64,000 bases of DNA from an uncultured Rhodobacterales bacterium. GTDB lineage: Bacteria > Pseudomonadota > Alphaproteobacteria > Rhodobacterales > Rhodobacteraceae. The position numbers and the translations under genes are program-made. The notes under the pieces are model-generated. The model saw only the letters and a list, made by a program, of their open reading frames with translations, was not told where the DNA came from and did not search any database. Of this stretch, positions 1-64,000 are shown piece after piece. Position 1 is the stretch's first letter, and each line of letters begins with the position of its first letter. Where the stretch lies: assembly GCA_903873585.1 (NCBI GenBank), contig CAIQOV010000049.1:1-64000 (forward strand), read 5' to 3'.

Positions 1-66
1 GGTTTCACACCCCCCGGACCCCGCGCCAAAGCCGGGGGGTTTCACACCCCCCGGACCCCCCGTGGG
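1..66 (+). repeat. GC-rich hairpin repeat, two tandem units
   Basis: A 22-base unit reading GGTTTCACACCCCCCGGACC plus CC occurs at 1-22 and again at 38-59. The second copy sits in a longer context in which six G before TTTCACA pair with six C after it, giving a strong hairpin. A near-identical element lies in the opposite orientation at about 63298-63333. The stretch up to 113 otherwise shows only a small hairpin (AGGGGC/GCCCCT, about 86-102) and the first gene's ribosome site. Confidence 0.75.
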
Positions 67-113
67 ATATGTGTGCAAGTATGAAAGGGGCAAATGGCCC
101 CTGATGAGGCGGC

Positions 114-1124
114 GTGGCCCTGTTACAGACCCTTATTCTGCGCGTTATCACCACCGCTGTGACCCTGTTGGGCGTGGCGGTGATTGTGTTTTTTGTGATC
201 CGCGTGGTGCCGGGCAACCCGATTGCCATGATGCTGCCGCCGGGGGCTACGGCAGAGGATATTGCCAATCTGACGGCGATTTATGGCTTGGATAAGTCGA
301 TCCCGCAGCAGTTTTTCATCTGGGGCGCGGGGGTTTTGGGCGGGGATTTTGGCACGTCGATCACATTGAAACAGCCTGTGCTGGAGCTTGTCTTGGGGCG
401 GTTGCCGGCCACGTTAGAGCTGTCGGTGCTAGCATTGGTCATGGCGATTGTCATCGGCGGGGCGGCGGCGCTGACGGGAACGCGTCTGCGCGAGACGCGG
501 GTGGAAGGCGGGATCGACGTGGCGCAAGGTGTGGCGCTGTCGGTGCCGGATTTTCTGTGGGGCTTGGTGTTGATTTTGGTGTTTGGCGTGTTGGTGCCAG
601 TGTTCCAAATCTCGGGCCGTGTGACGCCTTCGCTGCAACTGCCGTTTGTGAGCAATTTTTACTTGGTCGAAAGCCTGTTGCGTTTGCGGTTTGATCTGAC
701 GTTGGATCTGTTGTCGCATATGCTGCTGCCAGCCTTGGCCTTGGCCATTCCGCTGGCGGCGATCATCGGGCAGCTTTTAAAGCAAAGCCTGAAAGAGACG
801 ATGCATCTGGATTATGTCACTTTGGCGCGCACGCAGGGCTATTCCGAGGCCAAGGTGATCTGGTCGCAGGCGCTGCCCAATGCGATTTTGCCGACGCTGA
901 CCTTGGTGGGGGTGCAGTTCACCTTTCTAATAGGCGGCACGGTGATTATCGAGCGGCTGTTTTCATATGAAGGCTTGGGCAACATGGCGATTGATGCGGT
1001 GATCAACCGCGATTTGCCGCTGATACAGGGCATTGTGATCTTGTTTGCTGTGATCTTCACCGGTGTGAACCTGTTGGTCGATCTGACCTATGCCGCTCTA
1101 AACCCAAGGCTGCGTCATGGCTGA
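114..1124 (+). CDS. dppB: Dipeptide/oligopeptide ABC transporter permease (DppB/OppB type)
   Basis: Inner-membrane permease of 336 residues, the usual length for the DppB/OppB family. An N-terminal membrane segment is followed by a periplasmic loop with the family-typical RVVPGNP region and a C-terminal permease core of about five helices. The loop around residues 235-255 (ARTQGYSEAKV then QALPNAILP) is the EAA coupling motif that contacts the ATPase. It starts at GTG with GAGG a few bases upstream. The next gene overlaps it by 8 bases, so it heads a four-gene operon. No substrate-binding protein is visible; it may lie upstream of the window. The exact substrate cannot be told from sequence; the symbol gives family membership only. 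Confidence 0.85.
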   Translation: MALLQTLILRVITTAVTLLGVAVIVFFVIRVVPGNPIAMMLPPGATAEDIANLTAIYGLDKSIPQQFFIWGAGVLGGDFGTSITLKQPVLELVLGRLPATLELSVLALVMAIVIGGAAALTGTRLRETRVEGGIDVAQGVALSVPDFLWGLVLILVFGVLVPVFQISGRVTPSLQLPFVSNFYLVESLLRLRFDLTLDLLSHMLLPALALAIPLAAIIGQLLKQSLKETMHLDYVTLARTQGYSEAKVIWSQALPNAILPTLTLVGVQFTFLIGGTVIIERLFSYEGLGNMAIDAVINRDLPLIQGIVILFAVIFTGVNLLVDLTYAALNPRLRHG

Positions 1125-1968
1125 GGGTCGGTTTCAAGTGCGCCGCAGGGCAGGCGTGCGGCTGTGGCTTTCGGCGGCTTGGCTGATCGTGCTGGTCATC
1201 GTGGCGCTGTTTGCGCCTTATATCGCGCCGAAAGACCCGCTTGAGCAGGATTTGTTCGCAGGCCGTTTGCCACCATTTTGGATGCATGGGGCGGATGCGG
1301 CGTTCTTGCTGGGCACTGACAGTCTTGGGCGTGACGTGCTAAGCCGGATCATCTTTGGCACCCGCATTGCGCTGACGGTGGCGCTGATTTCAGCCAGCCT
1401 GACCTGCTTTGTCGGCGCAGCACTTGGCCTGCTGGCGGGGTTTTATCGCGGCTGGGTCGATGTGGTTATGTCGCGCTTTATCGACATTTGGATGGCCTTT
1501 CCGCCGGTTCTCTTCTCGATCCTGCTGATTGCTGTCATCGGGCCGGGCCTGTTTTCGATCATCTTGGCGATTGTGGTGATCGACTGGACCCGCTTTGCCC
1601 GCGTGATCAGGGCCGAGGCGATGGCGCAGGGCGCGATGGACTATGTCGCATCAGCCCGCGTGGCGGGGCGGGGGCGGTTTGGCATCTTGCTGCGCGAGAT
1701 TTTGCCCAATGTGCTGCCGATTATCGTGGTGCTGCTGACGCTGGAAATGGGCATTGCGGTGATTGTAGAGGCGATTTTGTCTTTCGTGAACCTGTCGATT
1801 TCCACCGATGACCCGACATGGGGCGGCATGATTTCGGAAGGGCGCACATCTATCCACCAAGCGTGGTGGGTGCTGGTTTTCCCGCTGATTACGTTGTTCT
1901 TGACCGTGCTGTCGTTTTCACAACTGGGCGAGGGGTTGAAGAACCGCTTCGATCCGGTGCTGCGATGA
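1117..1968 (+). CDS. dppC: Dipeptide/oligopeptide ABC transporter permease (DppC/OppC type)
   Basis: Second membrane subunit, 283 residues. It has the OppC N-terminal helix followed by APKDP and the family signature LGTDSLGRDVLSR near residues 64-76. The EAA-like coupling loop is SARVAGRGRFGILLREILPN around residues 179-198. It starts inside the end of the upstream permease gene and overlaps the downstream ATPase start by ATGA, which implies translational coupling. It should form a heterodimeric channel with the preceding protein. Confidence 0.85.
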   Translation: MAEGRFQVRRRAGVRLWLSAAWLIVLVIVALFAPYIAPKDPLEQDLFAGRLPPFWMHGADAAFLLGTDSLGRDVLSRIIFGTRIALTVALISASLTCFVGAALGLLAGFYRGWVDVVMSRFIDIWMAFPPVLFSILLIAVIGPGLFSIILAIVVIDWTRFARVIRAEAMAQGAMDYVASARVAGRGRFGILLREILPNVLPIIVVLLTLEMGIAVIVEAILSFVNLSISTDDPTWGGMISEGRTSIHQAWWVLVFPLITLFLTVLSFSQLGEGLKNRFDPVLR

Positions 1969-2813
1969 GCTATTTGTCAGTGCGCAACCTGTCAGCACGG
2001 GTCAAGGGCGGCGGGCCCTTGCTGCGCGATGTGTCGTTGAATGTGGCTGTGGGCGAAGTGCGCGGCTTGGTTGGCGAAAGCGGTGCGGGCAAGTCGATGA
2101 TCGGCAAGGCGGTTTTGGGGATTTTGCCCAAGGCGGTTGAGATTACATCGGGCCAGATTATGCTGGACGGGGTTGATCTTTTGGCACTTCCCCCCGCCCA
2201 GCGCCGCATCAAGGTCGGGGCCACCTGTGCGCTTATTCCGCAAGACCCGCTGACGGCGCTGAACCCCTCACGCCGGATTGGGCCGCAGATCACCGACCGA
2301 TTGGTGGATATTCTGGGCTGGACGCGGCAGCGGGCCGAAGAGCGCGCCTTGGCCTTGCTGGGCGAGGTGCAAATCACCAACCCCGCCCGCGTGCTGCGGC
2401 AATATCCGCATGAACTGTCGGGCGGAATGCGCCAACGCATTCTGATCGCATCCGCCTTTGCGGCGGAACCAAAGCTGATCGTGGCGGACGAGCCGACAAC
2501 CGCCTTGGATGTGACGGTGCAAAAGCAGATCCTAAAGCTGATCGCGGCGCTGCAAGTGCGGCATGGCACGGCTCTGCTGTTTGTGACGCACGATTTGGGC
2601 GTGGTCAGCAAGGTGTGCCAGAAGCTGTCGGTGCTTTATGCGGGCAAGGTGGTGGAAGACAGCGCGGTCGCTGATTTCTTTACTGCGCCCAAACACCCCT
2701 ATTCCGCAGCCCTGCTGGCCGCGACGCCGAAATACACCGACCCTTCGGCAGGCTTGCAGCCTGTGCCCGAAGCCGTGATCGCCGCCGTTCGGGCAGAGGT
2801 GGGGCATGGCTGA
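1965..2813 (+). CDS. dppD: Peptide ABC transporter ATP-binding protein (DppD type)
   Basis: ATPase subunit of 282 residues. Visible motifs are Walker A GESGAGKS, ABC signature LSGGMRQR, Walker B LIVADEPTTALD and the switch-loop histidine THD. The C-terminal region has the HPYS-containing oligopeptide-transporter extension. The start at ATG 1965 (MSYLSVRN) overlaps the upstream stop codon as ATGA. A longer in-frame opening from 1818 lies inside the permease gene and is rejected. It pairs with the next ATPase to drive import. Confidence 0.85.
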   Translation: MSYLSVRNLSARVKGGGPLLRDVSLNVAVGEVRGLVGESGAGKSMIGKAVLGILPKAVEITSGQIMLDGVDLLALPPAQRRIKVGATCALIPQDPLTALNPSRRIGPQITDRLVDILGWTRQRAEERALALLGEVQITNPARVLRQYPHELSGGMRQRILIASAFAAEPKLIVADEPTTALDVTVQKQILKLIAALQVRHGTALLFVTHDLGVVSKVCQKLSVLYAGKVVEDSAVADFFTAPKHPYSAALLAATPKYTDPSAGLQPVPEAVIAAVRAEVGHG

Positions 2814-3606
2814 CCTGTACACCATCACCGACCTGCATCTGTCTTTGGCAGATATGACGCGCAAGCCCTTGTTCGGGCTGGCACCTAGGTTGGATATCTT
2901 GAAGGGCCTAAGCTTCAGCATCGAAAAAGGCGCGGTGCTGGGGATTGTGGGCGGGTCAGGGTCGGGCAAGTCAACGCTGGGGCGGGCCTTGGTGCGGTTG
3001 TTGGAACCTTCGGGCGGGCGGGTTGTGTTTGACGGGGCCGATATCACCCACCTGTCCGACGCCGAATTGCGCCCCCTGCGGCGCAGGTTTCAGATGATCT
3101 TCCAAGACCCGATGAGCAGCCTGAACCCGCGCCACCGTGTTGGCACGATCATCGCCGAGCCGTTGCGGCTGCACGGGTTTGACGGCATCGCTGCGCGGGT
3201 GCTGCGCGCGCTAGACCATGTGGGCCTGCCCAAAGAATTCGCGCAGCGCTACCCGCATGAATTGTCAGGCGGGCAGCGGCAAAGGGTGGGCATCGCGCGG
3301 GCGATTGCGCTAGAGCCGGATTTTATACTGGCCGATGAGATTGTGTCGGGTCTTGATGTCTCTTCCCAAGCGCAGGTGCTGAACCTGTTGGAACGCTTGG
3401 TGGCAGACCTTGGGATGACGCTGGCCTTCATCTCGCACGATCTAAGCGTGGTGCGGCGGTTGTGTCAGCGGGTGATGGTGTTGCAGCACGGGCAGATCGT
3501 CGAGAACCGCAAAACGGCCGCGCTGTTTGCCGACCCGCAGGCGCAATACACCCGCGACTTGCTGGGGGCCATTCCGCTGCCTGACCCAAATCAGGTGTGG
3601 GTCTAA
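2806..3606 (+). CDS. dppF: Peptide ABC transporter ATP-binding protein (DppF type)
   Basis: Second ATPase, 266 residues. It has Walker A GGSGSGKS, signature LSGGQRQR, an H-loop SHD and a Walker B reading FILADEIVSGLD, where isoleucine replaces the more usual proline of DEP; catalytic Asp-Glu are kept. It overlaps the upstream gene by 8 bases and ends the operon. About 80 bases without an obvious strong terminator separate it from pyrF. Confidence 0.85.
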   Translation: MADLYTITDLHLSLADMTRKPLFGLAPRLDILKGLSFSIEKGAVLGIVGGSGSGKSTLGRALVRLLEPSGGRVVFDGADITHLSDAELRPLRRRFQMIFQDPMSSLNPRHRVGTIIAEPLRLHGFDGIAARVLRALDHVGLPKEFAQRYPHELSGGQRQRVGIARAIALEPDFILADEIVSGLDVSSQAQVLNLLERLVADLGMTLAFISHDLSVVRRLCQRVMVLQHGQIVENRKTAALFADPQAQYTRDLLGAIPLPDPNQVWV

Positions 3607-3686
3607 GGAACCGGTGACCCGACCAGCCGGGAAGGCTTGACAGCGCGGCGCAGTCGTTGCAACTGGGCGCGAAACAGGGGGCATTT

Positions 3687-4385
3687 ATGACAAAACATTC
3701 TGACGACCGACTGATTGTGGCGCTTGATGTGCCCAACCTGATCCAAGGCATGGCGCTGGTGGACCGGCTTGGTGACAGCGTAAGCTTTTACAAGATCGGG
3801 CTGGGGATGCTGACCGGCGGCGGCTTGGCCTTGGCGAACGAGCTGAAGCAAGAGCGCGGCAAGCGGGTGTTCTTGGACATGAAGCTGTTCGATATTGGCG
3901 CGACGATTGAGGCCGCCGTGCGGGGGCTAGCGCAATATGACCTTGATTTCCTGACCGTCCACGGCGACCCGCAAGTGGTGCGCGCGGCGGCAGAGGGTAA
4001 GGCGGGGTCGGATATGAAGATCTTGGCCGTGACGGTGCTGACATCATTAGACCGCGCCGATCTGGACGCGAACCTGATCAAAGCGGGCGATATTGCCCAG
4101 ATCACGCTAGAACGCGCCGCCCGCGCGTTAGAGGCGGGGGCGGATGGGGTGATCGCCTCACCCCAAGAAGCAGCGATGATCCGCGCTTTGCCACAAGCGC
4201 GCGGCAAGCTGATCGTCACCCCCGGCGTGCGACCAGCGGGGGCAGCGCAGGGCGACCAAAAGCGCATCGCGACCCCCGCGCAGGCAATTGCCGACGGCGC
4301 CGACCATATCGTGGTGGGGCGGCCTATCTGGCAGGCGAGCGACCCTGCGGCGGCGGCGCGGGCGATTGTGGCGGGGTTGGGGTAG
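3687..4385 (+). CDS. pyrF: Orotidine 5'-phosphate decarboxylase
   Basis: Last step of UMP synthesis, converting OMP to UMP plus CO2 in the cytoplasm. The protein of 232 residues has the TIM-barrel order seen in PyrF: LIVALDVP near the N-terminus, the catalytic block FLDMKLFDI (Asp-x-Lys-x-x-Asp), TVHGD, a late TPGVRP and the phosphate-binding VVGRPIW. ATG 3687 is chosen because AGGGGG lies at a good distance; an upstream in-frame start at 3657 is less likely. Confidence 0.93.
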   Translation: MTKHSDDRLIVALDVPNLIQGMALVDRLGDSVSFYKIGLGMLTGGGLALANELKQERGKRVFLDMKLFDIGATIEAAVRGLAQYDLDFLTVHGDPQVVRAAAEGKAGSDMKILAVTVLTSLDRADLDANLIKAGDIAQITLERAARALEAGADGVIASPQEAAMIRALPQARGKLIVTPGVRPAGAAQGDQKRIATPAQAIADGADHIVVGRPIWQASDPAAAARAIVAGLG

Positions 4386-4392
4386 GCTTTTT

Positions 4393-5454
4393 CTAAAGAT
4401 ACGACTTGATCACGTCTTCAATTTTGCTGCTGTGCGCATATAGGTCGGAGAGCGATTCAATCTGAACGCGCTCTTCGCTCTTTTCCGCATTGAAAAACCC
4501 AACATGACGGGCGGATTTTGCATTAAAGTAAAGCCTGCAAACCGGCTTTCTGTTGTTGTCGTCAACGAATATGCTGCAATAGCTTTTTGCATCGCGCATG
4601 GTCACCCGATCTACAGGTGCAACGCGGGCTGCGATGGCGCGCACAATCATAAAAGCCTGAATTTCTTCCTGCGTCGTTATGATTTCTGATTGCTCTAGGG
4701 CCTGTGACGATTTTTCGATGTTAGAATCTACAGTCAAAATCTCTGGACGAAAGGCAACATTTAGCTTTTCACGTATGCGATCACGAATGACTTCATCTAG
4801 CGAAGCTTGGATGGAGGGTCTGAGTTGTTCTAATACGCTCTTTGTCAAACTTCCTTCATAAATTTGCTTTGCAACCAGTTTTGTAAATTCATCATCTGGA
4901 TTTTCCAGTTGTGTCCTAATATAAGTGGCTGCGGCTTTACGATACTTTATTGTTGAAGCGGTTTCTAAAATCTTATCAATTGAAAAATTTTCTTTTGCGA
5001 ATTTTGAAAATTCCGAAATTTGCTTTTCGTCATAGGCCTGCAAATCGAAAACAAAGAAAGGTTTCTTGTCCATTTTGTTTGGTTCATCAACGTCAGAAAA
5101 GAACCACACTTCTCTTCCATTTGTTAATATTGCAAGTCTTGCCTCAGTGACTGCGAAATAACGATACAACTGACTAAACTGCGCTGCGCCGAGCGACATG
5201 GTAATTGGTTTTACCTCTATTAATACAGCAAGCTTGCCACCGATGCGTAAGGCGAAATCAACTTTTTCACCCTTCTTCAAGCCTACATCTGCAACAAATT
5301 CAGGAATGACTTCTTCAAGATTGAATACATCATAGCCGAGTGTTTGAATTAAAGGCAGGATAACTGAGGTCTTCGTGGCCTCTTCGGTCAGGGCGTGCTT
5401 CATCGCATGGCGAGAGCGACTTTCAAGTTCCTTGATGCGTTCAGATAAGTCCAT
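4393..5454 (-). CDS. Putative type I/IV restriction-type endonuclease (HsdR N-terminal-like PD-(D/E)xK domain)
   Basis: Protein of 353 residues beginning MDLSERIKELESRSRHAM. An N-terminal segment resembles the HsdR N-terminal nuclease domain. It has a Glu-containing helix (TEEATKTSVILP, about 23-34), PEF at 51-53, then Asp66 in VDFAL and Glu80-Val-Lys82 in LIEVKP, which gives the D-x13-ExK spacing of PD-(D/E)xK nucleases. No helicase, methylase or specificity gene is adjacent. The rest (about 120-353) is helical and unassigned. Base composition is clearly more AT-rich than the neighbours, including its 90-base upstream flank, suggesting horizontal acquisition. It is convergent with pyrF with only 7 bases between. 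The role is inferred (nuclease or defence-like), not shown. Confidence 0.6.
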   Translation of the reverse strand: MDLSERIKELESRSRHAMKHALTEEATKTSVILPLIQTLGYDVFNLEEVIPEFVADVGLKKGEKVDFALRIGGKLAVLIEVKPITMSLGAAQFSQLYRYFAVTEARLAILTNGREVWFFSDVDEPNKMDKKPFFVFDLQAYDEKQISEFSKFAKENFSIDKILETASTIKYRKAAATYIRTQLENPDDEFTKLVAKQIYEGSLTKSVLEQLRPSIQASLDEVIRDRIREKLNVAFRPEILTVDSNIEKSSQALEQSEIITTQEEIQAFMIVRAIAARVAPVDRVTMRDAKSYCSIFVDDNNRKPVCRLYFNAKSARHVGFFNAEKSEERVQIESLSDLYAHSSKIEDVIKSYL

Positions 5455-5659
5455 TGCACCCTCTCGGTGGAAATTTTTGATTCAAGATATGAAAAGACGT
5501 TCGGGTCTATTCTTGATTTGTTAGAGTAAATAGCGCCCGCGACGAATGTTTTCATCTTTCGCGGCAATAATACAACTAAAGTTTACACCTTACAAGCACC
5601 TCTTCGCAAACCGCAGACACTTCTGCAACCCCTCCCCCCATGCTACCCTCCCCCGCATC

Positions 5660-6913
5660 ATGCCCAGCCTGTGTCGCGATTGCCTTTCTCTTTTCCCCAG
5701 CGGTGCGCGGTGTCCCACCTGTCGCAGCCCGCGCATTGTGGCGCACGGGGAACTGGAAAGCCTTTCCATCGCCCATATGGATTGTGACGCTTTTTATGCC
5801 AGCGTCGAAAAGCGCGATGATCCGGCGTTGCGCGATCAGCCGGTGATTGTGGGCGGCGGGGCGCGGGGGGTGGTTTCGACCTGTTGTTATCTGGCGCGCA
5901 TTCATGGCGTGCGCTCTGCCATGCCGATGTTTCAGGCGCTGAAGCTGTGCCCGAATGCGGTGGTGGTGAAGCCGCGGATGCAGGTTTATGTCGACACCTC
6001 ACGCCAGATCCGCGCTTTGATGGAGGCCTTGACGCCTGCCATCGAACCTCTGTCACTGGACGAGGCATTTTTAGACCTGACCGGCACCGCCCGCCTGCAC
6101 GGCGCGCCGCCGGCGGTGATGCTGGCGCAGTTGGTGCAGCAGATCGAGGTGCAGGTGGGGGTGACGGGGTCGATCGGGCTGTCGCACAACAAGTTTCTGG
6201 CCAAGATCGCATCAGACCTTGATAAGCCGCGCGGGTTTTCGATCATCGGGCTGGCCGAGACGGCTGAGTTTCTGCGCCCCAAGCCTTTGCGCATTTTGTG
6301 GGGCGTGGGGGCGGCGACCCAAGCCTCGTTAGAAGCGGCGGGCATTCGCACCATCGCCGACCTGTTGCGCTGGGATAGGGGCGATTTGCAGGCGCGCTTT
6401 GGGCAGATGGGCGAGCGGTTGTATCATCTGGCGCGGGGGCAAGATCACCGACGGGTGTCGCGCGATGAGAAGGTGAAGTCGATTTCCAAAGAAACCACGT
6501 TCTTTGAGGATACCGCAGATCTTGATTTGCTCGATGGCCATATCTGGCGGCTGTCAGAGCAGGTGGCCGACCGTGCCAAGGCCAAGCGGCTGGCAGGGCG
6601 CACGGTGACGCTCAAGCTAAAGCGCGGCGATTTTCAACTGATCACGCGGCGCAGCACTTTGGGCGATGCAACGCAGTTGACCGACCGCATCTACCGCGCC
6701 GCACGCGATTTGTTTGTGCAGGCGGCGGGGAAGGGGCCGTTTCGGTTGATTGGCGTTGGGATTTCTGACCTATGTGGCGAAGACCAAGCCGACCAGTCGC
6801 CCGATCTGTTAGACCCAGACGCCACCAAGCGCGCCGCAGCCGAACGCGCCGCCGATGCCATTCGCGCACGTTTCGGGCCAGAGGCGATTATCAAAGGCCG
6901 TTCGCTGCGCTGA
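5660..6913 (+). CDS. dinB: DNA polymerase IV (Y family) with N-terminal CxxC pair
   Basis: Translesion polymerase of 417 residues. Catalytic Y-family motifs are HMDCDAFYASVE (metal-binding Asp) and SLDEAFLDLT (Asp-Glu pair), followed by SIGLSHNKFLAKIASD, the HhH region and a little-finger domain. ATG 5660 (MPSLCRDC) is chosen because the added N-terminus carries Cys5-x2-Cys8 and Cys18-x2-Cys21, a plausible zinc knuckle ahead of the catalytic core. A further upstream start at 5546 is in AT-rich non-coding-like sequence. It ends with its stop directly abutting the stop of the next, convergent gene. No clear LexA box was found upstream. No beta-clamp motif was assigned with confidence. Confidence 0.9.
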   Translation: MPSLCRDCLSLFPSGARCPTCRSPRIVAHGELESLSIAHMDCDAFYASVEKRDDPALRDQPVIVGGGARGVVSTCCYLARIHGVRSAMPMFQALKLCPNAVVVKPRMQVYVDTSRQIRALMEALTPAIEPLSLDEAFLDLTGTARLHGAPPAVMLAQLVQQIEVQVGVTGSIGLSHNKFLAKIASDLDKPRGFSIIGLAETAEFLRPKPLRILWGVGAATQASLEAAGIRTIADLLRWDRGDLQARFGQMGERLYHLARGQDHRRVSRDEKVKSISKETTFFEDTADLDLLDGHIWRLSEQVADRAKAKRLAGRTVTLKLKRGDFQLITRRSTLGDATQLTDRIYRAARDLFVQAAGKGPFRLIGVGISDLCGEDQADQSPDLLDPDATKRAAAERAADAIRARFGPEAIIKGRSLR

Positions 6914-7804
6914 TCATTCTGCCGCAATGGGCAGGGCTTGGCGGCCTATCGCAGCCAATTCGCCCACAACGCGGTTGATGCGCTGACAAAAGGCCGAAAA
7001 GTTGGGCAGCGGTTCGACCTTGCGTTCGTCCAAGTACAGCGAGCGGTCGATTTCCACCTGTACGACGTGCTTGTTTGACACAGGGTGCCCGTAGGCTTGG
7101 GAAATATAGGCCCCCGCAAAGGGCGAATTGCGCGCCACGCGAAAGCCTGCGTTGGTAAAGATCGCCTCGACCTGATCGACCACGCCGCGTGCTGCGGCAG
7201 CGCCAAAGCGGTCGCCCAGCACGACTTGTGGGGTTTGTTGGCCGGGGCGCATATGGGCGGCAATCGCCTCGTGCGGCATAGAGTGGCAGTCGATCAGAAT
7301 CGCCTCGCCGAAAGCGGTGTGGGTTTCGTCGATCACCCCCTGCAAAGCGGTGTGCCACGGGTGCCAATGGGCGTTTATACGGGCTTGCGCCGCAGCGCGT
7401 GTGATCTTGCCATGATAAATCGCCCGCCCGCCTGCGACCACACGGGGAATCACCCCAAGGCCTGATGCGATGCGCGGATTATGCGCGCCGCGTGGCACGT
7501 CTTCGATCACGGCGGGGTCAAGCTCATCAGCGCCCCGGTTCAGGTCGATGTAGGCACGCGGCGCTGTGGCGCACAACAGGGGCGCGCCACACAGCGGGGC
7601 GCGGGCGAAAAGCCTGTCAACATAGGCATCTTCCGAGGATCGCAGCACCAAAGGGGCCAAAGGGCTGGCCTCTAGAAAGGCCTGCGGGTAATCGCGGCCC
7701 GAGTGGGGTGAAGAAAAGATGACAGAGGTCTGCTGCCGCACGGGGCGGATCAGACGAAACGCCAGATCTGGCGCAAGCAGGGTGATCTTATCTTCCATCC
7801 CCAT
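6914..7804 (-). CDS. N-formylglutamate amidohydrolase family protein
   Basis: About 296 residues. The family is metal-dependent and releases formate from N-formylglutamate in some histidine-degradation pathways; related members act on other N-acyl amino acids. Visible motifs are SSPHSGRDYP near residue 30, the internal DCHSMP and GDRFG, and a late EVQVEIDRSLY-like block (VVQVEIDRSLY), all typical of this family. No other hut gene is nearby, so the substrate is uncertain. The start could be 7804 (MGMEDK) or 7798 (MEDK); neither has a strong ribosome site. Its stop codon abuts that of dinB with no spacer. Confidence 0.8.
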   Translation of the reverse strand: MGMEDKITLLAPDLAFRLIRPVRQQTSVIFSSPHSGRDYPQAFLEASPLAPLVLRSSEDAYVDRLFARAPLCGAPLLCATAPRAYIDLNRGADELDPAVIEDVPRGAHNPRIASGLGVIPRVVAGGRAIYHGKITRAAAQARINAHWHPWHTALQGVIDETHTAFGEAILIDCHSMPHEAIAAHMRPGQQTPQVVLGDRFGAAAARGVVDQVEAIFTNAGFRVARNSPFAGAYISQAYGHPVSNKHVVQVEIDRSLYLDERKVEPLPNFSAFCQRINRVVGELAAIGRQALPIAAE

Positions 7805-7933
7805 AGCATAGCGGAATAAAGACAGATGGAGAAAGCCCTTGAACAGGCTGACGACTCTGTTTAATAGACCCGTCACCGACGCGGTTCCGCCCGCGTCCTT
7901 TTATTTGGGCAAGGCGGGATCTGGCGGCAAGGC

Positions 7934-8008
7934 GGGCGGTTAGCTCAGCGGTAGAGCACTACGTTGACATCGTAGTGGCCACTGGTTCGATCCCAGTACC
8001 GCCCACCA
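7934..8008 (+). tRNA. tRNA-Val (anticodon GAC)
   Basis: Full cloverleaf of 75 bases with encoded CCA. Acceptor stem GGGCGGT (7934-7940) pairs with ACCGCCC (7998-8004), followed by A and CCA. The D arm contains AGCTCAGCGGTAGAGC. The anticodon stem CTACG/CGTAG closes the loop TTGACAT, giving anticodon GAC for valine. The T arm contains GGTTCGATCC. It is probably transcribed on its own or with rpmJ 73 bases downstream. Confidence 0.97.
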
Positions 8009-8081
8009 TTCATCGCTGGTCGCAAGGCCAGTACAGTTTTCAATTGGCGCGTAGACGCGCCGCGAACCAGAGGAGACAGCC

Positions 8082-8207
8082 ATGAAGGTTGCAAACTCAC
8101 TCCGCTCGCTGAAGACGCGTCATCGCGATTGCCAAGTCGTGCGCCGTAAAGGCCGCGTCTATGTGATCAACAAGACGCAAAAGCGTTACAAGGCCCGTCA
8201 GGGTTGA
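8082..8207 (+). CDS. rpmJ: Ribosomal protein L36 (bL36)
   Basis: Small basic protein of 41 residues starting [17 protein letters not shown] and ending KRYKARQG. This is the alphaproteobacterial L36 form. It keeps a single Cys at position 17 and lacks the full zinc-binding Cys3-His set found in the zinc-dependent version. AGGAGA lies 6-12 bases ahead of the ATG. It is a stand-alone gene, which is common for L36 outside the spc operon in this group, with its own terminator downstream. Confidence 0.97.
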
Positions 8208-8233
8208 GGATCGCTTTTCAGCACGGTTGATGG

Positions 8234-8261
8234 GCCGCCAGGGTAACCTCGGCGGCTTTTT
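8234..8261 (+). terminator. Rho-independent terminator after rpmJ
   Basis: GCCGCCAGG pairs with CCT and GGCGGC (one bulged C) around a GTAA loop, followed by TTTTT. It lies 27 bases after the rpmJ stop. Confidence 0.88.
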
Positions 8262-8279
8262 CATGTCTGGAGACTGCCC

Positions 8280-8894
8280 ATGCACCCCAATCCCGCCTTT
8301 CGCAAAACGGCTGCTGACCGCAACTTGGCCTTCGCACGGGCGCGGGGGTTTGGGGTTTTGTCGGTGAACGGGCCGGATGGGCCGCTGATGGCCCATGTGC
8401 CCTTCTTGTTGTCAGACGATGGCACCACCGCCGATCTGCATCTGGCGCGCTCAAACGCGGTGATTGCGGCGGGGCTTCCTGCGCAGGCGGTTTTGGCGGT
8501 GATGGGGCCAGATGCCTATATCTCTCCGGATTGGTACGGCGTCGACGACCAAGTGCCCACATGGAACTACATCGCCGTGCATCTGCGCGGCACCTTGGTG
8601 CAACTGCCCGATGACGCGATGGATGGCCATGTGAACGCGCTGTCTGACACGTTCGAGGCCCGCTTGGCCCCTAAGCCTGTCTGGAAATCGTCAAAGATGG
8701 GTGACGGCGTGATGGACCGGATGAAGCGGATGATTCTGCCGTTTCGCCTGCACATCACCGCTGTCGATGGCACTTGGAAGCTGAACCAGAACAAAACTAC
8801 TGCCGCACGGGCGGGTGTGATCGCTGCCCTAGAGGCCCAAGGCGGCGCGGCGGCAGATATCGCGCAGGCCATGCGCGACTTGTCTGACGGGTAG
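8280..8894 (+). CDS. FMN-binding negative transcriptional regulator family (PaiB-like)
   Basis: 204 residues matching the PaiB/FMN-binding split-barrel family: an early HNPAF-like opening (MHPNPAFR), MAHVPFLL, and the hallmark YISPDWYG followed by VPTWNYIAVH near residues 80-105. PaiB was named from a Bacillus protease-regulation locus, but the fold suggests flavin binding, so direct DNA binding here is unproven. It has an independent position between the rpmJ terminator and a GST gene. The start is supported by a ribosome-site-like GGAG about 10 bases upstream. Confidence 0.85.
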   Translation: MHPNPAFRKTAADRNLAFARARGFGVLSVNGPDGPLMAHVPFLLSDDGTTADLHLARSNAVIAAGLPAQAVLAVMGPDAYISPDWYGVDDQVPTWNYIAVHLRGTLVQLPDDAMDGHVNALSDTFEARLAPKPVWKSSKMGDGVMDRMKRMILPFRLHITAVDGTWKLNQNKTTAARAGVIAALEAQGGAAADIAQAMRDLSDG

Positions 8895-8968
8895 GCTGCT
8901 TTTTAAGTATCACTTGCGGTCAAGATGGGTAGGATGCGCCAACCGTTCCTTCCAACAAGGCCTTTGCC

Positions 8969-9574
8969 ATGAAACTTTACCACTCTCCCACCACGCCCTT
9001 TGGCCGCAAAGTTATGGCGATGATTCTGGAAATCGGCTTTGCCGACCGGGTCGAGATTATGCCCGCCTCTGGCACGCCTTTGGCGCCGGGCAGCATGCCG
9101 GTCGATCTGAACCCTTTGGGCAAGATCCCCGCCCTTGTGCGCCAAGAGGGTGGCACGATCTATGACAGCCGTGTGATCTGCCGCTATCTGGATGATCTGG
9201 CGGGGTCGAACCTGTATCCAAAGGCCAATTTGTGGGAGGTTTTGACGCTGGAAGCCACCGCCGATGGCATTCTAGAGGCAGCTTTGTTGATGGTGTACGA
9301 AGACCGGCTGCGCCCTGAGGAGAAACGCTTCCCCGATTGGGTCGAAGGCCAATGGTCCAAAATCGCCCGCACGCTTAATGCGCTGGAAAGCTCTTGGATG
9401 GGGCACCTGAATGGCCCGCTGGATATGGGGCAGATCGCTTTGGGCTGCGCCTTGGGCTATCTAGACTTTCGCCATGACGCGCGCGGTTGGCGCGCGGGCC
9501 ACCCCAAGCTAGCCGCTTGGGAGGCGGAAATGGTCAAACGGCCGGCGATGCAGGTCACAATCCCGCGCGCTTAA
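8969..9574 (+). CDS. Glutathione S-transferase family protein
   Basis: 201 residues. The N-terminal thioredoxin-like domain (about 1-80) opens MKLYHSPTTPFGRKV, where the Ser/Thr-Pro region is expected to activate glutathione, and contains NPLGKIPAL and the DSRVICRYLD motif that binds the gamma-glutamyl part. A helical C-terminal domain follows. The substrate is unknown; such enzymes conjugate glutathione to electrophiles or isomerise and dehalogenate small molecules. It stands alone in a short intergenic setting upstream of petABC. Confidence 0.85.
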   Translation: MKLYHSPTTPFGRKVMAMILEIGFADRVEIMPASGTPLAPGSMPVDLNPLGKIPALVRQEGGTIYDSRVICRYLDDLAGSNLYPKANLWEVLTLEATADGILEAALLMVYEDRLRPEEKRFPDWVEGQWSKIARTLNALESSWMGHLNGPLDMGQIALGCALGYLDFRHDARGWRAGHPKLAAWEAEMVKRPAMQVTIPRA

Positions 9575-9785
9575 GGGCTAATCCCGCCCTAACTGCGGGC
9601 GCAGACTGTGGTTTGAAGGCGTTGAATGCACGAAATCGGAAAATGCCGGGGATTCGCCCCCTTTGTCCGCTGGACCTTGCGCCAATCCTTGTCTAAAACC
9701 CGCGCTGCAAGGCTGCGTCACGGGCGCAGTCTGTTTCGAATTAAGGGCCTGCCCGCCGGGCGGCCAGCCGAAGGGAGAAGCATTC

Positions 9786-10349
9786 GTGTCCCATGCTGAA
9801 GATACCGCAGGAACCCGCCGGGATTTCCTGTATTACGCGACCGCCGGGGCCGGCGTTGTCGCAACGGGGGCCGCGGTTTGGCCGCTGGTCAACCAGATGA
9901 ACCCCTCTGCCGACGTGCGCGCACTGGCCTCGATCGAGGTTGATGTCAGCGGCGTGGCCGAAGGCAGCCAGTTGACCGTGCTATGGCGCGGCAAGCCGGT
10001 GTTCATCCGCTACCGCACGGCGGATGAGATCAAGGCGGGCCAAGATGTGGCCTTGTCGGATCTGGTCGACACCAATGCCGAAAATGACAACCTGCCCGCC
10101 GGATCAGAGGCCACAGACGCCAACCGCGCCTTGGACAAAGACGGCAAGTGGCTGGTGATGATGGGCGTTTGCACCCACTTGGGCTGCGTGCCCTTGGGCG
10201 ACGGCGCTGGCGACTTTGGCGGCTGGTTCTGCCCCTGCCACGGCTCGCAATATGACACCGCAGGGCGCATCCGCAAAGGGCCCGCGCCGCGCAATTTGGC
10301 TGTGCCGGTTGCAGCCTTCACCAACGACACCACGATCAAGCTCGGGTAA
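9786..10349 (+). CDS. petA: Ubiquinol-cytochrome c reductase Rieske iron-sulfur subunit
   Basis: 187-residue Rieske protein of the cytochrome bc1 complex, which passes electrons from quinol to cytochrome c1 on the periplasmic side. The N-terminus has a twin-arginine signal (TRRDFLYY) followed by a membrane anchor that is retained. Cluster ligands are in CTHLGC and CPCHGS, with the extra bacterial loop between them. The GTG at 9786 is chosen because GGGAGAAG precedes it; an open frame extends upstream without a ribosome site. It is first of three genes, 12 bases before petB. The 211 bases upstream hold no gene and should contain the operon promoter. Confidence 0.96.
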
Positions 10350-10361
10350 GGAACGCATCAG

Positions 10362-11675
10362 ATGGCCGGTATCCCGCACGACCACTACGAGCCCAAACCG
10401 GGCTTCCAAACATGGCTTCATAACCGCCTGCCGGTTGTCAGCCTACTGTATGACACATTGATGCTGCCCACACCCAAGAACCTGAATTGGATGTGGATCT
10501 GGGGCATCGTGCTGACCTTCTGTCTGGCGCTGCAAATCGTGACCGGCATTGTGCTGGCCATGCATTACACGCCCAACACCGAACTGGCCTTTGCCAGCGT
10601 TGAACACATCATGCGCGATGTGAACGGCGGCGTGATGTTGCGCTATCTGCACGCCAACGGGGCGTCTTTGTTCTTCTTTGCCGTCTATTGCCACATCTTC
10701 CGTGGCCTGTATTACGGCAGCTATAAAGCACCGCGCGAAGTGACTTGGGTGATCGGCATGATCATCTATTTCCTGATGATCGCGACCGCGTTCATGGGCT
10801 ACGTTCTGCCTTGGGGCCAAATGAGCTTCTGGGGCGCCACCGTGATCACCGGCCTGTTCGGTGCGATCCCCGGCGTGGGCACGGCGCTGCAAGAGTGGCT
10901 GTTGGGCGGGTTTGCTGTTGGCAACGCCACGCTGAACCGCTTCTTCAGCCTGCACTACCTGCTGCCCTTCGTCATCGCTGGCTTGGTCGGCGTGCATATC
11001 TGGGCCTTCCACACTACGGGCAACAACAACCCCACCGGTGTCGAAGTGCGCCGCACCTCGAAGGCCGAGGTTGAGGCCGACACCGTTCCCTTCTGGCCCT
11101 ACTATGTCGTCAAAGACCTGTTCGCGCTGGCGCTGATCATGATGGTGTTCTTTGCCATCGTGGGCTTTATGCCGAACTATCTGGGCGACCCTGACAACTA
11201 CATTCAGGCCAACCCGCTGGCGACACCGGCGCATATCGTGCCCGAATGGTACCTGCTGCCGTTCTACGCCATCTTGCGGACGTTTGATAACACCGTTTGG
11301 GTCGTGCAACTGGTGCAGTTCCTGACCTTTGGCATCGTCGACTCCAAACTGTTCGGCGTGATCGCAATGGCTGGCGCCATTCTGGCAATGGCGCTGGCAC
11401 CTTGGCTTGACACATCCTCGGTTCGGTCGGGCCGCTATCGCCCGATGTTCAAGGCGTGGTTTGCCGTGCTGGTGATCGACTTTGTCGTGCTGATGTGGTG
11501 CGGCAGCCAAGTGCCTTCGGCCTTCACGGGCTGGGTGGGCTTGATCGCGTCGACCTACTGGTTCGCCTATTTCCTCGTGATCCTGCCGCTGCTGGGTGTG
11601 CTTGAAAAGCCGCTGCTGCAACCGGTCTCGATCGAGGCTGACTTCAAGTCGCACTACGCCGATCCGGCCGAGTGA
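10362..11675 (+). CDS. petB: Cytochrome b subunit of the bc1 complex
   Basis: 437-residue integral membrane protein with the expected eight or so helices. It binds two hemes b and forms the quinol-oxidising and quinone-reducing sites. Recognisable blocks are [20 protein letters not shown], the heme-ligating histidines within [14 protein letters not shown] and FHTTGNNNP, and the [13 protein letters not shown] motif (PEWY) of the Qo site. Spacing to petC is 19 bases. An AAGGAA ribosome site precedes the ATG. Confidence 0.97.
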
Positions 11676-11694
11676 GAGAAAGGAACTGACTGAG

Positions 11695-12486
11695 ATGTTT
11701 CGCAAAATCGCAATCAGCGCCGTTTCCGCACTGACCCTGATGTCCGGCGCTGCCTGGGCAGAGGGTGAGGGCGCTACGACCGATGTCGCCTTTAGCTTCG
11801 AAGGCCCGTTTGGGGCGTTCGACGAACACCAACTGCAACGCGGGCTTCAGGTTTACACCGAGGTTTGCTCTGCCTGCCACGGGCTAAAGTTCCTACGGAT
11901 CGGCGCTTTGGCCGAACCGGGTGGCCCGAACCTGCCCGAAGAGCAGGTTAAGGCCTATGCCAAGAACATCACCGTGACCGACGCTGTGACGGGCGAAGAT
12001 CGTGTGGCAACACCCGCCGATCACTTCCCACCCAACCTTGCCGCTGGCGCACCTGACCTGTCGGTCATGGCAAAGGCGCGTAAGGGCTTTTCCGGCCCCT
12101 ACGGTCTGGGCACCAACCAGTTGTTCAAGGGCATGGGCGGCCCAGAGCATATCTATTCGATCATCACCGGCTTTACCGGCGAATCGAAAGAGATTGCTGG
12201 CGTGACGCTCTATGAAAACCACGCCTTCCCCGGTGGTTGGATGGCCATGATGAACGAAGCGCTGGTGGCAAATCAGGTCACCTATGCTGACGGCACAGAA
12301 GCCAGCTTGGAAAACGAAGCCAAGGATGTTGCAGCCTTCTTGATGTGGGCCGCTGAACCCAAGATGATGACGCGCAAGGAATCCGGCTTCAAAGCCGTGT
12401 TGCTGCTGGGTCTGTTGTCGGTTCTGCTGTACCTGACCAACAAGAAACTGTGGTCGAAGGTTAAGGGCAAAAAGCTGGCCCACTAA
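11695..12486 (+). CDS. petC: Cytochrome c1 subunit of the bc1 complex
   Basis: 263-residue periplasmic c-type cytochrome anchored by a C-terminal helix ([13 protein letters not shown]). A cleavable signal peptide ends at AWA. Heme is attached at CSACH near residue 58-62 of the precursor, with a distal Met probably in the [11 protein letters not shown] segment. It receives electrons from the Rieske protein and passes them to cytochrome c2 or cy, serving both respiration and photosynthetic cyclic flow. ATG 11695 follows GAAAGGAACTG. A strong terminator ends the operon. Confidence 0.96.
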
Positions 12487-12504
12487 GGTTTCGCACATGA
12501 TTTA

Positions 12505-12535
12505 AAAGGCCCCGCACATCGTGCGGGGCCTTTTT
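12505..12535 (+). terminator. petABC terminator
   Basis: Perfect inverted repeat GGCCCCGCAC / GTGCGGGGCC around a 3-base loop, flanked by A-run and TTTTT. It may also act in reverse for thiQ, whose stop is 4 bases away, because an AAAA precedes the stem. Confidence 0.93.
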
Positions 12536-12538
12536 CGT

Positions 12539-13231
12539 TCAACCCAGATAATCGCGCAATGCTGGCGGCGGATCAGCAAAGATCGCATCCGTCGCCACAG
12601 GCGCATCGGCCACGCCGTCATGCACCAAGCAAACCCCCTCTGCAAAGCGCCGCGCATCGGCGGGGTCGTGCGTTACCAGCACAACGGTTGTGCCATTCTC
12701 AGCGGCAAGTTCCGTGACCAAGCCCAACAGATCGGCTTTCAGCGCAGGGCCAAGGGCGGCGAAGGGTTCATCTAGCAACAACACTGGCCGCGCTTGCAGC
12801 AACACACGGCCCAAGGCGGCGCGACCCAGTTGGCCACCCGACAGGCTTGCAGGCTTACGCGCGCCCATGCCGTGCAGGCCCAAGCGGTGCAACACCGCCT
12901 CTACCCGCGCCAGATCGCTGGCGCTAAGCCGTAGCCGAGGATCAATCGCCAGCCCAAGGTTCTGCGCCACGCTTAGATGCGGGAACAGGTTTTGGTCCTG
13001 AAATAAGATCGACACCGGCCTTTGCGCAGGCGTCAGCGCCGCCAAATCGCGCCCTTGCCACAGGATCCGCCCCGCACTTGGCGCGATAAACCCCGCCAGC
13101 CCCATCAGCAACGTCGACTTGCCCGCCCCCGAAGGCCCCAGCATAGCCAAGCGCGCCCCTGCGGGCAGGTGCCAGTTGGCCGAGACGTGAAAGCCGTCTT
13201 GCGTTAGGCGCAGGTGGTCAAGGTGCAGCAC
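12539..13231 (-). CDS. thiQ: Thiamine ABC transporter ATP-binding protein
   Basis: 230-residue ATPase with Walker A GPSGAGKST, signature LSGGQLGR, Walker B VLLLDEPFAALG and H-loop THD. The Gly-Gln-Leu-Gly form of the signature is seen in ThiQ-type proteins. The GTG start at 13231 (reading VLHLDHLRL) overlaps the end of thiP by 14 bases; longer open frame upstream lies within thiP and is discarded. It energises import of thiamine or its phosphate through ThiP. Confidence 0.88.
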   Translation of the reverse strand: MLHLDHLRLTQDGFHVSANWHLPAGARLAMLGPSGAGKSTLLMGLAGFIAPSAGRILWQGRDLAALTPAQRPVSILFQDQNLFPHLSVAQNLGLAIDPRLRLSASDLARVEAVLHRLGLHGMGARKPASLSGGQLGRAALGRVLLQARPVLLLDEPFAALGPALKADLLGLVTELAAENGTTVVLVTHDPADARRFAEGVCLVHDGVADAPVATDAIFADPPPALRDYLG

Positions 13232-14735
13232 GGCGGCCTCCGATGTCACAAAGGGCGAACAGGGCGAAACTGCTCGCCACCAGAACAAGGGCAGCGGCGG
13301 CGGCTTGGTCCATCCGGTAAGCCCCCGATAGGCGCTGCACCACCAAGGGCAACGTGGCCTGATCGTGCCCCGCAAACAGCGCCACCACACCCAGATCGCC
13401 CATCGACAAAGCCGCCGCCAACCCTGCCCCCATGCCCAAAGGGCGGACCAAGCGCGGCAGAGTCAACCAGCGCAAGCGCGCAGCGCCTGACAGCCCCAAG
13501 GTCTGCGCCAAGCGGTCGTAATTGCGGTGCAGATCGCGGGCTTGGGGCAACAGCAGGCGAAACAGAAAGGGCAGCGCCATCAAGGCGTTGACCAACACCG
13601 TGACGGGAAGTGCAATAGTTTCAGGCTGCACGAAAGATCGCGTCAGCAAGAACAACCCCGTGCCCAGCACAAGCCCGCTGGTGGCCAAGGGCAACATCGC
13701 AGCAGCTTCCACCCAAGCAGCCCCCACGACCTTGGCCTGCACCAACACCAGCGCCGCCGTCACCGACAACACCGCCGCCGCCATCGCCATCAACGCCGAT
13801 CGCAACGCCGCTTGCCAGACCATCGCTGGCAACTGCAGCACCGCAGGCGCACCGTCCGCCACCACAGCCACCAGCGGCAGAATCAAGAACACCGCCGCCA
13901 AAGCCAACACCGGCGCATCGACCCAATGCGCCTTTTGCCCCGCCTGAGCGCGGTCAAGCCCAAGGCCCAAGCCTTCGGGCAGGGTAAAGCGGGCAGCCAC
14001 CGTCACCGCCACAGCACAAACCGCAAACTGCACCCCAGCCAAAAGGGCGGCATGGCCGGGATCAAAATCAAACCGCAGCGCTTGGTAAATCGCCAGTTCC
14101 AGCGTGGTGGCGGCAGGCCCGCCACCCAAGGTCAGGGCCACCACAAAGGACGTCAGGCACACCAGAAAGATCGCCAAAGCCACCCCCGGCAGAACCGCAG
14201 CCAGCATGGGCAGCTCGATATGGCGAAAGGTCGATGGCAAGCCAAGCGTTTGCGCCAGACGAAACCGCTCTGCCGGAATAGACTGCCAGCCGTTCAGCAG
14301 CATTCTGGTGGCAAGCGGCAGGTTGAAAAACACATGCGCCAGCACCACGCCGTGCAGGCCATAGATCGTGACCGTTGGCAGGCCCAAGGCCGCCAACGTC
14401 TGGTTCAGCACCCCGTTGCGCCCGTAAAGACTTACCAAGCCCAAGACCGCCACAATCACCGGCAGCAAGAACGGCGCGCCCATCAGCACGATCAGCGCCC
14501 TGCGCCCCGCAAAGCGGGTGCGCGCCAAGGCGCGGGCGACGGGCATCGCCAAAAGGCACGACAGCAGGGTGGAAAGCGCCGCTTGCATCAGCGTAAAGCG
14601 CAGCGCTGCCCAATCGGCGGGGTGCAATGCAACACCCTTAGCCTGAACCGCAAGCGCCAGTGCCGTTCCCAGCACCAGCGCCGCAATGCCGCTTGCCAGC
14701 GCCCAAGCGCTTATTGCGACAAAACGGTTTGCCAT
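13218..14735 (-). CDS. thiP: Thiamine ABC transporter permease
   Basis: 505-residue double-length permease with about 12 helices. It contains two homologous halves, each with an EAA-type loop (one near the RLAQTLGLPSTFRHIELP segment, the second near RLAQTLGLSGAARLRWLTLP). This fused layout is characteristic of ThiP and ferric-iron type importers. It overlaps thiB by 25 bases and thiQ by 14, so the three genes are translated as a coupled operon. Confidence 0.88.
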   Translation of the reverse strand: MANRFVAISAWALASGIAALVLGTALALAVQAKGVALHPADWAALRFTLMQAALSTLLSCLLAMPVARALARTRFAGRRALIVLMGAPFLLPVIVAVLGLVSLYGRNGVLNQTLAALGLPTVTIYGLHGVVLAHVFFNLPLATRMLLNGWQSIPAERFRLAQTLGLPSTFRHIELPMLAAVLPGVALAIFLVCLTSFVVALTLGGGPAATTLELAIYQALRFDFDPGHAALLAGVQFAVCAVAVTVAARFTLPEGLGLGLDRAQAGQKAHWVDAPVLALAAVFLILPLVAVVADGAPAVLQLPAMVWQAALRSALMAMAAAVLSVTAALVLVQAKVVGAAWVEAAAMLPLATSGLVLGTGLFLLTRSFVQPETIALPVTVLVNALMALPFLFRLLLPQARDLHRNYDRLAQTLGLSGAARLRWLTLPRLVRPLGMGAGLAAALSMGDLGVVALFAGHDQATLPLVVQRLSGAYRMDQAAAAALVLVASSFALFALCDIGGRRAAP

Positions 14736-15697
14736 TCTTCCACCGCCGCCTTGCGGCCAGCCTCGGCCTCTACCGGCGTCAGCAACAGCGATTTCGCAGG
14801 CTGGATCAGGGTTTCAAAGCCCGCAGGCAGGCCAGCGGCGGGGGTTTTGGCGGGATACATCCAGTTGGTGGTGGGGATCACGGCTTGGGCGGCATCGCTG
14901 GCAAGGTAGGCCAAGAACTGATCCGCCAGCGCTTGCTGCTTAGAGGACGCCAGTTTGCCCGCCACTTCGATCTGCATATACTGCCCCTCGTCAAAGGCCG
15001 CCGCCGACTTGCTGGCGTCTTTCTCGGCGATCAGGTGGTAGGCGGGGGAAGTGGTGTAAGACAAAACCATATCCGCCTCGCCCTTTAGGAACAGGCCATA
15101 GGCTGCGTCCCATGATGGGGTGACGGTGACGATGTTGTCGGCCAAATCTTTCCAGATCTGCGCCGATTGGTCGCCATACGCCGCTTTCACCCACATCACC
15201 AAACCCAAACCGGGGGTGGAGGAGCGCGGATCTTCGATCACGATCTTTAGGTTCGATGCCGCGAGTTCTTTGAACGACTTCGGCGGCGCGGTCAGCTTGG
15301 TGTTGTCATAGACAAAGGCAAACCAGCCCCAATCGAAGGGTGCAAAATTCGCGTCCGTATAAGGAACGGGCAGATCGTTCGGGGCCTGCGCAGCCAAGGG
15401 CGCAAACAGGCCGGTGGCGCGGGCGGTTTCTGTCAGGGCCGTGTCCAGCCCCAGCACGATGTCGGCCGACGATCCTGCGCCTTCCATCTGCAAGCGCGAT
15501 AGAACGGCGGCACCGTCGCCTGCGGTGACATAAGCCACGGTGCAGGCGCATTCAGCTTCAAAGCCCTTGGCGATGGCAGGGCCGGGGCCCCATTCAGCGG
15601 CGAAACTGTCGTAGGTCAGAACTCTCAGCACAGGGGTTTCGGCCATGGCCATGGGGGCCAAAGACAGGAACGCCAGTGCAAGATGGATGGTTTTCAT
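14711..15697 (-). CDS. thiB: Thiamine ABC transporter periplasmic binding protein
   Basis: 328-residue precursor with a cleavable signal (MKTIHLALAFLSLAPMAMA) and a mature domain opening TPVLRVLTYDSFAAEWGPGP, typical of ThiB/TbpA. The TYDSF element lines the ligand site in this family. ATG 15697 is chosen because GGAGAG sits 4 bases upstream; an earlier ATG overlaps that ribosome site. It is first gene after the TPP riboswitch, so expression should fall when thiamine pyrophosphate is plentiful. Confidence 0.92.
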   Translation of the reverse strand: MKTIHLALAFLSLAPMAMAETPVLRVLTYDSFAAEWGPGPAIAKGFEAECACTVAYVTAGDGAAVLSRLQMEGAGSSADIVLGLDTALTETARATGLFAPLAAQAPNDLPVPYTDANFAPFDWGWFAFVYDNTKLTAPPKSFKELAASNLKIVIEDPRSSTPGLGLVMWVKAAYGDQSAQIWKDLADNIVTVTPSWDAAYGLFLKGEADMVLSYTTSPAYHLIAEKDASKSAAAFDEGQYMQIEVAGKLASSKQQALADQFLAYLASDAAQAVIPTTNWMYPAKTPAAGLPAGFETLIQPAKSLLLTPVEAEAGRKAAVEEWQTVLSQ

Positions 15698-15746
15698 AGC
15701 TCTCTCCATTTTGCGACGGGCGGGAATGGAGTGGACTTATCCAGCA

Positions 15747-15828
15747 CCTTCCCTCCGCCGGTATGATCCGGGTCAGGTTCAACGGGTCCGCTTGCGCATC
15801 TCAGCCTGTTGTCAGGCACCCCGAGGTG
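15747..15828 (-). promoter_or_regulatory. TPP riboswitch (THI element) controlling thiBPQ
   Basis: On the minus strand the leader carries the conserved THI-box parts in order: CTGAGA (15799-15804), ACCCGTTGAACCTGA (about 15773-15787) and GGCGGAGGGAA (15749-15759). These form the pyrimidine- and pyrophosphate-sensing helices of the thiamine pyrophosphate aptamer. The start codon of thiB follows about 50 bases later with its ribosome site in between, which suggests control of translation initiation or early termination. Confidence 0.95.
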
Positions 15829-15944
15829 AGGCGGAAGATAGGGCTTTCGAAGGTGGGCGCAAGGGTGAATGCGCAAAAGGCGGATTGCAAAAAGGGTGGC
15901 GCGGCGCGGGTTTTGGCCTATGCTTTTGGCATGGCATGGCGGGG

Positions 15945-16535
15945 ATGGGCAAAATGATGCTGCGGGCGGCGCTGGTGTGGATGATGTGCTCTCCCGCTTT
16001 TGCGGGGTGTTTGGGGGAGGATGACTTGCTGAAAGGCGTGCAGGTTAAGCTGCAAGACGGGTCAAACTGGCATGTGCAGCGCGGCGCGCATGACATGATC
16101 AGGGCCGATCAAACCAACGCCGAAGGAAGCTATGCCCGCTATGTGGTGACAAAGTTCGGGGTTTACCCCGCTGAAAGCACCCGCAATGGGCACGGCGATA
16201 TGTCGGAATACACCTATGCCCGCAGCCAGCCAACGCCTGTGGCGGGGCTGGATTGGACATCAAACGCGCGGGCGGTTGTGACGCCCGTGGGCGGCGCGCC
16301 AAACGCCAAGTGGCGCGAAAAGGTGCATGTCACGGTGGGCGCATTGGAGCAGGTGCAAATCAGCGACTGCACCTATGACGTGCTTGCGATGGATATGGGC
16401 CACCTAGGCGGCCCCAACCCGACCGTGCAGCATTTCACCTATTTCCCCGACCTGCGCTTTGGCATCCAGACGCGCATCACCTATCCGGCGGATACGGTGA
16501 AGAAATCAGCCGTTTTGGCGATGACGGCGGATTAG
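15945..16535 (+). CDS. Hypothetical exported protein
   Basis: About 196 residues, not recognised beyond a clear signal peptide ([20 protein letters not shown]) and a mature start GCLGEDD. The mature part is predicted beta-rich with two or three Cys (early GCLG, ISDCTYD), which may form a periplasmic disulfide. Starts at 15945, 15954 and 15957 are all possible; GGCGGGG precedes them. It is divergent from the thiamine operon, so the 116-base gap after the riboswitch should hold both promoters. Function unknown. Confidence 0.65.
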
Positions 16536-16611
16536 GGCCACGATTTTTCTGCGAAAAATCTGTTGCTACCGCTGCGATTGCCTTAAGGAAGCCAAAAGAC
16601 CGGAGACGACC

Positions 16612-17712
16612 ATGAGCCTGAACACCTTTGGACATATGTTCCGCTTCACCACTTGGGGTGAAAGCCATGGGCCGGCTATTGGGGCGACGGTGGATGGCTG
16701 CCCCTCGGGCATCGCGCTGACGGAAGCAGATTTGCAGCCTTGGCTGGATAAGCGCAAGCCGGGCACATCGAAGTTCACCACCCAGCGCAAGGAAGCCGAT
16801 GAGGTGCGCATTCTGTCGGGGGTGTTTGACGGACGCACGACCGGCACGCCCATTCAGCTGATGATCGAGAACACCGACCAACGCTCAAAGGATTACGGCG
16901 ATATTGCCCAAGCCTTTCGGCCGGGCCATGCCGACATCACCTATCATCAGAAATACGGTGTGCGCGATTATCGCGGCGGTGGGCGGTCTTCGGCGCGCGA
17001 AACGGCCAGCAGGGTGGCGGCGGGCGGGGTGGCGCGGGCGGTGCTGGCGCATCTGGTGCCTGCGCTGACCATCACGGGCTATATGGTGCAAATGGGGCCG
17101 CGTCAGATTGACCGCAGCCGGTTTGACTGGGCGCAGATTGAGGAGAACCCGTTTTGGTGCCCCGACCCTGTCGCAGCAAAGGATTGGGCCGAGTATTTGG
17201 ATGGGCTGCGGCTGTCACATGACTCGGTCGGTGCGGTGATCGAGGTGGTGGCGCGCGGTGTGCCTGCTGGCTTGGGTGCGCCGCTGTATGGCAAGCTGGA
17301 TTCTGATTTGGCCAGCGCGATGATGTCGATCAACGCGGTCAAGGCGGTTGAAATTGGCGACGGAATGGCCTCGGCTTGCCTAACGGGTGTTGAAAATGCC
17401 GATGAAATTCGCATGGGGCCAAACGGGCCAGAGTTTTTGTCGAACCACGCGGGGGGCATTCTGGGCGGCATCAGTTCGGGCCAGCCGGTGGTATGCCGCT
17501 TTGCGGTGAAGCCGACCTCTAGCATCCTAACCCCGCGCCGCACGATCAACACGCGCGGGGAAGAGGTTGATCTGATCACCAAGGGCCGCCACGACCCCTG
17601 TGTCGGTATCCGCGCCGTGCCGGTGGGCGAGGCGATGATGGCGCTGGTGCTGGCGGATCATCTGCTGCTGGATCGTGGGCAAACGGGCGGTGTGCGCGGC
17701 GTGATCGGGTAA
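16612..17712 (+). CDS. aroC: Chorismate synthase
   Basis: Seventh enzyme of the shikimate pathway; converts EPSP to chorismate using reduced FMN. Length 366 is normal. Signatures are [13 protein letters not shown] near the N-terminus, [16 protein letters not shown] around residues 124-139 and the late [13 protein letters not shown] region (family DP/RHDPC block [12 protein letters not shown]). ATG preceded by GGAGACGACC. It is convergent with the next gene, with the two stop codons directly adjacent. Confidence 0.96.
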
Positions 17713-18579
17713 CTAGCGCGGGGCCTGACGGGCCATTTGCACGGCCAAGATGCCTGCCATGGCGATCAGCACGCCGATGATGTCAGTCAGGCTGACGCGC
17801 TCGCCCAGCAAGACGGCGGCGATGGCGACGCCGAAGAACGGGTTCAGGAAGTGGAAGGTGCTGGCGCGAATGGCCCCTACGCGGCCCACCAGCGCGAACC
17901 AGACCATGGTTGCGGTCAGGCCGGGGATGAAGATTTGATAGGTTAAAGTCGCCACAAGTTGCGGGGTGACATGGAAGCGCGGGGTTTCAAAGGCCAGCGC
18001 AGCCACGGCCAACAGCGCTGATCCAACCAGCATTTGCAAGCCAACCACCATCAACAGGTTGCCCCCAGCGCTGACCGCTTTGACCTGCCGTGTGGCAAAG
18101 GCCAAGGCGGTGGCGGCGATGACGCACAGGGCCACGCCCGTCACATCAGCGCCTTGGGTGATACGGCCGGCCATAATCAACGCCACGCCAGCAAAGCCTG
18201 CGACAAGGCCGCCGAAGCCCAAACGCGACAGACGCTCTCCTTGGGCAAAGCCGATGGCGGCGACGATCAGGGGCATGGCAGAGGCGATGACAGAGGCAAG
18301 CGCGCCTTCCACCCATTGCAAGGCGACAAAGTTCAGGCCCAGATACAGGCCGTTCTGGCAAAAGCCAAAGATCAGCACGCTGCGGCGAATGGCAGGGCTA
18401 AGGTGCCAGCTTTGGCCGCGCATCCGCGCCACCATCACGGCAATCGCGCCCGATATCGCAAAACGCAGCGCCAGCACCGCGAGGGGCGAGGCGTCGACCA
18501 CAATGATCCGCCCCGTCGCAAAGGCCGAGGACCACATCAGCGAAAAGCAAAGGCCCATCAGCAGGGCAACAAAATCCAT
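17713..18579 (-). CDS. DMT-superfamily (EamA) transporter
   Basis: 288 residues, ten predicted helices arranged as two EamA repeats. The first repeat opens ALLMGLCFSLMWSSAFATGR and the second contains the typical PVxA/LLGERVSLTDIIG ending. Substrate unknown; relatives export amino acids or metabolites. The start at 18579 (MDFVALL) lies only 17 bases past the T-run of the hup terminator. Its promoter must therefore sit within or upstream of that terminator or the hup gene. Its stop abuts aroC's stop. Confidence 0.8.
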   Translation of the reverse strand: MDFVALLMGLCFSLMWSSAFATGRIIVVDASPLAVLALRFAISGAIAVMVARMRGQSWHLSPAIRRSVLIFGFCQNGLYLGLNFVALQWVEGALASVIASAMPLIVAAIGFAQGERLSRLGFGGLVAGFAGVALIMAGRITQGADVTGVALCVIAATALAFATRQVKAVSAGGNLLMVVGLQMLVGSALLAVAALAFETPRFHVTPQLVATLTYQIFIPGLTATMVWFALVGRVGAIRASTFHFLNPFFGVAIAAVLLGERVSLTDIIGVLIAMAGILAVQMARQAPR

Positions 18580-18595
18580 AGCGCGCCGCCCAATG

Positions 18596-18617
18596 AAAAA
18601 GGGTCGCCCCAAGGGCG
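18596..18617 (-). terminator. Terminator of the HU gene
   Basis: On the minus strand GGGTCGCCC TTGG GGCGACCC is followed by TTTTTC. It ends just before the transporter start codon. Confidence 0.88.
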
Positions 18618-18641
18618 ACCCAAAGCCGTGATCTGTTAAGA

Positions 18642-18929
18642 TCAGGCGTTAACGCTGTCTTTCAGCGCCTTGGCGATGGTGAACTTGACCTGCTTGTCAG
18701 CAGCCTTGGTCACGCTTTCGCCAGTGGCGGGGTTGCGAACCTGACGCTCGGGCCGTGCGCGGCAGGCCATTTTGCCAAGGCCGGGCAAAGTGATTGCGCC
18801 GCCAGCGGCCACTTCGCGCGCCACAACGGCGGAAATCGCATCCAGCGCAGCCGAGGCGGTCTTTTTGTCAGCGCCCATGGCGTCGGCCAAAGCGGCGATC
18901 AGTTGGGTCTTTGTCATCGGTTTGTTCAT
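18642..18929 (-). CDS. hup: HU-family DNA-binding protein
   Basis: 95 residues, the size of a bacterial HU. N-terminal helices (TKTQLIAALADAMGADKKTA) form the dimer body, followed by LPGLGKMACRARPERQVRNP, which contains the DNA-intercalating arm with conserved RNPATGE. A nucleoid architectural protein acting as homodimer. ATG 18929 follows AGGGACAG. The 127 bases upstream to the amn stop are gene-free and contain several A and T runs, fitting a strong promoter. A dedicated terminator follows. Confidence 0.93.
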   Translation of the reverse strand: MNKPMTKTQLIAALADAMGADKKTASAALDAISAVVAREVAAGGAITLPGLGKMACRARPERQVRNPATGESVTKAADKQVKFTIAKALKDSVNA

Positions 18930-19056
18930 GGTACTGTCCCTTTGATGCGATCCCGGTTCCGGGTATCGGCGGTTCATTTTAAAGGCTTTGTCGCTGGCTA
19001 CACAGGTTTTTGCCGCCGAAAGCAAGCTTTTTTGCGACTTTCGTTGGAAATTCCCG

Positions 19057-20529
19057 TCAAAGGAACGCTGTTTCGTCAAAGCTACGCAGTTTTCGGCTGT
19101 GAATTTGGCCCAAGGGCATGTCGCGCAGATGCTCCATCGCGCGGATGCCGATTTGCAGGTGGCGCGAGACTTGGGTTTTGTAGAAGTCTGACGCCATGCC
19201 GGGCAGTTTCAATTCGCCGTGCAGGGGCTTGTCTGACACGCATAGCAAAGTGCCGTAGGGCACGCGAAAGCGAAAGCCGTTGGCGGCGATGGTGGCGCTT
19301 TCCATATCCAGTGCAATGGCGCGCGATTGCGACAGGCGGCGCACGGGGCCGGATTGGTCGCGCAACTCCCAATTGCGGTTATCAATCGTTGCCACAGTTC
19401 CGGTGCGCATGATGCGTTTTAGCTCATAGCCCTCTAGCTGGGTCACCTCGGCCACGGCATCTTGCAGGGCGATCTGAATCTCGGCCAGCGCAGGGATGGG
19501 CACCCAGACGGGCAAGTCATCATCCAGCACATGATCTTCGCGCAGATAGGCATGGGCGAGGCAGAAATCGCCCAAAGACTGCGAATTGCGCAGGCCAGCA
19601 CAATGGCCCAGCATCAGCCACGCATGGGGGCGCAGAACGGCGATGTGGTCAGTGGCGGTTTTGGCATTGGAAGGGCCAACCCCGATGTTGACCAAGGTGA
19701 TCCCGTTCCCATCGGCGCGCTTCAAATGATAGGTCGGCATCTGCGGCGTTTTGGCCGAAGGCGTCAGCACCCCGTCGCCCGTGGTAATGGTGGCATTGCC
19801 GCCCGCGACAAAGGCCGTATAGCCAAGCGACGGGTTCGACAGGGCAGCGCGGGCCATGAATTCAAACTCGTCCACATAGAACTGGTAGTTGGTGAACAGC
19901 ACATAGTTTTGAAAATGGATCGGATCGGTGGCCGTGTAATGCGACAGCCGCGACAGCGAGTAATCGACCCGCTGTGCCGTGAACGGGGCGAGGGGCTGCG
20001 ACCCGTCGGCGTTGTGGCTGCGCTGGCCATTCACAATGTCATCGTTGGTGGTCGACAGATCGGGCACGTCGAACACATCGCGCAGGGTAAAGTTCAACTC
20101 TCCTTGATGCGGCACCGACAGGTCGGGGTTGCCTGCTACGGCAAAGTGCAGCGGAATGGGCGTGTCTGACACGCCGATTTGCACGGGCACGGCGTGGTTT
20201 TCCATCAAGAGCGTGATCTGCTGGATCAGGTAGTTGCGAAACAGATCAGGCCGCGTGACGGTGGTGGCATAGGTGCCCGGGTGGGCCACATGGCCGAACG
20301 ACAGGCGGGAATCAATCTTGTCATGGCTGACAACGGTCAGGCGGATTTCGGGGTAATAGGCGCGCAGGCGGGCCGTGGGTTTGCCTTGGGCCACGGCTGC
20401 GGCAAAGGCGTGGCCTAGGAACTGCGTCGCCTCGGTGTAAAGCTGCTCTAGGTATGTCACAGCGGCGACAGGGTCTGTAAAGCTGACGTGAGCCTTGGCG
20501 GGCGGGGTTTGGAAAAGGTCGTCTGGCAT
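19057..20529 (-). CDS. amn: AMP nucleosidase
   Basis: 490 residues. Hydrolyses AMP to adenine and ribose 5-phosphate and so helps set the adenylate pool. An N-terminal regulatory domain is followed by a C-terminal nucleoside-phosphorylase-like catalytic domain that includes GVGPSNAKTATDHIAVLRP and HAWLMLGHCAGLRNSQSLGD, with a late ALDMESATIAANGFRFRVPY containing the substrate-binding Met-Glu. Start 20529 (MPDDLF) has GGAAG 6 bases upstream. It is a single gene. It may work with the adenosine kinase and AhcY encoded elsewhere in this window. Confidence 0.93.
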   Translation of the reverse strand: MPDDLFQTPPAKAHVSFTDPVAAVTYLEQLYTEATQFLGHAFAAAVAQGKPTARLRAYYPEIRLTVVSHDKIDSRLSFGHVAHPGTYATTVTRPDLFRNYLIQQITLLMENHAVPVQIGVSDTPIPLHFAVAGNPDLSVPHQGELNFTLRDVFDVPDLSTTNDDIVNGQRSHNADGSQPLAPFTAQRVDYSLSRLSHYTATDPIHFQNYVLFTNYQFYVDEFEFMARAALSNPSLGYTAFVAGGNATITTGDGVLTPSAKTPQMPTYHLKRADGNGITLVNIGVGPSNAKTATDHIAVLRPHAWLMLGHCAGLRNSQSLGDFCLAHAYLREDHVLDDDLPVWVPIPALAEIQIALQDAVAEVTQLEGYELKRIMRTGTVATIDNRNWELRDQSGPVRRLSQSRAIALDMESATIAANGFRFRVPYGTLLCVSDKPLHGELKLPGMASDFYKTQVSRHLQIGIRAMEHLRDMPLGQIHSRKLRSFDETAFL

Positions 20530-20651
20530 CGCGCGCTTCCTGCTTTTGATCGGCCATGTAAGGGCTTGGGGACGTGCAAAGCAAGTGAAGTTCTTATGAC
20601 GCCGCACAAAGCGCCTTGCCTTTGGGCGAAAGCACAGCAGATAAAGTCGCC

Positions 20652-21488
20652 ATGAACACGCTTTTGTCCATCGGCCACGGCTATTCGGCCCAAGCGCTTG
20701 CCCGCCGCCTTTTGCCGCAGGGCTGGCAGATCATTGGCACAACCCGCACCGAGGCGGGGGCCGAGGCCCTGCGTGCTACGGGGGTGCAGGCGTTGGTCTG
20801 GCCGGGGGCGGATTTGACGGCGGCGCTGGCACAGGCCACGCATCTGCTGACCTCGGTCGCACCGGGTGACAGCGACCCTGTGCTGCAAGCGATTGGGCCG
20901 CAAATTGCAGCATCAAAGCTGCAATGGATGGGCTACCTTTCCACCACAGCGGTCTACGGCCACCACAACGGCGATTGGGTCGATGAAACCACCCCCTTAG
21001 CGCCCACCACCGCGCGGGGCGCTGCACGCGTGCAGGCCGAGGCGGATTGGACAGCGCTTGGCCTGCCCTTGCACATCTTCCGGCTGGCGGGAATTTATGG
21101 GCCGGGGCGCGGACCGTTTGAAAAGGTGCGCGATGGTACTGCGCGGCGCATTCACAAAGCGGGCCAAGTCTTTTCGCGCATCCATGTCGATGACATAGCC
21201 AACGTACTGCACGCCGCTTTGCTGCGGCCGCATCCGGGCATTTACAACGTCTGCGACGACGACCCCGCCTCGCCCGAGGATATTTTGGGGCTGGCCGCAG
21301 AACTGCTTGGCCTGCCCCCACCCCCCATCGTGCCCTATGAAAAAGCCGATATGACCCCCATGGCGCGGTCGTTTTATGCTGAAAACAAGCGCGTGCGAAA
21401 TGACCGGATCAAAGCGGTTCTGGGCGTGAAGCTGGAATATCCCACCTACCGCGAAGGGCTGGCCGCGATTTTGGCCGCGGGGGGTTGA
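20652..21488 (+). CDS. SDR-type NAD(P)-dependent epimerase/oxidoreductase (YeeZ-like)
   Basis: 278 residues with an N-terminal Rossmann glycine motif GHGYSAQAL, a mid-protein YLSTTAVYG and a late VRNDRIKAVLG. The usual Tyr-x3-Lys catalytic pair of extended SDRs is not evident, as in YeeZ-type members, so catalytic activity is uncertain. ATG 20652 is used because the upstream in-frame ATG at 20616 lacks a ribosome site. It is divergent from amn. Confidence 0.75.
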   Translation: MNTLLSIGHGYSAQALARRLLPQGWQIIGTTRTEAGAEALRATGVQALVWPGADLTAALAQATHLLTSVAPGDSDPVLQAIGPQIAASKLQWMGYLSTTAVYGHHNGDWVDETTPLAPTTARGAARVQAEADWTALGLPLHIFRLAGIYGPGRGPFEKVRDGTARRIHKAGQVFSRIHVDDIANVLHAALLRPHPGIYNVCDDDPASPEDILGLAAELLGLPPPPIVPYEKADMTPMARSFYAENKRVRNDRIKAVLGVKLEYPTYREGLAAILAAGG

Positions 21489-21498
21489 AGACTGCCAC

Positions 21499-21620
21499 AG
21501 CGTGCTTAGATTGACCCTGCGGACCGGGCCCCTCTGACGGTTTAAGAAACGTGATGTCGGACCGCATCAAGCACGCTTGATGTGGGCCAAACCCATGTCG
21601 GGCCTTACAGAGAGGTCGAG
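21499..21620 (+). promoter_or_regulatory. Structured leader of the terC gene (candidate)
   Basis: AGCGTGCTT (21499-21507) is perfectly complementary to AAGCACGCT (21569-21577), closing a 61-base loop that holds two CGGACCG direct repeats and a GGGCCC palindrome. A second hairpin, ATGTGGG/CCCATGT with two G-U pairs, lies just before the ribosome site. TerC/Alx genes are often under manganese or pH-responsive RNA control, but I do not see the conserved yybP-ykoY sequence blocks, so the class is open. Confidence 0.4.
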
Positions 21621-22565
21621 ATGGATTTTCTGATTTACAGCTTTATGGGCACACCGGTCTGGATGTGGCTAAGCTTTCTGGGCATCGTTGGCGCGCTACT
21701 GGCCGCCGATTTGGGCCTGTTTCACACCAGCGCCAAAGAGATCGAGGTGGGCGAAAGCCTGCGCCTTTCAGCGATCTACATCGCGCTGGGTCTGGGTTTT
21801 GCGGGCTTTGTCGGCTGGCAAATGGGCGGAGTTGCGGCATCAAGCTATCTGACGGCCTTTGTGGTCGAAAAGTCGCTGTCGATGGACAACGTCTTTGTCA
21901 TGGCGCTGATCTTTTCTTCGTTGGCAATCCCGCGCGCCTTGCAGCACCGCGTGCTGTTTTGGGGCGTTTTGGGCGTGATCGTGCTGCGCGGCATCATGAT
22001 TGCCATCGGGGCCACCTTGGTCGCGCAGTATCATTGGGTGCTGTACGTCTTTGCCGCCTTCTTGATCTTGACGGGCATCAAAATGCTGTTTGTCACGGGC
22101 GACCACGCGCCGCAAGACAATGCGGCGGTGCGCTGGCTGAAAAGCCGTCTGCGCCTGACAGAAACACTGGAAGGCGAGGCGTTTTTCGTGAAGCGCAACG
22201 GGTTGGTCTATGCCACACCGCTGTTCTTGGCGCTGATCATGGTGGAAACGGCCGACCTGATCTTTGCCGTTGATTCCGTGCCAGCGGTTTTCGCCATCAC
22301 GTCTGACCCGTTCTTGGTCTACACATCCAACATCTTCGCGATCCTTGGCCTGCGTGCGCTGTACTTTGCGCTGGCCGCGATTTTGCACCGCTTTGCTTAT
22401 CTGAAATACGCGCTGTCGGTGCTGTTGATCTTTATCGGATCAAAGATGTTCATCGCAGATTGGCTTGATTGGGAAAAGTTCCCCGCCAGCCTGTCTTTGG
22501 GCGTGACCGCCTTGATCCTGACAACAGGCGTGGCGATAAGCCTGTGGAAAACCCGCAGCGTTTAA
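21621..22565 (+). CDS. TerC/Alx family integral membrane protein
   Basis: 314 residues with about eight to nine helices. It contains the family signatures ...AYLTAFVVEKSLSMDNVFV (here SYLTAFVVEKSLSMDNVFVM) and ETADLIFAVDSVPAVFAIT, with membrane-embedded acidic residues thought to bind Mn or other cations. Relatives (Alx, MntP-linked TerC, YceF types) are implicated in manganese export or in metal loading of exported enzymes. ATG 21621 follows GAGAGGTCGAG; a start at 21582 is less likely. Its stop overlaps that of the convergent TetR gene inside TTAA. Confidence 0.88.
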   Translation: MDFLIYSFMGTPVWMWLSFLGIVGALLAADLGLFHTSAKEIEVGESLRLSAIYIALGLGFAGFVGWQMGGVAASSYLTAFVVEKSLSMDNVFVMALIFSSLAIPRALQHRVLFWGVLGVIVLRGIMIAIGATLVAQYHWVLYVFAAFLILTGIKMLFVTGDHAPQDNAAVRWLKSRLRLTETLEGEAFFVKRNGLVYATPLFLALIMVETADLIFAVDSVPAVFAITSDPFLVYTSNIFAILGLRALYFALAAILHRFAYLKYALSVLLIFIGSKMFIADWLDWEKFPASLSLGVTALILTTGVAISLWKTRSV

Positions 22566-23236
22566 CGCAGCGATGGCTGGACGGCGGGCGTTTGTGTGGA
22601 ATGCCCGCCATCCCCTTTTTCAGGATGCGTCATCATGCGGATCATAGAGTTCAAGATGATGCGCTGATGTTCGGCCGTTCCGAACAACAGGCTGCCTTCC
22701 AGCAGGGGGTAGCGGCACAGATAGACGATGCCGCGCAGATACATGACCAGTTCTTGATCTTCAAAGGGGCGAAAGGTGCCGGTTTTGTCACGGCTGACGG
22801 CGGCATGAATGGGCTGCACCAAACGTTCAACCACTTTGTCGTGCAGCTCTGGCTTGGCGGCTTGCGACACGGCCATGTTATAGGCACGGCGCAGCACGAT
22901 CGGCTTTATTGCGCTGCAAATGGTGAACAGCGCCTCCACGATCTGGGCACACAGCGTTTCGACCGGATGGTCGGTACTATGCGCCGTGATGATCGCTTCG
23001 ATCCGTTTCATGGTTTCGGTCTGCCGCTTTAGAACCAGATGCGACACAACATCCCCGACAGAGGTGAAATAGTTATAGATCGTGCCGACAGAAAAGCCTG
23101 ATTTCGCCGCAATTTCCCGCGCGTGCGGGGCGCTGCCCATCTTTTCGGTCAGCAAGACGCCGGCAGCGTCAATGATCGCCTGAATCGTTGCGTCTTTCTT
23201 GCGACGCATCGTGTCATCAGCCATCGGAGGCATCAT
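22562..23236 (-). CDS. TetR/AcrR family transcriptional regulator
   Basis: About 224 residues. The N-terminal helix-turn-helix is clear: RKKDATIQAIIDAAG, then REIAAKSGFSVGTIYNYF (recognition helix), then a divergent C-terminal ligand domain of about 150 residues. The target and inducer are unknown. Starts at 23236 (MMPPMADD), 23224 or 23323 are possible; no site is decisive. GGCCGA-N6-TCGGCC at 23362-23379 upstream could be its operator. Confidence 0.8.
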   Translation of the reverse strand: MMPPMADDTMRRKKDATIQAIIDAAGVLLTEKMGSAPHAREIAAKSGFSVGTIYNYFTSVGDVVSHLVLKRQTETMKRIEAIITAHSTDHPVETLCAQIVEALFTICSAIKPIVLRRAYNMAVSQAAKPELHDKVVERLVQPIHAAVSRDKTGTFRPFEDQELVMYLRGIVYLCRYPLLEGSLLFGTAEHQRIILNSMIRMMTHPEKGDGGHSTQTPAVQPSLR

Positions 23237-23665
23237 CTTGCCCGCCCCGCCGTCACTGAAATGCGCAGCTTTCTGGCCTTTGATTGGGTCGCCTTGATGC
23301 AGCTTTTCAGGATCATTCTCCAACTTGGTGCGATGAAACGGGCATGGCCGTTAAGGTGTTTGGCCGATCGCACTCGGCCGAAAGAACATCTTGCGCGGTG
23401 TTGCAAAGTTTAAAGTCTTTTGCACTTGGGTTTCGGCAAGTATAAATGAACAGGTGCAGCGGTTTAGATCAAAAGTTGCTATAAAATTCAGCAGGATGAA
23501 CAGGTTAAAGGCTTGTCATTTTTCGAACATCTAATTCATCTATTTTCACTAAATCGCTGAAATTCTGTGCAGAAAAATGATCGGTATCACAAAGCGTTTG
23601 GCGCGCATCCAAAACGGTGCACTTTTGGGTCTTCAGCGGCGCAGGCCTGTGGTCGGCGCGGCTGG
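23237..23665. other. Gene-free AT-rich region with direct repeats and an inverted repeat
   Basis: No convincing gene in 429 bases. It holds the inverted repeat GGCCGA-N6-TCGGCC (23362-23379) and two copies of ATGAACAGGT exactly 50 bases apart (23446, 23496). Each is preceded by a TATAAA box on the plus strand. Each ATG opens only a 12-codon frame. The part from about 23400 to 23600 is distinctly AT-rich. It probably contains the TetR gene promoter and possibly a small transcript. Confidence 0.45.
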
Positions 23666-24034
23666 TTAGGTCTGCTCTAGCAAGCGGCCCAGCACGCGAC
23701 CGCCGAGAATATGCAGATGATAGTGCGGCACTTCTTGCATTCCGTGCGCACCGGCGTTGGTGATGGCACGGTAGCCCTGACCGGGTGCTATATCTATCAT
23801 AGCACAAACTTTGGCCGCTGTCCGATGAAAATCTGTCAGCTCTTCGGCGCTGGCCTCAGCGGCGAAGTGGTCAAAGGTGACATAGGCCCCCTTTGGGATC
23901 ACCAGCACATGAATAGGCGCTTGGGGGTGGATGTCGTGAAAGGCCAGCGTGTGGGCGGTTTCCAGCACGGTTTTGTTGGGAATTTCGCCGCGCAGGATGC
24001 GGGCGAAGATGTTTTGCGGATCATAGGTGTGCAT
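23666..24034 (-). CDS. HIT-family (histidine triad) nucleotide-binding protein
   Basis: 122 residues, usual size. The C-terminal histidine triad reads HYHLHILGG, the catalytic nucleophile region for hydrolysing phosphoramidates such as AMP-lysine. The N-terminal NIFARILRGEIPNKTV is also typical of HinT-like proteins. It lies 21 bases downstream of the adenosine kinase gene on the same strand and is probably co-transcribed with it and nth. Confidence 0.92.
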   Translation of the reverse strand: MHTYDPQNIFARILRGEIPNKTVLETAHTLAFHDIHPQAPIHVLVIPKGAYVTFDHFAAEASAEELTDFHRTAAKVCAMIDIAPGQGYRAITNAGAHGMQEVPHYHLHILGGRVLGRLLEQT

Positions 24035-24055
24035 CGCAGGCTCCGTCAGCGGGGG

Positions 24056-25039
24056 TTAGATCAGGGATTCTTGGCGAAACAGCGCCTGAAGATCAGCTTC
24101 AGGCCGCGCACCATAGTGCGAGATCACCTCGGCCGCGGCAACACATCCCATGCGCCCACAGGTGGCCAAGGGCTGGCCTGTGGCGATGCCGTACAGAAAG
24201 CCAGCGGCAAACAAATCGCCCGCGCCGGTGGCATCAACCGGCACAATGCGGTTCACCGGCACCACCGCCTGTTCATCGCCGCGCAGCAAGATCACCTCTT
24301 CGCCGGAACGGGTGCAAACCACCATGCCCGCATCGCGTGAGGCTTGTTCTAAAGCGCTCGACAGATCGGTTTGGTAGAGCGAGGACCATTCGTGTTCATT
24401 CCCGATCACATAGTCTAAATCCTTGACCAAGCGGCGAAAATCGTCGCGGTGACGATCCACACAGAAGGGGTCAGACAGCGCAATTCCCGCCTTGCCACCC
24501 GCCTGCTGGCACAGCTTGGCCGCGCGTTCAAAGGCCAGTTTGCCCTTGGGCTTGTCGTACAAATAGCCCTCTAGGAACAAAAGGTTCGCTTGGCCGGCCA
24601 CCGTGTCTGATACATCATCCGGCCCCAGTTCGGACGAAATGCCCAGATAGGTGTTCATCGACCGTTCGCCATCCGGCGCCACAAAGATCATTGAGCGTGA
24701 TGTGGGCAATTCACCGCCCACCACCGGCGGGTTGACAAAATCTGTGCCGCCCTGCGCCATCTGCTGGGCGTAAAAGCGGCCCAAGGTGTCGTCATGCACC
24801 CGCCCGATAAACGCCGTGGTCAGCCCCAGATTGCCCAAGCCCGCCAAAGTGTTCGCCACCGACCCGCCGGGGGCCTGCACGCGATCAGACATGGCGGCAT
24901 AAAGCAGTTCGCCGCGATCTTTTTCGACCAGTTGCATGATGCCCTTTTCGATGCCCATCTTGGCCAGAAAGCTGTCCTCTGCGGCGCAGAACACATCAAC
25001 AATCGCGTTGCCGATGCCGACGACCTGATATTTCTTCAT
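24056..25039 (-). CDS. PfkB-family kinase, probable adenosine kinase
   Basis: 327 residues. PfkB signatures are an early GNAIVDV, GGSVANTLAGLGNLGL and the C-terminal DATGAGDLFAAGFLYG with the catalytic Asp. The close match to the rhizobial/rhodobacterial adenosine kinase type (MKKYQVVGIGNAIVDVF opening) suggests adenosine to AMP, which would recycle the adenosine released by AhcY; ribokinase-like sugar specificity cannot be excluded. ATG overlaps the nth stop as ATGA, so translation is coupled. Confidence 0.82.
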   Translation of the reverse strand: MKKYQVVGIGNAIVDVFCAAEDSFLAKMGIEKGIMQLVEKDRGELLYAAMSDRVQAPGGSVANTLAGLGNLGLTTAFIGRVHDDTLGRFYAQQMAQGGTDFVNPPVVGGELPTSRSMIFVAPDGERSMNTYLGISSELGPDDVSDTVAGQANLLFLEGYLYDKPKGKLAFERAAKLCQQAGGKAGIALSDPFCVDRHRDDFRRLVKDLDYVIGNEHEWSSLYQTDLSSALEQASRDAGMVVCTRSGEEVILLRGDEQAVVPVNRIVPVDATGAGDLFAAGFLYGIATGQPLATCGRMGCVAAAEVISHYGARPEADLQALFRQESLI

Positions 25040-25677
25040 GATTTTTCCTTGAACAAGCAAAGGGCGTGAATGGGGCAAAGGCTGCATTTGGGGCTGCGCG
25101 CGGTGCAGATGTAGCGGCCATGCAGGATCAGCCAGTGGTGGGCGTGGGCTTGATATTCCACCGGCACGTTGTCTTCAATGGCGCGCTCCACCGCGATTTC
25201 ATCTTTGCCCGGTGCTATCCCGGTGCGGTTGCCCACGCGAAACAGGTGCGTGTCGACCGCTTGGGCCGGATGGTGAAACCACATATTCAACACCACATTC
25301 GCCGTCTTGCGCCCCACTCCGGGCAGGCTTTGCAGCGCTGCGCGCGAGGAGGGCACTTGGCCGTCAAAGTGATCAATCAGCATCTGCGACAGGCGGATGA
25401 CGTTCTTGGCCTTGTTGCGAAACAGGCCGATGGTCTTGATATGCTCGATCAGCGCCGCTTCCCCCAAGGCCAGCATCTTTTCCGGCGTATCTGCCACGGA
25501 GAACAGCGCCTTGGTGGCTTTATTCACCCCCACATCGGTCGCCTGCGCTGAAAGCGCTACGGCCACCAGAAGGGTGTACGCGTTGGTGTGGTGCAACTCT
25601 CCTTCAGGGGCGGGGTTGGCCGCCTGAAAGGTTTGGAAGATCTGTTGCAGCGTGGCATAGGGCAATTGCGCGGTCAT
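25036..25677 (-). CDS. nth: Endonuclease III
   Basis: 213-residue base-excision-repair glycosylase/AP-lyase for oxidised pyrimidines. The HhH motif LPGVGRKTANVVL includes the catalytic Lys, AVDTHLFRV the catalytic Asp, and the C-terminal four-Cys set C-x6-C-x2-C-x5-C (CTARSPKCSLCPIHALC) binds a 4Fe-4S cluster. ATG 25677 (MTAQLPY) is chosen by comparison with the family's length. It is divergent, by 81 bases, from another repair gene. Confidence 0.95.
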   Translation of the reverse strand: MTAQLPYATLQQIFQTFQAANPAPEGELHHTNAYTLLVAVALSAQATDVGVNKATKALFSVADTPEKMLALGEAALIEHIKTIGLFRNKAKNVIRLSQMLIDHFDGQVPSSRAALQSLPGVGRKTANVVLNMWFHHPAQAVDTHLFRVGNRTGIAPGKDEIAVERAIEDNVPVEYQAHAHHWLILHGRYICTARSPKCSLCPIHALCLFKEKS

Positions 25678-25758
25678 GGTCGCGATATGCCTGCTTGGGG
25701 GGCTTTGGGCAAGCATTTGCGCAGGATTCGGGTGTTTTTGGCGGCGTTCTGGGGTTAA

Positions 25759-26595
25759 ATGGGCGGCATGGATAGCAAATACCACTACGGCGTGATCGAA
25801 CGTGCCCTGCGTGAGATTGACGCAGGCGGCCCCTCCCTGACGCTAGAAGCCTTGGCCGACCGCATGGGGATGAGTGCGGCGCATTTTCAGCGCGTCTTTT
25901 CCGCTTGGGTGGGCGTATCGCCGAAGCGGTACCAGCAATACCTAACGCTGGACCATGCGCGAAACCTGTTGGCGGACCGCTTCACCGTGCTGGATACAGC
26001 CCTTTCCACCGGCCTATCCGGCCCTTCCCGCCTGCACGACCTGTTTCTGACATGGGAGGCGATGAGCCCCGGCGATTATGCCCGTGGCGGGGCGGGCCTG
26101 ACGATTGCTTGGGGTTGGTTTGACACAACCTTTGGCCCCGCCGTGGTGATGGGCACCCATCGCGGCATCTGCGGGATGGGCTTTGCCGCCGACATGGGCG
26201 AAGCGGCGGCGTTTGAAGATTTGCAGCGCCGCTGGCCTTTGGCTGATTTTGTGGAAGACCCCGCGCGCCTGCGCCCTTGGGTGCAAGCGGCCTTGGGTGG
26301 GCAAGCAGCCCCACTGGCGCTGATGGGCGCGCCGTTCCAGATCAAGGTGTGGGAGGCGTTGCTGCGCATCCCATCGGGCCATGTCACCACCTACGGTGAA
26401 ATCGCCGCCGCCATCGGCAACCCCAAGGCGGTGCGCGCGGTGGGCACGGCGGTGGGGCGCAACCCGATTAGCCTGCTGATCCCCTGCCACCGCGCACTGC
26501 GCAAAACCGGTGGCTTGGGCGGGTATCACTGGGGCCTGCCAGTGAAGCGCGCCATCTTGGCATGGGAGGCGGCCCGCGCAGACGCGGCTGGCTAA
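25759..26595 (+). CDS. AraC-type HTH / O6-methylguanine-DNA methyltransferase fusion (Ada-like, no Zn domain)
   Basis: 278 residues. Residues about 1-105 form an AraC helix-turn-helix pair (LEALADRMGMSAAHFQRVFS, then a second HTH). The rest is the alkyltransferase domain with the acceptor-cysteine motif IPCHR and downstream GGLGGYHWGLPVKRAIL. The N-terminal methylphosphotriester (four-Cys) domain of E. coli Ada is absent, so activation by phosphotriesters is not expected. It probably repairs O6-alkylguanine and may regulate through its HTH. The start may be 25759 or 25768. Confidence 0.88.
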   Translation: MGGMDSKYHYGVIERALREIDAGGPSLTLEALADRMGMSAAHFQRVFSAWVGVSPKRYQQYLTLDHARNLLADRFTVLDTALSTGLSGPSRLHDLFLTWEAMSPGDYARGGAGLTIAWGWFDTTFGPAVVMGTHRGICGMGFAADMGEAAAFEDLQRRWPLADFVEDPARLRPWVQAALGGQAAPLALMGAPFQIKVWEALLRIPSGHVTTYGEIAAAIGNPKAVRAVGTAVGRNPISLLIPCHRALRKTGGLGGYHWGLPVKRAILAWEAARADAAG

Positions 26596-26711
26596 CGGCG
26601 ATTTGATGCGCGAAAACCCGCGCAAAGTGACGCATGTATGGGCTGCAACCGCCGATGGTGCTAAGCTTGGCACAGGGCCGTAAGGTCGGCCCGTTTAGAC
26701 GAGGCAGCAGA

Positions 26712-27371
26712 ATGATGAAAAACAATCTCACACTTTCCTTTGCATTGGTCGCGGGCCTTGGGCTTGCAGGGTGCCAAAGCACCACGTCCAGCATTCAAGA
26801 TCCGAATTACCGCACCAAAAACGGCGCTGCGACCGGCGCGATTGCCGGCGCGGTTCTGGGCGGGCTTTTCGCCAAAGACGACCACGCCGAAGGCGCTTTG
26901 CGCGGGGCGTTGATTGGCGGCTTGGTGGGCGGTGGCATCGGCGCCAACCTTGACGCGCAGGCCGCTGATATGCGCAATAGCTTGGGCAACCCCAACGTGA
27001 CCGTCACCAACATGGGCAGCTATTTGCTGGTCAACTTGCCCGATGACGTCTTGTTCGCCAGCGGCAGCGCCACCTTGCAGCCCACTTTGCAGGGCGAAAT
27101 CCGCTCTATCGCGGCAAACCTGATCACCTATCCCAAAAGCAAGATCGAGGTGGTCGGCCACACCGACAACGTCGGCGGCGCTATGATGAACATGGACCTG
27201 TCGCAGCGCCGCGCCTATTCGGTGGCGGATATTCTGGTGGGCGCGGGCGTTCCTGCCAGCCGCATCACCGCCTATGGCCGTGGCATGGACCAACCGGTTG
27301 ACACCAACGACACCGCCCTTGGCCGTGCGCACAACCGCCGTGTGGAAATTTTGGTTCGCCCGACGAACTAA
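26712..27371 (+). CDS. OmpA-family outer-membrane lipoprotein with glycine-zipper segment
   Basis: 219 residues. The lipobox LAGC places the acylated Cys at residue 21. Residues about 40-80 are rich in Gly with GxxxG repeats (GAIAGAVLGG, GALIGGLVGGGIGAN), a glycine-zipper membrane segment. The C-terminal OmpA domain (about 105-215) contains GHTDNVG and LSQRRAYSVADIL, which bind peptidoglycan. A Pal/YiaD-like envelope tether. ATG 26712 is used; an ATG 78 bases upstream lies before the ribosome site. A strong terminator follows. Confidence 0.9.
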   Translation: MMKNNLTLSFALVAGLGLAGCQSTTSSIQDPNYRTKNGAATGAIAGAVLGGLFAKDDHAEGALRGALIGGLVGGGIGANLDAQAADMRNSLGNPNVTVTNMGSYLLVNLPDDVLFASGSATLQPTLQGEIRSIAANLITYPKSKIEVVGHTDNVGGAMMNMDLSQRRAYSVADILVGAGVPASRITAYGRGMDQPVDTNDTALGRAHNRRVEILVRPTN

Positions 27372-27390
27372 GAACAGCTTAACGCAAAGC

Positions 27391-27422
27391 AAAAGGGCCC
27401 AGAGTTTCCTCTGGGCCCTTTT
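27391..27422. terminator. Bidirectional terminator between the OmpA lipoprotein gene and atpF
   Basis: AAAAGGGCCCAGAG / CTCTGGGCCCTTTT with a TTTC loop is symmetrical, with A-run and T-run on both sides. It can end both the lipoprotein transcript and the convergent ATP synthase F0 operon. Confidence 0.93.
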
Positions 27423-27439
27423 GTCATGGACTGCTTGGC

Positions 27440-28003
27440 TTAGTGCAGCTTGGCTGCAACCTGCTCGATCGACGCATCAATCGCAGCGTTGGCCTGTGAG
27501 GCGGTCATCTGGCGCTTGAGCACATCAGCCGCAACCGCGACCGATACCGAAATCGCCTGATCGCGCACAGCCCGCTCTGCCGCCTTGACCGAGGATTCGA
27601 TCTGATCCGCCGCAGCCGTCATACGGCGTGCAATGGATGCTTTCAGATCAACCTTGGCTTGTGCCGCAGCCTCTTCAGCCTCTGCTTTGGCAGTGGCAAC
27701 GATGCGGGCAGATTGCTCTGCCACTTCGCGTTGCTTGGCTTCATAGGTTTCCAGCAAAGCGCGCGCTTCATCCCGCAACTGGCGCGCTTCGTCGAGATCG
27801 GTCTTGATGCCAGCGGCGCGGGCATCCAGCATGCCGCCAACCTTTTTGGGAATGCCCATATAGATCAGCAGACCAATGAAGGCGACAAAGGCAACGCCCA
27901 CAACAAACTCGGCATTGCGCAGCGAGAAGAACGGGCCTTCTTCAGCCGCAAAGGCAGGGGCAGCGATAAGGATCAAGCTGGCAGAGGTCAGAAGTTTTTT
28001 CAT
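27440..28003 (-). CDS. atpF: ATP synthase F0 subunit b
   Basis: 187 residues. A single N-terminal membrane segment near residues 30-55 (FVVGVAFVAFIGLLIYMG), preceded by a signal-like stretch, and a long Ala/Glu/Arg-rich coiled coil that forms the peripheral stalk. It is the last gene of the F0 operon, 4 bases after the b' gene. It pairs with b' as a heterodimer in phototrophic bacteria. Confidence 0.93.
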   Translation of the reverse strand: MKKLLTSASLILIAAPAFAAEEGPFFSLRNAEFVVGVAFVAFIGLLIYMGIPKKVGGMLDARAAGIKTDLDEARQLRDEARALLETYEAKQREVAEQSARIVATAKAEAEEAAAQAKVDLKASIARRMTAAADQIESSVKAAERAVRDQAISVSVAVAADVLKRQMTASQANAAIDASIEQVAAKLH

Positions 28004-28007
28004 GATC

Positions 28008-28544
28008 TTACCCTTTCAGCCGGGCAGCAACCGCTGCCTCAATCGCTGCGTCATCGGCGGTGCCGCCAAGGGCCACAACCAAAGCCCCCGCCGTTTCACG
28101 CGCCACTTCCGACACGGCTTGCACCGCACCAGCGCGAATTTCGGCGATACGCTTTTCGCTTTCAGCCGCTTTGGCCGAAATTTGCGCATCGGCGTCGGCC
28201 ATGGCAGCGTTCAGATCCTTTTGGATCTCTGCCTTGGTGGCGAGGATGATTTTGCCAGCTTCAACCCGCGCCTGTTCCAGCGCAAGGTTATAGGCTTTTT
28301 CTGCGGCCTTGGCCTTGGATTTCAGCTCTTCGGCTGCGGCCAGATCGCCACTGATGCGGCCCTTACGCTCGGCCAAAACCGAAGCGATGCGGGGCATCGC
28401 GATTTTGGTCAGCACGATGTAAATGATGACCAAAGCCACCAAAAGCCAAAAGACCTGATTGGGCCAAGTGGCGAAATTCAGTTGCGGCATCCCTTTTTGG
28501 GAAGCCTCACCCGCAGCACCGGCCACGGTTTCCGTTGTCGACAT
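28008..28544 (-). CDS. atpF2: ATP synthase F0 subunit b'
   Basis: 178 residues. The N-terminal tail is followed by one membrane helix ([20 protein letters not shown]) and a charged coiled coil with heptad-like Ala-rich repeats. The duplicated b/b' arrangement is typical of photosynthetic alphaproteobacteria and cyanobacteria. It lies 87 bases after atpE; the gap shows no obvious terminator. Confidence 0.92.
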
Positions 28545-28631
28545 GGCGGACCCCTAGAGTCTATCGGGCGTGGATGGAACCCGGCCGGACAGGGTCAACC
28601 CGTCCGGCCGAAGGTCAGATCCGATTAAGGA

Positions 28632-28877
28632 TCAGACTGCGAACATCAGCAGCAAAGCGATGAGGAACGAGAAGATCCCCAAAGCTTCGGCGAAAGCGAT
28701 GCCGACGAACAGGTTCGCCATTTGGCCCGGAGCAGCCGAGGGGTTGCGCAGCGCGCCGGACAGGAAGTTGCCCGCAATCGTGCCCACGCCGATGCCAGCG
28801 CCGCCAAGGCCCATGGTTGCCAGACCTGCGCCGATGTATTTGCCCATCAGTGCGAATTGGATGAGATCGCCAGTCAT
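28632..28877 (-). CDS. atpE: ATP synthase F0 subunit c
   Basis: 81-residue proteolipid forming the rotor ring. Two helices are joined by the polar loop ALRNPSA. The Gly-rich first helix contains [15 protein letters not shown] and the second has the proton-carrying Glu in [18 protein letters not shown]. Nothing unusual apart from a Gly-heavy first helix. Confidence 0.95.
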
Positions 28878-28912
28878 TGGAAAGCTCCTTCAGAGTTCAG
28901 GTTATAGGGTGA

Positions 28913-29662
28913 TTAGTGATGTGCTTCGCCAACGGCGTCGCGCAGATAGACGCAGGTCAAGATCGTGAAGACATAAGCCTGCACAACAGCAACCAGCAGT
29001 TCGAGACCGTAGATCGCGGCAATCGCCGCAATCGGAACGATAGAGGCAATCCCCATGACGCCGGCAAAGCCCGCGAAGACCTTCATCACAGCGTGACCCG
29101 CCATAATGTTGCCGCCCAAACGAATAGAGTGGGACAGGGGACGAACGAAGTAAGAAATCAACTCGATCAGGGCCAAGATCGGGCGCAGCACCAAGGGTGC
29201 CGACGAAACCCAGAACATGCCCAAAAAGCCGATGCCCTTTTTGTAGAACCCAACCAAGGTAACGGTCAGGAACACCATCAGCGCCAGAACCGCCGTCACC
29301 GCGATGTGCGATGTGGGCGCGAACGAACCGGGGATCAGCCCCAGCAGGTTCGAGGTGACGATGAACGTGAACAGCACCATCAGATAGGGGAAGAATTTCG
29401 CCCCTTCATGGCCGGTCACTTCTTCAACCATGTCATGGATGAAGGTGTACAGAAGTTCGGTGATAGATTGTGTACGGCCCGGAATAACCTTGCGCGGTGC
29501 CGAACCGATCAGCATCAGCAAGCTGATGACCACAACCGCAATCCCCAACCACAGGGTCTGGTTCGTCGGTGTGTACCACGTCAGCGGACCTTCCCCGAAC
29601 AAGGGATGGATCTGAAACTGGTGCATCGGGTCGATGACAAGGCCGCCTGCTTCGTCTGCCAC
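28913..29662 (-). CDS. atpB: ATP synthase F0 subunit a
   Basis: 249 residues with five to six helices. The essential stator Arg is in [14 protein letters not shown], and the last helices carry the proton channel ([23 protein letters not shown] with Glu and Gln). The more common RLFAN/RLFGN reading is replaced by RLGGN here. I prefer GTG 29662 as start because AGGG is about 7 bases upstream. A TTG at 29668 overlaps the atpI stop but would have no ribosome-site spacing. Confidence 0.92.
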
Positions 29663-29664
29663 GT

Positions 29665-29991
29665 TCAATCCCTTTCGTCTTTCGCGGACATCTCCGCGTC
29701 TTTTGCCATTTGCCTTGCCGTGCCCAACATCACACGAATGCCAGCGCCAAAGCCTACCAAGGAGAAGATCACCAGAAAAATGGGGCGGGTGTTGAACACC
29801 ACATCCAAACCAAAGCCAATCGCCAGCCCCAGGACCATGCCCGTCACCAGCTCGACCACCATTCTCCAGGCCACCTCGCCTTGCGAGAAAACCACGCCTG
29901 TGTCAGCGCGCTTGACCGGACCTTTGCCCTTCAGCTTTTCGATGCGGTCTTCCAACGCGCGCAGCCGATTGGGGTCGGGATCCTGCTCCAT
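29665..29991 (-). CDS. atpI: ATP synthase protein I (AtpI family)
   Basis: 108 residues, basic and charged N-terminus ([15 protein letters not shown]), then two membrane helices ([15 protein letters not shown] and [17 protein letters not shown]), C-terminal charged tail. It helps c-ring assembly in other bacteria. It heads the F0 operon and overlaps the atpB start region. The F1 genes are not in the window, matching the split ATP synthase operons of Rhodobacterales. A possible minus-strand promoter -35, TTGACT, lies at 30039-30044 without a clear -10. Confidence 0.9.
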
Positions 29992-30147
29992 AACGCCCTC
30001 TTCACAGTGAGCGCATACCTACGAAGAGGCGCGCTGTGAGTCAAGCAGGGATAAAATCAGGATAACTATCTGATATAATGCTATTTTATGTTCTTCCCTG
30101 CGCAGGTTTTCCGCTGCACCACCCCCCTTTTCCACGCCATTTCATAT

Positions 30148-30188
30148 TCAACCATATGGTTGACCTTGCTCACGCAGCCCTCAATACT
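30148..30188 (+). promoter_or_regulatory. Palindromic operator overlapping a promoter for the ArsR-type gene
   Basis: A perfect 16-base palindrome, TCAACCATATGGTTGA, occupies 30148-30163. Its right arm overlaps a -35 box TTGACC (30160-30165), followed by a 17-base spacer and -10 AATACT (30183-30188). Predicted transcription would start at about 30195, the A of the ATG. This suggests autorepression and a leaderless message. Confidence 0.7.
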
Positions 30189-30194
30189 CCCGCC

Positions 30195-30527
30195 ATGACC
30201 AACCCGCTTGACCAAGTTTTCGCCGCCCTCGCCGACCCGACCCGTCGGGCGATTTTGGCGATGTTGTTAGAAGATGACATGGCCGTCACCGACGTGGCCG
30301 AACCTTTCGCCATGTCGCTTGCCGCCATTTCCAAACACCTGCAAATCTTGGCCGAGGCGGGGCTGATCGCCCAAGAAAAGCGCGGGCGGGTGAAATGGTG
30401 CAAGCTAGAACCAGATGCCCTGCGCGCCGCCTCGGTTTGGATGCAGGGCTTTGGCGTGTTCGATCCTGTCGACCTAGACGCCTTCGAACGCTTCTTGGCT
30501 GACGAGTTGGCAGACCAAGCGCCTTAA
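30195..30527 (+). CDS. ArsR/SmtB-type winged-helix regulator (non-metal type)
   Basis: 110 residues. The HTH is clear: ALADPTRRAILAMLL then VTDVAEPFAMSLAAISKHLQ with recognition helix SLAAISKHL, and the beta-wing (AQEKRGRVKWCKLE). The metal-binding CVCD signature of SmtB/ArsR is absent. The sequence belongs to the AEPFxMSxxAxSKHL group usually paired with SRPBCC-fold proteins, but no such partner follows. ATG 30195 (MTNPLDQ) fits the leaderless promoter; an ATG at 30156 lies within the operator. Confidence 0.87.
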   Translation: MTNPLDQVFAALADPTRRAILAMLLEDDMAVTDVAEPFAMSLAAISKHLQILAEAGLIAQEKRGRVKWCKLEPDALRAASVWMQGFGVFDPVDLDAFERFLADELADQAP

Positions 30528-30575
30528 CCGTTTCACCTTGGGCTAAATACGCAGGGTACAGGGCTGGCCCCGCTG

Positions 30576-32084
30576 CTACGCTTGGGGCTTAAACCACGCC
30601 GAATAACTGGCGCGCAGGGCGGCTTTTTGCACCTTGCCCATGGTGTTGCGCGGCAACTCTTCCACCACCACGGCAGCTTTGGGCTGTTTGAACCGCGCTA
30701 GGCGGTCAGACAGGCTGGCCAAGACAGCCTCAACATCCAGCAATTGCCCCTTTTGCGCCACCAGCACGGCAAAGACGGCCTCACCAAAGTCTGGATGCGG
30801 CAGCCCGATGACAGCGCTTTCCAGCACGTCGGGGTGGTCGTCTAGCGCCATTTCCACCTCGATCGGGTAAATGTTGAACCCGCCCGAGATCACCAGATCC
30901 TTCGCCCGCCCCACGATCTGCACATAGCCGTCGGCATCGACCTGCCCCAGATCGCCGGTGATAAACCAGCCATCGGGGCGCAACTCTTCACGGGTTTTTT
31001 CGGGCATCTGCCAGTAGCCTGCGAACACGTTCGGCCCGCGCACCTCTATCCCGCCTACATTGCCCTGTGCCACTTCGGCACCGTCGGCCATGATCCGCAA
31101 CTCTACCCCCGGCAACGGAAAGCCCACGGTGCCCGCACGGCGCTCACCGTCATAGGGGTTGGATGTGTTCATGTTGGTTTCCGTCATCCCATAGCGTTCC
31201 AGAATGCTTTGACCGGTGCGGGCGTGGAACTGGCGGTGGGTGTCAGCCAACAGCGGGGCAGAGCCGGATACGAACAGCCGCATCTGCGCCGTAAGCGCGC
31301 GGTCAAAGCGGGCATCTTCCAGCAAGCGGGTGTAAAACGTTGGCACGCCCATCAAGGCGCTGGCTTGTGGTAGCAGGCGCAGCACCGTTTCCACATCAAA
31401 CCCCGACAGGAAGATCATCTGCCCCCCCGTCAACAAACTGACGTTTGAGGCGACAAACAGCCCGTGGGTGTGAAAGATCGGCAAAGCGTGCAGCAGCACG
31501 TCTTGCGGGGTAAAGCGCCATAGATCGGCCAAAGTTTGCGCGTTAGATAGCAGGTTATCCTGCGTCAGCATCGCGCCCTTTGATCGCCCCGTGGTGCCCG
31601 ATGTGTACAAGATCGCCGCAAGATCCGCCCCAAGGCGTGTTTGCGGGGCAAACTGCGGGTCAGCTTGGGCCATATCCGCCCCAAAACTGCCCGCCCCCTT
31701 GGCATCCAGCGTTTTCAGCGTGGTTTGGCTTGCAACCGCGCCCAGCGCTTCGGCCTTGGCCGGATCGCAGATGAACAGGCGCGGGGTGGCATCGTTCAGG
31801 AAATAGCCCACTTCCGGCGGGGTATAGGCAGGGTTCAGCGGCAAAAACACCGCCCCAATCGACACAGTGGCAGCATAAATCGCCAAAGCCTGCGGAGATT
31901 TGGCAATCTGCACCGCCACACGGTCGCCCACCTGCACCCCTGCGGCGCGCAAGGCGTTGGCGGCGCGGGCGATGGTGGTGTGAAACTCTGCGCCGCTGAT
32001 CTGCGCGCCATCCGCCAAGATCAACAAGGGGCTGGTGCGGGTGTTCAGTGGGGCGAACAGGGCGTCGTAAAGCGGGTTGGGCAT
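30576..32084 (-). CDS. matB: Malonyl-CoA synthetase (acyl-CoA ligase family)
   Basis: 502 residues of the ANL ligase superfamily. The AMP-binding P-loop is YTSGTTGRSKGAMLT, with later YGMTETNM, GWFITGDLG and the adenylation Lys motif RNTMGKVQKAAL. The compact length and MatB-like opening (MPNPLYDALFAP) favour malonate as substrate, giving malonyl-CoA from malonate, CoA and ATP. Other short dicarboxylates or acids are possible. It lies 17 bases after mipZ on the same strand. Confidence 0.83.
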   Translation of the reverse strand: MPNPLYDALFAPLNTRTSPLLILADGAQISGAEFHTTIARAANALRAAGVQVGDRVAVQIAKSPQALAIYAATVSIGAVFLPLNPAYTPPEVGYFLNDATPRLFICDPAKAEALGAVASQTTLKTLDAKGAGSFGADMAQADPQFAPQTRLGADLAAILYTSGTTGRSKGAMLTQDNLLSNAQTLADLWRFTPQDVLLHALPIFHTHGLFVASNVSLLTGGQMIFLSGFDVETVLRLLPQASALMGVPTFYTRLLEDARFDRALTAQMRLFVSGSAPLLADTHRQFHARTGQSILERYGMTETNMNTSNPYDGERRAGTVGFPLPGVELRIMADGAEVAQGNVGGIEVRGPNVFAGYWQMPEKTREELRPDGWFITGDLGQVDADGYVQIVGRAKDLVISGGFNIYPIEVEMALDDHPDVLESAVIGLPHPDFGEAVFAVLVAQKGQLLDVEAVLASLSDRLARFKQPKAAVVVEELPRNTMGKVQKAALRASYSAWFKPQA

Positions 32085-32101
32085 CGGGCACCTTGGGCTT
32101 G

Positions 32102-32920
32102 TCAGGCAGCGGCGGGGCCGCCATCCACCCCGGGCAGGCGCAGTTCGCGCAGCAGGTCGCGCACCTCTTGGCGGGCGGCAACGTTGGACAGGTTCAACTG
32201 GTCAACGCCGGTATCCTTCAGGTCCATCACCGTCAGGCCGCGCGGAAACAGCTCGCGAAAGATCACCCGTTCCGAAAAGCCGGGGGCGACGCGAAAGCCG
32301 ATGCGGCGTGACAGGTCTTCTAGGGCAGAGCCGACTTTCTTCTTGTTCACCATCTGCTGCGCGCCCAAACGGTTGCGCACCACGATCCAGTCAATCGGTT
32401 TCAACCCAGCCTTGGCGCGCAGTTGGCGGGCGTTCCAGACCATTTCCGAATAGATCGACGGCCCTTTGACCTTGCCCGTTTCGGCATCGACATGGGCCAG
32501 CAGATCAAAGTCGACAAAGCTGTCGTTCAGCGGCGTGATCAGCGTATCCGCCAGCGAGTGTGCCACCTGCGACAGGCGCGTGTGGCTGCCGGGGCAATCT
32601 ATGATGATGAAATCGCAAACGCCTTCTAGCGCGACCACGGCTTCTGATAAGCGGCGGTCAAAGGCGTTCTCGGTCGGGCCAAGCAGGGCGGGGTCAATCT
32701 CGGCCAGTTCGCGGTAATCGGGCGAGGGCAGGTTCAGGCCCACCCGCGCAAGATAAGCCAAGCGGTTTTCGACATAGCGCCCAAAGCTGCGTTGGCGCAG
32801 GTCAAGGTCTAACCCGCCAACGCGAAAGCCGGCACGGCACAGGGCCGTTGCCACATGCATCGACGTGGTCGATTTGCCCGACCCGCCCTTTTCGTTGCCA
32901 ACGACGATGATATGCGCCAT
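32102..32920 (-). CDS. mipZ: Cell-division positioning ATPase MipZ
   Basis: 272-residue deviant Walker-type ATPase. P-loop is GNEKGGSGKST, with the signature Lys before the Gly pair; the MipZ-specific LDLRQRSFGRYVENR and IIDCPGSHTRLSQVAH segments follow. In alphaproteobacteria it forms pole-derived gradients that inhibit FtsZ and place the ring at mid-cell. ATG 32920 has GAGGAG 8 bases upstream; the GTG at 32929 does not. It is the first non-photosynthetic gene after tspO, with a GGGCAG/CTGCCC hairpin (32976-32995) in between. Confidence 0.93.
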   Translation of the reverse strand: MAHIIVVGNEKGGSGKSTTSMHVATALCRAGFRVGGLDLDLRQRSFGRYVENRLAYLARVGLNLPSPDYRELAEIDPALLGPTENAFDRRLSEAVVALEGVCDFIIIDCPGSHTRLSQVAHSLADTLITPLNDSFVDFDLLAHVDAETGKVKGPSIYSEMVWNARQLRAKAGLKPIDWIVVRNRLGAQQMVNKKKVGSALEDLSRRIGFRVAPGFSERVIFRELFPRGLTVMDLKDTGVDQLNLSNVAARQEVRDLLRELRLPGVDGGPAAA

Positions 32921-33008
32921 GCCACGCACTCCTCTGCTTTGGCATTGCTATACGGGGGTCAAGCGCGCGTGGGAAGGGCAGACGACAAACTGCCCTCGTT
33001 TTGCAGCT

Positions 33009-33476
33009 TTAGACCTGCCCATCCGCCTGCGGATTCAACCGGATCGACGCGATGTTCAACGCCGCCGCCACTGTGACCCAAGTCAGGTACGGCACGAACA
33101 ACAGCCCCGCCACAAAGTCGATGCCAAAGAAGCACCACGTCGTGGCCGCCACACTGGCCCACAAAAAGCCCATCACGATCAGCGCCGTTTTCATGCGGTG
33201 CAGGCCGAAGAATATCGGCGACCACAGGGTGTTCAGCGCGATTTGCAATGCCCAAAAGCCCATGCCCTGCGCCGCACCGGGCAAGGGGGCCACACGCATC
33301 GCAGCCAGCGACATCACAATGTAAAGCGTGGTCCATGCCACCGGAAAAACCCAGCGCGGCGGGAACCAACTGGGCTTGGTCAGCCCTTCATACCAAGCAC
33401 CGGGCTGAAACATCGCCCCCGTGGCCGCCGCCGCCATGCACGAGGCGAGAAAGGTGAAAAACAAGCTCCAGTCCAC
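33009..33476 (-). CDS. tspO: TspO/MBR family tryptophan-rich sensory protein
   Basis: 155 residues, five helices, Trp-rich. Family landmarks include KPSWFPPRWVFPVAWTTLY and the late WVTVAAALNIASIRLN. In Rhodobacter it sits in the outer membrane, binds porphyrins and tunes pigment-gene expression in response to oxygen. GTG start with AAGGGGG upstream. It is the last gene of the crtI-crtB-tspO operon, 35 bases after crtB. In related species crtC would follow; here mipZ does. Confidence 0.93.
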   Translation of the reverse strand: MDWSLFFTFLASCMAAAATGAMFQPGAWYEGLTKPSWFPPRWVFPVAWTTLYIVMSLAAMRVAPLPGAAQGMGFWALQIALNTLWSPIFFGLHRMKTALIVMGFLWASVAATTWCFFGIDFVAGLLFVPYLTWVTVAAALNIASIRLNPQADGQV

Positions 33477-33511
33477 AGCGGCCCCCTTGGTGTGGTGACC
33501 CTTTACCTATG

Positions 33512-34537
33512 TCAGGCACCCGCGCGATCCAAGGACCGATTGGCGCGATCTTTGCTTTCCAACTGCGCAAGGGCGGCAAACAGCGCATCTGATCGGCTAA
33601 ACCGCGTGCTTTTGCGTGCGGCAGCATCGACGAGGAAGGCCACCTCGGGCTCTGGTGCGGCGTGGACGATGGCAGACACCGGCCAAACCGCCGTCGCCGC
33701 CGTTTGCAGCACCGAAAGCCCCAGCCAGCCCAGCTTTTGCCGGCGCGTGGTGCGGGCGCGGGCGGTGAAACTGTCGTAATTCAAGCGCGCAACCGCCCCA
33801 CCGATGCCAGCATAAACATGGCGCGCGGCAAAGATGCCCGGGCGGCAGGCCAAGGGTAGAACCGGCACGCCGGTGGTAGAGCGTTGATAGAACACATCGG
33901 CCTGATCCAACAGGCGCTTGGTCAAATCCCGCAGCGCAGGGTGGGCGGTGGGCGCGGCCAGAAAGGCTTTAGGGTCAAGGCCCGCCTGCGCCATCCAGTC
34001 GAGCGGTAAATACAACCGCCCTTCGCGCGCATCTTCACCCACATCACGGGCGATGTTGGTCAGTTGCATCGCAAGGCCCAAATCACAGGCCCGCGCCAAA
34101 GCGTCACCGTCGCGCACCCGCATCAGCACGCACATCATGGCGCCAACGGCACTGGCAACACGGGCGCAATAGGTCAACAGATCGGGCATGGTTTGGTATT
34201 GGCGGCCAAAGGCATCCCATGCCAGCCCTTCCAACAACGCCTCGGGCAAGGCGCGGGGCATTTCGAAATCTTGCACCACAGCAGCAAAGGCGCGGTCGGC
34301 GGGCACGTTGCGCGGGCGTCCGGCATAAACAAGGTCAAGCCTGTCGCGCAGCGCCAGAACGGCGGGGGCCTTATCGGCGCTGTCATCCACCGCATCATCC
34401 GCCAAGCGGCAAAAGGCATACAGCGCCAGCGCGGGATCACGCACCTTGGCGGGCAGCAGTTTTGACGCTGCATGAAAGGATAGCGAACCTGTGCGAATAG
34501 CCTCGCGGCAATGGTGCAGATCAGACGGGGCGATCAT
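33512..34537 (-). CDS. crtB: Phytoene synthase
   Basis: 341 residues. Condenses two geranylgeranyl diphosphates to phytoene, the first committed carotenoid step. The two aspartate-rich metal sites are LADDAVDDSAD near residue 45 and NIARDVGEDAREGRLYLP near residue 162. ATG overlaps the crtI stop as ATGA, giving coupled translation with the next enzyme of the pathway. The C-terminal tail (about 280-341) is basic and variable. Confidence 0.95.
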   Translation of the reverse strand: MIAPSDLHHCREAIRTGSLSFHAASKLLPAKVRDPALALYAFCRLADDAVDDSADKAPAVLALRDRLDLVYAGRPRNVPADRAFAAVVQDFEMPRALPEALLEGLAWDAFGRQYQTMPDLLTYCARVASAVGAMMCVLMRVRDGDALARACDLGLAMQLTNIARDVGEDAREGRLYLPLDWMAQAGLDPKAFLAAPTAHPALRDLTKRLLDQADVFYQRSTTGVPVLPLACRPGIFAARHVYAGIGGAVARLNYDSFTARARTTRRQKLGWLGLSVLQTAATAVWPVSAIVHAAPEPEVAFLVDAAARKSTRFSRSDALFAALAQLESKDRANRSLDRAGA

Positions 34538-36096
34538 TCGGCAGCCATCCTGCGCAAGGTGCGGCGGGGTGCATCGGGGACAAGCTTCCCCAACACCTCA
34601 GCACTTGAAATCACGCCCGGCAGGCCAGCACCGGGGTGGGTGCCAGCGCCCACCAGATACAGGCCCTTCGCCTCTTCCGACACGTTGTGCGGCCTAAACC
34701 ATGCCGATTGCAGAATGCGCGGTTCAATCGAAAAGCCGCTGCCATAGGGGGAAAGGTAGCGGGTTTCAAAGCTGTTGGGGGTGAAAACAAGCTGCTCGGT
34801 CAGATGGTCGCCAAGGTTGGGCAACAAGCGTTCCTCTAGTATCTGTTGCATCTTTTGGCGGTAAGGTTCAGCTTCGGTCGCCCAATCAGTGCTTCCGATC
34901 CCAAGATGGGGCACGGGCGACAGGGCATAGAACGTGTCATCCCCCAAAGGCGCAGCGGAAGGGTCGGTGACGGTGGGGCGGTGAACATACAGGCTCATGT
35001 CATCCGCCAACTTGCCGCGAATGAAGATGTCACGGATATGGTCTTTGTAGCGCGGGCCGACGACGATGGTGTGGTGGCCCACATCGGGCCATTTCAGCTT
35101 GGTGCCCTTGGTGCCGAAATACCAAACAAACAGCCCCATCGACCAGCGCTTGCGGGCCAGTTTCGCCGATGTCCAGCTTTTGCGCGGGTGGTTGCGCAGC
35201 AAGCGGTCATAGGTGTGCCCCGAATCAGCGTTGGAAACTACCACATCTGCCGCCAGCACCTGCCCATCGGTCAACCGCACGCCAGTGGCGCGGCCGTTGG
35301 ATAGCAAAATCTCGTCCACCTCGGCGTTCAGGCGCAGGGTTCCGCCTTGGTCAGCAATCACCCCCGCCATCGCCAAAGCAATCGCCGCCACCCCGCCCAT
35401 GGCATAGTGAACCCCGAATTCCTTTTCGAGGTGTGAGACAAGGATATACATCGACGTCACATGAAACGGGTCACCACCGATGAACAGCGGGTGAAACGAC
35501 AAGGCAAAGCGCAGGCGTTCGTCTTTCACCCGCGATGCGGCATGAGCATAGACTGACTTATCCGCCCGCAGCGCTGCAAAGGTCGGCAGAACCTTCACCA
35601 GATCCCACAGCTTGTGCATCGAGCGGCGGCCAAGGTCTTCAAAGCCAAAGGCATAGCGGCGTTCGGAGTCTTTCAGGAAGCGGTCATAGCCTGCCAAATC
35701 GCTGGGTGACAAACGCGCCACCTCGGCCCGCATCGCATCGGTCGATTGGCGGGCGGTGAAGTTTGATCCGTCTTGCCAACGAATTTCATAAAACGGGTCC
35801 ATCGCGCGCAGATCGACATCGCGGTCAAAATCGCGCCCACAAGCGGCCCACAGCTCGCGCAATACCTGCGGCACGGTGACGATGGTGGGCCCCAGATCAA
35901 AGCGGTAGCCGCCTTGCGAAATCGACGACCCGCGCCCGCCGGGCATATCCAGCCGATCAATCACCGTGACACGGTAGCCTTTGGCCCCAAGCCGCATTGC
36001 GGCGGCAAGGCCACCAAGGCCAGCGCCGATAACAATAGCCTCGGCCCCTGTGTCAGGGGCGTTTTGCGACGGGCGGGGTTTGGAATCTGTCAGCAT
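34534..36096 (-). CDS. crtI: Phytoene desaturase
   Basis: 520 residues. FAD-binding Rossmann motif VIGAGLGGLAAAMRL near residue 22; the bacterial phytoene-dehydrogenase C-terminal signature is near GLYLVGAGTHPGAGLPGVI. Inserts three (neurosporene) or four double bonds into phytoene, feeding CrtC/CrtD and CrtA. It faces crtA across a 117-base regulatory region containing two PpsR-type sites. A TATATC -10-like box on its strand lies at about 36104-36109, right next to the first site. Confidence 0.95.
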   Translation of the reverse strand: MLTDSKPRPSQNAPDTGAEAIVIGAGLGGLAAAMRLGAKGYRVTVIDRLDMPGGRGSSISQGGYRFDLGPTIVTVPQVLRELWAACGRDFDRDVDLRAMDPFYEIRWQDGSNFTARQSTDAMRAEVARLSPSDLAGYDRFLKDSERRYAFGFEDLGRRSMHKLWDLVKVLPTFAALRADKSVYAHAASRVKDERLRFALSFHPLFIGGDPFHVTSMYILVSHLEKEFGVHYAMGGVAAIALAMAGVIADQGGTLRLNAEVDEILLSNGRATGVRLTDGQVLAADVVVSNADSGHTYDRLLRNHPRKSWTSAKLARKRWSMGLFVWYFGTKGTKLKWPDVGHHTIVVGPRYKDHIRDIFIRGKLADDMSLYVHRPTVTDPSAAPLGDDTFYALSPVPHLGIGSTDWATEAEPYRQKMQQILEERLLPNLGDHLTEQLVFTPNSFETRYLSPYGSGFSIEPRILQSAWFRPHNVSEEAKGLYLVGAGTHPGAGLPGVISSAEVLGKLVPDAPRRTLRRMAAE

Positions 36097-36111
36097 GGGC
36101 CCACGATATAC

Positions 36112-36129
36112 TGTCTAGTTCAATTTACA
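36112..36129. promoter_or_regulatory. PpsR/CrtJ-type operator 1 (crtI-crtA)
   Basis: TGTC-N10-TACA, that is TGT-N12-ACA, the PpsR/CrtJ consensus. It lies 16 bases upstream of the crtI start, where a repressor would cover the crtI promoter. Confidence 0.85.
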
Positions 36130-36187
36130 ATACTTGCCTTTCTGTTGCAAAATTTCTCTTAATCGGCTTTGCTATGCGGGCAGATAC

Positions 36188-36205
36188 TGTCAAACTCGTC
36201 TGACA
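36188..36205. promoter_or_regulatory. PpsR/CrtJ-type operator 2 (crtA proximal)
   Basis: TGTC-N10-GACA, a perfect palindromic match to TGT-N12-ACA, ending 8 bases before the crtA start. Site centres are 76 bases apart, so cooperative looping between two tetramers is plausible. Confidence 0.9.
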
Positions 36206-36213
36206 CACTTATC

Positions 36214-36936
36214 ATGGGGCGCATCATTAACGTCGTTACGCTGTCGCTGTTTCGGTTCCCGACCCTTTCAACCCGCCTATGGGTTTTGGGGCAGATGGGG
36301 GCTGCACGATTGGCGTTTATGCGGATGCCGCAGGTTGGCTTCTGGAAGCTGTGCGGATCGGGCACGGGGCAGGGCTTCACCCCCAAGCCCAACTTCGGCG
36401 TTTGGGCGATTTTGGCCACATGGCCTGATGCCGCCACCGCACGGGCCAGCGTTGACACAGCGCCCGTCTATAAGCGCTGGCGCAGGCGCGCGGCGGAAAG
36501 TTGGACGATTTTGTTGGAACCCACCTCGGCCCGTGGCCTATGGTCGGGGCAATCGCCCTTTGTGCCGCCGCAAGATGCCTCGCCGCACGATGGACCCATC
36601 GTCGCCCTGACGCGCGCTTCGATGAAAGCATCAACCTTTCTGCGCTTTTGGCGGCGGGTGCCCGATATCTCTGCCGTCATTGGCCAAGACCCCAACGTGA
36701 TCTTCAAGATCGGCATTGGTGAGGTGCCCTTGCTGCACCAAGTCACCTTTTCCATCTGGCCAGACGCGCAAGCTATGGCCAACTTCGCACGCGGCAACGG
36801 CCCACACGGCCGCGCCATCCAAGCTGTGCGCGCCGAAAACTGGTTTTCCGAAGAGCTATACGCCCGCTTTCGCATTCTGGACGATTGGGGCAGTTGGGGC
36901 GGGCAAAGCCCCCTGTTAAAAAAGGACGCAGCATGA
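36214..36936 (+). CDS. crtA: Spheroidene monooxygenase
   Basis: 240 residues, the usual CrtA length. Adds the keto group that turns spheroidene to spheroidenone, giving the red pigments formed with oxygen. Characteristic stretches are LSLFRFPTLSTRLWVLGQMG, FWKLCGSGTGQGFTP and the C-terminal ARFRILDDWGSWGG. ATG 36214 (MGRIINVV) is chosen; 36169 would run through the second operator. Its stop overlaps the bchI start as ATGA, and it leads the crtA-bchIDO operon. Confidence 0.94.
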   Translation: MGRIINVVTLSLFRFPTLSTRLWVLGQMGAARLAFMRMPQVGFWKLCGSGTGQGFTPKPNFGVWAILATWPDAATARASVDTAPVYKRWRRRAAESWTILLEPTSARGLWSGQSPFVPPQDASPHDGPIVALTRASMKASTFLRFWRRVPDISAVIGQDPNVIFKIGIGEVPLLHQVTFSIWPDAQAMANFARGNGPHGRAIQAVRAENWFSEELYARFRILDDWGSWGGQSPLLKKDAA

Positions 36937-37937
36937 GCCAACCTTTCCCCTTCTCGGCCATCGTGGGCCAAGCGGCGATGAAGCAAGCCATGGTGCTGAC
37001 GGCGATTGATCCGGGCATTGGCGGGGTTTTGGTGTTTGGCGATAGGGGCACGGGCAAATCAACCGCCGTGCGCGCGCTTGCCGCTTTGTTGCCCGAAATC
37101 ACAGCGGTGGAAGGCTGCCCTGTCAACTCTGCCCGCATCGAAGATGTGCCGGAATGGGCGGGGCCGAAATCGGGCAAGATGATCAAACGCCCCACGCCTG
37201 TGATTGACTTGCCCTTGGGTGCCACCGAAGACCGTGTTGTGGGCGCTTTGGATATCGAACGCGCGTTGACACGCGGCGAAAAGGCCTTTGAACCGGGCCT
37301 GCTGGCGCGTGCCAATCGCGGCTATCTGTATATCGACGAAGTGAACCTGCTAGAGGATCACATCGTTGACCTGCTTTTGGATGTCGCCCAATCCGGCCAA
37401 AACGTGGTGGAACGCGAAGGCTTGTCAATCCGCCACGCCGCGCGGTTTGTGCTGGTCGGCTCTGGCAACCCCGAAGAGGGCGAGTTGCGCCCGCAATTGC
37501 TAGACCGCTTCGGCCTGTCGGTCGAGGTGGCCTCGCCCCGCGATGTGGAAACACGGGTCGAGGTGATGCGCCGCCGCGATGCCTATGAAAACGACAACGC
37601 TACTTTCATGAAGAAATGGCGCGCCAAGGATATGGCCTTGCGCAAGCAGATCATGGCCGCGCGCACCGCCTTGCCAGCGCTGAAAACCCCCGGCGCTGTG
37701 CTGCATGATTGCGCGGCTTTGTGCATCGCGCTTGGGTCTGACGGGTTGCGCGGCGAGTTGACCCTGCTGCGCGCCGCCCGTGCGATTGCGGCGTTTGACG
37801 GGGCAGATACGGTAACGCGCGGGCATCTGAAACAGGTGGCTTCCAGCGCACTAGGCCACCGCTTGCGGCGTGATCCGTTGGACGAGGCGGGCTCTGCCTC
37901 TCGTGTCGCGCGGGTGGTGGAAGAAACCCTGCCATGA
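36933..37937 (+). CDS. bchI: Magnesium chelatase subunit I (AAA+ ATPase)
   Basis: 334 residues. Walker A GDRGTGKST near residue 38, Walker B-like GYLYIDEVNLLEDH, and sensor regions typical of the chelatase AAA+ clade. Forms the ATPase ring that, with BchD and BchH, inserts Mg into protoporphyrin IX. An AAAAAAGGACG ribosome site lies before the ATG. Overlaps crtA and bchD by ATGA. Confidence 0.96.
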   Translation: MSQPFPFSAIVGQAAMKQAMVLTAIDPGIGGVLVFGDRGTGKSTAVRALAALLPEITAVEGCPVNSARIEDVPEWAGPKSGKMIKRPTPVIDLPLGATEDRVVGALDIERALTRGEKAFEPGLLARANRGYLYIDEVNLLEDHIVDLLLDVAQSGQNVVEREGLSIRHAARFVLVGSGNPEEGELRPQLLDRFGLSVEVASPRDVETRVEVMRRRDAYENDNATFMKKWRAKDMALRKQIMAARTALPALKTPGAVLHDCAALCIALGSDGLRGELTLLRAARAIAAFDGADTVTRGHLKQVASSALGHRLRRDPLDEAGSASRVARVVEETLP

Positions 37938-39598
37938 CCGATCCGCTCACGCCGTGGCAGCGCGCCGAATTGGCGTTGGCTGTGCTGGCGGTTGATCCTG
38001 CGGGGGTCAAGGGCCTGTGGCTGCGCGCGCGCAGTTCGGCGGTGCGTGATCGGGTGACGCAAGCGCTGCCCGTGGCGCGGCGCATTCATCCGGGGGTGGA
38101 TGATACCGCGCTGTTTGGCGGGGTTGATCTGGCCGCAACTTTGGCTGCGGGGAGTTTGGTTTCAAGCGCAGGGCTTTTGGCCACCGTTGCTCCGGTAATT
38201 CTCACAATGGCCGAACGCTGCCCCCAAGGCCTATCCGCCCGCCTGTCGCGCTGGCTGGATGAGGCGGGGCCGTGCCTGATCGCGTTGGACGAGGGGGCAG
38301 AGCCGGAAGAAAGCCTGCCTTCGGGATTGGCGGATCGGTTGGGCTTGTTCTTAGACCTGACAGAGGTTGGCTATTCTGACAGCCAAGCCGTGACCCTGTC
38401 GCCCGAAGCCATCGCCACAGCCCGCGCGCGGTTGGCCAGCACCACCTTGCCCAAGACAGCGCTGGAAAGCCTAACGACCGTCGCCACCGCGATGGGCATC
38501 GCTTCGCTTCGTGCCCCGATGCTGGCGCTGGCCGTGGCGCGCGCACTGGCGGCGTGGCGGGGTGAAGATCAGGCGTCAGATGACACCCTGCGCCATGCCG
38601 CTGAACTAACGCTGGCCCATCGCGGCGACCTGCCGCCGCAGGCTGATGAAAATGAAGCACCTCCGCCGCCCGAACCGCCAGACGCGCCCGAACAAGACGC
38701 GCAAGATCAAGAGCAAAGCCAGCAAGACCGCCTGCCCGATGACATCTTGCTAGAGGCCATCCGCGCCGCCCTGCCTGCTGACCTATTGGCCCGCCTTGCC
38801 GCTGGCAAGGCTGCCCGCAGCGCCAAGGGGTCGGGCAGCGGGGCTGTTCGCAAGGGCAACCATCGGGGGCGGCCCCTGCCCTCTCGGCCCGGTACGCCCG
38901 GTTCGGGCAAGCGGATTGATCTGGTCGCCACCCTGCGCGCTGCGGCACCTTGGCAACCGCTGCGCCGCCGCTCGGTTGACGCGACACGGCTGGAAATTCG
39001 GCAAAGCGATTTGCGGTTGAAGCGGTATCAGGAAACATCCGACAGGGTGCTGATCTTTGCCGTCGACGCTTCGGGGTCTTCGGCGCTGGCGCGTCTGGGA
39101 GAGGCGAAGGGCGCGGTGGAGTTGCTGCTGGCCCAAGCCTATGCGCGCCGCGACCACGTGGCACTGATCGCCTTTCGCGGCACTGCGGCGGAACTGATGC
39201 TGCCGCCAACACGCTCGTTAGTGCAAACAAAACGGCGGCTGGCATCTTTGCCCGGCGGCGGCGGTACGCCGCTTGCGGCGGGGTTGCAGATGGCGTTTGA
39301 ACTGGCTGGCCAAACCAAAGCGCGGGGCATGACGCCCACGGTGGCCCTGCTAACCGACGGGCGCGGCAACATCGCGCTGGATGGCAGCGCAAATAGGGAA
39401 ATGGCCGAGGCCGATAGCCTGAAACTGGCCCGTGCTCTGCGTGCCACGGGCATTCCTGCGCTGGTGATTGACATCGCCACCCGCCCCCAACCCGCCCTGA
39501 AGCGCTTGGCCGAGGTGCTGGATGCCCCCTACCTTCCCCTGCCCCGCGCCGATGCGCAGCGCCTGTCTGCCGCCCTGCAAGCGGCGCTGGGCGACTGA
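37934..39598 (+). CDS. bchD: Magnesium chelatase subunit D
   Basis: 554 residues. The N-terminal AAA+ half has degenerate Walker motifs. A Pro- and acid-rich linker at about 238-268 (NEAPPPPEPPDAPEQ) is followed by a C-terminal von Willebrand A domain with the MIDAS motif DASGSSA. It bridges BchI rings to the BchH subunit. Overlaps bchI by ATGA and bchO by a single base (TGATG). Confidence 0.95.
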   Translation: MTDPLTPWQRAELALAVLAVDPAGVKGLWLRARSSAVRDRVTQALPVARRIHPGVDDTALFGGVDLAATLAAGSLVSSAGLLATVAPVILTMAERCPQGLSARLSRWLDEAGPCLIALDEGAEPEESLPSGLADRLGLFLDLTEVGYSDSQAVTLSPEAIATARARLASTTLPKTALESLTTVATAMGIASLRAPMLALAVARALAAWRGEDQASDDTLRHAAELTLAHRGDLPPQADENEAPPPPEPPDAPEQDAQDQEQSQQDRLPDDILLEAIRAALPADLLARLAAGKAARSAKGSGSGAVRKGNHRGRPLPSRPGTPGSGKRIDLVATLRAAAPWQPLRRRSVDATRLEIRQSDLRLKRYQETSDRVLIFAVDASGSSALARLGEAKGAVELLLAQAYARRDHVALIAFRGTAAELMLPPTRSLVQTKRRLASLPGGGGTPLAAGLQMAFELAGQTKARGMTPTVALLTDGRGNIALDGSANREMAEADSLKLARALRATGIPALVIDIATRPQPALKRLAEVLDAPYLPLPRADAQRLSAALQAALGD

Positions 39599-40470
39599 TG
39601 CGCGCGCCTGTCATTCCTGCCTTTTGGCCCTATCGTGACGCTTCGCGCCACATCGCGTGCAAGCCGCATCTTTGGCATGTGCAGGACGTGGGCGCAGGCC
39701 CGTTGGTGCTGCTGCTGCACGGCGCGGGGGGCGCGACCCACAGCTTTCGCCACCTGATCCCGCTTCTGGCCGCGCATTACCGCGTCATCGCGCTTGATCT
39801 GCCCGGTCAGGGCTTTAGCGTTTTGGGCGCACGGGCGCGTTGCGGGTTAGACCCTGTGTCAGACGACATTGCAGCCCTTATCCGCCAAGAAGGCTGGCAG
39901 CCCTTGGCCATCATCGGCCATTCTGCGGGTGGGGCGATTGCGCAGCGCCTTGCGGAACTGCTGCCCCTCAAAGCGGTGGTCGGCATCAATTCCGCCCTAG
40001 GCGCGTTTGAAGGGCTTGAAGGTTGGCTTTTCCCCGTCATGGCCAAAGCCTTGGCGCTCACGCCCTTTGTGCCAAGCCTGTTTAGCAAACTCGCCGGAAC
40101 GCCCACGCAGGTGCGCCAGTTGATCGCTACCACGGGCAGCGGGTTAGACGACGAAGGGCTGGCCCTGTATCTGCACCTGATGCAAAAGCCCGCCCATGTC
40201 AGCGCCACTTTGGCGATGATGGCGCAATGGAACCTGACGCCGTTTTTGCGGCGGATGACGAACCAAACCACACCCACTTTGCTGATCACCGCCAGCAAAG
40301 ACCGCGCCGTGCCTGCCAGCGTATCGCAACGCTCGGCCCAAACCATGCCGGATGCGACTTGGCTGGATATTCCCGATTACGGGCATTTGGTGCATGAAGA
40401 GGCGGCAGCTTTGGTCGCCGCCCCGATCTTGGCCTTTCTGGCCCGCTTTACCGCATCAGGTGAAGCATGA
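39598..40470 (+). CDS. bchO: Alpha/beta hydrolase associated with Mg chelatase
   Basis: 290 residues. Alpha/beta-hydrolase fold with oxyanion LLLHGAGGATHSF, nucleophile GHSAGG, and a late Asp in SKDRAVP and His in DYGHLVHEE. Found with bchID in purple bacteria; its substrate is unproven. Last gene of the crtA-bchIDO run. Its stop lies 5 bases from the convergent hemC stop. Confidence 0.92.
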   Translation: MRAPVIPAFWPYRDASRHIACKPHLWHVQDVGAGPLVLLLHGAGGATHSFRHLIPLLAAHYRVIALDLPGQGFSVLGARARCGLDPVSDDIAALIRQEGWQPLAIIGHSAGGAIAQRLAELLPLKAVVGINSALGAFEGLEGWLFPVMAKALALTPFVPSLFSKLAGTPTQVRQLIATTGSGLDDEGLALYLHLMQKPAHVSATLAMMAQWNLTPFLRRMTNQTTPTLLITASKDRAVPASVSQRSAQTMPDATWLDIPDYGHLVHEEAAALVAAPILAFLARFTASGEA

Positions 40471-40475
40471 GCGGA

Positions 40476-41411
40476 TCAGTCAAAAAACCCCGGCCCTGCT
40501 TTGGCCAACAGCTGATCGGCCAGTGCCGCGCCAATCGCTGCGGCATCGGCCACGGGGCCGCGCAACTCTCCGGCTATCACCCTTGTGCCATCAGGGCGCA
40601 AGATTTCGCCGCGCAGCCACAGGGTCGCACCCTCCAGCACCGCAAGCCCCGCAATCGGGGTTTCGCAAGAGCCATCCAGCCGCGCCAAGAACCCGCGCTC
40701 GGCGGCCAGTTGCTGGCCGGTGGGCGTGTGGTGGATGGCGGCGAGCATCGCTTCGGCGCGCGGGTCGGCCAAGCGGCGCTCTACCCCGATGGCACCTTGG
40801 GCGACGGCGGGCAGCATTTCGGTCACGGCAATCGGCTTGGCGTGCTGCGCCATGCCCAAGCGGTTCAGCCCCGCCATGGCCAAAAAGGTCGCCACAGCCA
40901 CGCCGTCTTCCAGCTTTTTCATACGGGTTTGCACATTGCCGCGAAACTCGACCAGCTTCAGGTCGGGCCTGCGATGCGCCAACTGCGCGCGGCGGCGCAG
41001 GCTAGAGGACCCAACCGTGGCCCCCTGCGGCAGATCCATCAGCCCCGCCACGGCGGGCGAGACAAAGCCATCGCGCACATCTTCGCGCGGCAGGTAGCAA
41101 TCCAAGATCAGGCCCGCAGGCTGCACCGTGGGCATATCTTTCATCGAATGCACGGCGATATCGATGCCGCCGTCCAACAGGGCCTCTTCAATCTCGCGGG
41201 TGAACAGGCCCTTGCCGCCAATCTCTTTCAGCGCCTTGTCCAGAATCTGGTCGCCCGTGACTTTGATCACCACGATCTCAAACGCCGCTTCGGGCAAGGA
41301 ATAGGCGGCCATAAGACAGCGTCGCACCTCGTGCGCCTGCCAAAGCGCAAGCGGAGAGCCGCGCGTGCCGATTTTGAAAGGTTGGGCGGGGGTGGGAAGT
41401 GCGTATGTCAT
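40476..41411 (-). CDS. hemC: Hydroxymethylbilane synthase (porphobilinogen deaminase)
   Basis: 311 residues. Opens KIGTRGSPLALWQAHEVR, has KGLFTREIEEALLDG and the dipyrromethane-cofactor cysteine in LDGSCETPIAG. Polymerises four porphobilinogens to hydroxymethylbilane, the precursor shared by heme and bacteriochlorophyll. Divergent from hemE over 85 bases containing a perfect PpsR-type site. The gene is directly next to bchO. Confidence 0.96.
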   Translation of the reverse strand: MTYALPTPAQPFKIGTRGSPLALWQAHEVRRCLMAAYSLPEAAFEIVVIKVTGDQILDKALKEIGGKGLFTREIEEALLDGGIDIAVHSMKDMPTVQPAGLILDCYLPREDVRDGFVSPAVAGLMDLPQGATVGSSSLRRRAQLAHRRPDLKLVEFRGNVQTRMKKLEDGVAVATFLAMAGLNRLGMAQHAKPIAVTEMLPAVAQGAIGVERRLADPRAEAMLAAIHHTPTGQQLAAERGFLARLDGSCETPIAGLAVLEGATLWLRGEILRPDGTRVIAGELRGPVADAAAIGAALADQLLAKAGPGFFD

Positions 41412-41427
41412 GCCATAGGCATATCGC

Positions 41428-41445
41428 TGTCATTCTGCCCTGACA
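41428..41445. promoter_or_regulatory. PpsR/CrtJ-type operator between hemC and hemE
   Basis: TGTC-N10-GACA, a perfect palindromic TGT-N12-ACA, centred in the hemC-hemE divergent region, 16 bases from the hemC start and 51 bases from the hemE start. hemC and hemE are reported PpsR targets in Rhodobacter sphaeroides, so this fits co-repression with pigment genes. Confidence 0.88.
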
Positions 41446-41496
41446 ACTGCCACAACGTGATGTTAAACAGATCTCATAGAACTGACGGAGCCTGAC

Positions 41497-42525
41497 ATGT
41501 CGAATAAGACCATCCTGCGCGCCTTGGCTGGCGAAGTCCTTCCCACCCCGCCGATCTGGATGATGCGGCAGGCGGGGCGTTATTTGCCGGAATACCGCGC
41601 CACACGCGCACAGGCAGGGGATTTTCTGGCGCTGTGCTACAATTCCGAATTGGCGGCAGAGGTGACGTTGCAACCGATCCGCCGCTATGGGTTTGACGCA
41701 GCGATTTTGTTTGCCGACATCTTGCTGCTGCCACAAGCGATGGGGGCGGACCTGTGGTTTGAAACGGGCGAAGGGCCGCGCCTGTCAACCATCACCGCGA
41801 TGGCGGGGGTTCAGGCGCTAAAGCCGAAAGAAGATATTCACGACAAGCTGGCCCCCATCTATGAAACCGTGCGCATTCTGGCCCGCGAATTGCCGCGCGA
41901 AACCACGCTGATCGGCTTTGCCGGCGCGCCGTGGACGGTGGCGACCTATATGATCGCGGGGCGCGGCAGCAAAGATCAGGGTGCTGCCCATGCGCTGAAA
42001 TTGGCAGACCGCGCCACGTTTCAAGCGTTGATTGATGCGATCACAGTGGCGACGGTTGAATATCTGTCGATGCAGGTTCTGGCTGGCGCTGAAGTGATCA
42101 AGCTGTTTGACAGTTGGGCTGGCAGCCTGAAGGGCCAAGATTTCATCGACTTTGCGCTGACCCCCACCAAGCAGATCATCCATGCCCTGAAAGCCCGCCA
42201 CCCCGGCCTGCCCATCATCGCCTTCCCGCGAGAGGCGGGGCAGGCCTATGTCGGCTTTGCCAATGCAACTGGCGCAAATTGCGTGGCTTTGGACAATTCC
42301 GTCAGCCCCGAATGGGCCGCGACCCATGTGCAGGTTGATGGCTGCGTTCAGGGCAATCTGGCACCCGAACATATGGTGACGGGTGGGGCCGATTTGGTGC
42401 GCGAAACCCGCCGAGTGGTGGATGCCTTCAAAGGCGGGGCGCATATTTTCAACCTTGGGCACGGCATCACCCCAGATGCCAACCCTGACAACGTGTCGCG
42501 GATGATCGAAGCGGTGCGCGGTTAA
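41497..42525 (+). CDS. hemE: Uroporphyrinogen decarboxylase
   Basis: 342 residues. Signatures [16 protein letters not shown] near residue 20 and [14 protein letters not shown] near residue 140 are diagnostic. Decarboxylates uroporphyrinogen III to coproporphyrinogen III, on the path common to heme and bacteriochlorophyll. A GGAG ribosome site is upstream. Its stop overlaps that of the convergent hemY gene within TTAA. Confidence 0.96.
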
Positions 42526-43961
42526 TTCGCGCGCCGTCCGATGGCTTCCAAATCAATCAGTTTGGGGGCGTCTGGGGTTTGCTTGGGGGCTGATACAATC
42601 ACCGGCAACATTTCGGCTGCGGTGGCACTTGGGCCGGTGGTTTCGACCGGTGCGCGCCAGCTAAGGGTATCAAACCCCTGACAATTGTCGCAAATCGGCC
42701 CCCAAGCCGAATGCACGGCTTGGCACTTATCGCAGCACCATTGCGGGCCGTGCGGCGCTGTTAGCGCTTTGGCCAGCCAAGCGCGCACCGTGGCCTCATC
42801 ACCACCTTCGCCCCGCTCAATCGCGGCCATAATCGCCAGCGAACGGCGGGTGGGCTGGGTGGTGGCCAAATCGCCCAAGGCGCGGCGGGCGGCGGGGAAA
42901 TCTTCGGCGGCAATCGACAGTTCGGCCAGCAGTTGCTTGGTTTCCGCATCGTCAGGATGCAGGGCTGTCAGCAGACGAAAGCGTTTGATCCGCGCGTCGG
43001 GGGTTTCTTCGGGCTCTACCTCGGCAAAGGCGGCGGCGAGGTCGGGGTGGGGCATCGCCTCCCACGCTTTTTTCAGCACGCGGGTGGCGTTCTTTTTGTC
43101 GCCACGGTTCAAGTAGCTGCGCGCGGCCATGGCGGCGGCGGGAATCAGGTCGGGCGATTGCTTGTTAGCGGCGATGGCGGCTTCTTGGGCGTCAATGCTG
43201 GCGGTTTCGTCAAACACGCCCTTGGCCTCTTGCAAGGCAAGCACGGCATCACGGCGGCGGAACAGGTCTTTGGGCAAAGCGCCAGATTTGGCCTGCGCGT
43301 TAAGCGTGGCGCGCGCGCCTTTCCAATCGGCAGCGCCCGATTGCAGTTTCAGCAAAACATCCTGCGAGTCGGCGTGGCGGGGTTTCAGTTCAAACGCCTT
43401 CTCCGCCAGCTTCAGCGCGGTATCGGTATCGCCTTCGGCCAGCTTTTGCTTCAGCAGGCCACGAATGCCCACAAAGCGGGTGCGCGGGTCGGCGAGCAGG
43501 GCCTTAAACGCCTCCGCCGCGCGGGTGGTATCGCCTGACAGGTCGGCGGCTTGGGCGATCAGCAGGTTGGTCAGTTCTGGGCGGTCAAGATAGCCTTGCG
43601 CCCGCTGCGCTTTGATCAGGGCCAAGCGCCCTTCCCCCGCCGCCAAGGCCATCATCCCATCGGCCAACGCCTGAAAGCCGCGCTGTTCACGGTTGCGGTC
43701 AAGGTAGCGCGAAATCGCGGTTTCATCCCCGTTGAGAAAGCGCAGAACGGCAAAAAGCAGGCCGATCAGCTTTAAAATGGCCCAAACGACCGCCAAGGCC
43801 ACCAGCCCCGCGATGGCGATTTGCAGCGGGTGCAGCGTAAGTTCCCACCCAGCAAACGACAGGCGCAGCGCGGTGTCCGCTTGCGCGAGCAAGGAGAAAC
43901 CAAAGGCCACCGCCAAAAGGACAGCTAGAAAAACAACGATGCGCAGAAGGGACCAGATCAT
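42522..43961 (-). CDS. hemY: HemY-family TPR membrane protein with C-terminal zinc-ribbon-like motif
   Basis: 479 residues. Two N-terminal helices ([38 protein letters not shown]) are followed by TPR-like helical repeats and a C-terminal cysteine cluster, WCCDKCQ with C-x2-C, then ICDNC, which looks like a rubredoxin-type zinc ribbon. This HemY is the scaffold-like protein of porphyrin operons, not protoporphyrinogen oxidase. It begins one base after the mic60 stop and is co-transcribed with mic60 and probably hemD. Confidence 0.85.
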
Positions 43962-43962
43962 C

Positions 43963-44970
43963 TTATCCCGCCTTGGCCATAAGGGCAGCCAGTGCGGCCT
44001 GCGCATCCAGCCGCAATTGCGCCTGCGCGCGCCAATCGGCCAGCGCATCTTGCGCGGGGGCGGGCAGCGTGGCGATTTCGACCAGCGCTTGCGCCACATC
44101 ACCCGCCGAAAGCGCCGCTTCCGCCCGCGATAGGATAGCGTCAGGATCAGGGCCTTCGCGCGGGGTAAGTGAGCGCACGCCAACTTGGGTGCGCAGGAAA
44201 TTGCCCACCCGTTCCGACCAGCTTTCGCCCATATTGGCCCGCAAAGCGGCATCAAGTGCTGCGCGGGCGGAGTCGGGGAAGGTCGCTTGCAAGGCTTGCA
44301 GGCTGGGCAGGCCAGCGGTGGCATTGTCAGCCAAGACAGGCGCAAGATCAGGGGCTGACAGCGCCGCCAAGGCAGAGGGATAGGGCGCGCCACTGTCCAA
44401 AGCGGCGGCGATTTGGCCCAAGGCGGCACGGGTCAGGGTGGCGGCGGCTTGGGCTTGGGCGGTTTGTTCGATGGCGGTCAGTTTCGCTTCGGTCGCTTGC
44501 ACCTTGGCATCCAGATCAGCCTGCACTTGGGCCGACATCACCGCAGCGCCGTCGGTCTTGATCGCAGCCACCTCGGCGCGCAACTGGGCAAGTGCTGCGG
44601 TGTCGGTTCCAGCGGGCATAGGTCTGGATTCAAGTGCTGTTAGGCGGGCTTCCAGCACCGCGACTTGACCAGCATCAGCTTGCGGCGCGGGGGCGGTTTC
44701 AAGATTGGCCAACCGCGCATCGGCCTTTTGCAGGTCGGCCTGCAACGCCACAACTTGATCCGACAGCGCCGCGACTTGGGTTTGCAGCGTCACCACCGAC
44801 GCCATCGGCCAGCCGTTGGGCACATATTGCGCCACACCGTAGCCCGCCGCTGCCGCAAGTGCGCCGCCCAGCAAAGGCCAGATCACCCAAGCCCATCCCA
44901 TGCGCTTTGGGCGGGGGGCGGGCTGAGTGCTTAGGGGCTGTGTGGTCCCTGTATCATCGGGGGTGGCCAT
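43963..44970 (-). CDS. Mitofilin/Mic60-like inner-membrane protein
   Basis: 335 residues. A cytoplasmic Pro-rich head, one membrane helix (VIWPLLGGALAAAAGYGVAQY), a long Ala/Gln-rich coiled coil in the periplasm (about 60-190), and a C-terminal mitofilin signature region (VGNFLRTQVGVRSLTPREG, then AEAALSAGDVAQALVE). Alphaproteobacterial Mic60 bends membrane and is linked to intracytoplasmic membrane formation in phototrophs. The start at 44970 (MATPDDTG) has AAGGAT upstream. Gene order hemD-mic60-hemY matches other alphaproteobacteria. Confidence 0.85.
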   Translation of the reverse strand: MATPDDTGTTQPLSTQPAPRPKRMGWAWVIWPLLGGALAAAAGYGVAQYVPNGWPMASVVTLQTQVAALSDQVVALQADLQKADARLANLETAPAPQADAGQVAVLEARLTALESRPMPAGTDTAALAQLRAEVAAIKTDGAAVMSAQVQADLDAKVQATEAKLTAIEQTAQAQAAATLTRAALGQIAAALDSGAPYPSALAALSAPDLAPVLADNATAGLPSLQALQATFPDSARAALDAALRANMGESWSERVGNFLRTQVGVRSLTPREGPDPDAILSRAEAALSAGDVAQALVEIATLPAPAQDALADWRAQAQLRLDAQAALAALMAKAG

Positions 44971-45025
44971 GGCTGATCCTTCGCACTGTCGTTGCTGTTG
45001 AAGGTAATCGCGCAGGGGGGTTAGT

Positions 45026-45727
45026 TCAATGACCGTGCAGCCGCGCCAGCACGGCATCCAGCATCGAAGGCGCATCAGGATGGGCGGCGATGGTGGGCGG
45101 GGTGGGGCAAAAGGCGGCGGCTTGGGCGACTGTTTGGCTGATGGCAACGATAGTGAGCGGGGCCTGTGTGGGAAGGCGTAGCCACGCCGCCCCAAGGATT
45201 TCAGCGCTTCTGGGCGAAAAAAGGGGGATAATGACGGGGGCATGGCCTGATAACAGGGCCACCGCCTGCGCGCTTAACGGCTGCACCTCTTGCGCGTAAA
45301 CCACGCGCTCTTGGGTGGAAATGCCAGCGGCAGAAAGCCGCTGAGCCAGATCGCCCCGCGCCTCACGTCCGCGCAGATGGATCAGGTTTTGGGGCTTTTC
45401 GCGCAGAATCAGCGCCAAAAGCGCCTCGGCATCGCCTTGGGCGGATTGCACACGAAAGCCCGCCTGCCGTGCCACCTGCGCGGTGCGGTCGCCCACGCAA
45501 TAGGCCAAGTCGGGCAGGTGCGCGCGCAGACGGCTCGCCGCCTCTGCCCCCGTTTGCGAGGTTAGGATGACGCCGTGCAACAGTCCTTCGGGCAGCGTCA
45601 CGGCGTGAAAAACCGTCGCCATCAAGGGTGACACGACCACCCGCACCTCTGGCACCCGTGCAAGCAAGCTTTGCGCAAAGCTGGCAGATTGCGCAGCGGG
45701 GCGGGTTAGCAGGACGGTGGGGGCCAT
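45026..45727 (-). CDS. hemD: Uroporphyrinogen-III synthase
   Basis: 233 residues. Poorly conserved family, identified by the opening [17 protein letters not shown], the internal [11 protein letters not shown] (TSxxG) and the late [14 protein letters not shown], plus operon context with mic60 and hemY. Cyclises hydroxymethylbilane with D-ring inversion. The start could also be 45742 (MPAQSMAP). Divergent from tsaD by about 78 bases. Confidence 0.85.
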
Positions 45728-45805
45728 GGATTGTGCGGGCATGGGCAAGATGCTACCTCGGACATGGGTCAGGGGCAATCTGGCCTGATCTTGGCGCGGG
45801 GCGCA

Positions 45806-46903
45806 ATGGGCAGGACTTTAACCTTTCTGGGCATCGAAAGCAGTTGCGACGACACGGCCGCCGCCGTGGTGCGCCGCCATGCCGATGGGCGCGCAGAGGT
45901 GCTGAGTTCGCAGGTTGAAGGGCAATCGGCCCTGCACGCCGCTTTCGGTGGTGTGGTGCCCGAAATCGCCGCCCGTGCCCATGCCGAGCGGTTGGATCAC
46001 TGTGTTGAGCGCGCCTTGGCCGAGGCGGGGCTTACGCTGGCCGATCTGGATGCCGTGGCTGTGACGGCTGGGCCTGGGCTGATTGGCGGCGTGTTGTCAG
46101 GCGTGATGCTGGCCAAGGGAATTGCGGCGGCAACGGGCTTGCCGCTGCTGGGGGTGAACCACCTAGCGGGCCACGCGCTGACACCGCGCCTGACGGATGG
46201 CGTCAGCTTTCCCTATCTGATGCTGCTGGTGTCGGGCGGGCATTGCCAGTTTCTGATCGTGCGCGCGGCGGATCAGTTCGAACGCCTTGGCGGCACGATC
46301 GACGATGCGCCGGGCGAAGCGTTTGACAAAGTGGCCAAGCTGTTGGCCCTGCCGCAACCGGGTGGCCCTTGGGTAGAGGCTGAGGCGCTAAAGGGTGACG
46401 CCAAGCGCTTTGCCCTGCCACGTCCGCTGCTGGATCGGGCGGGGTGCGATATGTCATTCTCGGGCCTGAAAACCGCTGTGCTAAGGGCGCGGGACGGGGT
46501 GATTGCGGTTAAGGGCGGCATCACGGTGCAAGACCGCGCTGATCTGTGCGCGGGGTTTCAGGCGGCGGTGGCGGCGGTGCTGGCTGAAAAAACCCGCCGC
46601 GCATTAGAGGTTTACTTGGCCCTGTCGCCTGATGTGCCGACCTTGGCCGTGGCAGGCGGGGTGGCGGCGAACGCGGCCATTCGTGGCGCGTTGCAAGGCG
46701 TTTGCGAAGGCTTAGGGGTGACATTCACCGCCCCGCCGCTGCGGCTGTGCACCGACAACGCGGCGATGATCGCTTGGGCGGGGATAGAGCGGCATTTGAC
46801 GGGGGGAACGGTTGAGGCTGATCTGACCGCCCGCCCGCGCTGGCCGTTGGACAGTGCGGCAGCACCCCTGATCGGGTCGGGAAAAAAGGGCGCAAAAGGA
46901 TGA
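45806..46903 (+). CDS. tsaD: tRNA N6-adenosine threonylcarbamoyltransferase
   Basis: 365 residues. ASKHA-fold enzyme that transfers threonylcarbamoyl to A37 of ANN-decoding tRNAs. Motifs: [10 protein letters not shown] near the N-terminus, [15 protein letters not shown] (metal-binding His region), [19 protein letters not shown] and late [10 protein letters not shown]. The start at 45806 (MGRTLTFLG) is chosen; upstream in-frame codons overlap hemD's promoter. Works with TsaE, encoded 9 kb away as a fusion. First of a four-gene operon. Confidence 0.95.
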
Positions 46904-47853
46904 TCGGGGTCGCAGGCGCAGGGGCTTTTGGCACGGCGCTGGCAGTGGCTTTGGCGGCGGCGGGGCGGCAAGTGACGCTTTGGGCGCGCGATGCGGATCA
47001 TGTGGCGGCGATGGCGGAAAGCCGCAGCAATGCGGCGCGGTTGGATGGGGTGAAGTTTCCGGCAAGCTTGGGCGTGACGGGCGACCTGCGCGATTTGATT
47101 AAGGCGGAAGCGGTTCTGCTGGCTTTGCCGATGCAGGCCTTGGCGGGGTTTTTGGGCCAGAACGGCAGTGTCTTAAACGGCCTGCCGCTGGTGGTGTGCT
47201 GCAAAGGCATTGACCTTGCCACCCTGCGCGGACCCACGGCGATTGTGCGCGACCTTTGCCCGCAAAGCGCTGTGTCGATCCTGACAGGCCCCAGCTTTGC
47301 CGCCGACATCGCGCGCGGCTTGCCCACGGCGCTGACGCTGGCGGGACAGGGTGTTGAGGCGTTGCAGCCCTTGCTGTCGACCGCCACCTTGCGCCTGTAT
47401 CGCAGCGATGATGCGGTGGGGGCGGAACTGGGTGGGGCGTTGAAGAACGTGGTCGCCATTGCCGCAGGCGTAGTGTTGGGTGCGGGTTTGGGGGAATCGG
47501 CGCGCGCAGCGCTGATCACGCGCGGCTTTGCCGAGATGCAGCGCTTTGCATTGTTGCAAGGCGCTGCCAGCGATACTTTGCTGGGGCTGTCAGGCTTGGG
47601 GGATTTGATCCTTACCTGCACCTCCACCCAATCGCGCAACCTGCGCTATGGCATGGCGCTTGGATCAGGTGCTGCGTTTGATCGCGCTATCACTGTTGAA
47701 GGGGTAGCCACGGCGCAAGCGATAGAACAGATTGCACAAAACCAGTCGCTTGATATGCCGGTGTCGACGATGGTGGCCCGCTTAATAGGCCAAGACATAA
47801 CCCTGGATCAGGCCATTCACAGCCTGATGTCCCGCCCGCTACGAAAGGAATGA
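46900..47853 (+). CDS. gpsA: Glycerol-3-phosphate dehydrogenase [NAD(P)+]
   Basis: 317 residues. N-terminal [16 protein letters not shown] is the nucleotide-binding Rossmann motif; catalytic Lys is in [13 protein letters not shown], and [14 protein letters not shown] is the family signature. Reduces dihydroxyacetone phosphate to sn-glycerol 3-phosphate for phospholipid synthesis. Overlaps tsaD by ATGA. Confidence 0.96.
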
Positions 47854-47854
47854 A

Positions 47855-48127
47855 ATGCGCGTTGCTTTGATCTGTATTGATAAACCTAACTCGCTAGAGG
47901 TGCGCATGGCCAACCGGCCTGCCCATGTGGATCACCTGAACGCATCAGGCATCGTGGAGCTGGCGGGGCCGTTTTTGGATGCCCAAGGCCAGATGTGCGG
48001 GTCGATGATTGTGCTGTCGGTTGACACAATCGAACAGGCGCAGGCTTGGGTGGCGGAAGATGCCTATACCCAAGCGGGGCTGTTCGCATCGGTTGACATC
48101 CGCGAATGGAAAAAGGTGATCGGATGA
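47855..48127 (+). CDS. YciI-family protein
   Basis: 90 residues, ferredoxin-like dimeric fold. HVDHLNASGIVELAGPF contains the conserved His near the pocket and the late TQAGLFASVDIREWKKV matches the YciI ending. Enzymatic role not established. Starts one base after gpsA and overlaps the next gene by ATGA. Confidence 0.9.
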   Translation: MRVALICIDKPNSLEVRMANRPAHVDHLNASGIVELAGPFLDAQGQMCGSMIVLSVDTIEQAQAWVAEDAYTQAGLFASVDIREWKKVIG

Positions 48128-48543
48128 GCTTTTGGCTGTTCAAATCCGAACCCAACGCGATCAGTTTTCAAAGCCTGTGGGACAAGCTGCCCGCAGATGA
48201 GGAATGGCACGGCATTCGCAACTACGGCGCGCGCAACAACATGCGGCTGATGAAGCTGGGCGAGCGGGGGTTTTTCTACCACTCCAACATCGGCAGAGAG
48301 GTTGTGGGGATTGTCGAAGTCACCCGCCTGTCGCAGCAAGACAGCAAAACCGACGATCCGCGTTGGGATTGCGTGTGCTTTCGCCCTGTGGCGCGCCTGC
48401 TGCGGCCCGTGACGCTAGAGATGTGCAAGGTGCAGCCCGGCTTGGAAAAGATGGTGCTCGTCAACAACTCGCGCCTGTCGGTGCAGCCTGTGTCGGATGA
48501 CGAATGGCGCATCATCTGCGATCTGGGTGGGGTGGCCCCATAA
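48124..48543 (+). CDS. EVE-domain protein
   Basis: 139 residues. The EVE/PUA-like fold opens FWLFKSEPN and has GIRNYGARNNMRLMKLGERG and YHSNI, the pocket that binds modified bases in related proteins. Stand-alone EVE proteins near metabolic genes are common in alphaproteobacteria; a link to restriction is possible but not shown. Last gene of the tsaD operon. Confidence 0.9.
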   Translation: MSFWLFKSEPNAISFQSLWDKLPADEEWHGIRNYGARNNMRLMKLGERGFFYHSNIGREVVGIVEVTRLSQQDSKTDDPRWDCVCFRPVARLLRPVTLEMCKVQPGLEKMVLVNNSRLSVQPVSDDEWRIICDLGGVAP

Positions 48544-48606
48544 ATTCCTGTTGCCTGCACGGTTGGGGGCGTTAGCCTTGCCCCACCCTGCAACAGGAGG
48601 AATGGG

Positions 48607-49008
48607 ATGCAGTTTCTGGTGGTGATTTTGGCGGCCTTTGTCGCCTATGCCTTTGGCGCTTTTTGGTACACCTATATGTCAAAGCCGTGGATGGTTGCGG
48701 CGGGCATTCCGATGGATGCCAACGGCAAGCCGACGCGCAATGGCGGGGCGATGCCCTTTGTGATCGGCTTTGTGGCGACGCTGCTTGTGGCAGGCATGAT
48801 GCGGCACATCTTTGTGCAAAGCCATCTGGGCACGGTCACGCTGGGTGCTATGGGCGGCTTTGGGATCGGGGCGTTCTTGATCACGCCTTGGGTCATGATG
48901 AACTACAGCTTTGCAGGGCGGCCGTTTAAGCTGACGCTGATTGACGGCACCAATTCGGTCGTGGGTTGCACGCTGATGGGCATCATCTTCGGGGCTTTCG
49001 GGGTTTGA
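48607..49008 (+). CDS. DUF1761-family membrane protein
   Basis: 133 residues with four helices. Opens VVILAAFVAYAFGAFWYTYMSKPWM, the hallmark of DUF1761, and has an internal WVMMNYSFAGRP. Function unknown. AACAGGAGGA gives a very strong ribosome site. No plus-strand terminator was found; the hairpin after it has its T-run only on the other strand. Confidence 0.85.
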   Translation: MQFLVVILAAFVAYAFGAFWYTYMSKPWMVAAGIPMDANGKPTRNGGAMPFVIGFVATLLVAGMMRHIFVQSHLGTVTLGAMGGFGIGAFLITPWVMMNYSFAGRPFKLTLIDGTNSVVGCTLMGIIFGAFGV

Positions 49009-49106
49009 AAAAAATGAGGGGCCCCTACCCCTAGGAACCCCTCATCTACCCCACGCGCTCCCAGCACCGCACGTGTTCTATGAAAGGTTCAGGACGTAAT
49101 GCCCTT
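49008..49106 (-). ncRNA. Candidate small RNA with own promoter and terminator
   Basis: On the minus strand a promoter, -35 TTGCCA (49136-49141), 17-base spacer, -10 TATGGT (49113-49118), predicts a start near 49106. The RNA then has a stem CACGTGC/GCGCGTG (one G-U) around GGTGCTGGGA, and ends in GATGAGGGG ... CCCCTCAT followed by seven T, a textbook intrinsic terminator. Total about 99 nt. It does not match tmRNA, 6S, SRP or RNase P. A 23-codon frame exists, but its ATG lies in the -10 box, so I favour a non-coding RNA. Confidence 0.6.
49014..49045 (-). terminator. Intrinsic terminator of the candidate small RNA
   Basis: ATGAGGGG (49014-49021) pairs with CCCCTCAT (49038-49045). On the minus strand the stem is followed by TTTTTTT; on the plus strand there is no T-run. 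Confidence 0.8.
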
Positions 49107-49177
49107 GGATTGACCATAGCCGAATCGGGGGGTCTTGGCAAAGACGAAGCCCTGAAAACTTTACACAAAGCCCATGC

Positions 49178-49203
49178 AAAAGCCCGCCGAGTGGCGGGCT
49201 TTT
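49178..49203 (-). terminator. ahcY terminator
   Basis: AAAAGCCCGCC / GGCGGGCTTTT around a 4-base loop. T-run present on both strands; sits 21 bases past the ahcY stop. Confidence 0.92.
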
Positions 49204-49224
49204 GTTTGGTTGAGGGATTGCAAA

Positions 49225-50625
49225 TCAATAGCGGTAATGTTCGCTTTTGAACGGGCCGTCGACCTTGACGCCGATGTAGCTGGCCTGTTCGGGGCGCAGC
49301 TGGGTCAGCTTTACGCCGATCTTTTTCAGATGCAGGCGGGCGACCTTTTCATCAAGCTCTTTGGGCAGAATGTAGACACCGGGGGCATAGGTTTTGCCCT
49401 TGGTCCACAGTTCAAGCTGGGCGAGAACTTGGTTGGTGAACGACGCGCTCATCACGAAAGACGGGTGGCCGGTGGCGTTGCCAAGGTTCAGCAAACGGCC
49501 TTCCGACAGCAGGATGATGCGATGCCCGTTGGGCATTTCGATCATATCCACCTGTTCTTTGATATTGGTCCACTTGTGGTTGCGCAGGGCCGCCACTTGG
49601 ATTTCGTTGTCAAAGTGGCCGATGTTGCCGACAATGGCCATGTCTTTCATCTCGCGGATATGCTCGATCCGGATGACGTCTTTGTTGCCGGTGGTGGTGA
49701 TAAAGATATCGGCCGAGGCGACCTCGTCTTCCAGCAGGGTCACTTCGAACCCGTCCATCGCGGCTTGCAGCGCGCAGATCGGGTCAACTTCGGTCACCTT
49801 CACCCGCGCACCAGCCCCGCGCAGCGACGCGGCAGAGCCTTTGCCCACATCGCCGTAGCCGCAAACGACGGCGACTTTACCAGCCATCATCGTATCGGTG
49901 GCGCGGCGAATGCCGTCGACAAGCGATTCTTTGCAGCCATACTTATTGTCGAACTTCGACTTGGTGACGGAATCGTTCACGTTAATCGCGGGGAAGGGCA
50001 GTTGGCCCGCCTTGTGCAATTCATACAAACGGTGCACGCCGGTGGTGGTTTCTTCCGACACACCCTGAATGGCGGCGCGTTGCTTGGTGAACCAACCGGG
50101 CGAAGCGGCAAGGCGCTTTTTGATCTGGTTGAACAGGCAAACTTCTTCGTCTGATGTCGGCACAGCGATCAGGTCGGTTTCGCCCGCCTCTACCCGCGCG
50201 CCCATCAAGATGTACAGCGTGGCATCGCCGCCATCGTCAAGGATCATGTTGCACGTGCCGCCAGCCCCGCCGAATTGGAAGATGCGGTCGGTGTAATCCC
50301 AGTAATCTTCCAGCGTTTCGCCCTTGATGGCGAACACCGGCGTGCCAGAGGCGGCAATGGCCGCAGCAGCGTGATCTTGGGTTGAAAAGATGTTGCACGA
50401 TGCCCAGCGCACATCAGCGCCCAAAGCGCGCAGCGTTTCGATCAGCACGCCTGTCTGGATAGTCATGTGCAGCGACCCCGCAATCCGCGCGCCTTTCAGC
50501 GGTTGGGTCGGGCCGAATTCTTCACGGCAGGCCATCAGGCCGGGCATTTCGGTTTCTGCGATGGTCAGTTCCTTGCGACCAAAGTCTGCAAGCGCGATGT
50601 CTTTGACGATGTAATCCGCAGCCAT
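49225..50625 (-). CDS. ahcY: S-adenosylhomocysteine hydrolase
   Basis: 466 residues. Splits SAH to adenosine and homocysteine, removing the methyltransferase inhibitor made in quantity during bacteriochlorophyll and other methylations. NAD-binding motif [13 protein letters not shown]; catalytic regions [13 protein letters not shown]-like block ([13 protein letters not shown]) and [20 protein letters not shown] 50625 (MAADYIV) has AAGGAG upstream. No SAH or SAM riboswitch was recognised in the 70-base leader. Confidence 0.96.
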
Positions 50626-50697
50626 GCGGCAAACTCCTTGAACCTGTTGTTGCGGGGCAGATAGCATTACACAGGCATTTCGACAACCTTTGGTGTG

Positions 50698-51291
50698 ATG
50701 ATGAAGCAAGCACGGGCATGGCAAAGAATGCTGTCAGGGCGCAGGCTAGACCTGCTAGACCCGACGCCTATGGATGTTGAGGTGGAAGACATCGCCCACG
50801 GCCTTGCCTTTGTCGCCCGCTGGAACGGGCAGACGCGCGGCGATTGGCCCTATTCGGTGGCCGAGCATTCGCTGCTGGTCGAAGACGCCTATCGCCGCCA
50901 AGGAGGCAGCGACCCGCGTTGGCAGCTTGCGGCCCTGCTGCACGATGCGCCCGAATATGTGATTGGTGACATGATCAGCCCAGTGAAATCCGCTGTCGGG
51001 CCGGGTTATGCCGAGATGGACACGCGATTGACCGCCGCCATCCACCAGCGCTTTGGCTTGCCGGCGGTTTTGCCGGTGGCGGTGAAGAAGGCGATCAAGC
51101 AGGCGGACAAGGTTTCCGCTTGGCTAGAGGCGGTGCAAATCGCGGGGTTTTCGCAAGCCGAGGCGGATAAACTGTTTGGCAGACCCGCCCCAGACTTGCT
51201 GCAAGGCCTAGACATCAAACTGCGCCCGCCCGCTGTGGTGCGCGCCGACTTTATCGCACGGCATAAGGTTTTGCTGGGCCTGATGGGCTAA
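50698..51291 (+). CDS. HD-domain phosphohydrolase (YfbR-like)
   Basis: 197 residues. HD-superfamily metal site: early His in SVAEHSLLV, then [13 protein letters not shown] (His-Asp), with a late [11 protein letters not shown] Asp. Similar proteins remove phosphate from deoxynucleotides. Starts at 50695 (GTG), 50698 or 50701 are all possible with weak ribosome sites. Divergent from ahcY. Confidence 0.85.
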
Positions 51292-51300
51292 AGGCCGCAT

Positions 51301-51331
51301 CAGAAAAGAAAGGGCGACCATCAGGCCGCCC
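51301..51331 (-). terminator. Terminator of the H-NS-like gene
   Basis: On the minus strand GGGCG ... CGCCC (51312-51331) is followed by TTTCTTTTCTG. Stem is interrupted by a mismatch. Confidence 0.7.
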
Positions 51332-51360
51332 ATTCTTAGCCATTCCGTTTTCAGCCGCTA

Positions 51361-51672
51361 TTACAGCGACAGGTCTTCCGGCGTATGGCCCGAAGCCAGC
51401 GCTTGCAGGAACCAGCGCGGCTTGCGACCACGGCCTGACCAAGTATCGGTCGCATCAGCCGGATTTGCATATTTCGCAACAGCCGGTGACCGGCGGCGCA
51501 CGACGGAAACGCCCGTCAATTCTTCAAGGGTAAAGCCCTTGGCGCGTGCCATTTCTTGCAACTCGACCAAGGCAATCTTCTTCTTTCTATCTTCGAAAGT
51601 CGCGATAGCTTTTACCACTTGAAGCTGAAGCTCTTTAAGCTCTTTAAGCGAAAGGGTGTTGATGTTGTCCAT
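51361..51672 (-). CDS. H-NS family nucleoid/regulatory protein (HvrA/Spb-like)
   Basis: 103 residues. N-terminal coiled coil for oligomerisation (LSLKELKELQLQVVKAIATFEDRKKK) and a C-terminal H-NS DNA-binding motif WSGRGRKPRWFLQALASG. Its size and C-terminus match HvrA of Rhodobacter capsulatus and Spb of R. sphaeroides, which regulate photosystem genes in response to light, but I leave the symbol blank. ATG 51672 has AGGA 8 bases upstream. Preceded by about 300 AT-rich bases. Confidence 0.88.
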   Translation of the reverse strand: MDNINTLSLKELKELQLQVVKAIATFEDRKKKIALVELQEMARAKGFTLEELTGVSVVRRRSPAVAKYANPADATDTWSGRGRKPRWFLQALASGHTPEDLSL

Positions 51673-51973
51673 TTTTTGGATCCTCATAAGACTGCGGTTT
51701 CTAGTTAAGATTTCGTTTCTGATAATGCAAGCGATTTTAGACGGGATAGCAGAAAAAAATGAACGATACATCTATTGGTTGTATTGCAGGCTTTGAAATA
51801 CACGCTTTCTATCGAAAATGGCGCGTATAGAATCCTTATTTTGTCGGATATTATCCTTTTAGTGTCGAATTTTAAACCACGCCCAGCCAATGCGGCAGGG
51901 CTAAAGATCACGCCAGAAGGCGAGCTATACACCAACGCCGCCCCCATTGTTAAGCAAAGCGGGGTGCGCCCCC
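51673..51973. other. AT-rich gene-free region upstream of the H-NS-like gene
   Basis: Contains no convincing gene. It is AT-rich from 51690 to about 51880, as expected for a promoter that H-NS-like proteins bind themselves. A plus-strand frame of 98 codons overlaps the SCO gene by about 100 bases and has unconvincing codon use. Near 51957-51973 a short GGGG/CCCC hairpin follows the SCO stop. Confidence 0.5.
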
Positions 51974-52585
51974 TTATTGCGCATTTAGAAAGCAAGCGGT
52001 CTTGTCTGCCACATCTTGCGCCGTTTCATCCCTTTGAAAAAAATCAACAAATCCTATCTTTGGCAGCATAAGATAGGTCATGGTCGTATGGTCAACCATA
52101 TATCCCGGATCACGTTTTTCGGGAACCTGATAGTAGACCTTATAGGCCTTGGCCGTTGCCGCCGTTTGCGTTTCGGTGCCGGTCAGGGCCAGCAGACCAG
52201 CGAAGTTGCTGGCGTAGTCGGCCAGAACGGCGGGCGTGTCGCGGGCGGGGTCAACCGTGATAAACACCGGCGTTACATCCATGCCCTGCTTGGTCAGCAA
52301 GCCCGCCGCTTCGGTATTGCGGGCGTTGTCCAACGGGCAAACATCGGGGCACGAGGCGTAGCCAAAGTAGATCAGCGCCGGTTTGGCCAGCAAGGTAGCA
52401 TCTGACACCGCATTGCCCTTGGTATCCACCAGATCGAATGGCCCGCCGATCTCTCCGCCTGCGATAGCGCCACTGCGGCAGGCAGCAAAGGCATCGGTGC
52501 TTTGCGCCCGCATAACGTGGTAGCCTTGCCATCCCAGCAATGCCACCAAGGCAATGGCCGCGACGCTGGCGTAGAACTTGGGCAT
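51974..52585 (-). CDS. SCO1/SenC-family copper chaperone
   Basis: 203 residues. N-terminal membrane anchor (VAAIALVALLGWQGYHVM), then a thioredoxin fold with the copper-binding C-x3-C CPDVC and the partner His in VDHTTMTYL. Needed for CuA site assembly of cytochrome oxidase; SenC affects photosynthesis gene expression in R. capsulatus. ATG 52585 follows GGAGAGACGG; upstream ATGs overlap the ribosome site. Confidence 0.92.
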   Translation of the reverse strand: MPKFYASVAAIALVALLGWQGYHVMRAQSTDAFAACRSGAIAGGEIGGPFDLVDTKGNAVSDATLLAKPALIYFGYASCPDVCPLDNARNTEAAGLLTKQGMDVTPVFITVDPARDTPAVLADYASNFAGLLALTGTETQTAATAKAYKVYYQVPEKRDPGYMVDHTTMTYLMLPKIGFVDFFQRDETAQDVADKTACFLNAQ

Positions 52586-52896
52586 CCGTCTCTCCATCAT
52601 AGCGCAGCATTGCGCGAAATTTAGGGGCCTCATACCAACCTAGGTTAACTATTGCGAGGCACGATTGACCAAAATGACCTTGATGCCGCGTTAAGATCGC
52701 GGATTTTGCAATACCCTATGGCAAGGCGGCGCTATTCTGCCGTCTGTTACCGCAAACATTGGCAAATGTGGCAAAGATGTGGCGCTTTGCCTTTCACGTT
52801 TGCGTGTAAAAGAATTAACCTGCCGCTACGTGTCTGTTAATCTTTTGTTAACCATCCCGGCATTAAGCTTTGCGCTGATTTTTGGGGTGTCTTGTC
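52586..52896. other. Intergenic region with CtrA box
   Basis: 311 bases without a gene between the divergent SCO and PAS genes. The only clear signal is the CtrA-type site at 52837-52852; other TTAA half-sites lie at about 52692 and 52815. Confidence 0.7.
52837..52852 (+). promoter_or_regulatory. CtrA-type binding site
   Basis: TTAA-TCTTTTG-TTAAC is a perfect match to the CtrA consensus TTAA-N7-TTAAC. It is 45 bases upstream of the PAS gene start, in promoter position. Confidence 0.82.
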
Positions 52897-54477
52897 ATGC
52901 AAACCAATTGGGCGACGGAACTTTTCTTGGTGTCCATTGCGTTGGTGGCCGCCGCATTGGCTATCGCCGGCATCGTTTTTCTGGAACGGCGCGGCAAAAG
53001 GCGGCAGGTCACGACCTTTGCCGAAGACACCGCCGCCACCGTTTTCCTGTTCGACGGGCAGGCGTTGATCGACAGCACGCCTTCGGCCCGCGCGCTTTTG
53101 GCGACAAGCCCGGTGCCGGGCACGGCGTGGGCCAAGCTGTCAGCCTATCTGGCGCCGCATTTTGCCGAACTGGATGCCAAACTGGCGCGTTTGGCGGACG
53201 AAGGCTCTTTCACCCTGCACGGCACGCTGAACCTTGACAGCCCGCTGGTCTTGCAGGCCGAACTGCGCGGGGGCCTGACGCGTCTTGTACTGGCCGACGC
53301 AAGCCAGCACGGCCTATCAACCGGTCAAGACCTGATGGCCCAGCGCGCCTTGGCCGACGAGCTTGACCAGTTGCGCGATACCGTGGCACGCGCGCCGTTC
53401 TTGATGTGGCGCGAAAGGGCGAATGGCGACATCATCTGGGCCAACGCTGCCTATATGCTGCAAGCGACAGAGGTGTTGGGGCTGGGCCAAGACCTAACAT
53501 GGCCCCTGCCCCGCCTGTTTGAACGCTTGGCCACGGCGCAAAACGTCACAGGGCAGCGCCAAAAGCTGATGCCACGGCAGGGCAAGCCCGCGTGGTATGA
53601 CCTGACCGGCTTTGCCGATGGCGAAGACAGGCTGACCTTTGCCAGCTTGGCCGATCAGGCCGTGCACGCCGAAACCGCGCTGCGCGACTTTATGATGACG
53701 CTGACCAAAACCTTTGCCCATCTGCACGTTGGGCTGGCGATCTTTGACAAAGACCGCCAGTTGATCTTGTTCAACCCCGCCCTGTTAGACCTAACCGGCC
53801 TTCCGGCCGAGTTCTTGGCCATGCGCCCTTCGTTGCTGTCAGTGCTAGACGGAATGCGCGACCGCAACATGATACCCGAACCCAAAGACTACCGCACATG
53901 GCGCCGCCAAATGACAGAGATGGAGCGCGCCGCCGCATCTGGCCTGTATGAAGAAACATGGAGCCTGCCCGGCGGCCAAACCTACCGCGTCATTGGCCGC
54001 CCACACCCCAACGGCGCTGTGGCCCTGATGTTCGAGGATATATCCGGCGAAATGCTGCGCACGCGGCGCTACCGTGCCGATCTGGAACTAAGCCAAGCCG
54101 CGATGGATGAGGTGGAAGAAGCCTTTGCCGTCTTCTCTTCGGCGGGCCACTTCGTGATGTCAAACGCCGCTTATGCACGCTTGTGGCAGACAGAGCCCGA
54201 CATGGCCCTGACAGATGAAACCCTGCGCACCGTTTGCGCGCAGTGGCGGGCGCAATGCGCGCCCAGCGCGATCTGGGGCGATCTTGAAGCTTTCGCCTCA
54301 AACACCGACGACCGCACCGCTTGGCTGGCAGAGTTGCGGCTGTTGGATGGCCGCCTGATCGACTGCCGCTTTGCGCCCCTATCCGGCGGGGCCACGATGA
54401 CCGTCTTTCGTTTGCGCGATGCGGCGGGTGGGCCCAAGGCCGTGACAAATCCTGACACCCTGCTCAAACGCGCGTAA
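52897..54477 (+). CDS. Membrane-anchored multi-PAS protein without kinase domain (DivL-like candidate)
   Basis: 526 residues. N-terminal helix (LFLVSIALVAAALAIAGIVF), then PAS-like folds: one near 160-260, one near 280-400 (HVGLAIFDKDRQLILFNPAL; TGLPAEF) and one near 405-500 (AFAVFSSAGHFVMSNAAYARLW). No HisKA or HATPase box (no H-box, N-box or GxGxG) is seen before the stop, so it is a sensor or a scaffold. CtrA box in its promoter. A relationship to DivL is inferred from architecture and CtrA control only. ATG 52897 is chosen over TTG 52882. Confidence 0.7.
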   Translation: MQTNWATELFLVSIALVAAALAIAGIVFLERRGKRRQVTTFAEDTAATVFLFDGQALIDSTPSARALLATSPVPGTAWAKLSAYLAPHFAELDAKLARLADEGSFTLHGTLNLDSPLVLQAELRGGLTRLVLADASQHGLSTGQDLMAQRALADELDQLRDTVARAPFLMWRERANGDIIWANAAYMLQATEVLGLGQDLTWPLPRLFERLATAQNVTGQRQKLMPRQGKPAWYDLTGFADGEDRLTFASLADQAVHAETALRDFMMTLTKTFAHLHVGLAIFDKDRQLILFNPALLDLTGLPAEFLAMRPSLLSVLDGMRDRNMIPEPKDYRTWRRQMTEMERAAASGLYEETWSLPGGQTYRVIGRPHPNGAVALMFEDISGEMLRTRRYRADLELSQAAMDEVEEAFAVFSSAGHFVMSNAAYARLWQTEPDMALTDETLRTVCAQWRAQCAPSAIWGDLEAFASNTDDRTAWLAELRLLDGRLIDCRFAPLSGGATMTVFRLRDAAGGPKAVTNPDTLLKRA

Positions 54478-54520
54478 CTGGCGGATTCCCTTACGCGCGA
54501 AGGTGATCTAATGTCACCGC

Positions 54521-55978
54521 ATGACCCCACTGACCCTAGACCTGCCCGACGAGGCTGACACGACCCATCTGGGCCAAGCCTTGGCCCGTGTTTTGGGCGC
54601 GGGGGATTGTGTGCTGCTGGAAGGCGCAATAGGCGCAGGCAAATCGCACCTTGCCCGCGCCCTGATCCGCGCGTTGCGTGACCCGAATGAAGAGGTGCCC
54701 TCACCCACCTTCACCTTGGTGCAAACCTATCCGGGCCATCCTGACATCTGGCACGCCGACCTGTACCGCTTAACCCATCCCGATGAGGTGCACGAACTGG
54801 GGCTGGAAGCCGCCTTTGGCGATGCGATTTGCCTGATCGAATGGCCAGATCGCTTGGGCGTTCATACGCCCGAAAACCCGATCCGCCTGCGGCTGGATGC
54901 CAAGGGCGAGGGCCGGGTGGCGCAGATTTGGGTTGGCACACGGCCTGACAGCTTTAGCGCAGCGCTTTTGGCGCATCTGCGGGCGCTGAAGGCCGATGCC
55001 TTTCTAGCACAGGCCGGATGGGGCGATGCGCGGCGCGAAGCCTTGGCGCAAGACGCCTCAACCCGCTCTTACACGCGGCTTTGGGGCGATGGCACGGCGA
55101 TTTTCATGGATGCGCCACCCGGTCAGGCCGATTGCGTTGCGGATTTTGTCAAGGTTGACGCGCATCTTTTGGCGCTTGGCCTATCGGCCCCCAAGATCCT
55201 TGCGCAAGACATAGCGCAGGGCTTCTTGCTGCTGGAGGATCTGGGCGATGGCCTGTTCCCCGCCGTCATCGCCGCCGATCCTGCGCTGGAACCTAAGTTA
55301 TACGAAGCCGCCACCGATGTGCTGCTGCACCTGCAAGCGCACCCCGCAGTGGCTGATCTGCCCAACCTGTCAGCCCAAGAATGGGCCGATGCGGCGGGGC
55401 TTGTGGCCGATTGCTATGTGCTGGCCATCACCGGCCAAGCCCAAGGCCGCGCCAAGATTGTTGCAGCGCTGGCCCAAGCGCTAACCCAGCTTGCCGATGG
55501 CCCCCGCGTGATGATCTTGCGCGATTACCACGCTGAAAACCTGTTGTATCTGCCCGAACGCGCGGGCCTAGCGCGGGTGGGGCTGCTAGACTTTCAGTTG
55601 GCCCAGTTGGGGCAAGCGGGCTATGATCTTGTGTCTTTGCTGCAAGACGCGCGGCGCGATGTGCCGTTGCAAATCGAAGCCGCGATGATCGCCCGCTTTG
55701 CCACGGCGCGCGGGCTTGATCTGGCCGCGTTTCAGGCCAGCTATGCTGCCCTTGGCGCGCTGCGGGCCTTGCGGATTTTGGGCATCTTTGCGCGGCTGTG
55801 TGTGGTGGTGGGCAAGCCGAAGTATCTGGCGCTGATCCCCCGCGTTTGGGGGCAATTGCAACGCAACCTGTCGCATCCCGCACTCGCTGATTTACGCGCC
55901 GCCTGTGAGCACTTTTTGCCCGCCCCCACCGATGAAGCCCTGCAAAGGATAAGGTCGCGATGCAGCCCTTCGCTCTGA
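54521..55978 (+). CDS. tsaE: TsaE / AmgK-like sugar kinase fusion
   Basis: 485 residues in one frame. Residues about 1-150 are TsaE, the ATPase partner of TsaD in tRNA t6A synthesis: Walker A GAIGAGKS (35-42), PSPTFTLVQTY and the late LIEWPDRLG. Residues about 155-480 are an aminoglycoside-phosphotransferase fold like AmgK (anomeric MurNAc/GlcNAc kinase of cell-wall recycling): RDYHAENLLY with catalytic His337 region, then LLDFQLAQLG with metal-binding Asp357. The next gene, murU, overlaps by 19 bases and supplies the following recycling step, so the second domain fits AmgK. Confidence 0.88.
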   Translation: MTPLTLDLPDEADTTHLGQALARVLGAGDCVLLEGAIGAGKSHLARALIRALRDPNEEVPSPTFTLVQTYPGHPDIWHADLYRLTHPDEVHELGLEAAFGDAICLIEWPDRLGVHTPENPIRLRLDAKGEGRVAQIWVGTRPDSFSAALLAHLRALKADAFLAQAGWGDARREALAQDASTRSYTRLWGDGTAIFMDAPPGQADCVADFVKVDAHLLALGLSAPKILAQDIAQGFLLLEDLGDGLFPAVIAADPALEPKLYEAATDVLLHLQAHPAVADLPNLSAQEWADAAGLVADCYVLAITGQAQGRAKIVAALAQALTQLADGPRVMILRDYHAENLLYLPERAGLARVGLLDFQLAQLGQAGYDLVSLLQDARRDVPLQIEAAMIARFATARGLDLAAFQASYAALGALRALRILGIFARLCVVVGKPKYLALIPRVWGQLQRNLSHPALADLRAACEHFLPAPTDEALQRIRSRCSPSL

Positions 55979-56643
55979 TGCTGTTTGCCGCAGGCTTTGG
56001 CACCCGCATGGGCGCGCTGACCCGCGATAGGCCCAAGCCGCTGATCCCTGTGGCGGGGCGGGCTTTGTTGGATCATGCTTTGGATATTGCCGCCACTCCC
56101 TGCGTTGCGCACCGCGTGATCAACCTGCATTACCTGGGCGGGCAAATCGCGCAACACCTGCAAGGCCAAGACATCGCCCTGTCATGGGAGGATCCTATCC
56201 TTGACACAGGCGGTGGCCTGCGCGCCGCCTTGCCACTGCTGGGAAGCGGCCCTGTGATGATGCTGAACACCGATGCCGTGTGGACAGGGGCGAACCCATT
56301 GGAACAATTGGCGGCGGCTTGGGATGGTGCGCGGATGGACGGGTTGCTGCTGCTGGCCCAGCCCGATCAGGCGTTGGGGCACAAGGGCGCGGGTGACTTT
56401 TTGGTTGACGCGCAAGGGCGGCTATCGCGCGCCAAGGGCGCTGCGGGGCCGATCTACCTAGGCACGCAGATTTTGCGCCCTGATGGCTTGGCCGCCATAG
56501 ACCAACAGGCGTTTTCGCTGAACCTGCTGTGGGATCAGATGATCGCCCAAGGCCGCCTGTATGGGGTATTCCACCAAGGTGGATGGTGCGATGTGGGCCA
56601 CCCCGAAGCCATCCCTTTGGCCGAAAGCCTGCTGCATGGATAA
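55960..56643 (+). CDS. murU: MurNAc-1-phosphate uridylyltransferase family protein
   Basis: 227 residues. Nucleotidyltransferase opening FAAGFGTRMGALTRDRPKPL with the catalytic GxGTRM and Lys-Pro, and mid-protein DTGGGLRAALP. In Pseudomonas, MurU makes UDP-MurNAc from the AmgK product, bypassing fosfomycin-sensitive MurA. Overlaps the fusion gene upstream and addB downstream by 8 bases. Confidence 0.9.
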   Translation: MQPFALMLFAAGFGTRMGALTRDRPKPLIPVAGRALLDHALDIAATPCVAHRVINLHYLGGQIAQHLQGQDIALSWEDPILDTGGGLRAALPLLGSGPVMMLNTDAVWTGANPLEQLAAAWDGARMDGLLLLAQPDQALGHKGAGDFLVDAQGRLSRAKGAAGPIYLGTQILRPDGLAAIDQQAFSLNLLWDQMIAQGRLYGVFHQGGWCDVGHPEAIPLAESLLHG

Positions 56644-59566
56644 CATCTTCGCCCTGCCCTGCGGTGTTGATTTCGCCACCGAACTGGTGCGCGGGCTGGT
56701 TGAACGCTTTGCGGGCCACCCCCCCGAAGCGATGGCGCAAGCCACCGTTTTCCTGAACAGCCAACGTATGCGCCGCCGCGTGATCGAGGCGTTTGCCCAA
56801 GGCAAAGCCACCTTCCTGCCGCGCCTTTTGGTGCTGTCAGACCTTGCTCAACACCCGATCCTGTCAGACCTGCCCGCCGCTCCCAGCGCCCTTGGGCGGC
56901 AGTTGGAACTTGCCCGCCTGATCGAGCGTTTGCTCACCGCCCAGCCCAACCTTGCCCCCCGCGCCGCCCTGTTCGATCTGGCGCAAAGCCTTGGCCTTCT
57001 GGTGGATGAAATGCACGACGAAGGGGTGGTGGCGGAAGCCTTCTCGACCCTTGATGTTAGTCGGCATTCCGAACACTGGGCCCGCACTCAGCAATTCTTG
57101 CAGATCATCGCCCCCTTCATGCTGGCCCAAGATGGCCCTGCCCGCCCGCGCATGGCGGTGGAGCGGTTGGCAGCTTTGTGGGCCACCCTGCCTCCGAAAG
57201 GGCCGGTGATCATCGCGGGGTCAACCGGATCGCGCGGACCAGTGGCAACGCTGATGCGCGCCGTGGCGGGCTTGGACCAAGGCATGGTCGTGCTGCCCGG
57301 CTTTGACTTTGACCTGCCAAATCCTGTCTGGGCGCGGATGGAAGATGCGCTGACGTTTGAGGATCACCCCCAATACCGCTTCCGCCGCCTGATGGACGCG
57401 TTGCAGATCACCCCCGCGCAGATCGCACTGTGGGGCAGTGCTTCACCCGTTGACCCTGCGCGCAACCGCCTGATCTCACTCTCACTCCGCCCCGCGCCGG
57501 TGACGGATCAATGGCTGGTCGAGGGGCAAGCCCTGCCCGACCTTACCGCCACCACCGCGCACCTAACCCTGCTCAAAGCCGCCAATCCTCGGCAAGAGGC
57601 GCTGGCGCTGGCCCTAATCTTACGCCGCGCCATATCGCGCAACCAAAAGGCGGCGCTGATCACGCCCGACCGCACCCTTGCCCGTAGGGTCGAGGCGCAG
57701 TTGGACCGTTGGGGCATCTTGCCCGACGATTCCGCCGGCAGCCCCTTGGCCCTGTCAGCCCCCGGCCGCTTGCTGCGCCACATTGCCCGCGCCTTTGAAG
57801 CGCCGGTGACGGCAGATGGGCTGATCGTGCTGCTGAAACACCCATTGGCGGGCAGCGGCGGCGACAGGGGCAAGCACCTTTTGCTGACCCGCGATTTGGA
57901 ACTGCGCCTGCGCCGCCACGGCCCTGCCTTTCCCACAGCACAAGCGGTGCAAGACTGGGCCAATGCGCATAAAGAGCCGGTTGCGAAGCCTTGGGGCGCT
58001 TGCCTTGGCGCGGTGCTGTCTGGGCTGCTCTCCCCGCCCGCGCAAACCCTTGCTGACCATGTCACCCGCCATCTAGCGGTCGCCGAAGCCTTGGCGCGGG
58101 GCATAGCCGACCAAGGCGCTGGCACCCTGTGGGACAAAGACCCCGGCATTGCGGCGCGCAAAGTGATGGATCAGTTGCAGGCCGAAGCGGGGCACCAAGG
58201 GGCCATGTCGCCGTCGGACTACAGGATGTTGTTTGACAATCTGATCGCCCGCGAAGAGGTGCGCAGCCCTGTCACGGGCCATCCGCTGGTATCGTTCCAC
58301 GGCCCGCGGGAAGCGCGCGAAATCGCGGCTGATTTGGTTATTCTGGCAGGGTTGAACGAGGGCACTTGGCCCGCCGCCACCTCTCCCGACCCGTGGCTGA
58401 ACCGCAAGATGCGCAAGGATGCGGGGTTGTTGTTGCCTGAACGCCAGATTGGCCTGTCAGCGCATGATTATCAGCAAGCTGTGGCTGCGCCCGAGGTGAT
58501 CTTGTCGCGCGCGATGCGCGATGCGGAAGCTGAAACTGTCCCCTCACGCTGGTTAAACCGCCTGTGCAACCTGATGGCAGGCTTGGGCCCGCAAAACGGC
58601 CCGCTTGCGCTGCAACAGATGGAGACGCGGGGCAACCTGTGGCTGGCGCGCAGCGCTGCGGTGGATCAACCCCAAGCGCTGCCTGATGCGGGCCTGCTGC
58701 CCGCCCCACGCCCACGCCCTTGCCCGCCGGTGGCAGCGCGGCCCACCAGCTTGGCGTTGACCAAAATTCGCACGCTGATCCGCGACCCATACGCGACCTA
58801 TGCCCAGTATATCCTGCGCCTGAAACCGCTGAACCCCCTGCGCGCGCAACCCGATGCGCGCGATCGGGGCATTGCCATTCACGCCATCTTGCACCGCTTT
58901 GTCACCGAACGCCCGCAGGGCGAGGCTACCGCTGACGCCCGCCACCGCCTGCTGACCATCGCCGCAGAGGTTTTCGCGCAAGAAACCCCCTTCCCTTCAG
59001 CCCGCGCGCTGTGGCTGGCGCGGTTGGAACGCGCCGCCGACCACTTCTTGCGGCAAGATGAAAAGTGGGGCGGGCAGACGCTGTTGACCGAAATGGCAGG
59101 CGCTGTGGCGGTAGAGCAGACGGGTTTTACCCTGACAGGCACGCCCGACCGAATTGACCAACGACCCGATGGCACCGTGGTGCTGATCGACTACAAGACA
59201 GGCACGCCACCGACCAAAGCGCAGCAAACCACGCTAGACCTGCAACTGCATCTGGCCGCCGCGATGGCCGAGCGTGGCGGGTTTGACAACCAAGTGCTAA
59301 CGGTCTCCGGCGTTAGTTATATCGGCCTAGGGTCGGGCGAAAAGGCGGTAGATACGCCGCTGACGACCGAAGAGATCGACACGATCTGGGCGCGATTTGT
59401 GACCCTAATAAAGGCATATCAAGACCCGAATACCGGCTACACCGCGCGGCGGGCTGTGTTTGATACCCGCACGCCCGGCGATTATGACCACCTCGCCCGC
59501 TTTGGCGAATGGGATATGACCGACCGCGCCACACCGATCAAGGTAGGCCAAGATGACCCCGCTTGA
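56636..59566 (+). CDS. addB: Double-strand-break repair protein AddB (alphaproteobacterial type)
   Basis: 976 residues. N-terminal inactive helicase-like domain and a C-terminal PD-(D/E)xK nuclease, visible as GTPDRIDQ and VVLIDYKTG, then QLHLAA. The Cys set that binds a 4Fe-4S staple in Bacillus AddB is missing: no Cys lies in the last 230 residues and the LIRDPYATYAQYIL segment has none. ATG 56636 (MDNIFALP) is chosen. Overlaps addA by 14 bases. Confidence 0.92.
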   Translation: MDNIFALPCGVDFATELVRGLVERFAGHPPEAMAQATVFLNSQRMRRRVIEAFAQGKATFLPRLLVLSDLAQHPILSDLPAAPSALGRQLELARLIERLLTAQPNLAPRAALFDLAQSLGLLVDEMHDEGVVAEAFSTLDVSRHSEHWARTQQFLQIIAPFMLAQDGPARPRMAVERLAALWATLPPKGPVIIAGSTGSRGPVATLMRAVAGLDQGMVVLPGFDFDLPNPVWARMEDALTFEDHPQYRFRRLMDALQITPAQIALWGSASPVDPARNRLISLSLRPAPVTDQWLVEGQALPDLTATTAHLTLLKAANPRQEALALALILRRAISRNQKAALITPDRTLARRVEAQLDRWGILPDDSAGSPLALSAPGRLLRHIARAFEAPVTADGLIVLLKHPLAGSGGDRGKHLLLTRDLELRLRRHGPAFPTAQAVQDWANAHKEPVAKPWGACLGAVLSGLLSPPAQTLADHVTRHLAVAEALARGIADQGAGTLWDKDPGIAARKVMDQLQAEAGHQGAMSPSDYRMLFDNLIAREEVRSPVTGHPLVSFHGPREAREIAADLVILAGLNEGTWPAATSPDPWLNRKMRKDAGLLLPERQIGLSAHDYQQAVAAPEVILSRAMRDAEAETVPSRWLNRLCNLMAGLGPQNGPLALQQMETRGNLWLARSAAVDQPQALPDAGLLPAPRPRPCPPVAARPTSLALTKIRTLIRDPYATYAQYILRLKPLNPLRAQPDARDRGIAIHAILHRFVTERPQGEATADARHRLLTIAAEVFAQETPFPSARALWLARLERAADHFLRQDEKWGGQTLLTEMAGAVAVEQTGFTLTGTPDRIDQRPDGTVVLIDYKTGTPPTKAQQTTLDLQLHLAAAMAERGGFDNQVLTVSGVSYIGLGSGEKAVDTPLTTEEIDTIWARFVTLIKAYQDPNTGYTARRAVFDTRTPGDYDHLARFGEWDMTDRATPIKVGQDDPA

Positions 59567-62500
59567 TGCAAGCCTAGACCAAGTCGCCGCCGCCAATCCT
59601 GCCGTATCGACATGGCTGTCAGCCAACGCGGGGTCAGGCAAAACCCGCGTGCTCACCGACCGCGTTGCGCGGCTTTTGCTGCAACAGGTCGAACCGCAGC
59701 GCATCTTGTGCCTAACCTACACCAAAGCCGCCGCGACAGAGATGCAGAACCGTCTGTTCCAACGCCTAGGCGCTTGGGCGATGATGCCCGATGCGGAATT
59801 GACGAAAGCCTTGGCCGAATTGGGAGAGTTGGGCACCCTAGACCCCGCCCACATGGCCCGCGCCCGCAGCCTGTTCGCGCGCGCCATCGAAACGCCCGGT
59901 GGCTTGCGCATTCAAACCATCCACAGCTTCTGCGCCAGCCTTCTGCGCCGCTTTCCACTCGAGGCTGGAGTGTCGCCAAACTTTGTCGAACTGGATGACC
60001 GCGCAGCGCGGTTGCTGCGGCAAGATATCTTAGAGGAAATGGCCGACACACGCGCACCCCAAGCCGTGCGGCAAGCGGCGCTGGTGTATAAGGGCGAAGA
60101 TTTCACAGCGCTGATGGAGGAGGTGGCCTATCATCCGAAGGGTTTTGAAACATCCGTTCACAAACTGCTGCAAATGCGCCCAAACGACAGCGAAGCGCAG
60201 CTTTTGGCGGATGTGTTTTTGGGGGATGAGGCGGATCTTTTCGCAAAACTATTGCCTGCGCTGAAGGTGGGCAGCTCCAATGACGTTAAGGATGACGGCA
60301 GGCTATCAGTGCTGCGATTTTCACCTGCCGATTTATCCACTTTGATTGGGCTAGAGGATGTTTTTCTAACAGGGGAGAAAACAAAAACGCCCTTTTCCGC
60401 CAAACTTACCACCTTCCCCACCGCCGCCACGCGCAAGACAATTCCCGACCTGATCCCACCCCTAAACGCCCTGATGGAGCGTGTCGAACTCGCCCGCCCG
60501 CGCCGCCTAACCTTGCAAGCCGCCGCGATGAGCGAAGCGATTTATGCCTTTGCCCACCAATTCCTGCCCATCTATGCCAAGCGCAAAGAAGCCCAAGGCC
60601 TGCTTGATTTTGACGACCTAATCGCCCGCGCCGAAGGGCTGCTGTCAAACCCGTCCGTCGCGGCTTGGGTGCTGTTTCGGCTGGATGGCGGCATTGACCA
60701 TGTGCTGGTGGATGAGGCGCAAGATACCTCTCCAAAGCAATGGCAGGTGATCAAACACTTGACCGATGAGTTCACTTCCGGAGAGGGCACGCGCGCCGGT
60801 GGGCGGACCTTGTTTGTCGTGGGCGATAAGAAGCAGTCGATCTATTCATTTCAGGGCGCGGATGTTGCGGCCTTTGACACGATGCAGGCGTTCTTCGCGG
60901 GCAAGTTTACGCAGGCGCAACAGGTGTTTCAAAACCGCTCGCTGCGCTATTCGTTTCGCTCGTCCCCTGCCATTTTGAACGTGGTGGATGCCGCTTTGGC
61001 CAACCTGTCGCCCGAAGCTTTGGGGGCCGAAGTGATCCACCGCGCCTGCTATCCCGATCTGCCCGGTCGGGTCGATCTGTGGCCGCTGATCGAGGCGGAA
61101 GACGTAAAAGATGACACCGCGTTTGAAGATCCGGTTGACCTGATCCGCCCCAGCCACCCCGTCGCCCAACTGGCCGACAAGATCGCCGGAGAGATTAGCC
61201 AGCTTTTGGCATCTGGCACGCAAATCGTCACCCGCAACGGCCCGCGCCCTGTGCATGCTGGCGATGTGCTTATTCTGGTGCAAACCCGCAACGCGCTGTT
61301 CAACGAAATCATCCGCGCCTGCAAAGCCCACGGCCTGCCGATTGCTGGCGCTGACCGGCTGAAACTGGGCGAAGAGATGGCGGTGAAAGATCTGGTCGCC
61401 TTGCTGTCGTTTCTGGCGACACCAGAGGATGACCTGTCATTGGCGGCTGTGCTGCGCTCTCCGCTACTTGGGATGTCAGAGCAAGAGCTGTACACCCTTG
61501 CCCACGGTCGCACAGGCTATCTGTGGGAAAAGCTGCGCGGGTTGGATTGGCCGGTTGTCACCCTGCTGAAAGACCTGCGCGATCAGGTCGATTACCTGCG
61601 CCCCTATGACCTGCTGGAACGTGTGCTGGTGCGCCACCACGGTCGCCACCGCCTGATCACCCGCCTAGGGGCCGAGGCAGAGGATGCCATTGATGAATTG
61701 CTAAACCAAGCGCTGGCCTATGAACGCGGCGCTGTGCCCAGCCTGACAGGGTTTTTGTCGTGGCTAGAGGCGGACTCGGTTCAAGTCAAACGCCAAGCCG
61801 AAGGGTCGGGCCAGCGCATTCGCGTGATGACGGTACACGGGGCCAAGGGGTTGGAATCTGAAATCGTGATCCTGCCCGATACGGCAGACCGCTCTCCAAG
61901 CGACCGCGATGTGCTGTATGCGGATGGTGCAGGGCAAATGCTGTGGAAAACCCCAAGCGCCGAAAGCCCCCCCGTGATTGCCCAGTTGCGCGCCCTAAAG
62001 CAGCAGCGCGAGGCGGAAGAGAACCTGCGCCTGCTGTATGTGGCACTTACCCGCGCGCGGTGTTGGTTGATTGTGGCGGGGCATGGCAAGGCGTCGAAAG
62101 ACGGCGCTTGGCATAAGATTGTGTCTGAAGGCATGGCGCGTCTGGAAACCACGCCTGTTGCGGGTGGCCTGCGCCACCAATCGGGCACTTGGCCCGATGC
62201 CAGCCTGCGAGCGCAAGCGCTGGCCGCACCAGACGCAGCGCCCGAAGACTGGATGTTCCTGCAAACCGAACACCCCGCCAAGGCGAATGCGGTGCTTTCG
62301 CCGTCTGACCTAGGCGGTGCTAAAGCGCTGGCAGGGGCCTTGGGCGTGGACACCGAAGCCGCCAAAGCGCGCGGTACAGCGCTGCATCTGTTGCTGCAAC
62401 ACCTGCCCGACCATCCGCCCGCCCATTGGCCGCAGGTGGCAGCAGGCCTGTTGGGTGACGGCTTCCCCGACCTTTACGACCAAGCCAAAGCCCTTCTAAC

Positions 62501-62852
62501 CGCCCCAGCTTTGCAACATATCTTCACAACCGGCCTGTCCGAGGTTGCCCTAACCGCCCCTTGGGGCGACCAACGCCTGTTGGGCACGATTGACCGTTTG
62601 ATCGTGCACCCCGACCATGTGCTGGCGGTCGACTTCAAAAGCAACCGCACCGTGCCCGCCACGCCGCAAGCCGTGCCCGAAGGCATTCTGCGCCAGATGG
62701 GGGCTTATCAGGCGATGCTGGAACAGCTTTACACCCGCCCCATCCACCTTGCGATCTTGTGGACCGAAACTGGCAGCCTGATGTCGCTTGACCCCGATAT
62801 CCTGCGCACAGCTTTAGGGCGTGCCACGACCAATGGTGTCGCCAACCCTTGA
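59553..62852 (+). CDS. addA: Double-strand-break repair helicase-nuclease AddA
   Basis: 1099 residues. UvrD-type SF1 motifs: SANAGSGKTRVLTDRVARLL (Walker A), VLVDEAQDTSPKQW (motif II), VVGDKKQSIYSFQGAD (III), TVHGAKGLESEIV (V), LRLLYVALTRAR (VI). C-terminal nuclease LAVDFKSNRTVP. With AddB it resects double-strand breaks to load RecA, as RecBCD does elsewhere. Confidence 0.95.
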   Translation: MTPLDASLDQVAAANPAVSTWLSANAGSGKTRVLTDRVARLLLQQVEPQRILCLTYTKAAATEMQNRLFQRLGAWAMMPDAELTKALAELGELGTLDPAHMARARSLFARAIETPGGLRIQTIHSFCASLLRRFPLEAGVSPNFVELDDRAARLLRQDILEEMADTRAPQAVRQAALVYKGEDFTALMEEVAYHPKGFETSVHKLLQMRPNDSEAQLLADVFLGDEADLFAKLLPALKVGSSNDVKDDGRLSVLRFSPADLSTLIGLEDVFLTGEKTKTPFSAKLTTFPTAATRKTIPDLIPPLNALMERVELARPRRLTLQAAAMSEAIYAFAHQFLPIYAKRKEAQGLLDFDDLIARAEGLLSNPSVAAWVLFRLDGGIDHVLVDEAQDTSPKQWQVIKHLTDEFTSGEGTRAGGRTLFVVGDKKQSIYSFQGADVAAFDTMQAFFAGKFTQAQQVFQNRSLRYSFRSSPAILNVVDAALANLSPEALGAEVIHRACYPDLPGRVDLWPLIEAEDVKDDTAFEDPVDLIRPSHPVAQLADKIAGEISQLLASGTQIVTRNGPRPVHAGDVLILVQTRNALFNEIIRACKAHGLPIAGADRLKLGEEMAVKDLVALLSFLATPEDDLSLAAVLRSPLLGMSEQELYTLAHGRTGYLWEKLRGLDWPVVTLLKDLRDQVDYLRPYDLLERVLVRHHGRHRLITRLGAEAEDAIDELLNQALAYERGAVPSLTGFLSWLEADSVQVKRQAEGSGQRIRVMTVHGAKGLESEIVILPDTADRSPSDRDVLYADGAGQMLWKTPSAESPPVIAQLRALKQQREAEENLRLLYVALTRARCWLIVAGHGKASKDGAWHKIVSEGMARLETTPVAGGLRHQSGTWPDASLRAQALAAPDAAPEDWMFLQTEHPAKANAVLSPSDLGGAKALAGALGVDTEAAKARGTALHLLLQHLPDHPPAHWPQVAAGLLGDGFPDLYDQAKALLTAPALQHIFTTGLSEVALTAPWGDQRLLGTIDRLIVHPDHVLAVDFKSNRTVPATPQAVPEGILRQMGAYQAMLEQLYTRPIHLAILWTETGSLMSLDPDILRTALGRATTNGVANP

Positions 62853-62906
62853 CGCAGAGGCTTGGGCTTCATAAGTTCCTAATCTGAAATCCCTAGGAGA
62901 TATATC

Positions 62907-63233
62907 ATGGGCGCCGCAACCGTTGCCGTGACCGATTCCACCTTTAACAAAGAAGTGCGCCAATCCGCGATCCCCGTCGTCGTCGACTTCTGGGCCGAAT
63001 GGTGCGGACCCTGCCGCCAGATTGGCCCAGCTTTGGAAGAACTGGCGCTGGAATACGGCGGCAAGATCAAGATCGTCAAAGTGAACGTCGATGAAAACCC
63101 CGAAAGCCCCGCCGCTTTGGGCGTGCGCGGCATCCCGTCGCTGTTCTTGTTCAAAGACGGTCAGGTTGTGTCGAACAAAGTCGGCGCAGCGCCTAAGGCC
63201 GCTTTGGCCAACTGGATCAATTCGTCGATCTAA
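62907..63233 (+). CDS. trxA: Thioredoxin
   Basis: 108 residues. Active site WCGPC within [12 protein letters not shown], then the cis-Pro in [12 protein letters not shown]. Cytoplasmic protein-disulfide reductant; thioredoxin also affects tetrapyrrole enzymes in Rhodobacter. Preceded by CTAGGAGATATATC (ribosome site) and followed by a strong terminator. Confidence 0.97.
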
Positions 63234-63255
63234 TCGACCCCACACCCTCACAAAC

Positions 63256-63277
63256 GGGCGCCTTCGGGCGCCCTTTT
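63256..63277 (+). terminator. trxA terminator
   Basis: GGGCGCC TTCG GGCGCCC stem-loop with a stable UUCG-type loop, followed by TTTT. Confidence 0.92.
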
Positions 63278-63285
63278 CGTTTTCA

Positions 63286-63333
63286 CCGAGGTGTAAATAC
63301 TCCACGGGGGGTCTGGGGGGTGTGAAACCCCCC
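63286..63333 (-). repeat. GC-rich hairpin repeat, inverted copy
   Basis: The minus strand reads GGGGGGTTTCACACCCCCC followed by AGACCCCCCGTGGA, nearly the sequence at 33-66 with CAG for CGG. The stem pairs seven bases around TTCAC. It lies between trxA's terminator and the Smr gene's 3' end. Confidence 0.75.
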
Positions 63334-63353
63334 AGCCGAGGCCGCTGCGCGGT

Positions 63354-63977
63354 TTACTTGCGGCGCAGGTAAACGTAATAGGCCCCGCCGCCGCCGTGTT
63401 TTAGATGGGATTCCGTCACTTGCAGCACGGCGGGGCCAAGCGGGGCCATGCGCAGCCAGTGGGGCACTTGGTGGCGCAGAACGCCGGTGCGGGTGGGGAT
63501 GGGGCCGTGATCGGCGGCGGGTTTGCCTTTGCCGGTGATCACCAGCACCAGCCGCAATCCGGCGGTTTGGGCGTTCAGGATAAAGCGGATCAGTTCGGGA
63601 TGCGCCTCGGCCATGGTAAGGCCGTGCAAGTCAATACGGGCTTCAGGCTCTAGCTTGCCGCGCGTCATTTTGGCGTGTTTGCGCGCATCCATTTGCAGGG
63701 GGGCTTGGGCCAACGCCTCGGCTGGCGTGGGAGCAATGTGGGCGGCTGATCGCAGCGGGCGGGCCTTTTCGCCCAAGCGAAAGGCGGTGAAGTGCGGCTT
63801 GGGCTGCGCGATAGGATCGGCGTGGCCCATCACGGGGGCCGCGACCGTTTCAACCACGGGCAGCGGTTTGGCTTTGCGCAAACGTGCCAAGGCCGCTTCG
63901 GACAACGGGCGGATGGTGCGCGCCACGTCGTGCCAAAGCTGCTCTTCTTCCGGTTTCAGGGTGCGTCGGCGCGACAT
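63354..63977 (-). CDS. Smr-domain protein
   Basis: 207 residues. N-terminal low-complexity helical region, then the Smr domain (about 110-207) with ARIDLHGLTMAEAH (LDLHG motif) and VLVITGKGK (TGxG), typical of the small MutS-related nuclease domain; DNA or RNA nicking is possible but unproven. Ends AYYVYLRRK. The 23 bases after it, at 63978-64000, could be the tail of another minus-strand gene, too short to call. Confidence 0.88.
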   Translation of the reverse strand: MSRRRTLKPEEEQLWHDVARTIRPLSEAALARLRKAKPLPVVETVAAPVMGHADPIAQPKPHFTAFRLGEKARPLRSAAHIAPTPAEALAQAPLQMDARKHAKMTRGKLEPEARIDLHGLTMAEAHPELIRFILNAQTAGLRLVLVITGKGKPAADHGPIPTRTGVLRHQVPHWLRMAPLGPAVLQVTESHLKHGGGGAYYVYLRRK

Positions 63978-64000
63978 GGGTGTTCAGGCTTAGTCGCTGG

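Follow-up and report, generated by a model that had tools for sequence, protein, structure and literature searches.

The window, i. e. the complete stretch of 64,000 nucleotides that was analysed, carries a series of crt, bch and hem genes, which were identified with NCBIfam profiles, as well as PpsR-type operators in two of the intergenic spacers. The following features are relevant here:

33512..34537, minus strand: crtB, phytoene synthase (NF045921, 536 bits)
34534..36096, minus strand: crtI, phytoene desaturase family (TIGR02734, 638.4 bits)
36112..36129, no strand assigned: PpsR-type operator TGTCTAGTTCAATTTACA on the crtI side of the crtI/crtA spacer (matrix score 19.51)
36188..36205, no strand assigned: PpsR-type operator TGTCAAACTCGTCTGACA on the crtA side of the crtI/crtA spacer (matrix score 20.76, the top score in the window)
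36214..36936, plus strand: crtA, spheroidene monooxygenase (NF045923, 383 bits; the start is placed at the likely ATG)
36933..37937, plus strand: bchI, Mg-chelatase subunit I (TIGR02030, 547.5 bits; the start is an ATG near the beginning of the match)
37934..39598, plus strand: bchD, Mg-chelatase subunit D (NF009943, 700.1 bits)
39598..40470, plus strand: bchO (TIGR03056, 349.9 bits, cut-off 172.55)
40476..41411, minus strand: hemC, hydroxymethylbilane synthase (TIGR00212, 329.5 bits, cut-off 164)
41418..41446, minus strand: candidate hemC promoter read from the sequence (-35 TTGTCA at 41446-41441, 17-bp spacer, -10 TATGCC at 41423-41418)
41428..41445, no strand assigned: PpsR/CrtJ-type operator TGTCATTCTGCCCTGACA in the hemC/hemE spacer (matrix rank 3 in the window)
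41497..42525, plus strand: hemE, uroporphyrinogen decarboxylase (TIGR01464, 409.7 bits, cut-off 302.95)
42522..43961, minus strand: hemY-like TPR gene (TIGR00540, 90 bits, under its cut-off of 142)

The genes bchO and hemC are convergent. With the bchO stop codon at 40468-40470 and the end of hemC at 40476, the 5 bp between the two stop codons that had been noticed in the initial annotation of this DNA are confirmed. The same annotation proposed that the carotenoid, Mg-chelatase and common tetrapyrrole genes form "one contiguous PpsR-controlled unit". The genes, however, differ in orientation: some transcripts diverge and others converge, bchO and hemC being tail to tail, which argues against such a unit. 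On the other side of the spacer, hemE and the hemY-like TPR gene also lie tail to tail, with overlapping stop codons; in the region 42522-46903, hemE is followed by hemY-like, hemX-like and hemD-like genes and then by tsaD.

The operator in the hemC/hemE spacer

The hemC/hemE spacer comprises 85 bp (41412-41496) between the hemC ATG at 41411 on the minus strand and the hemE ATG at 41497. Its predicted promoter region contains the 18-mer TGTCATTCTGCCCTGACA, which fits the palindrome TGT-N12-ACA of PpsR/CrtJ operators in the form TGTc-N10-gACA, exactly at the coordinates that had been given for TGTC-N10-GACA between these divergent genes. On its own, the bare pattern carries little weight. In the window, TGT-N12-ACA matches 11 times with 7.9 matches expected, and 17 of 100 shuffles reach 11. 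A genome-wide scan for TGTC-N10-GACA (3.2 Mb), which the initial annotation had suggested as a check, revealed 75 copies, compared with 35 for the reversed pattern, yet a motif this common is weak evidence when taken alone; these counts were hence dropped as stand-alone evidence. Upon shuffling of the 85-bp spacer itself, TGT-N12-ACA emerged in 3489 and TGTC-N10-GACA in 227 of 200000 sequences, and the occurrence of TGTCATTCTGCCCTGACA inside this short spacer thus renders a chance origin unlikely. CrtJ and PpsR are reported to display cooperativity at paired sites. Assignment to this two-site cooperative promoter class was considered and rejected, as the hemC/hemE spacer contains a single TGT-N12-ACA and a second operator was not found there. 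An Rfam scan of 30000-50000 returned zero families at the gathering score.

For a matrix search, 13 of the 19 entries of the PpsR ChIP-seq table of Rhodobacter sphaeroides (PMC4344238) were used, omitting six rows without a photosynthesis gene. The sites at 36188, 36112 and 41428 are the top three in the window, in line with the three operators that had been counted in this stretch. Three window sites score at least as high as 41428, whereas 30 Markov sequences contain on average 0.13 such sites, and after removal of the R. sphaeroides hemE site from the matrix, 41428 still scores 16.03 and retains rank 3 in the window. The site at 36112 is similar to TGTCTAGTCAGGTTTACA, which ChIP-seq located at crtIB/crtA of R. 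sphaeroides (PMC4344238), while the right half of TGTCAAACTCGTCTGACA, CTGACA, is also the -35 element of a consensus promoter hit at 36200 for crtA. In comparison with known PpsR/CrtJ operators of crtI/crtA, the window thus has two sites in the crtI/crtA spacer in addition to the one in the hemC/hemE spacer.

The TGT-N12-ACA consensus agrees with the R. sphaeroides table, and PpsR regulation of this spacer is already known from that organism (PMC4344238). There, ChIP-seq located a hemE site, TGTCCATTTGCCCTGACA, with a weak enrichment of 1.7 and an expression change of -2.23, and Table 2 of that study assigns this site to hemE only (PMC4344238). The counterparts lie at the same gene and are nearly the same over 20 bp, with TGTCCATTTGCCCTGACAAC at hemE (RSP_0680) of R. 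(Cereibacter) sphaeroides and TGTCATTCTGCCCTGACAAC in the window (PMC4344238). One of the genomes compared here (L182) carries the exact R. sphaeroides hemE 18-mer in its hemC/hemE spacer, 17 bp from the hemC ATG. The statement that hemC and hemE are both reported PpsR targets in R. sphaeroides therefore stands for hemE (PMC4344238), while the source that lists hemC together with hemE does so for PrrA, which binds the hemC/hemE region (PMC4263372). In contrast to the window, the R. sphaeroides peaks of crtA-bchIDO (RSP_0272-5) and hemE (RSP_0680) are far apart on chromosome 1, at ~1.996 and ~2.424 Mb (PMC4344238).

The absence of a ppsR gene had been named as an observation that would speak against the operator. 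The genome encodes a full-length PpsR (TIGR02040, 499.9 bits, cut-off 275.4; G000:C26:119517-120836), the sole match over the cut-off, and together with the matrix rank, the R. sphaeroides counterpart (PMC4344238) and the co-occurrence with ppsR in 75 relatives described below, this gives good support to the assignment as a PpsR-type operator. The same contig carries pufM (C26:140381), with bchG, bchN, bchZ, bchC, crtC and crtD near ppsR, and further strong matrix matches. The main photosynthesis cluster hence resides on a contig other than that of the window. One of the matrix matches, C26:121855, is identical over 18 bp to the R. sphaeroides ppaA site (PMC4344238). The gene beside ppsR gave no family assignment at E 1e-40 and may be named ppaA by analogy with the R. 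sphaeroides table (PMC4344238). Within 55 kb of C26, zero matches to crtB, crtA and bchIDO were obtained, and the only crtI match, at 27% identity, is the gene for CrtD.

Co-occurrence with ppsR and position relative to hemC

The distribution of the operator was analysed in two samples. For the first, 80 hemE loci were fetched, from which four without a nearby hemC and one whose genome lay outside the search (L073) were removed to give 75; two further loci with partial hemC were left out of the hemC-hemE tree, which thus has 73 tips. The ppsR status of the relatives was entered by hand from profile-search results, and their hemC and hemE starts were extrapolated by alignment to the window proteins. 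TGT-N12-ACA is present in the hemC/hemE spacer of 21 of the 26 ppsR-positive loci and rare in the ppsR-negative ones (2 of 49; Fisher p 6.6e-12), while other gap lengths (4-11 and 13-20) occur in at most 5 of the 26. The association also persists in a tree-aware control, in which the site was simulated independently of ppsR: the observed phi of 0.78 was reached in 0 of 5000 simulations on the 73 tips. For the second sample, the best 30 hemC matches of the 75 family genomes with bchO and hemC were taken, of which four had already been fetched and 26 were scored, 24 of them with divergent hemE. The operator was found in 19 of these 24 and other gaps in at most three; two of the site-bearing genomes had already been part of the first sample, which leaves 17 of 22 new ones.

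Exceptions occur in both directions. Five of the 26 ppsR-positive loci have no perfect site, one of which (L050) is one base short; four of these five genomes contain pufM, the exception being a Paracoccus. The latter, Paracoccus sp. 2205BS29-5 (L072, G124), encodes a full-length PpsR (376.3 bits) without a pufM match and without a hemC/hemE operator. Conversely, TGT-N12-ACA occurs in the spacers of L051 and L071 though ppsR and pufM were found in neither genome, and draft genomes may miss ppsR, as exemplified by G013 without ppsR and pufM at 86% completeness.

The operator keeps its distance to hemC rather than to hemE. Between its start and the hemC ATG, 16-18 bp are found in 16 of 23 site-bearing loci of the first sample and in 15 of 19 of the second (32-66 bp in the remaining seven and four, respectively). 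In contrast, hemE of the first sample can be as close as 45 bp or as far away as 360 bp. In two Sulfitobacter plasmids, it is again located 16 bp from the hemC start. Another genome of the same genus (G009; L135, C9 10701-11710) has lost hemE from its place next to hemC and the hemY-like gene and encodes a different hemE, with 76% identity, on another contig; the operator is still located 16 bp from the hemC start codon.

This geometry can be related to a putative hemC promoter. TGTCATTCTGCCCTGACA covers the candidate hemC -35 element and most of the -35/-10 spacer, and the predicted start is at or beside the ATG. In the 49 ppsR-negative spacers, ACA peaks at the place of the right half (24 at offsets 28-32 and 15 at offsets 30-34, with an all-offset mean of 5.4), and TGT at the place of the left half is found in just one (mean 1.6). 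Because ACA is kept at the one place and TGT is rare at the other, the right half of the operator may double as the hemC -35 element, with the remainder filling the spacer to the -10 element. However, 25 of the 49 spacers have no ACA at offsets 28-32, and the right half is therefore not generally kept without ppsR. The proposed -10 sequence TATGCC is weak, and a consensus promoter scan gave zero matches in the hemC/hemE spacer of the window.

Alternatively, the operator could serve hemE alone, with hemC as a bystander. Table 2 of the R. sphaeroides study indeed lists hemE, with its -2.23 change (PMC4344238). Moreover, 67 of the 75 relatives harbor TTGACA in the spacer, mostly 34-75 bp before hemE; this motif is absent from the window spacer, where CTGACA in the right half of TGTCATTCTGCCCTGACA is a possible substitute for the hemE -35 element. 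A site dedicated to hemE would, however, be difficult to reconcile with the mostly fixed distance to hemC and the variable one to hemE, and with the operator of G009 that stays beside hemC without hemE, and we regard this explanation as unlikely. An operator shared by hemC and hemE agrees better with these data.

The junction of bchO and hemC

Within the genus (16 genomes), bchO scores over its cut-off in 11 genomes, and the bchO-hemC junction is present in four (G000, which is the window genome, G005, G013 and G015). These form one clade with a support of 1.0, in which the bchO of the window shares 81-93% identity with its three counterparts. The hemC neighbours were read in G001, G002, G006, G007, G009 and G011; in G003, the genes lie on different contigs, and G010 gave no hemC match. 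G004 cannot be assessed for the junction, as its hemE begins at base 28 of a contig, followed by the hemY-like gene, and neither hemC nor bchO was recovered. Around the 80 fetched hemE loci (at most 8 kb per side), the crt, bch, hemD, hemX-like, hemY-like, tsaD and gpsA proteins of the window gave zero matches.

The wider family was surveyed with 199 genomes, 77 of which contain bchO and 75 of these also hemC. The two genes are adjacent in one, the window's own. In four more, hemC lies 20.6-31.3 kb from bchO, twice by way of a second hemC copy; in 14, >190 kb of the same contig separate the two genes, and in 56 they are on different contigs, where contig breaks could hide a few adjacencies (the 19 same-contig pairs were chosen by eye). 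The second hemC copies (G230:C1:2598897-2599832 and G194:C25:193406-194281), 27 and 31 kb from bchO, are possibly dedicated to photosynthesis. A synteny survey, as called for by the initial annotation, thus confines the junction to one small clade, with four of 16 genus genomes and one of 75 sampled family genomes. The proposal that the contiguity makes flux control local is not supported either, given that PpsR acts in trans and that most sampled phototrophic relatives have the operator without bchO next to hemC-hemE.

The arrangement can be described as a lineage-specific variant, for which looser precedents exist in print (PMC6739100, PMC10949492). Photosynthesis clusters with hemE-hemC-hemA have been reported on Sulfitobacter plasmids (PMC6739100). 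Two such plasmids (NZ_CP081121.1 and NC_019364.1) resemble the window in that divergent hemE-hemC, with TGT-N12-ACA 16 bp from hemC, is part of the photosynthesis cluster. Unlike in the window, ParB-like, AAA ATPase and hypothetical genes separate bchO from hemE in NZ_CP081121.1, and hemC adjoins hemA. A Pseudorhodobacter turbinis record was set aside because it lacks annotation. Another bacterium, Sediminicoccus sp. KRV36, contains a hemC duplicate in its photosynthesis cluster, for which the cited text reports PpsR sites at bchC and puc only (PMC10949492). Among open-licence full texts, no paper stating a bchO-hemC adjacency was found.

As for the origin of the junction, the crtA-bchIDO block of G009 shares a contig with pufM and ppsR, whereas the 55 kb of C26 in the window genome yielded no match to crtB, crtA or bchIDO. 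According to the simplest account, a crtBI-crtA-bchIDO module was detached from the main cluster and, as it appears, moved beside hemCE in this clade, a direction that is suggested by the comparison of these genomes.

Conceivably, the linkage is itself functional, i. e. the adjacency was selected for a coupling of Mg-chelatase and tetrapyrrole trunk expression, either by convergent transcription or by a local occupancy of PpsR that both share. Three operators within ~5.3 kb and the closely spaced stop codons of bchO and hemC would fit this idea, as would the retention of the junction in all four clade genomes although bchO has diverged, the four family genomes with hemC within 20.6-31.3 kb of bchO, and hemE-hemC in the Sulfitobacter plasmid clusters. 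Yet, convergent genes are expected to interfere rather than to reinforce each other, the adjacency is restricted to a single genome of the 75 sampled, and most sampled phototrophs retain the operator without the linkage. We hence consider a selected linkage quite improbable and return to an operator that would regulate hemC and hemE regardless of where bchO is encoded.

Proposed regulation and its origin

In our view, TGTCATTCTGCCCTGACA is very probably a genuine single PpsR operator of a shared hemC-hemE promoter region that would mediate repression in trans, and the closeness of bchO is the outcome of a separate rearrangement. According to this model, oxidised PpsR, produced from ppsR in the main cluster on another contig, would bind TGTCATTCTGCCCTGACA in trans and cover the hemC promoter and probably also that of hemE. 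Under oxygen, it would then modestly repress hemC and probably hemE, which would lower the common tetrapyrrole trunk together with the crt and bch genes. Modest control is expected because there is one operator and because the effect in R. sphaeroides is weak (PMC4344238). The crtBI-crtA-bchIDO module would have docked beside a hemCE pair already bearing the operator, and the linkage would thus not be the source of the regulation. That the palindrome arose by chance or belongs to another regulator is barely credible. The bare pattern is common, and R. sphaeroides PrrA also binds between hemC and hemE (PMC4263372), but the link to ppsR, seen in the first sample and upheld by the tree-aware control, the high frequency among the bchO-containing genomes of the second sample and the near-identity to the R. 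sphaeroides ChIP-seq site (PMC4344238) all speak against it.

With TGTCATTCTGCCCTGACA as a PpsR operator, its position right beside pigment genes is the only unusual feature, and the additions to the known regulation are modest, namely the hemC-anchored operator geometry and the bchO-hemC docking. The site is a conserved switch by which an oxygen-sensing repressor probably governs an early step that the syntheses of heme and bacteriochlorophyll have in common. The surveys point to a PpsR control of the tetrapyrrole trunk that is widely conserved across the family, centred on hemC and independent of gene linkage. Presence or absence of the operator along with ppsR may serve as a simple marker that phototrophic regulation exists or once existed. 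The docking of bchO at hemC represents a case of photosynthesis-cluster fragmentation that could be used to examine if clustering becomes less necessary once genes are co-regulated in trans.

More tentatively, and with somewhat less than even confidence, we propose that the operator evolved atop the hemC core promoter, its right half serving as the -35 element and its left half being a dispensable addition that comes and goes with ppsR. In this scenario, hemC rather than hemE would be the ancestral PpsR target in the Rhodobacteraceae, the cluster fragment would have docked later, and G011 would have lost phototrophy. In the latter genome, which is 100% complete, ppsR and pufM were not found. 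In the tree, the split between G011 and the group of L014, L018 and the window clade, which bears on a possible common origin of the bchO-hemC junctions in G011 and the window, has a support of 0.062 (0.965 for the wider clade), and L014 and L018 carry a different gene family beside hemC.

On contig G011:C66 (L143), a truncated bchO 3' end (691-945, model positions 194-273) lies ~100 bp from hemC (1984-1052), and the hemC/hemE spacer retains TGTCGTCTTGCGCTGACA. Remnant and operator look like a relic of lost phototrophy. The bchO remnant is located ~260 bp after a tRNA-Phe gene (354-429).
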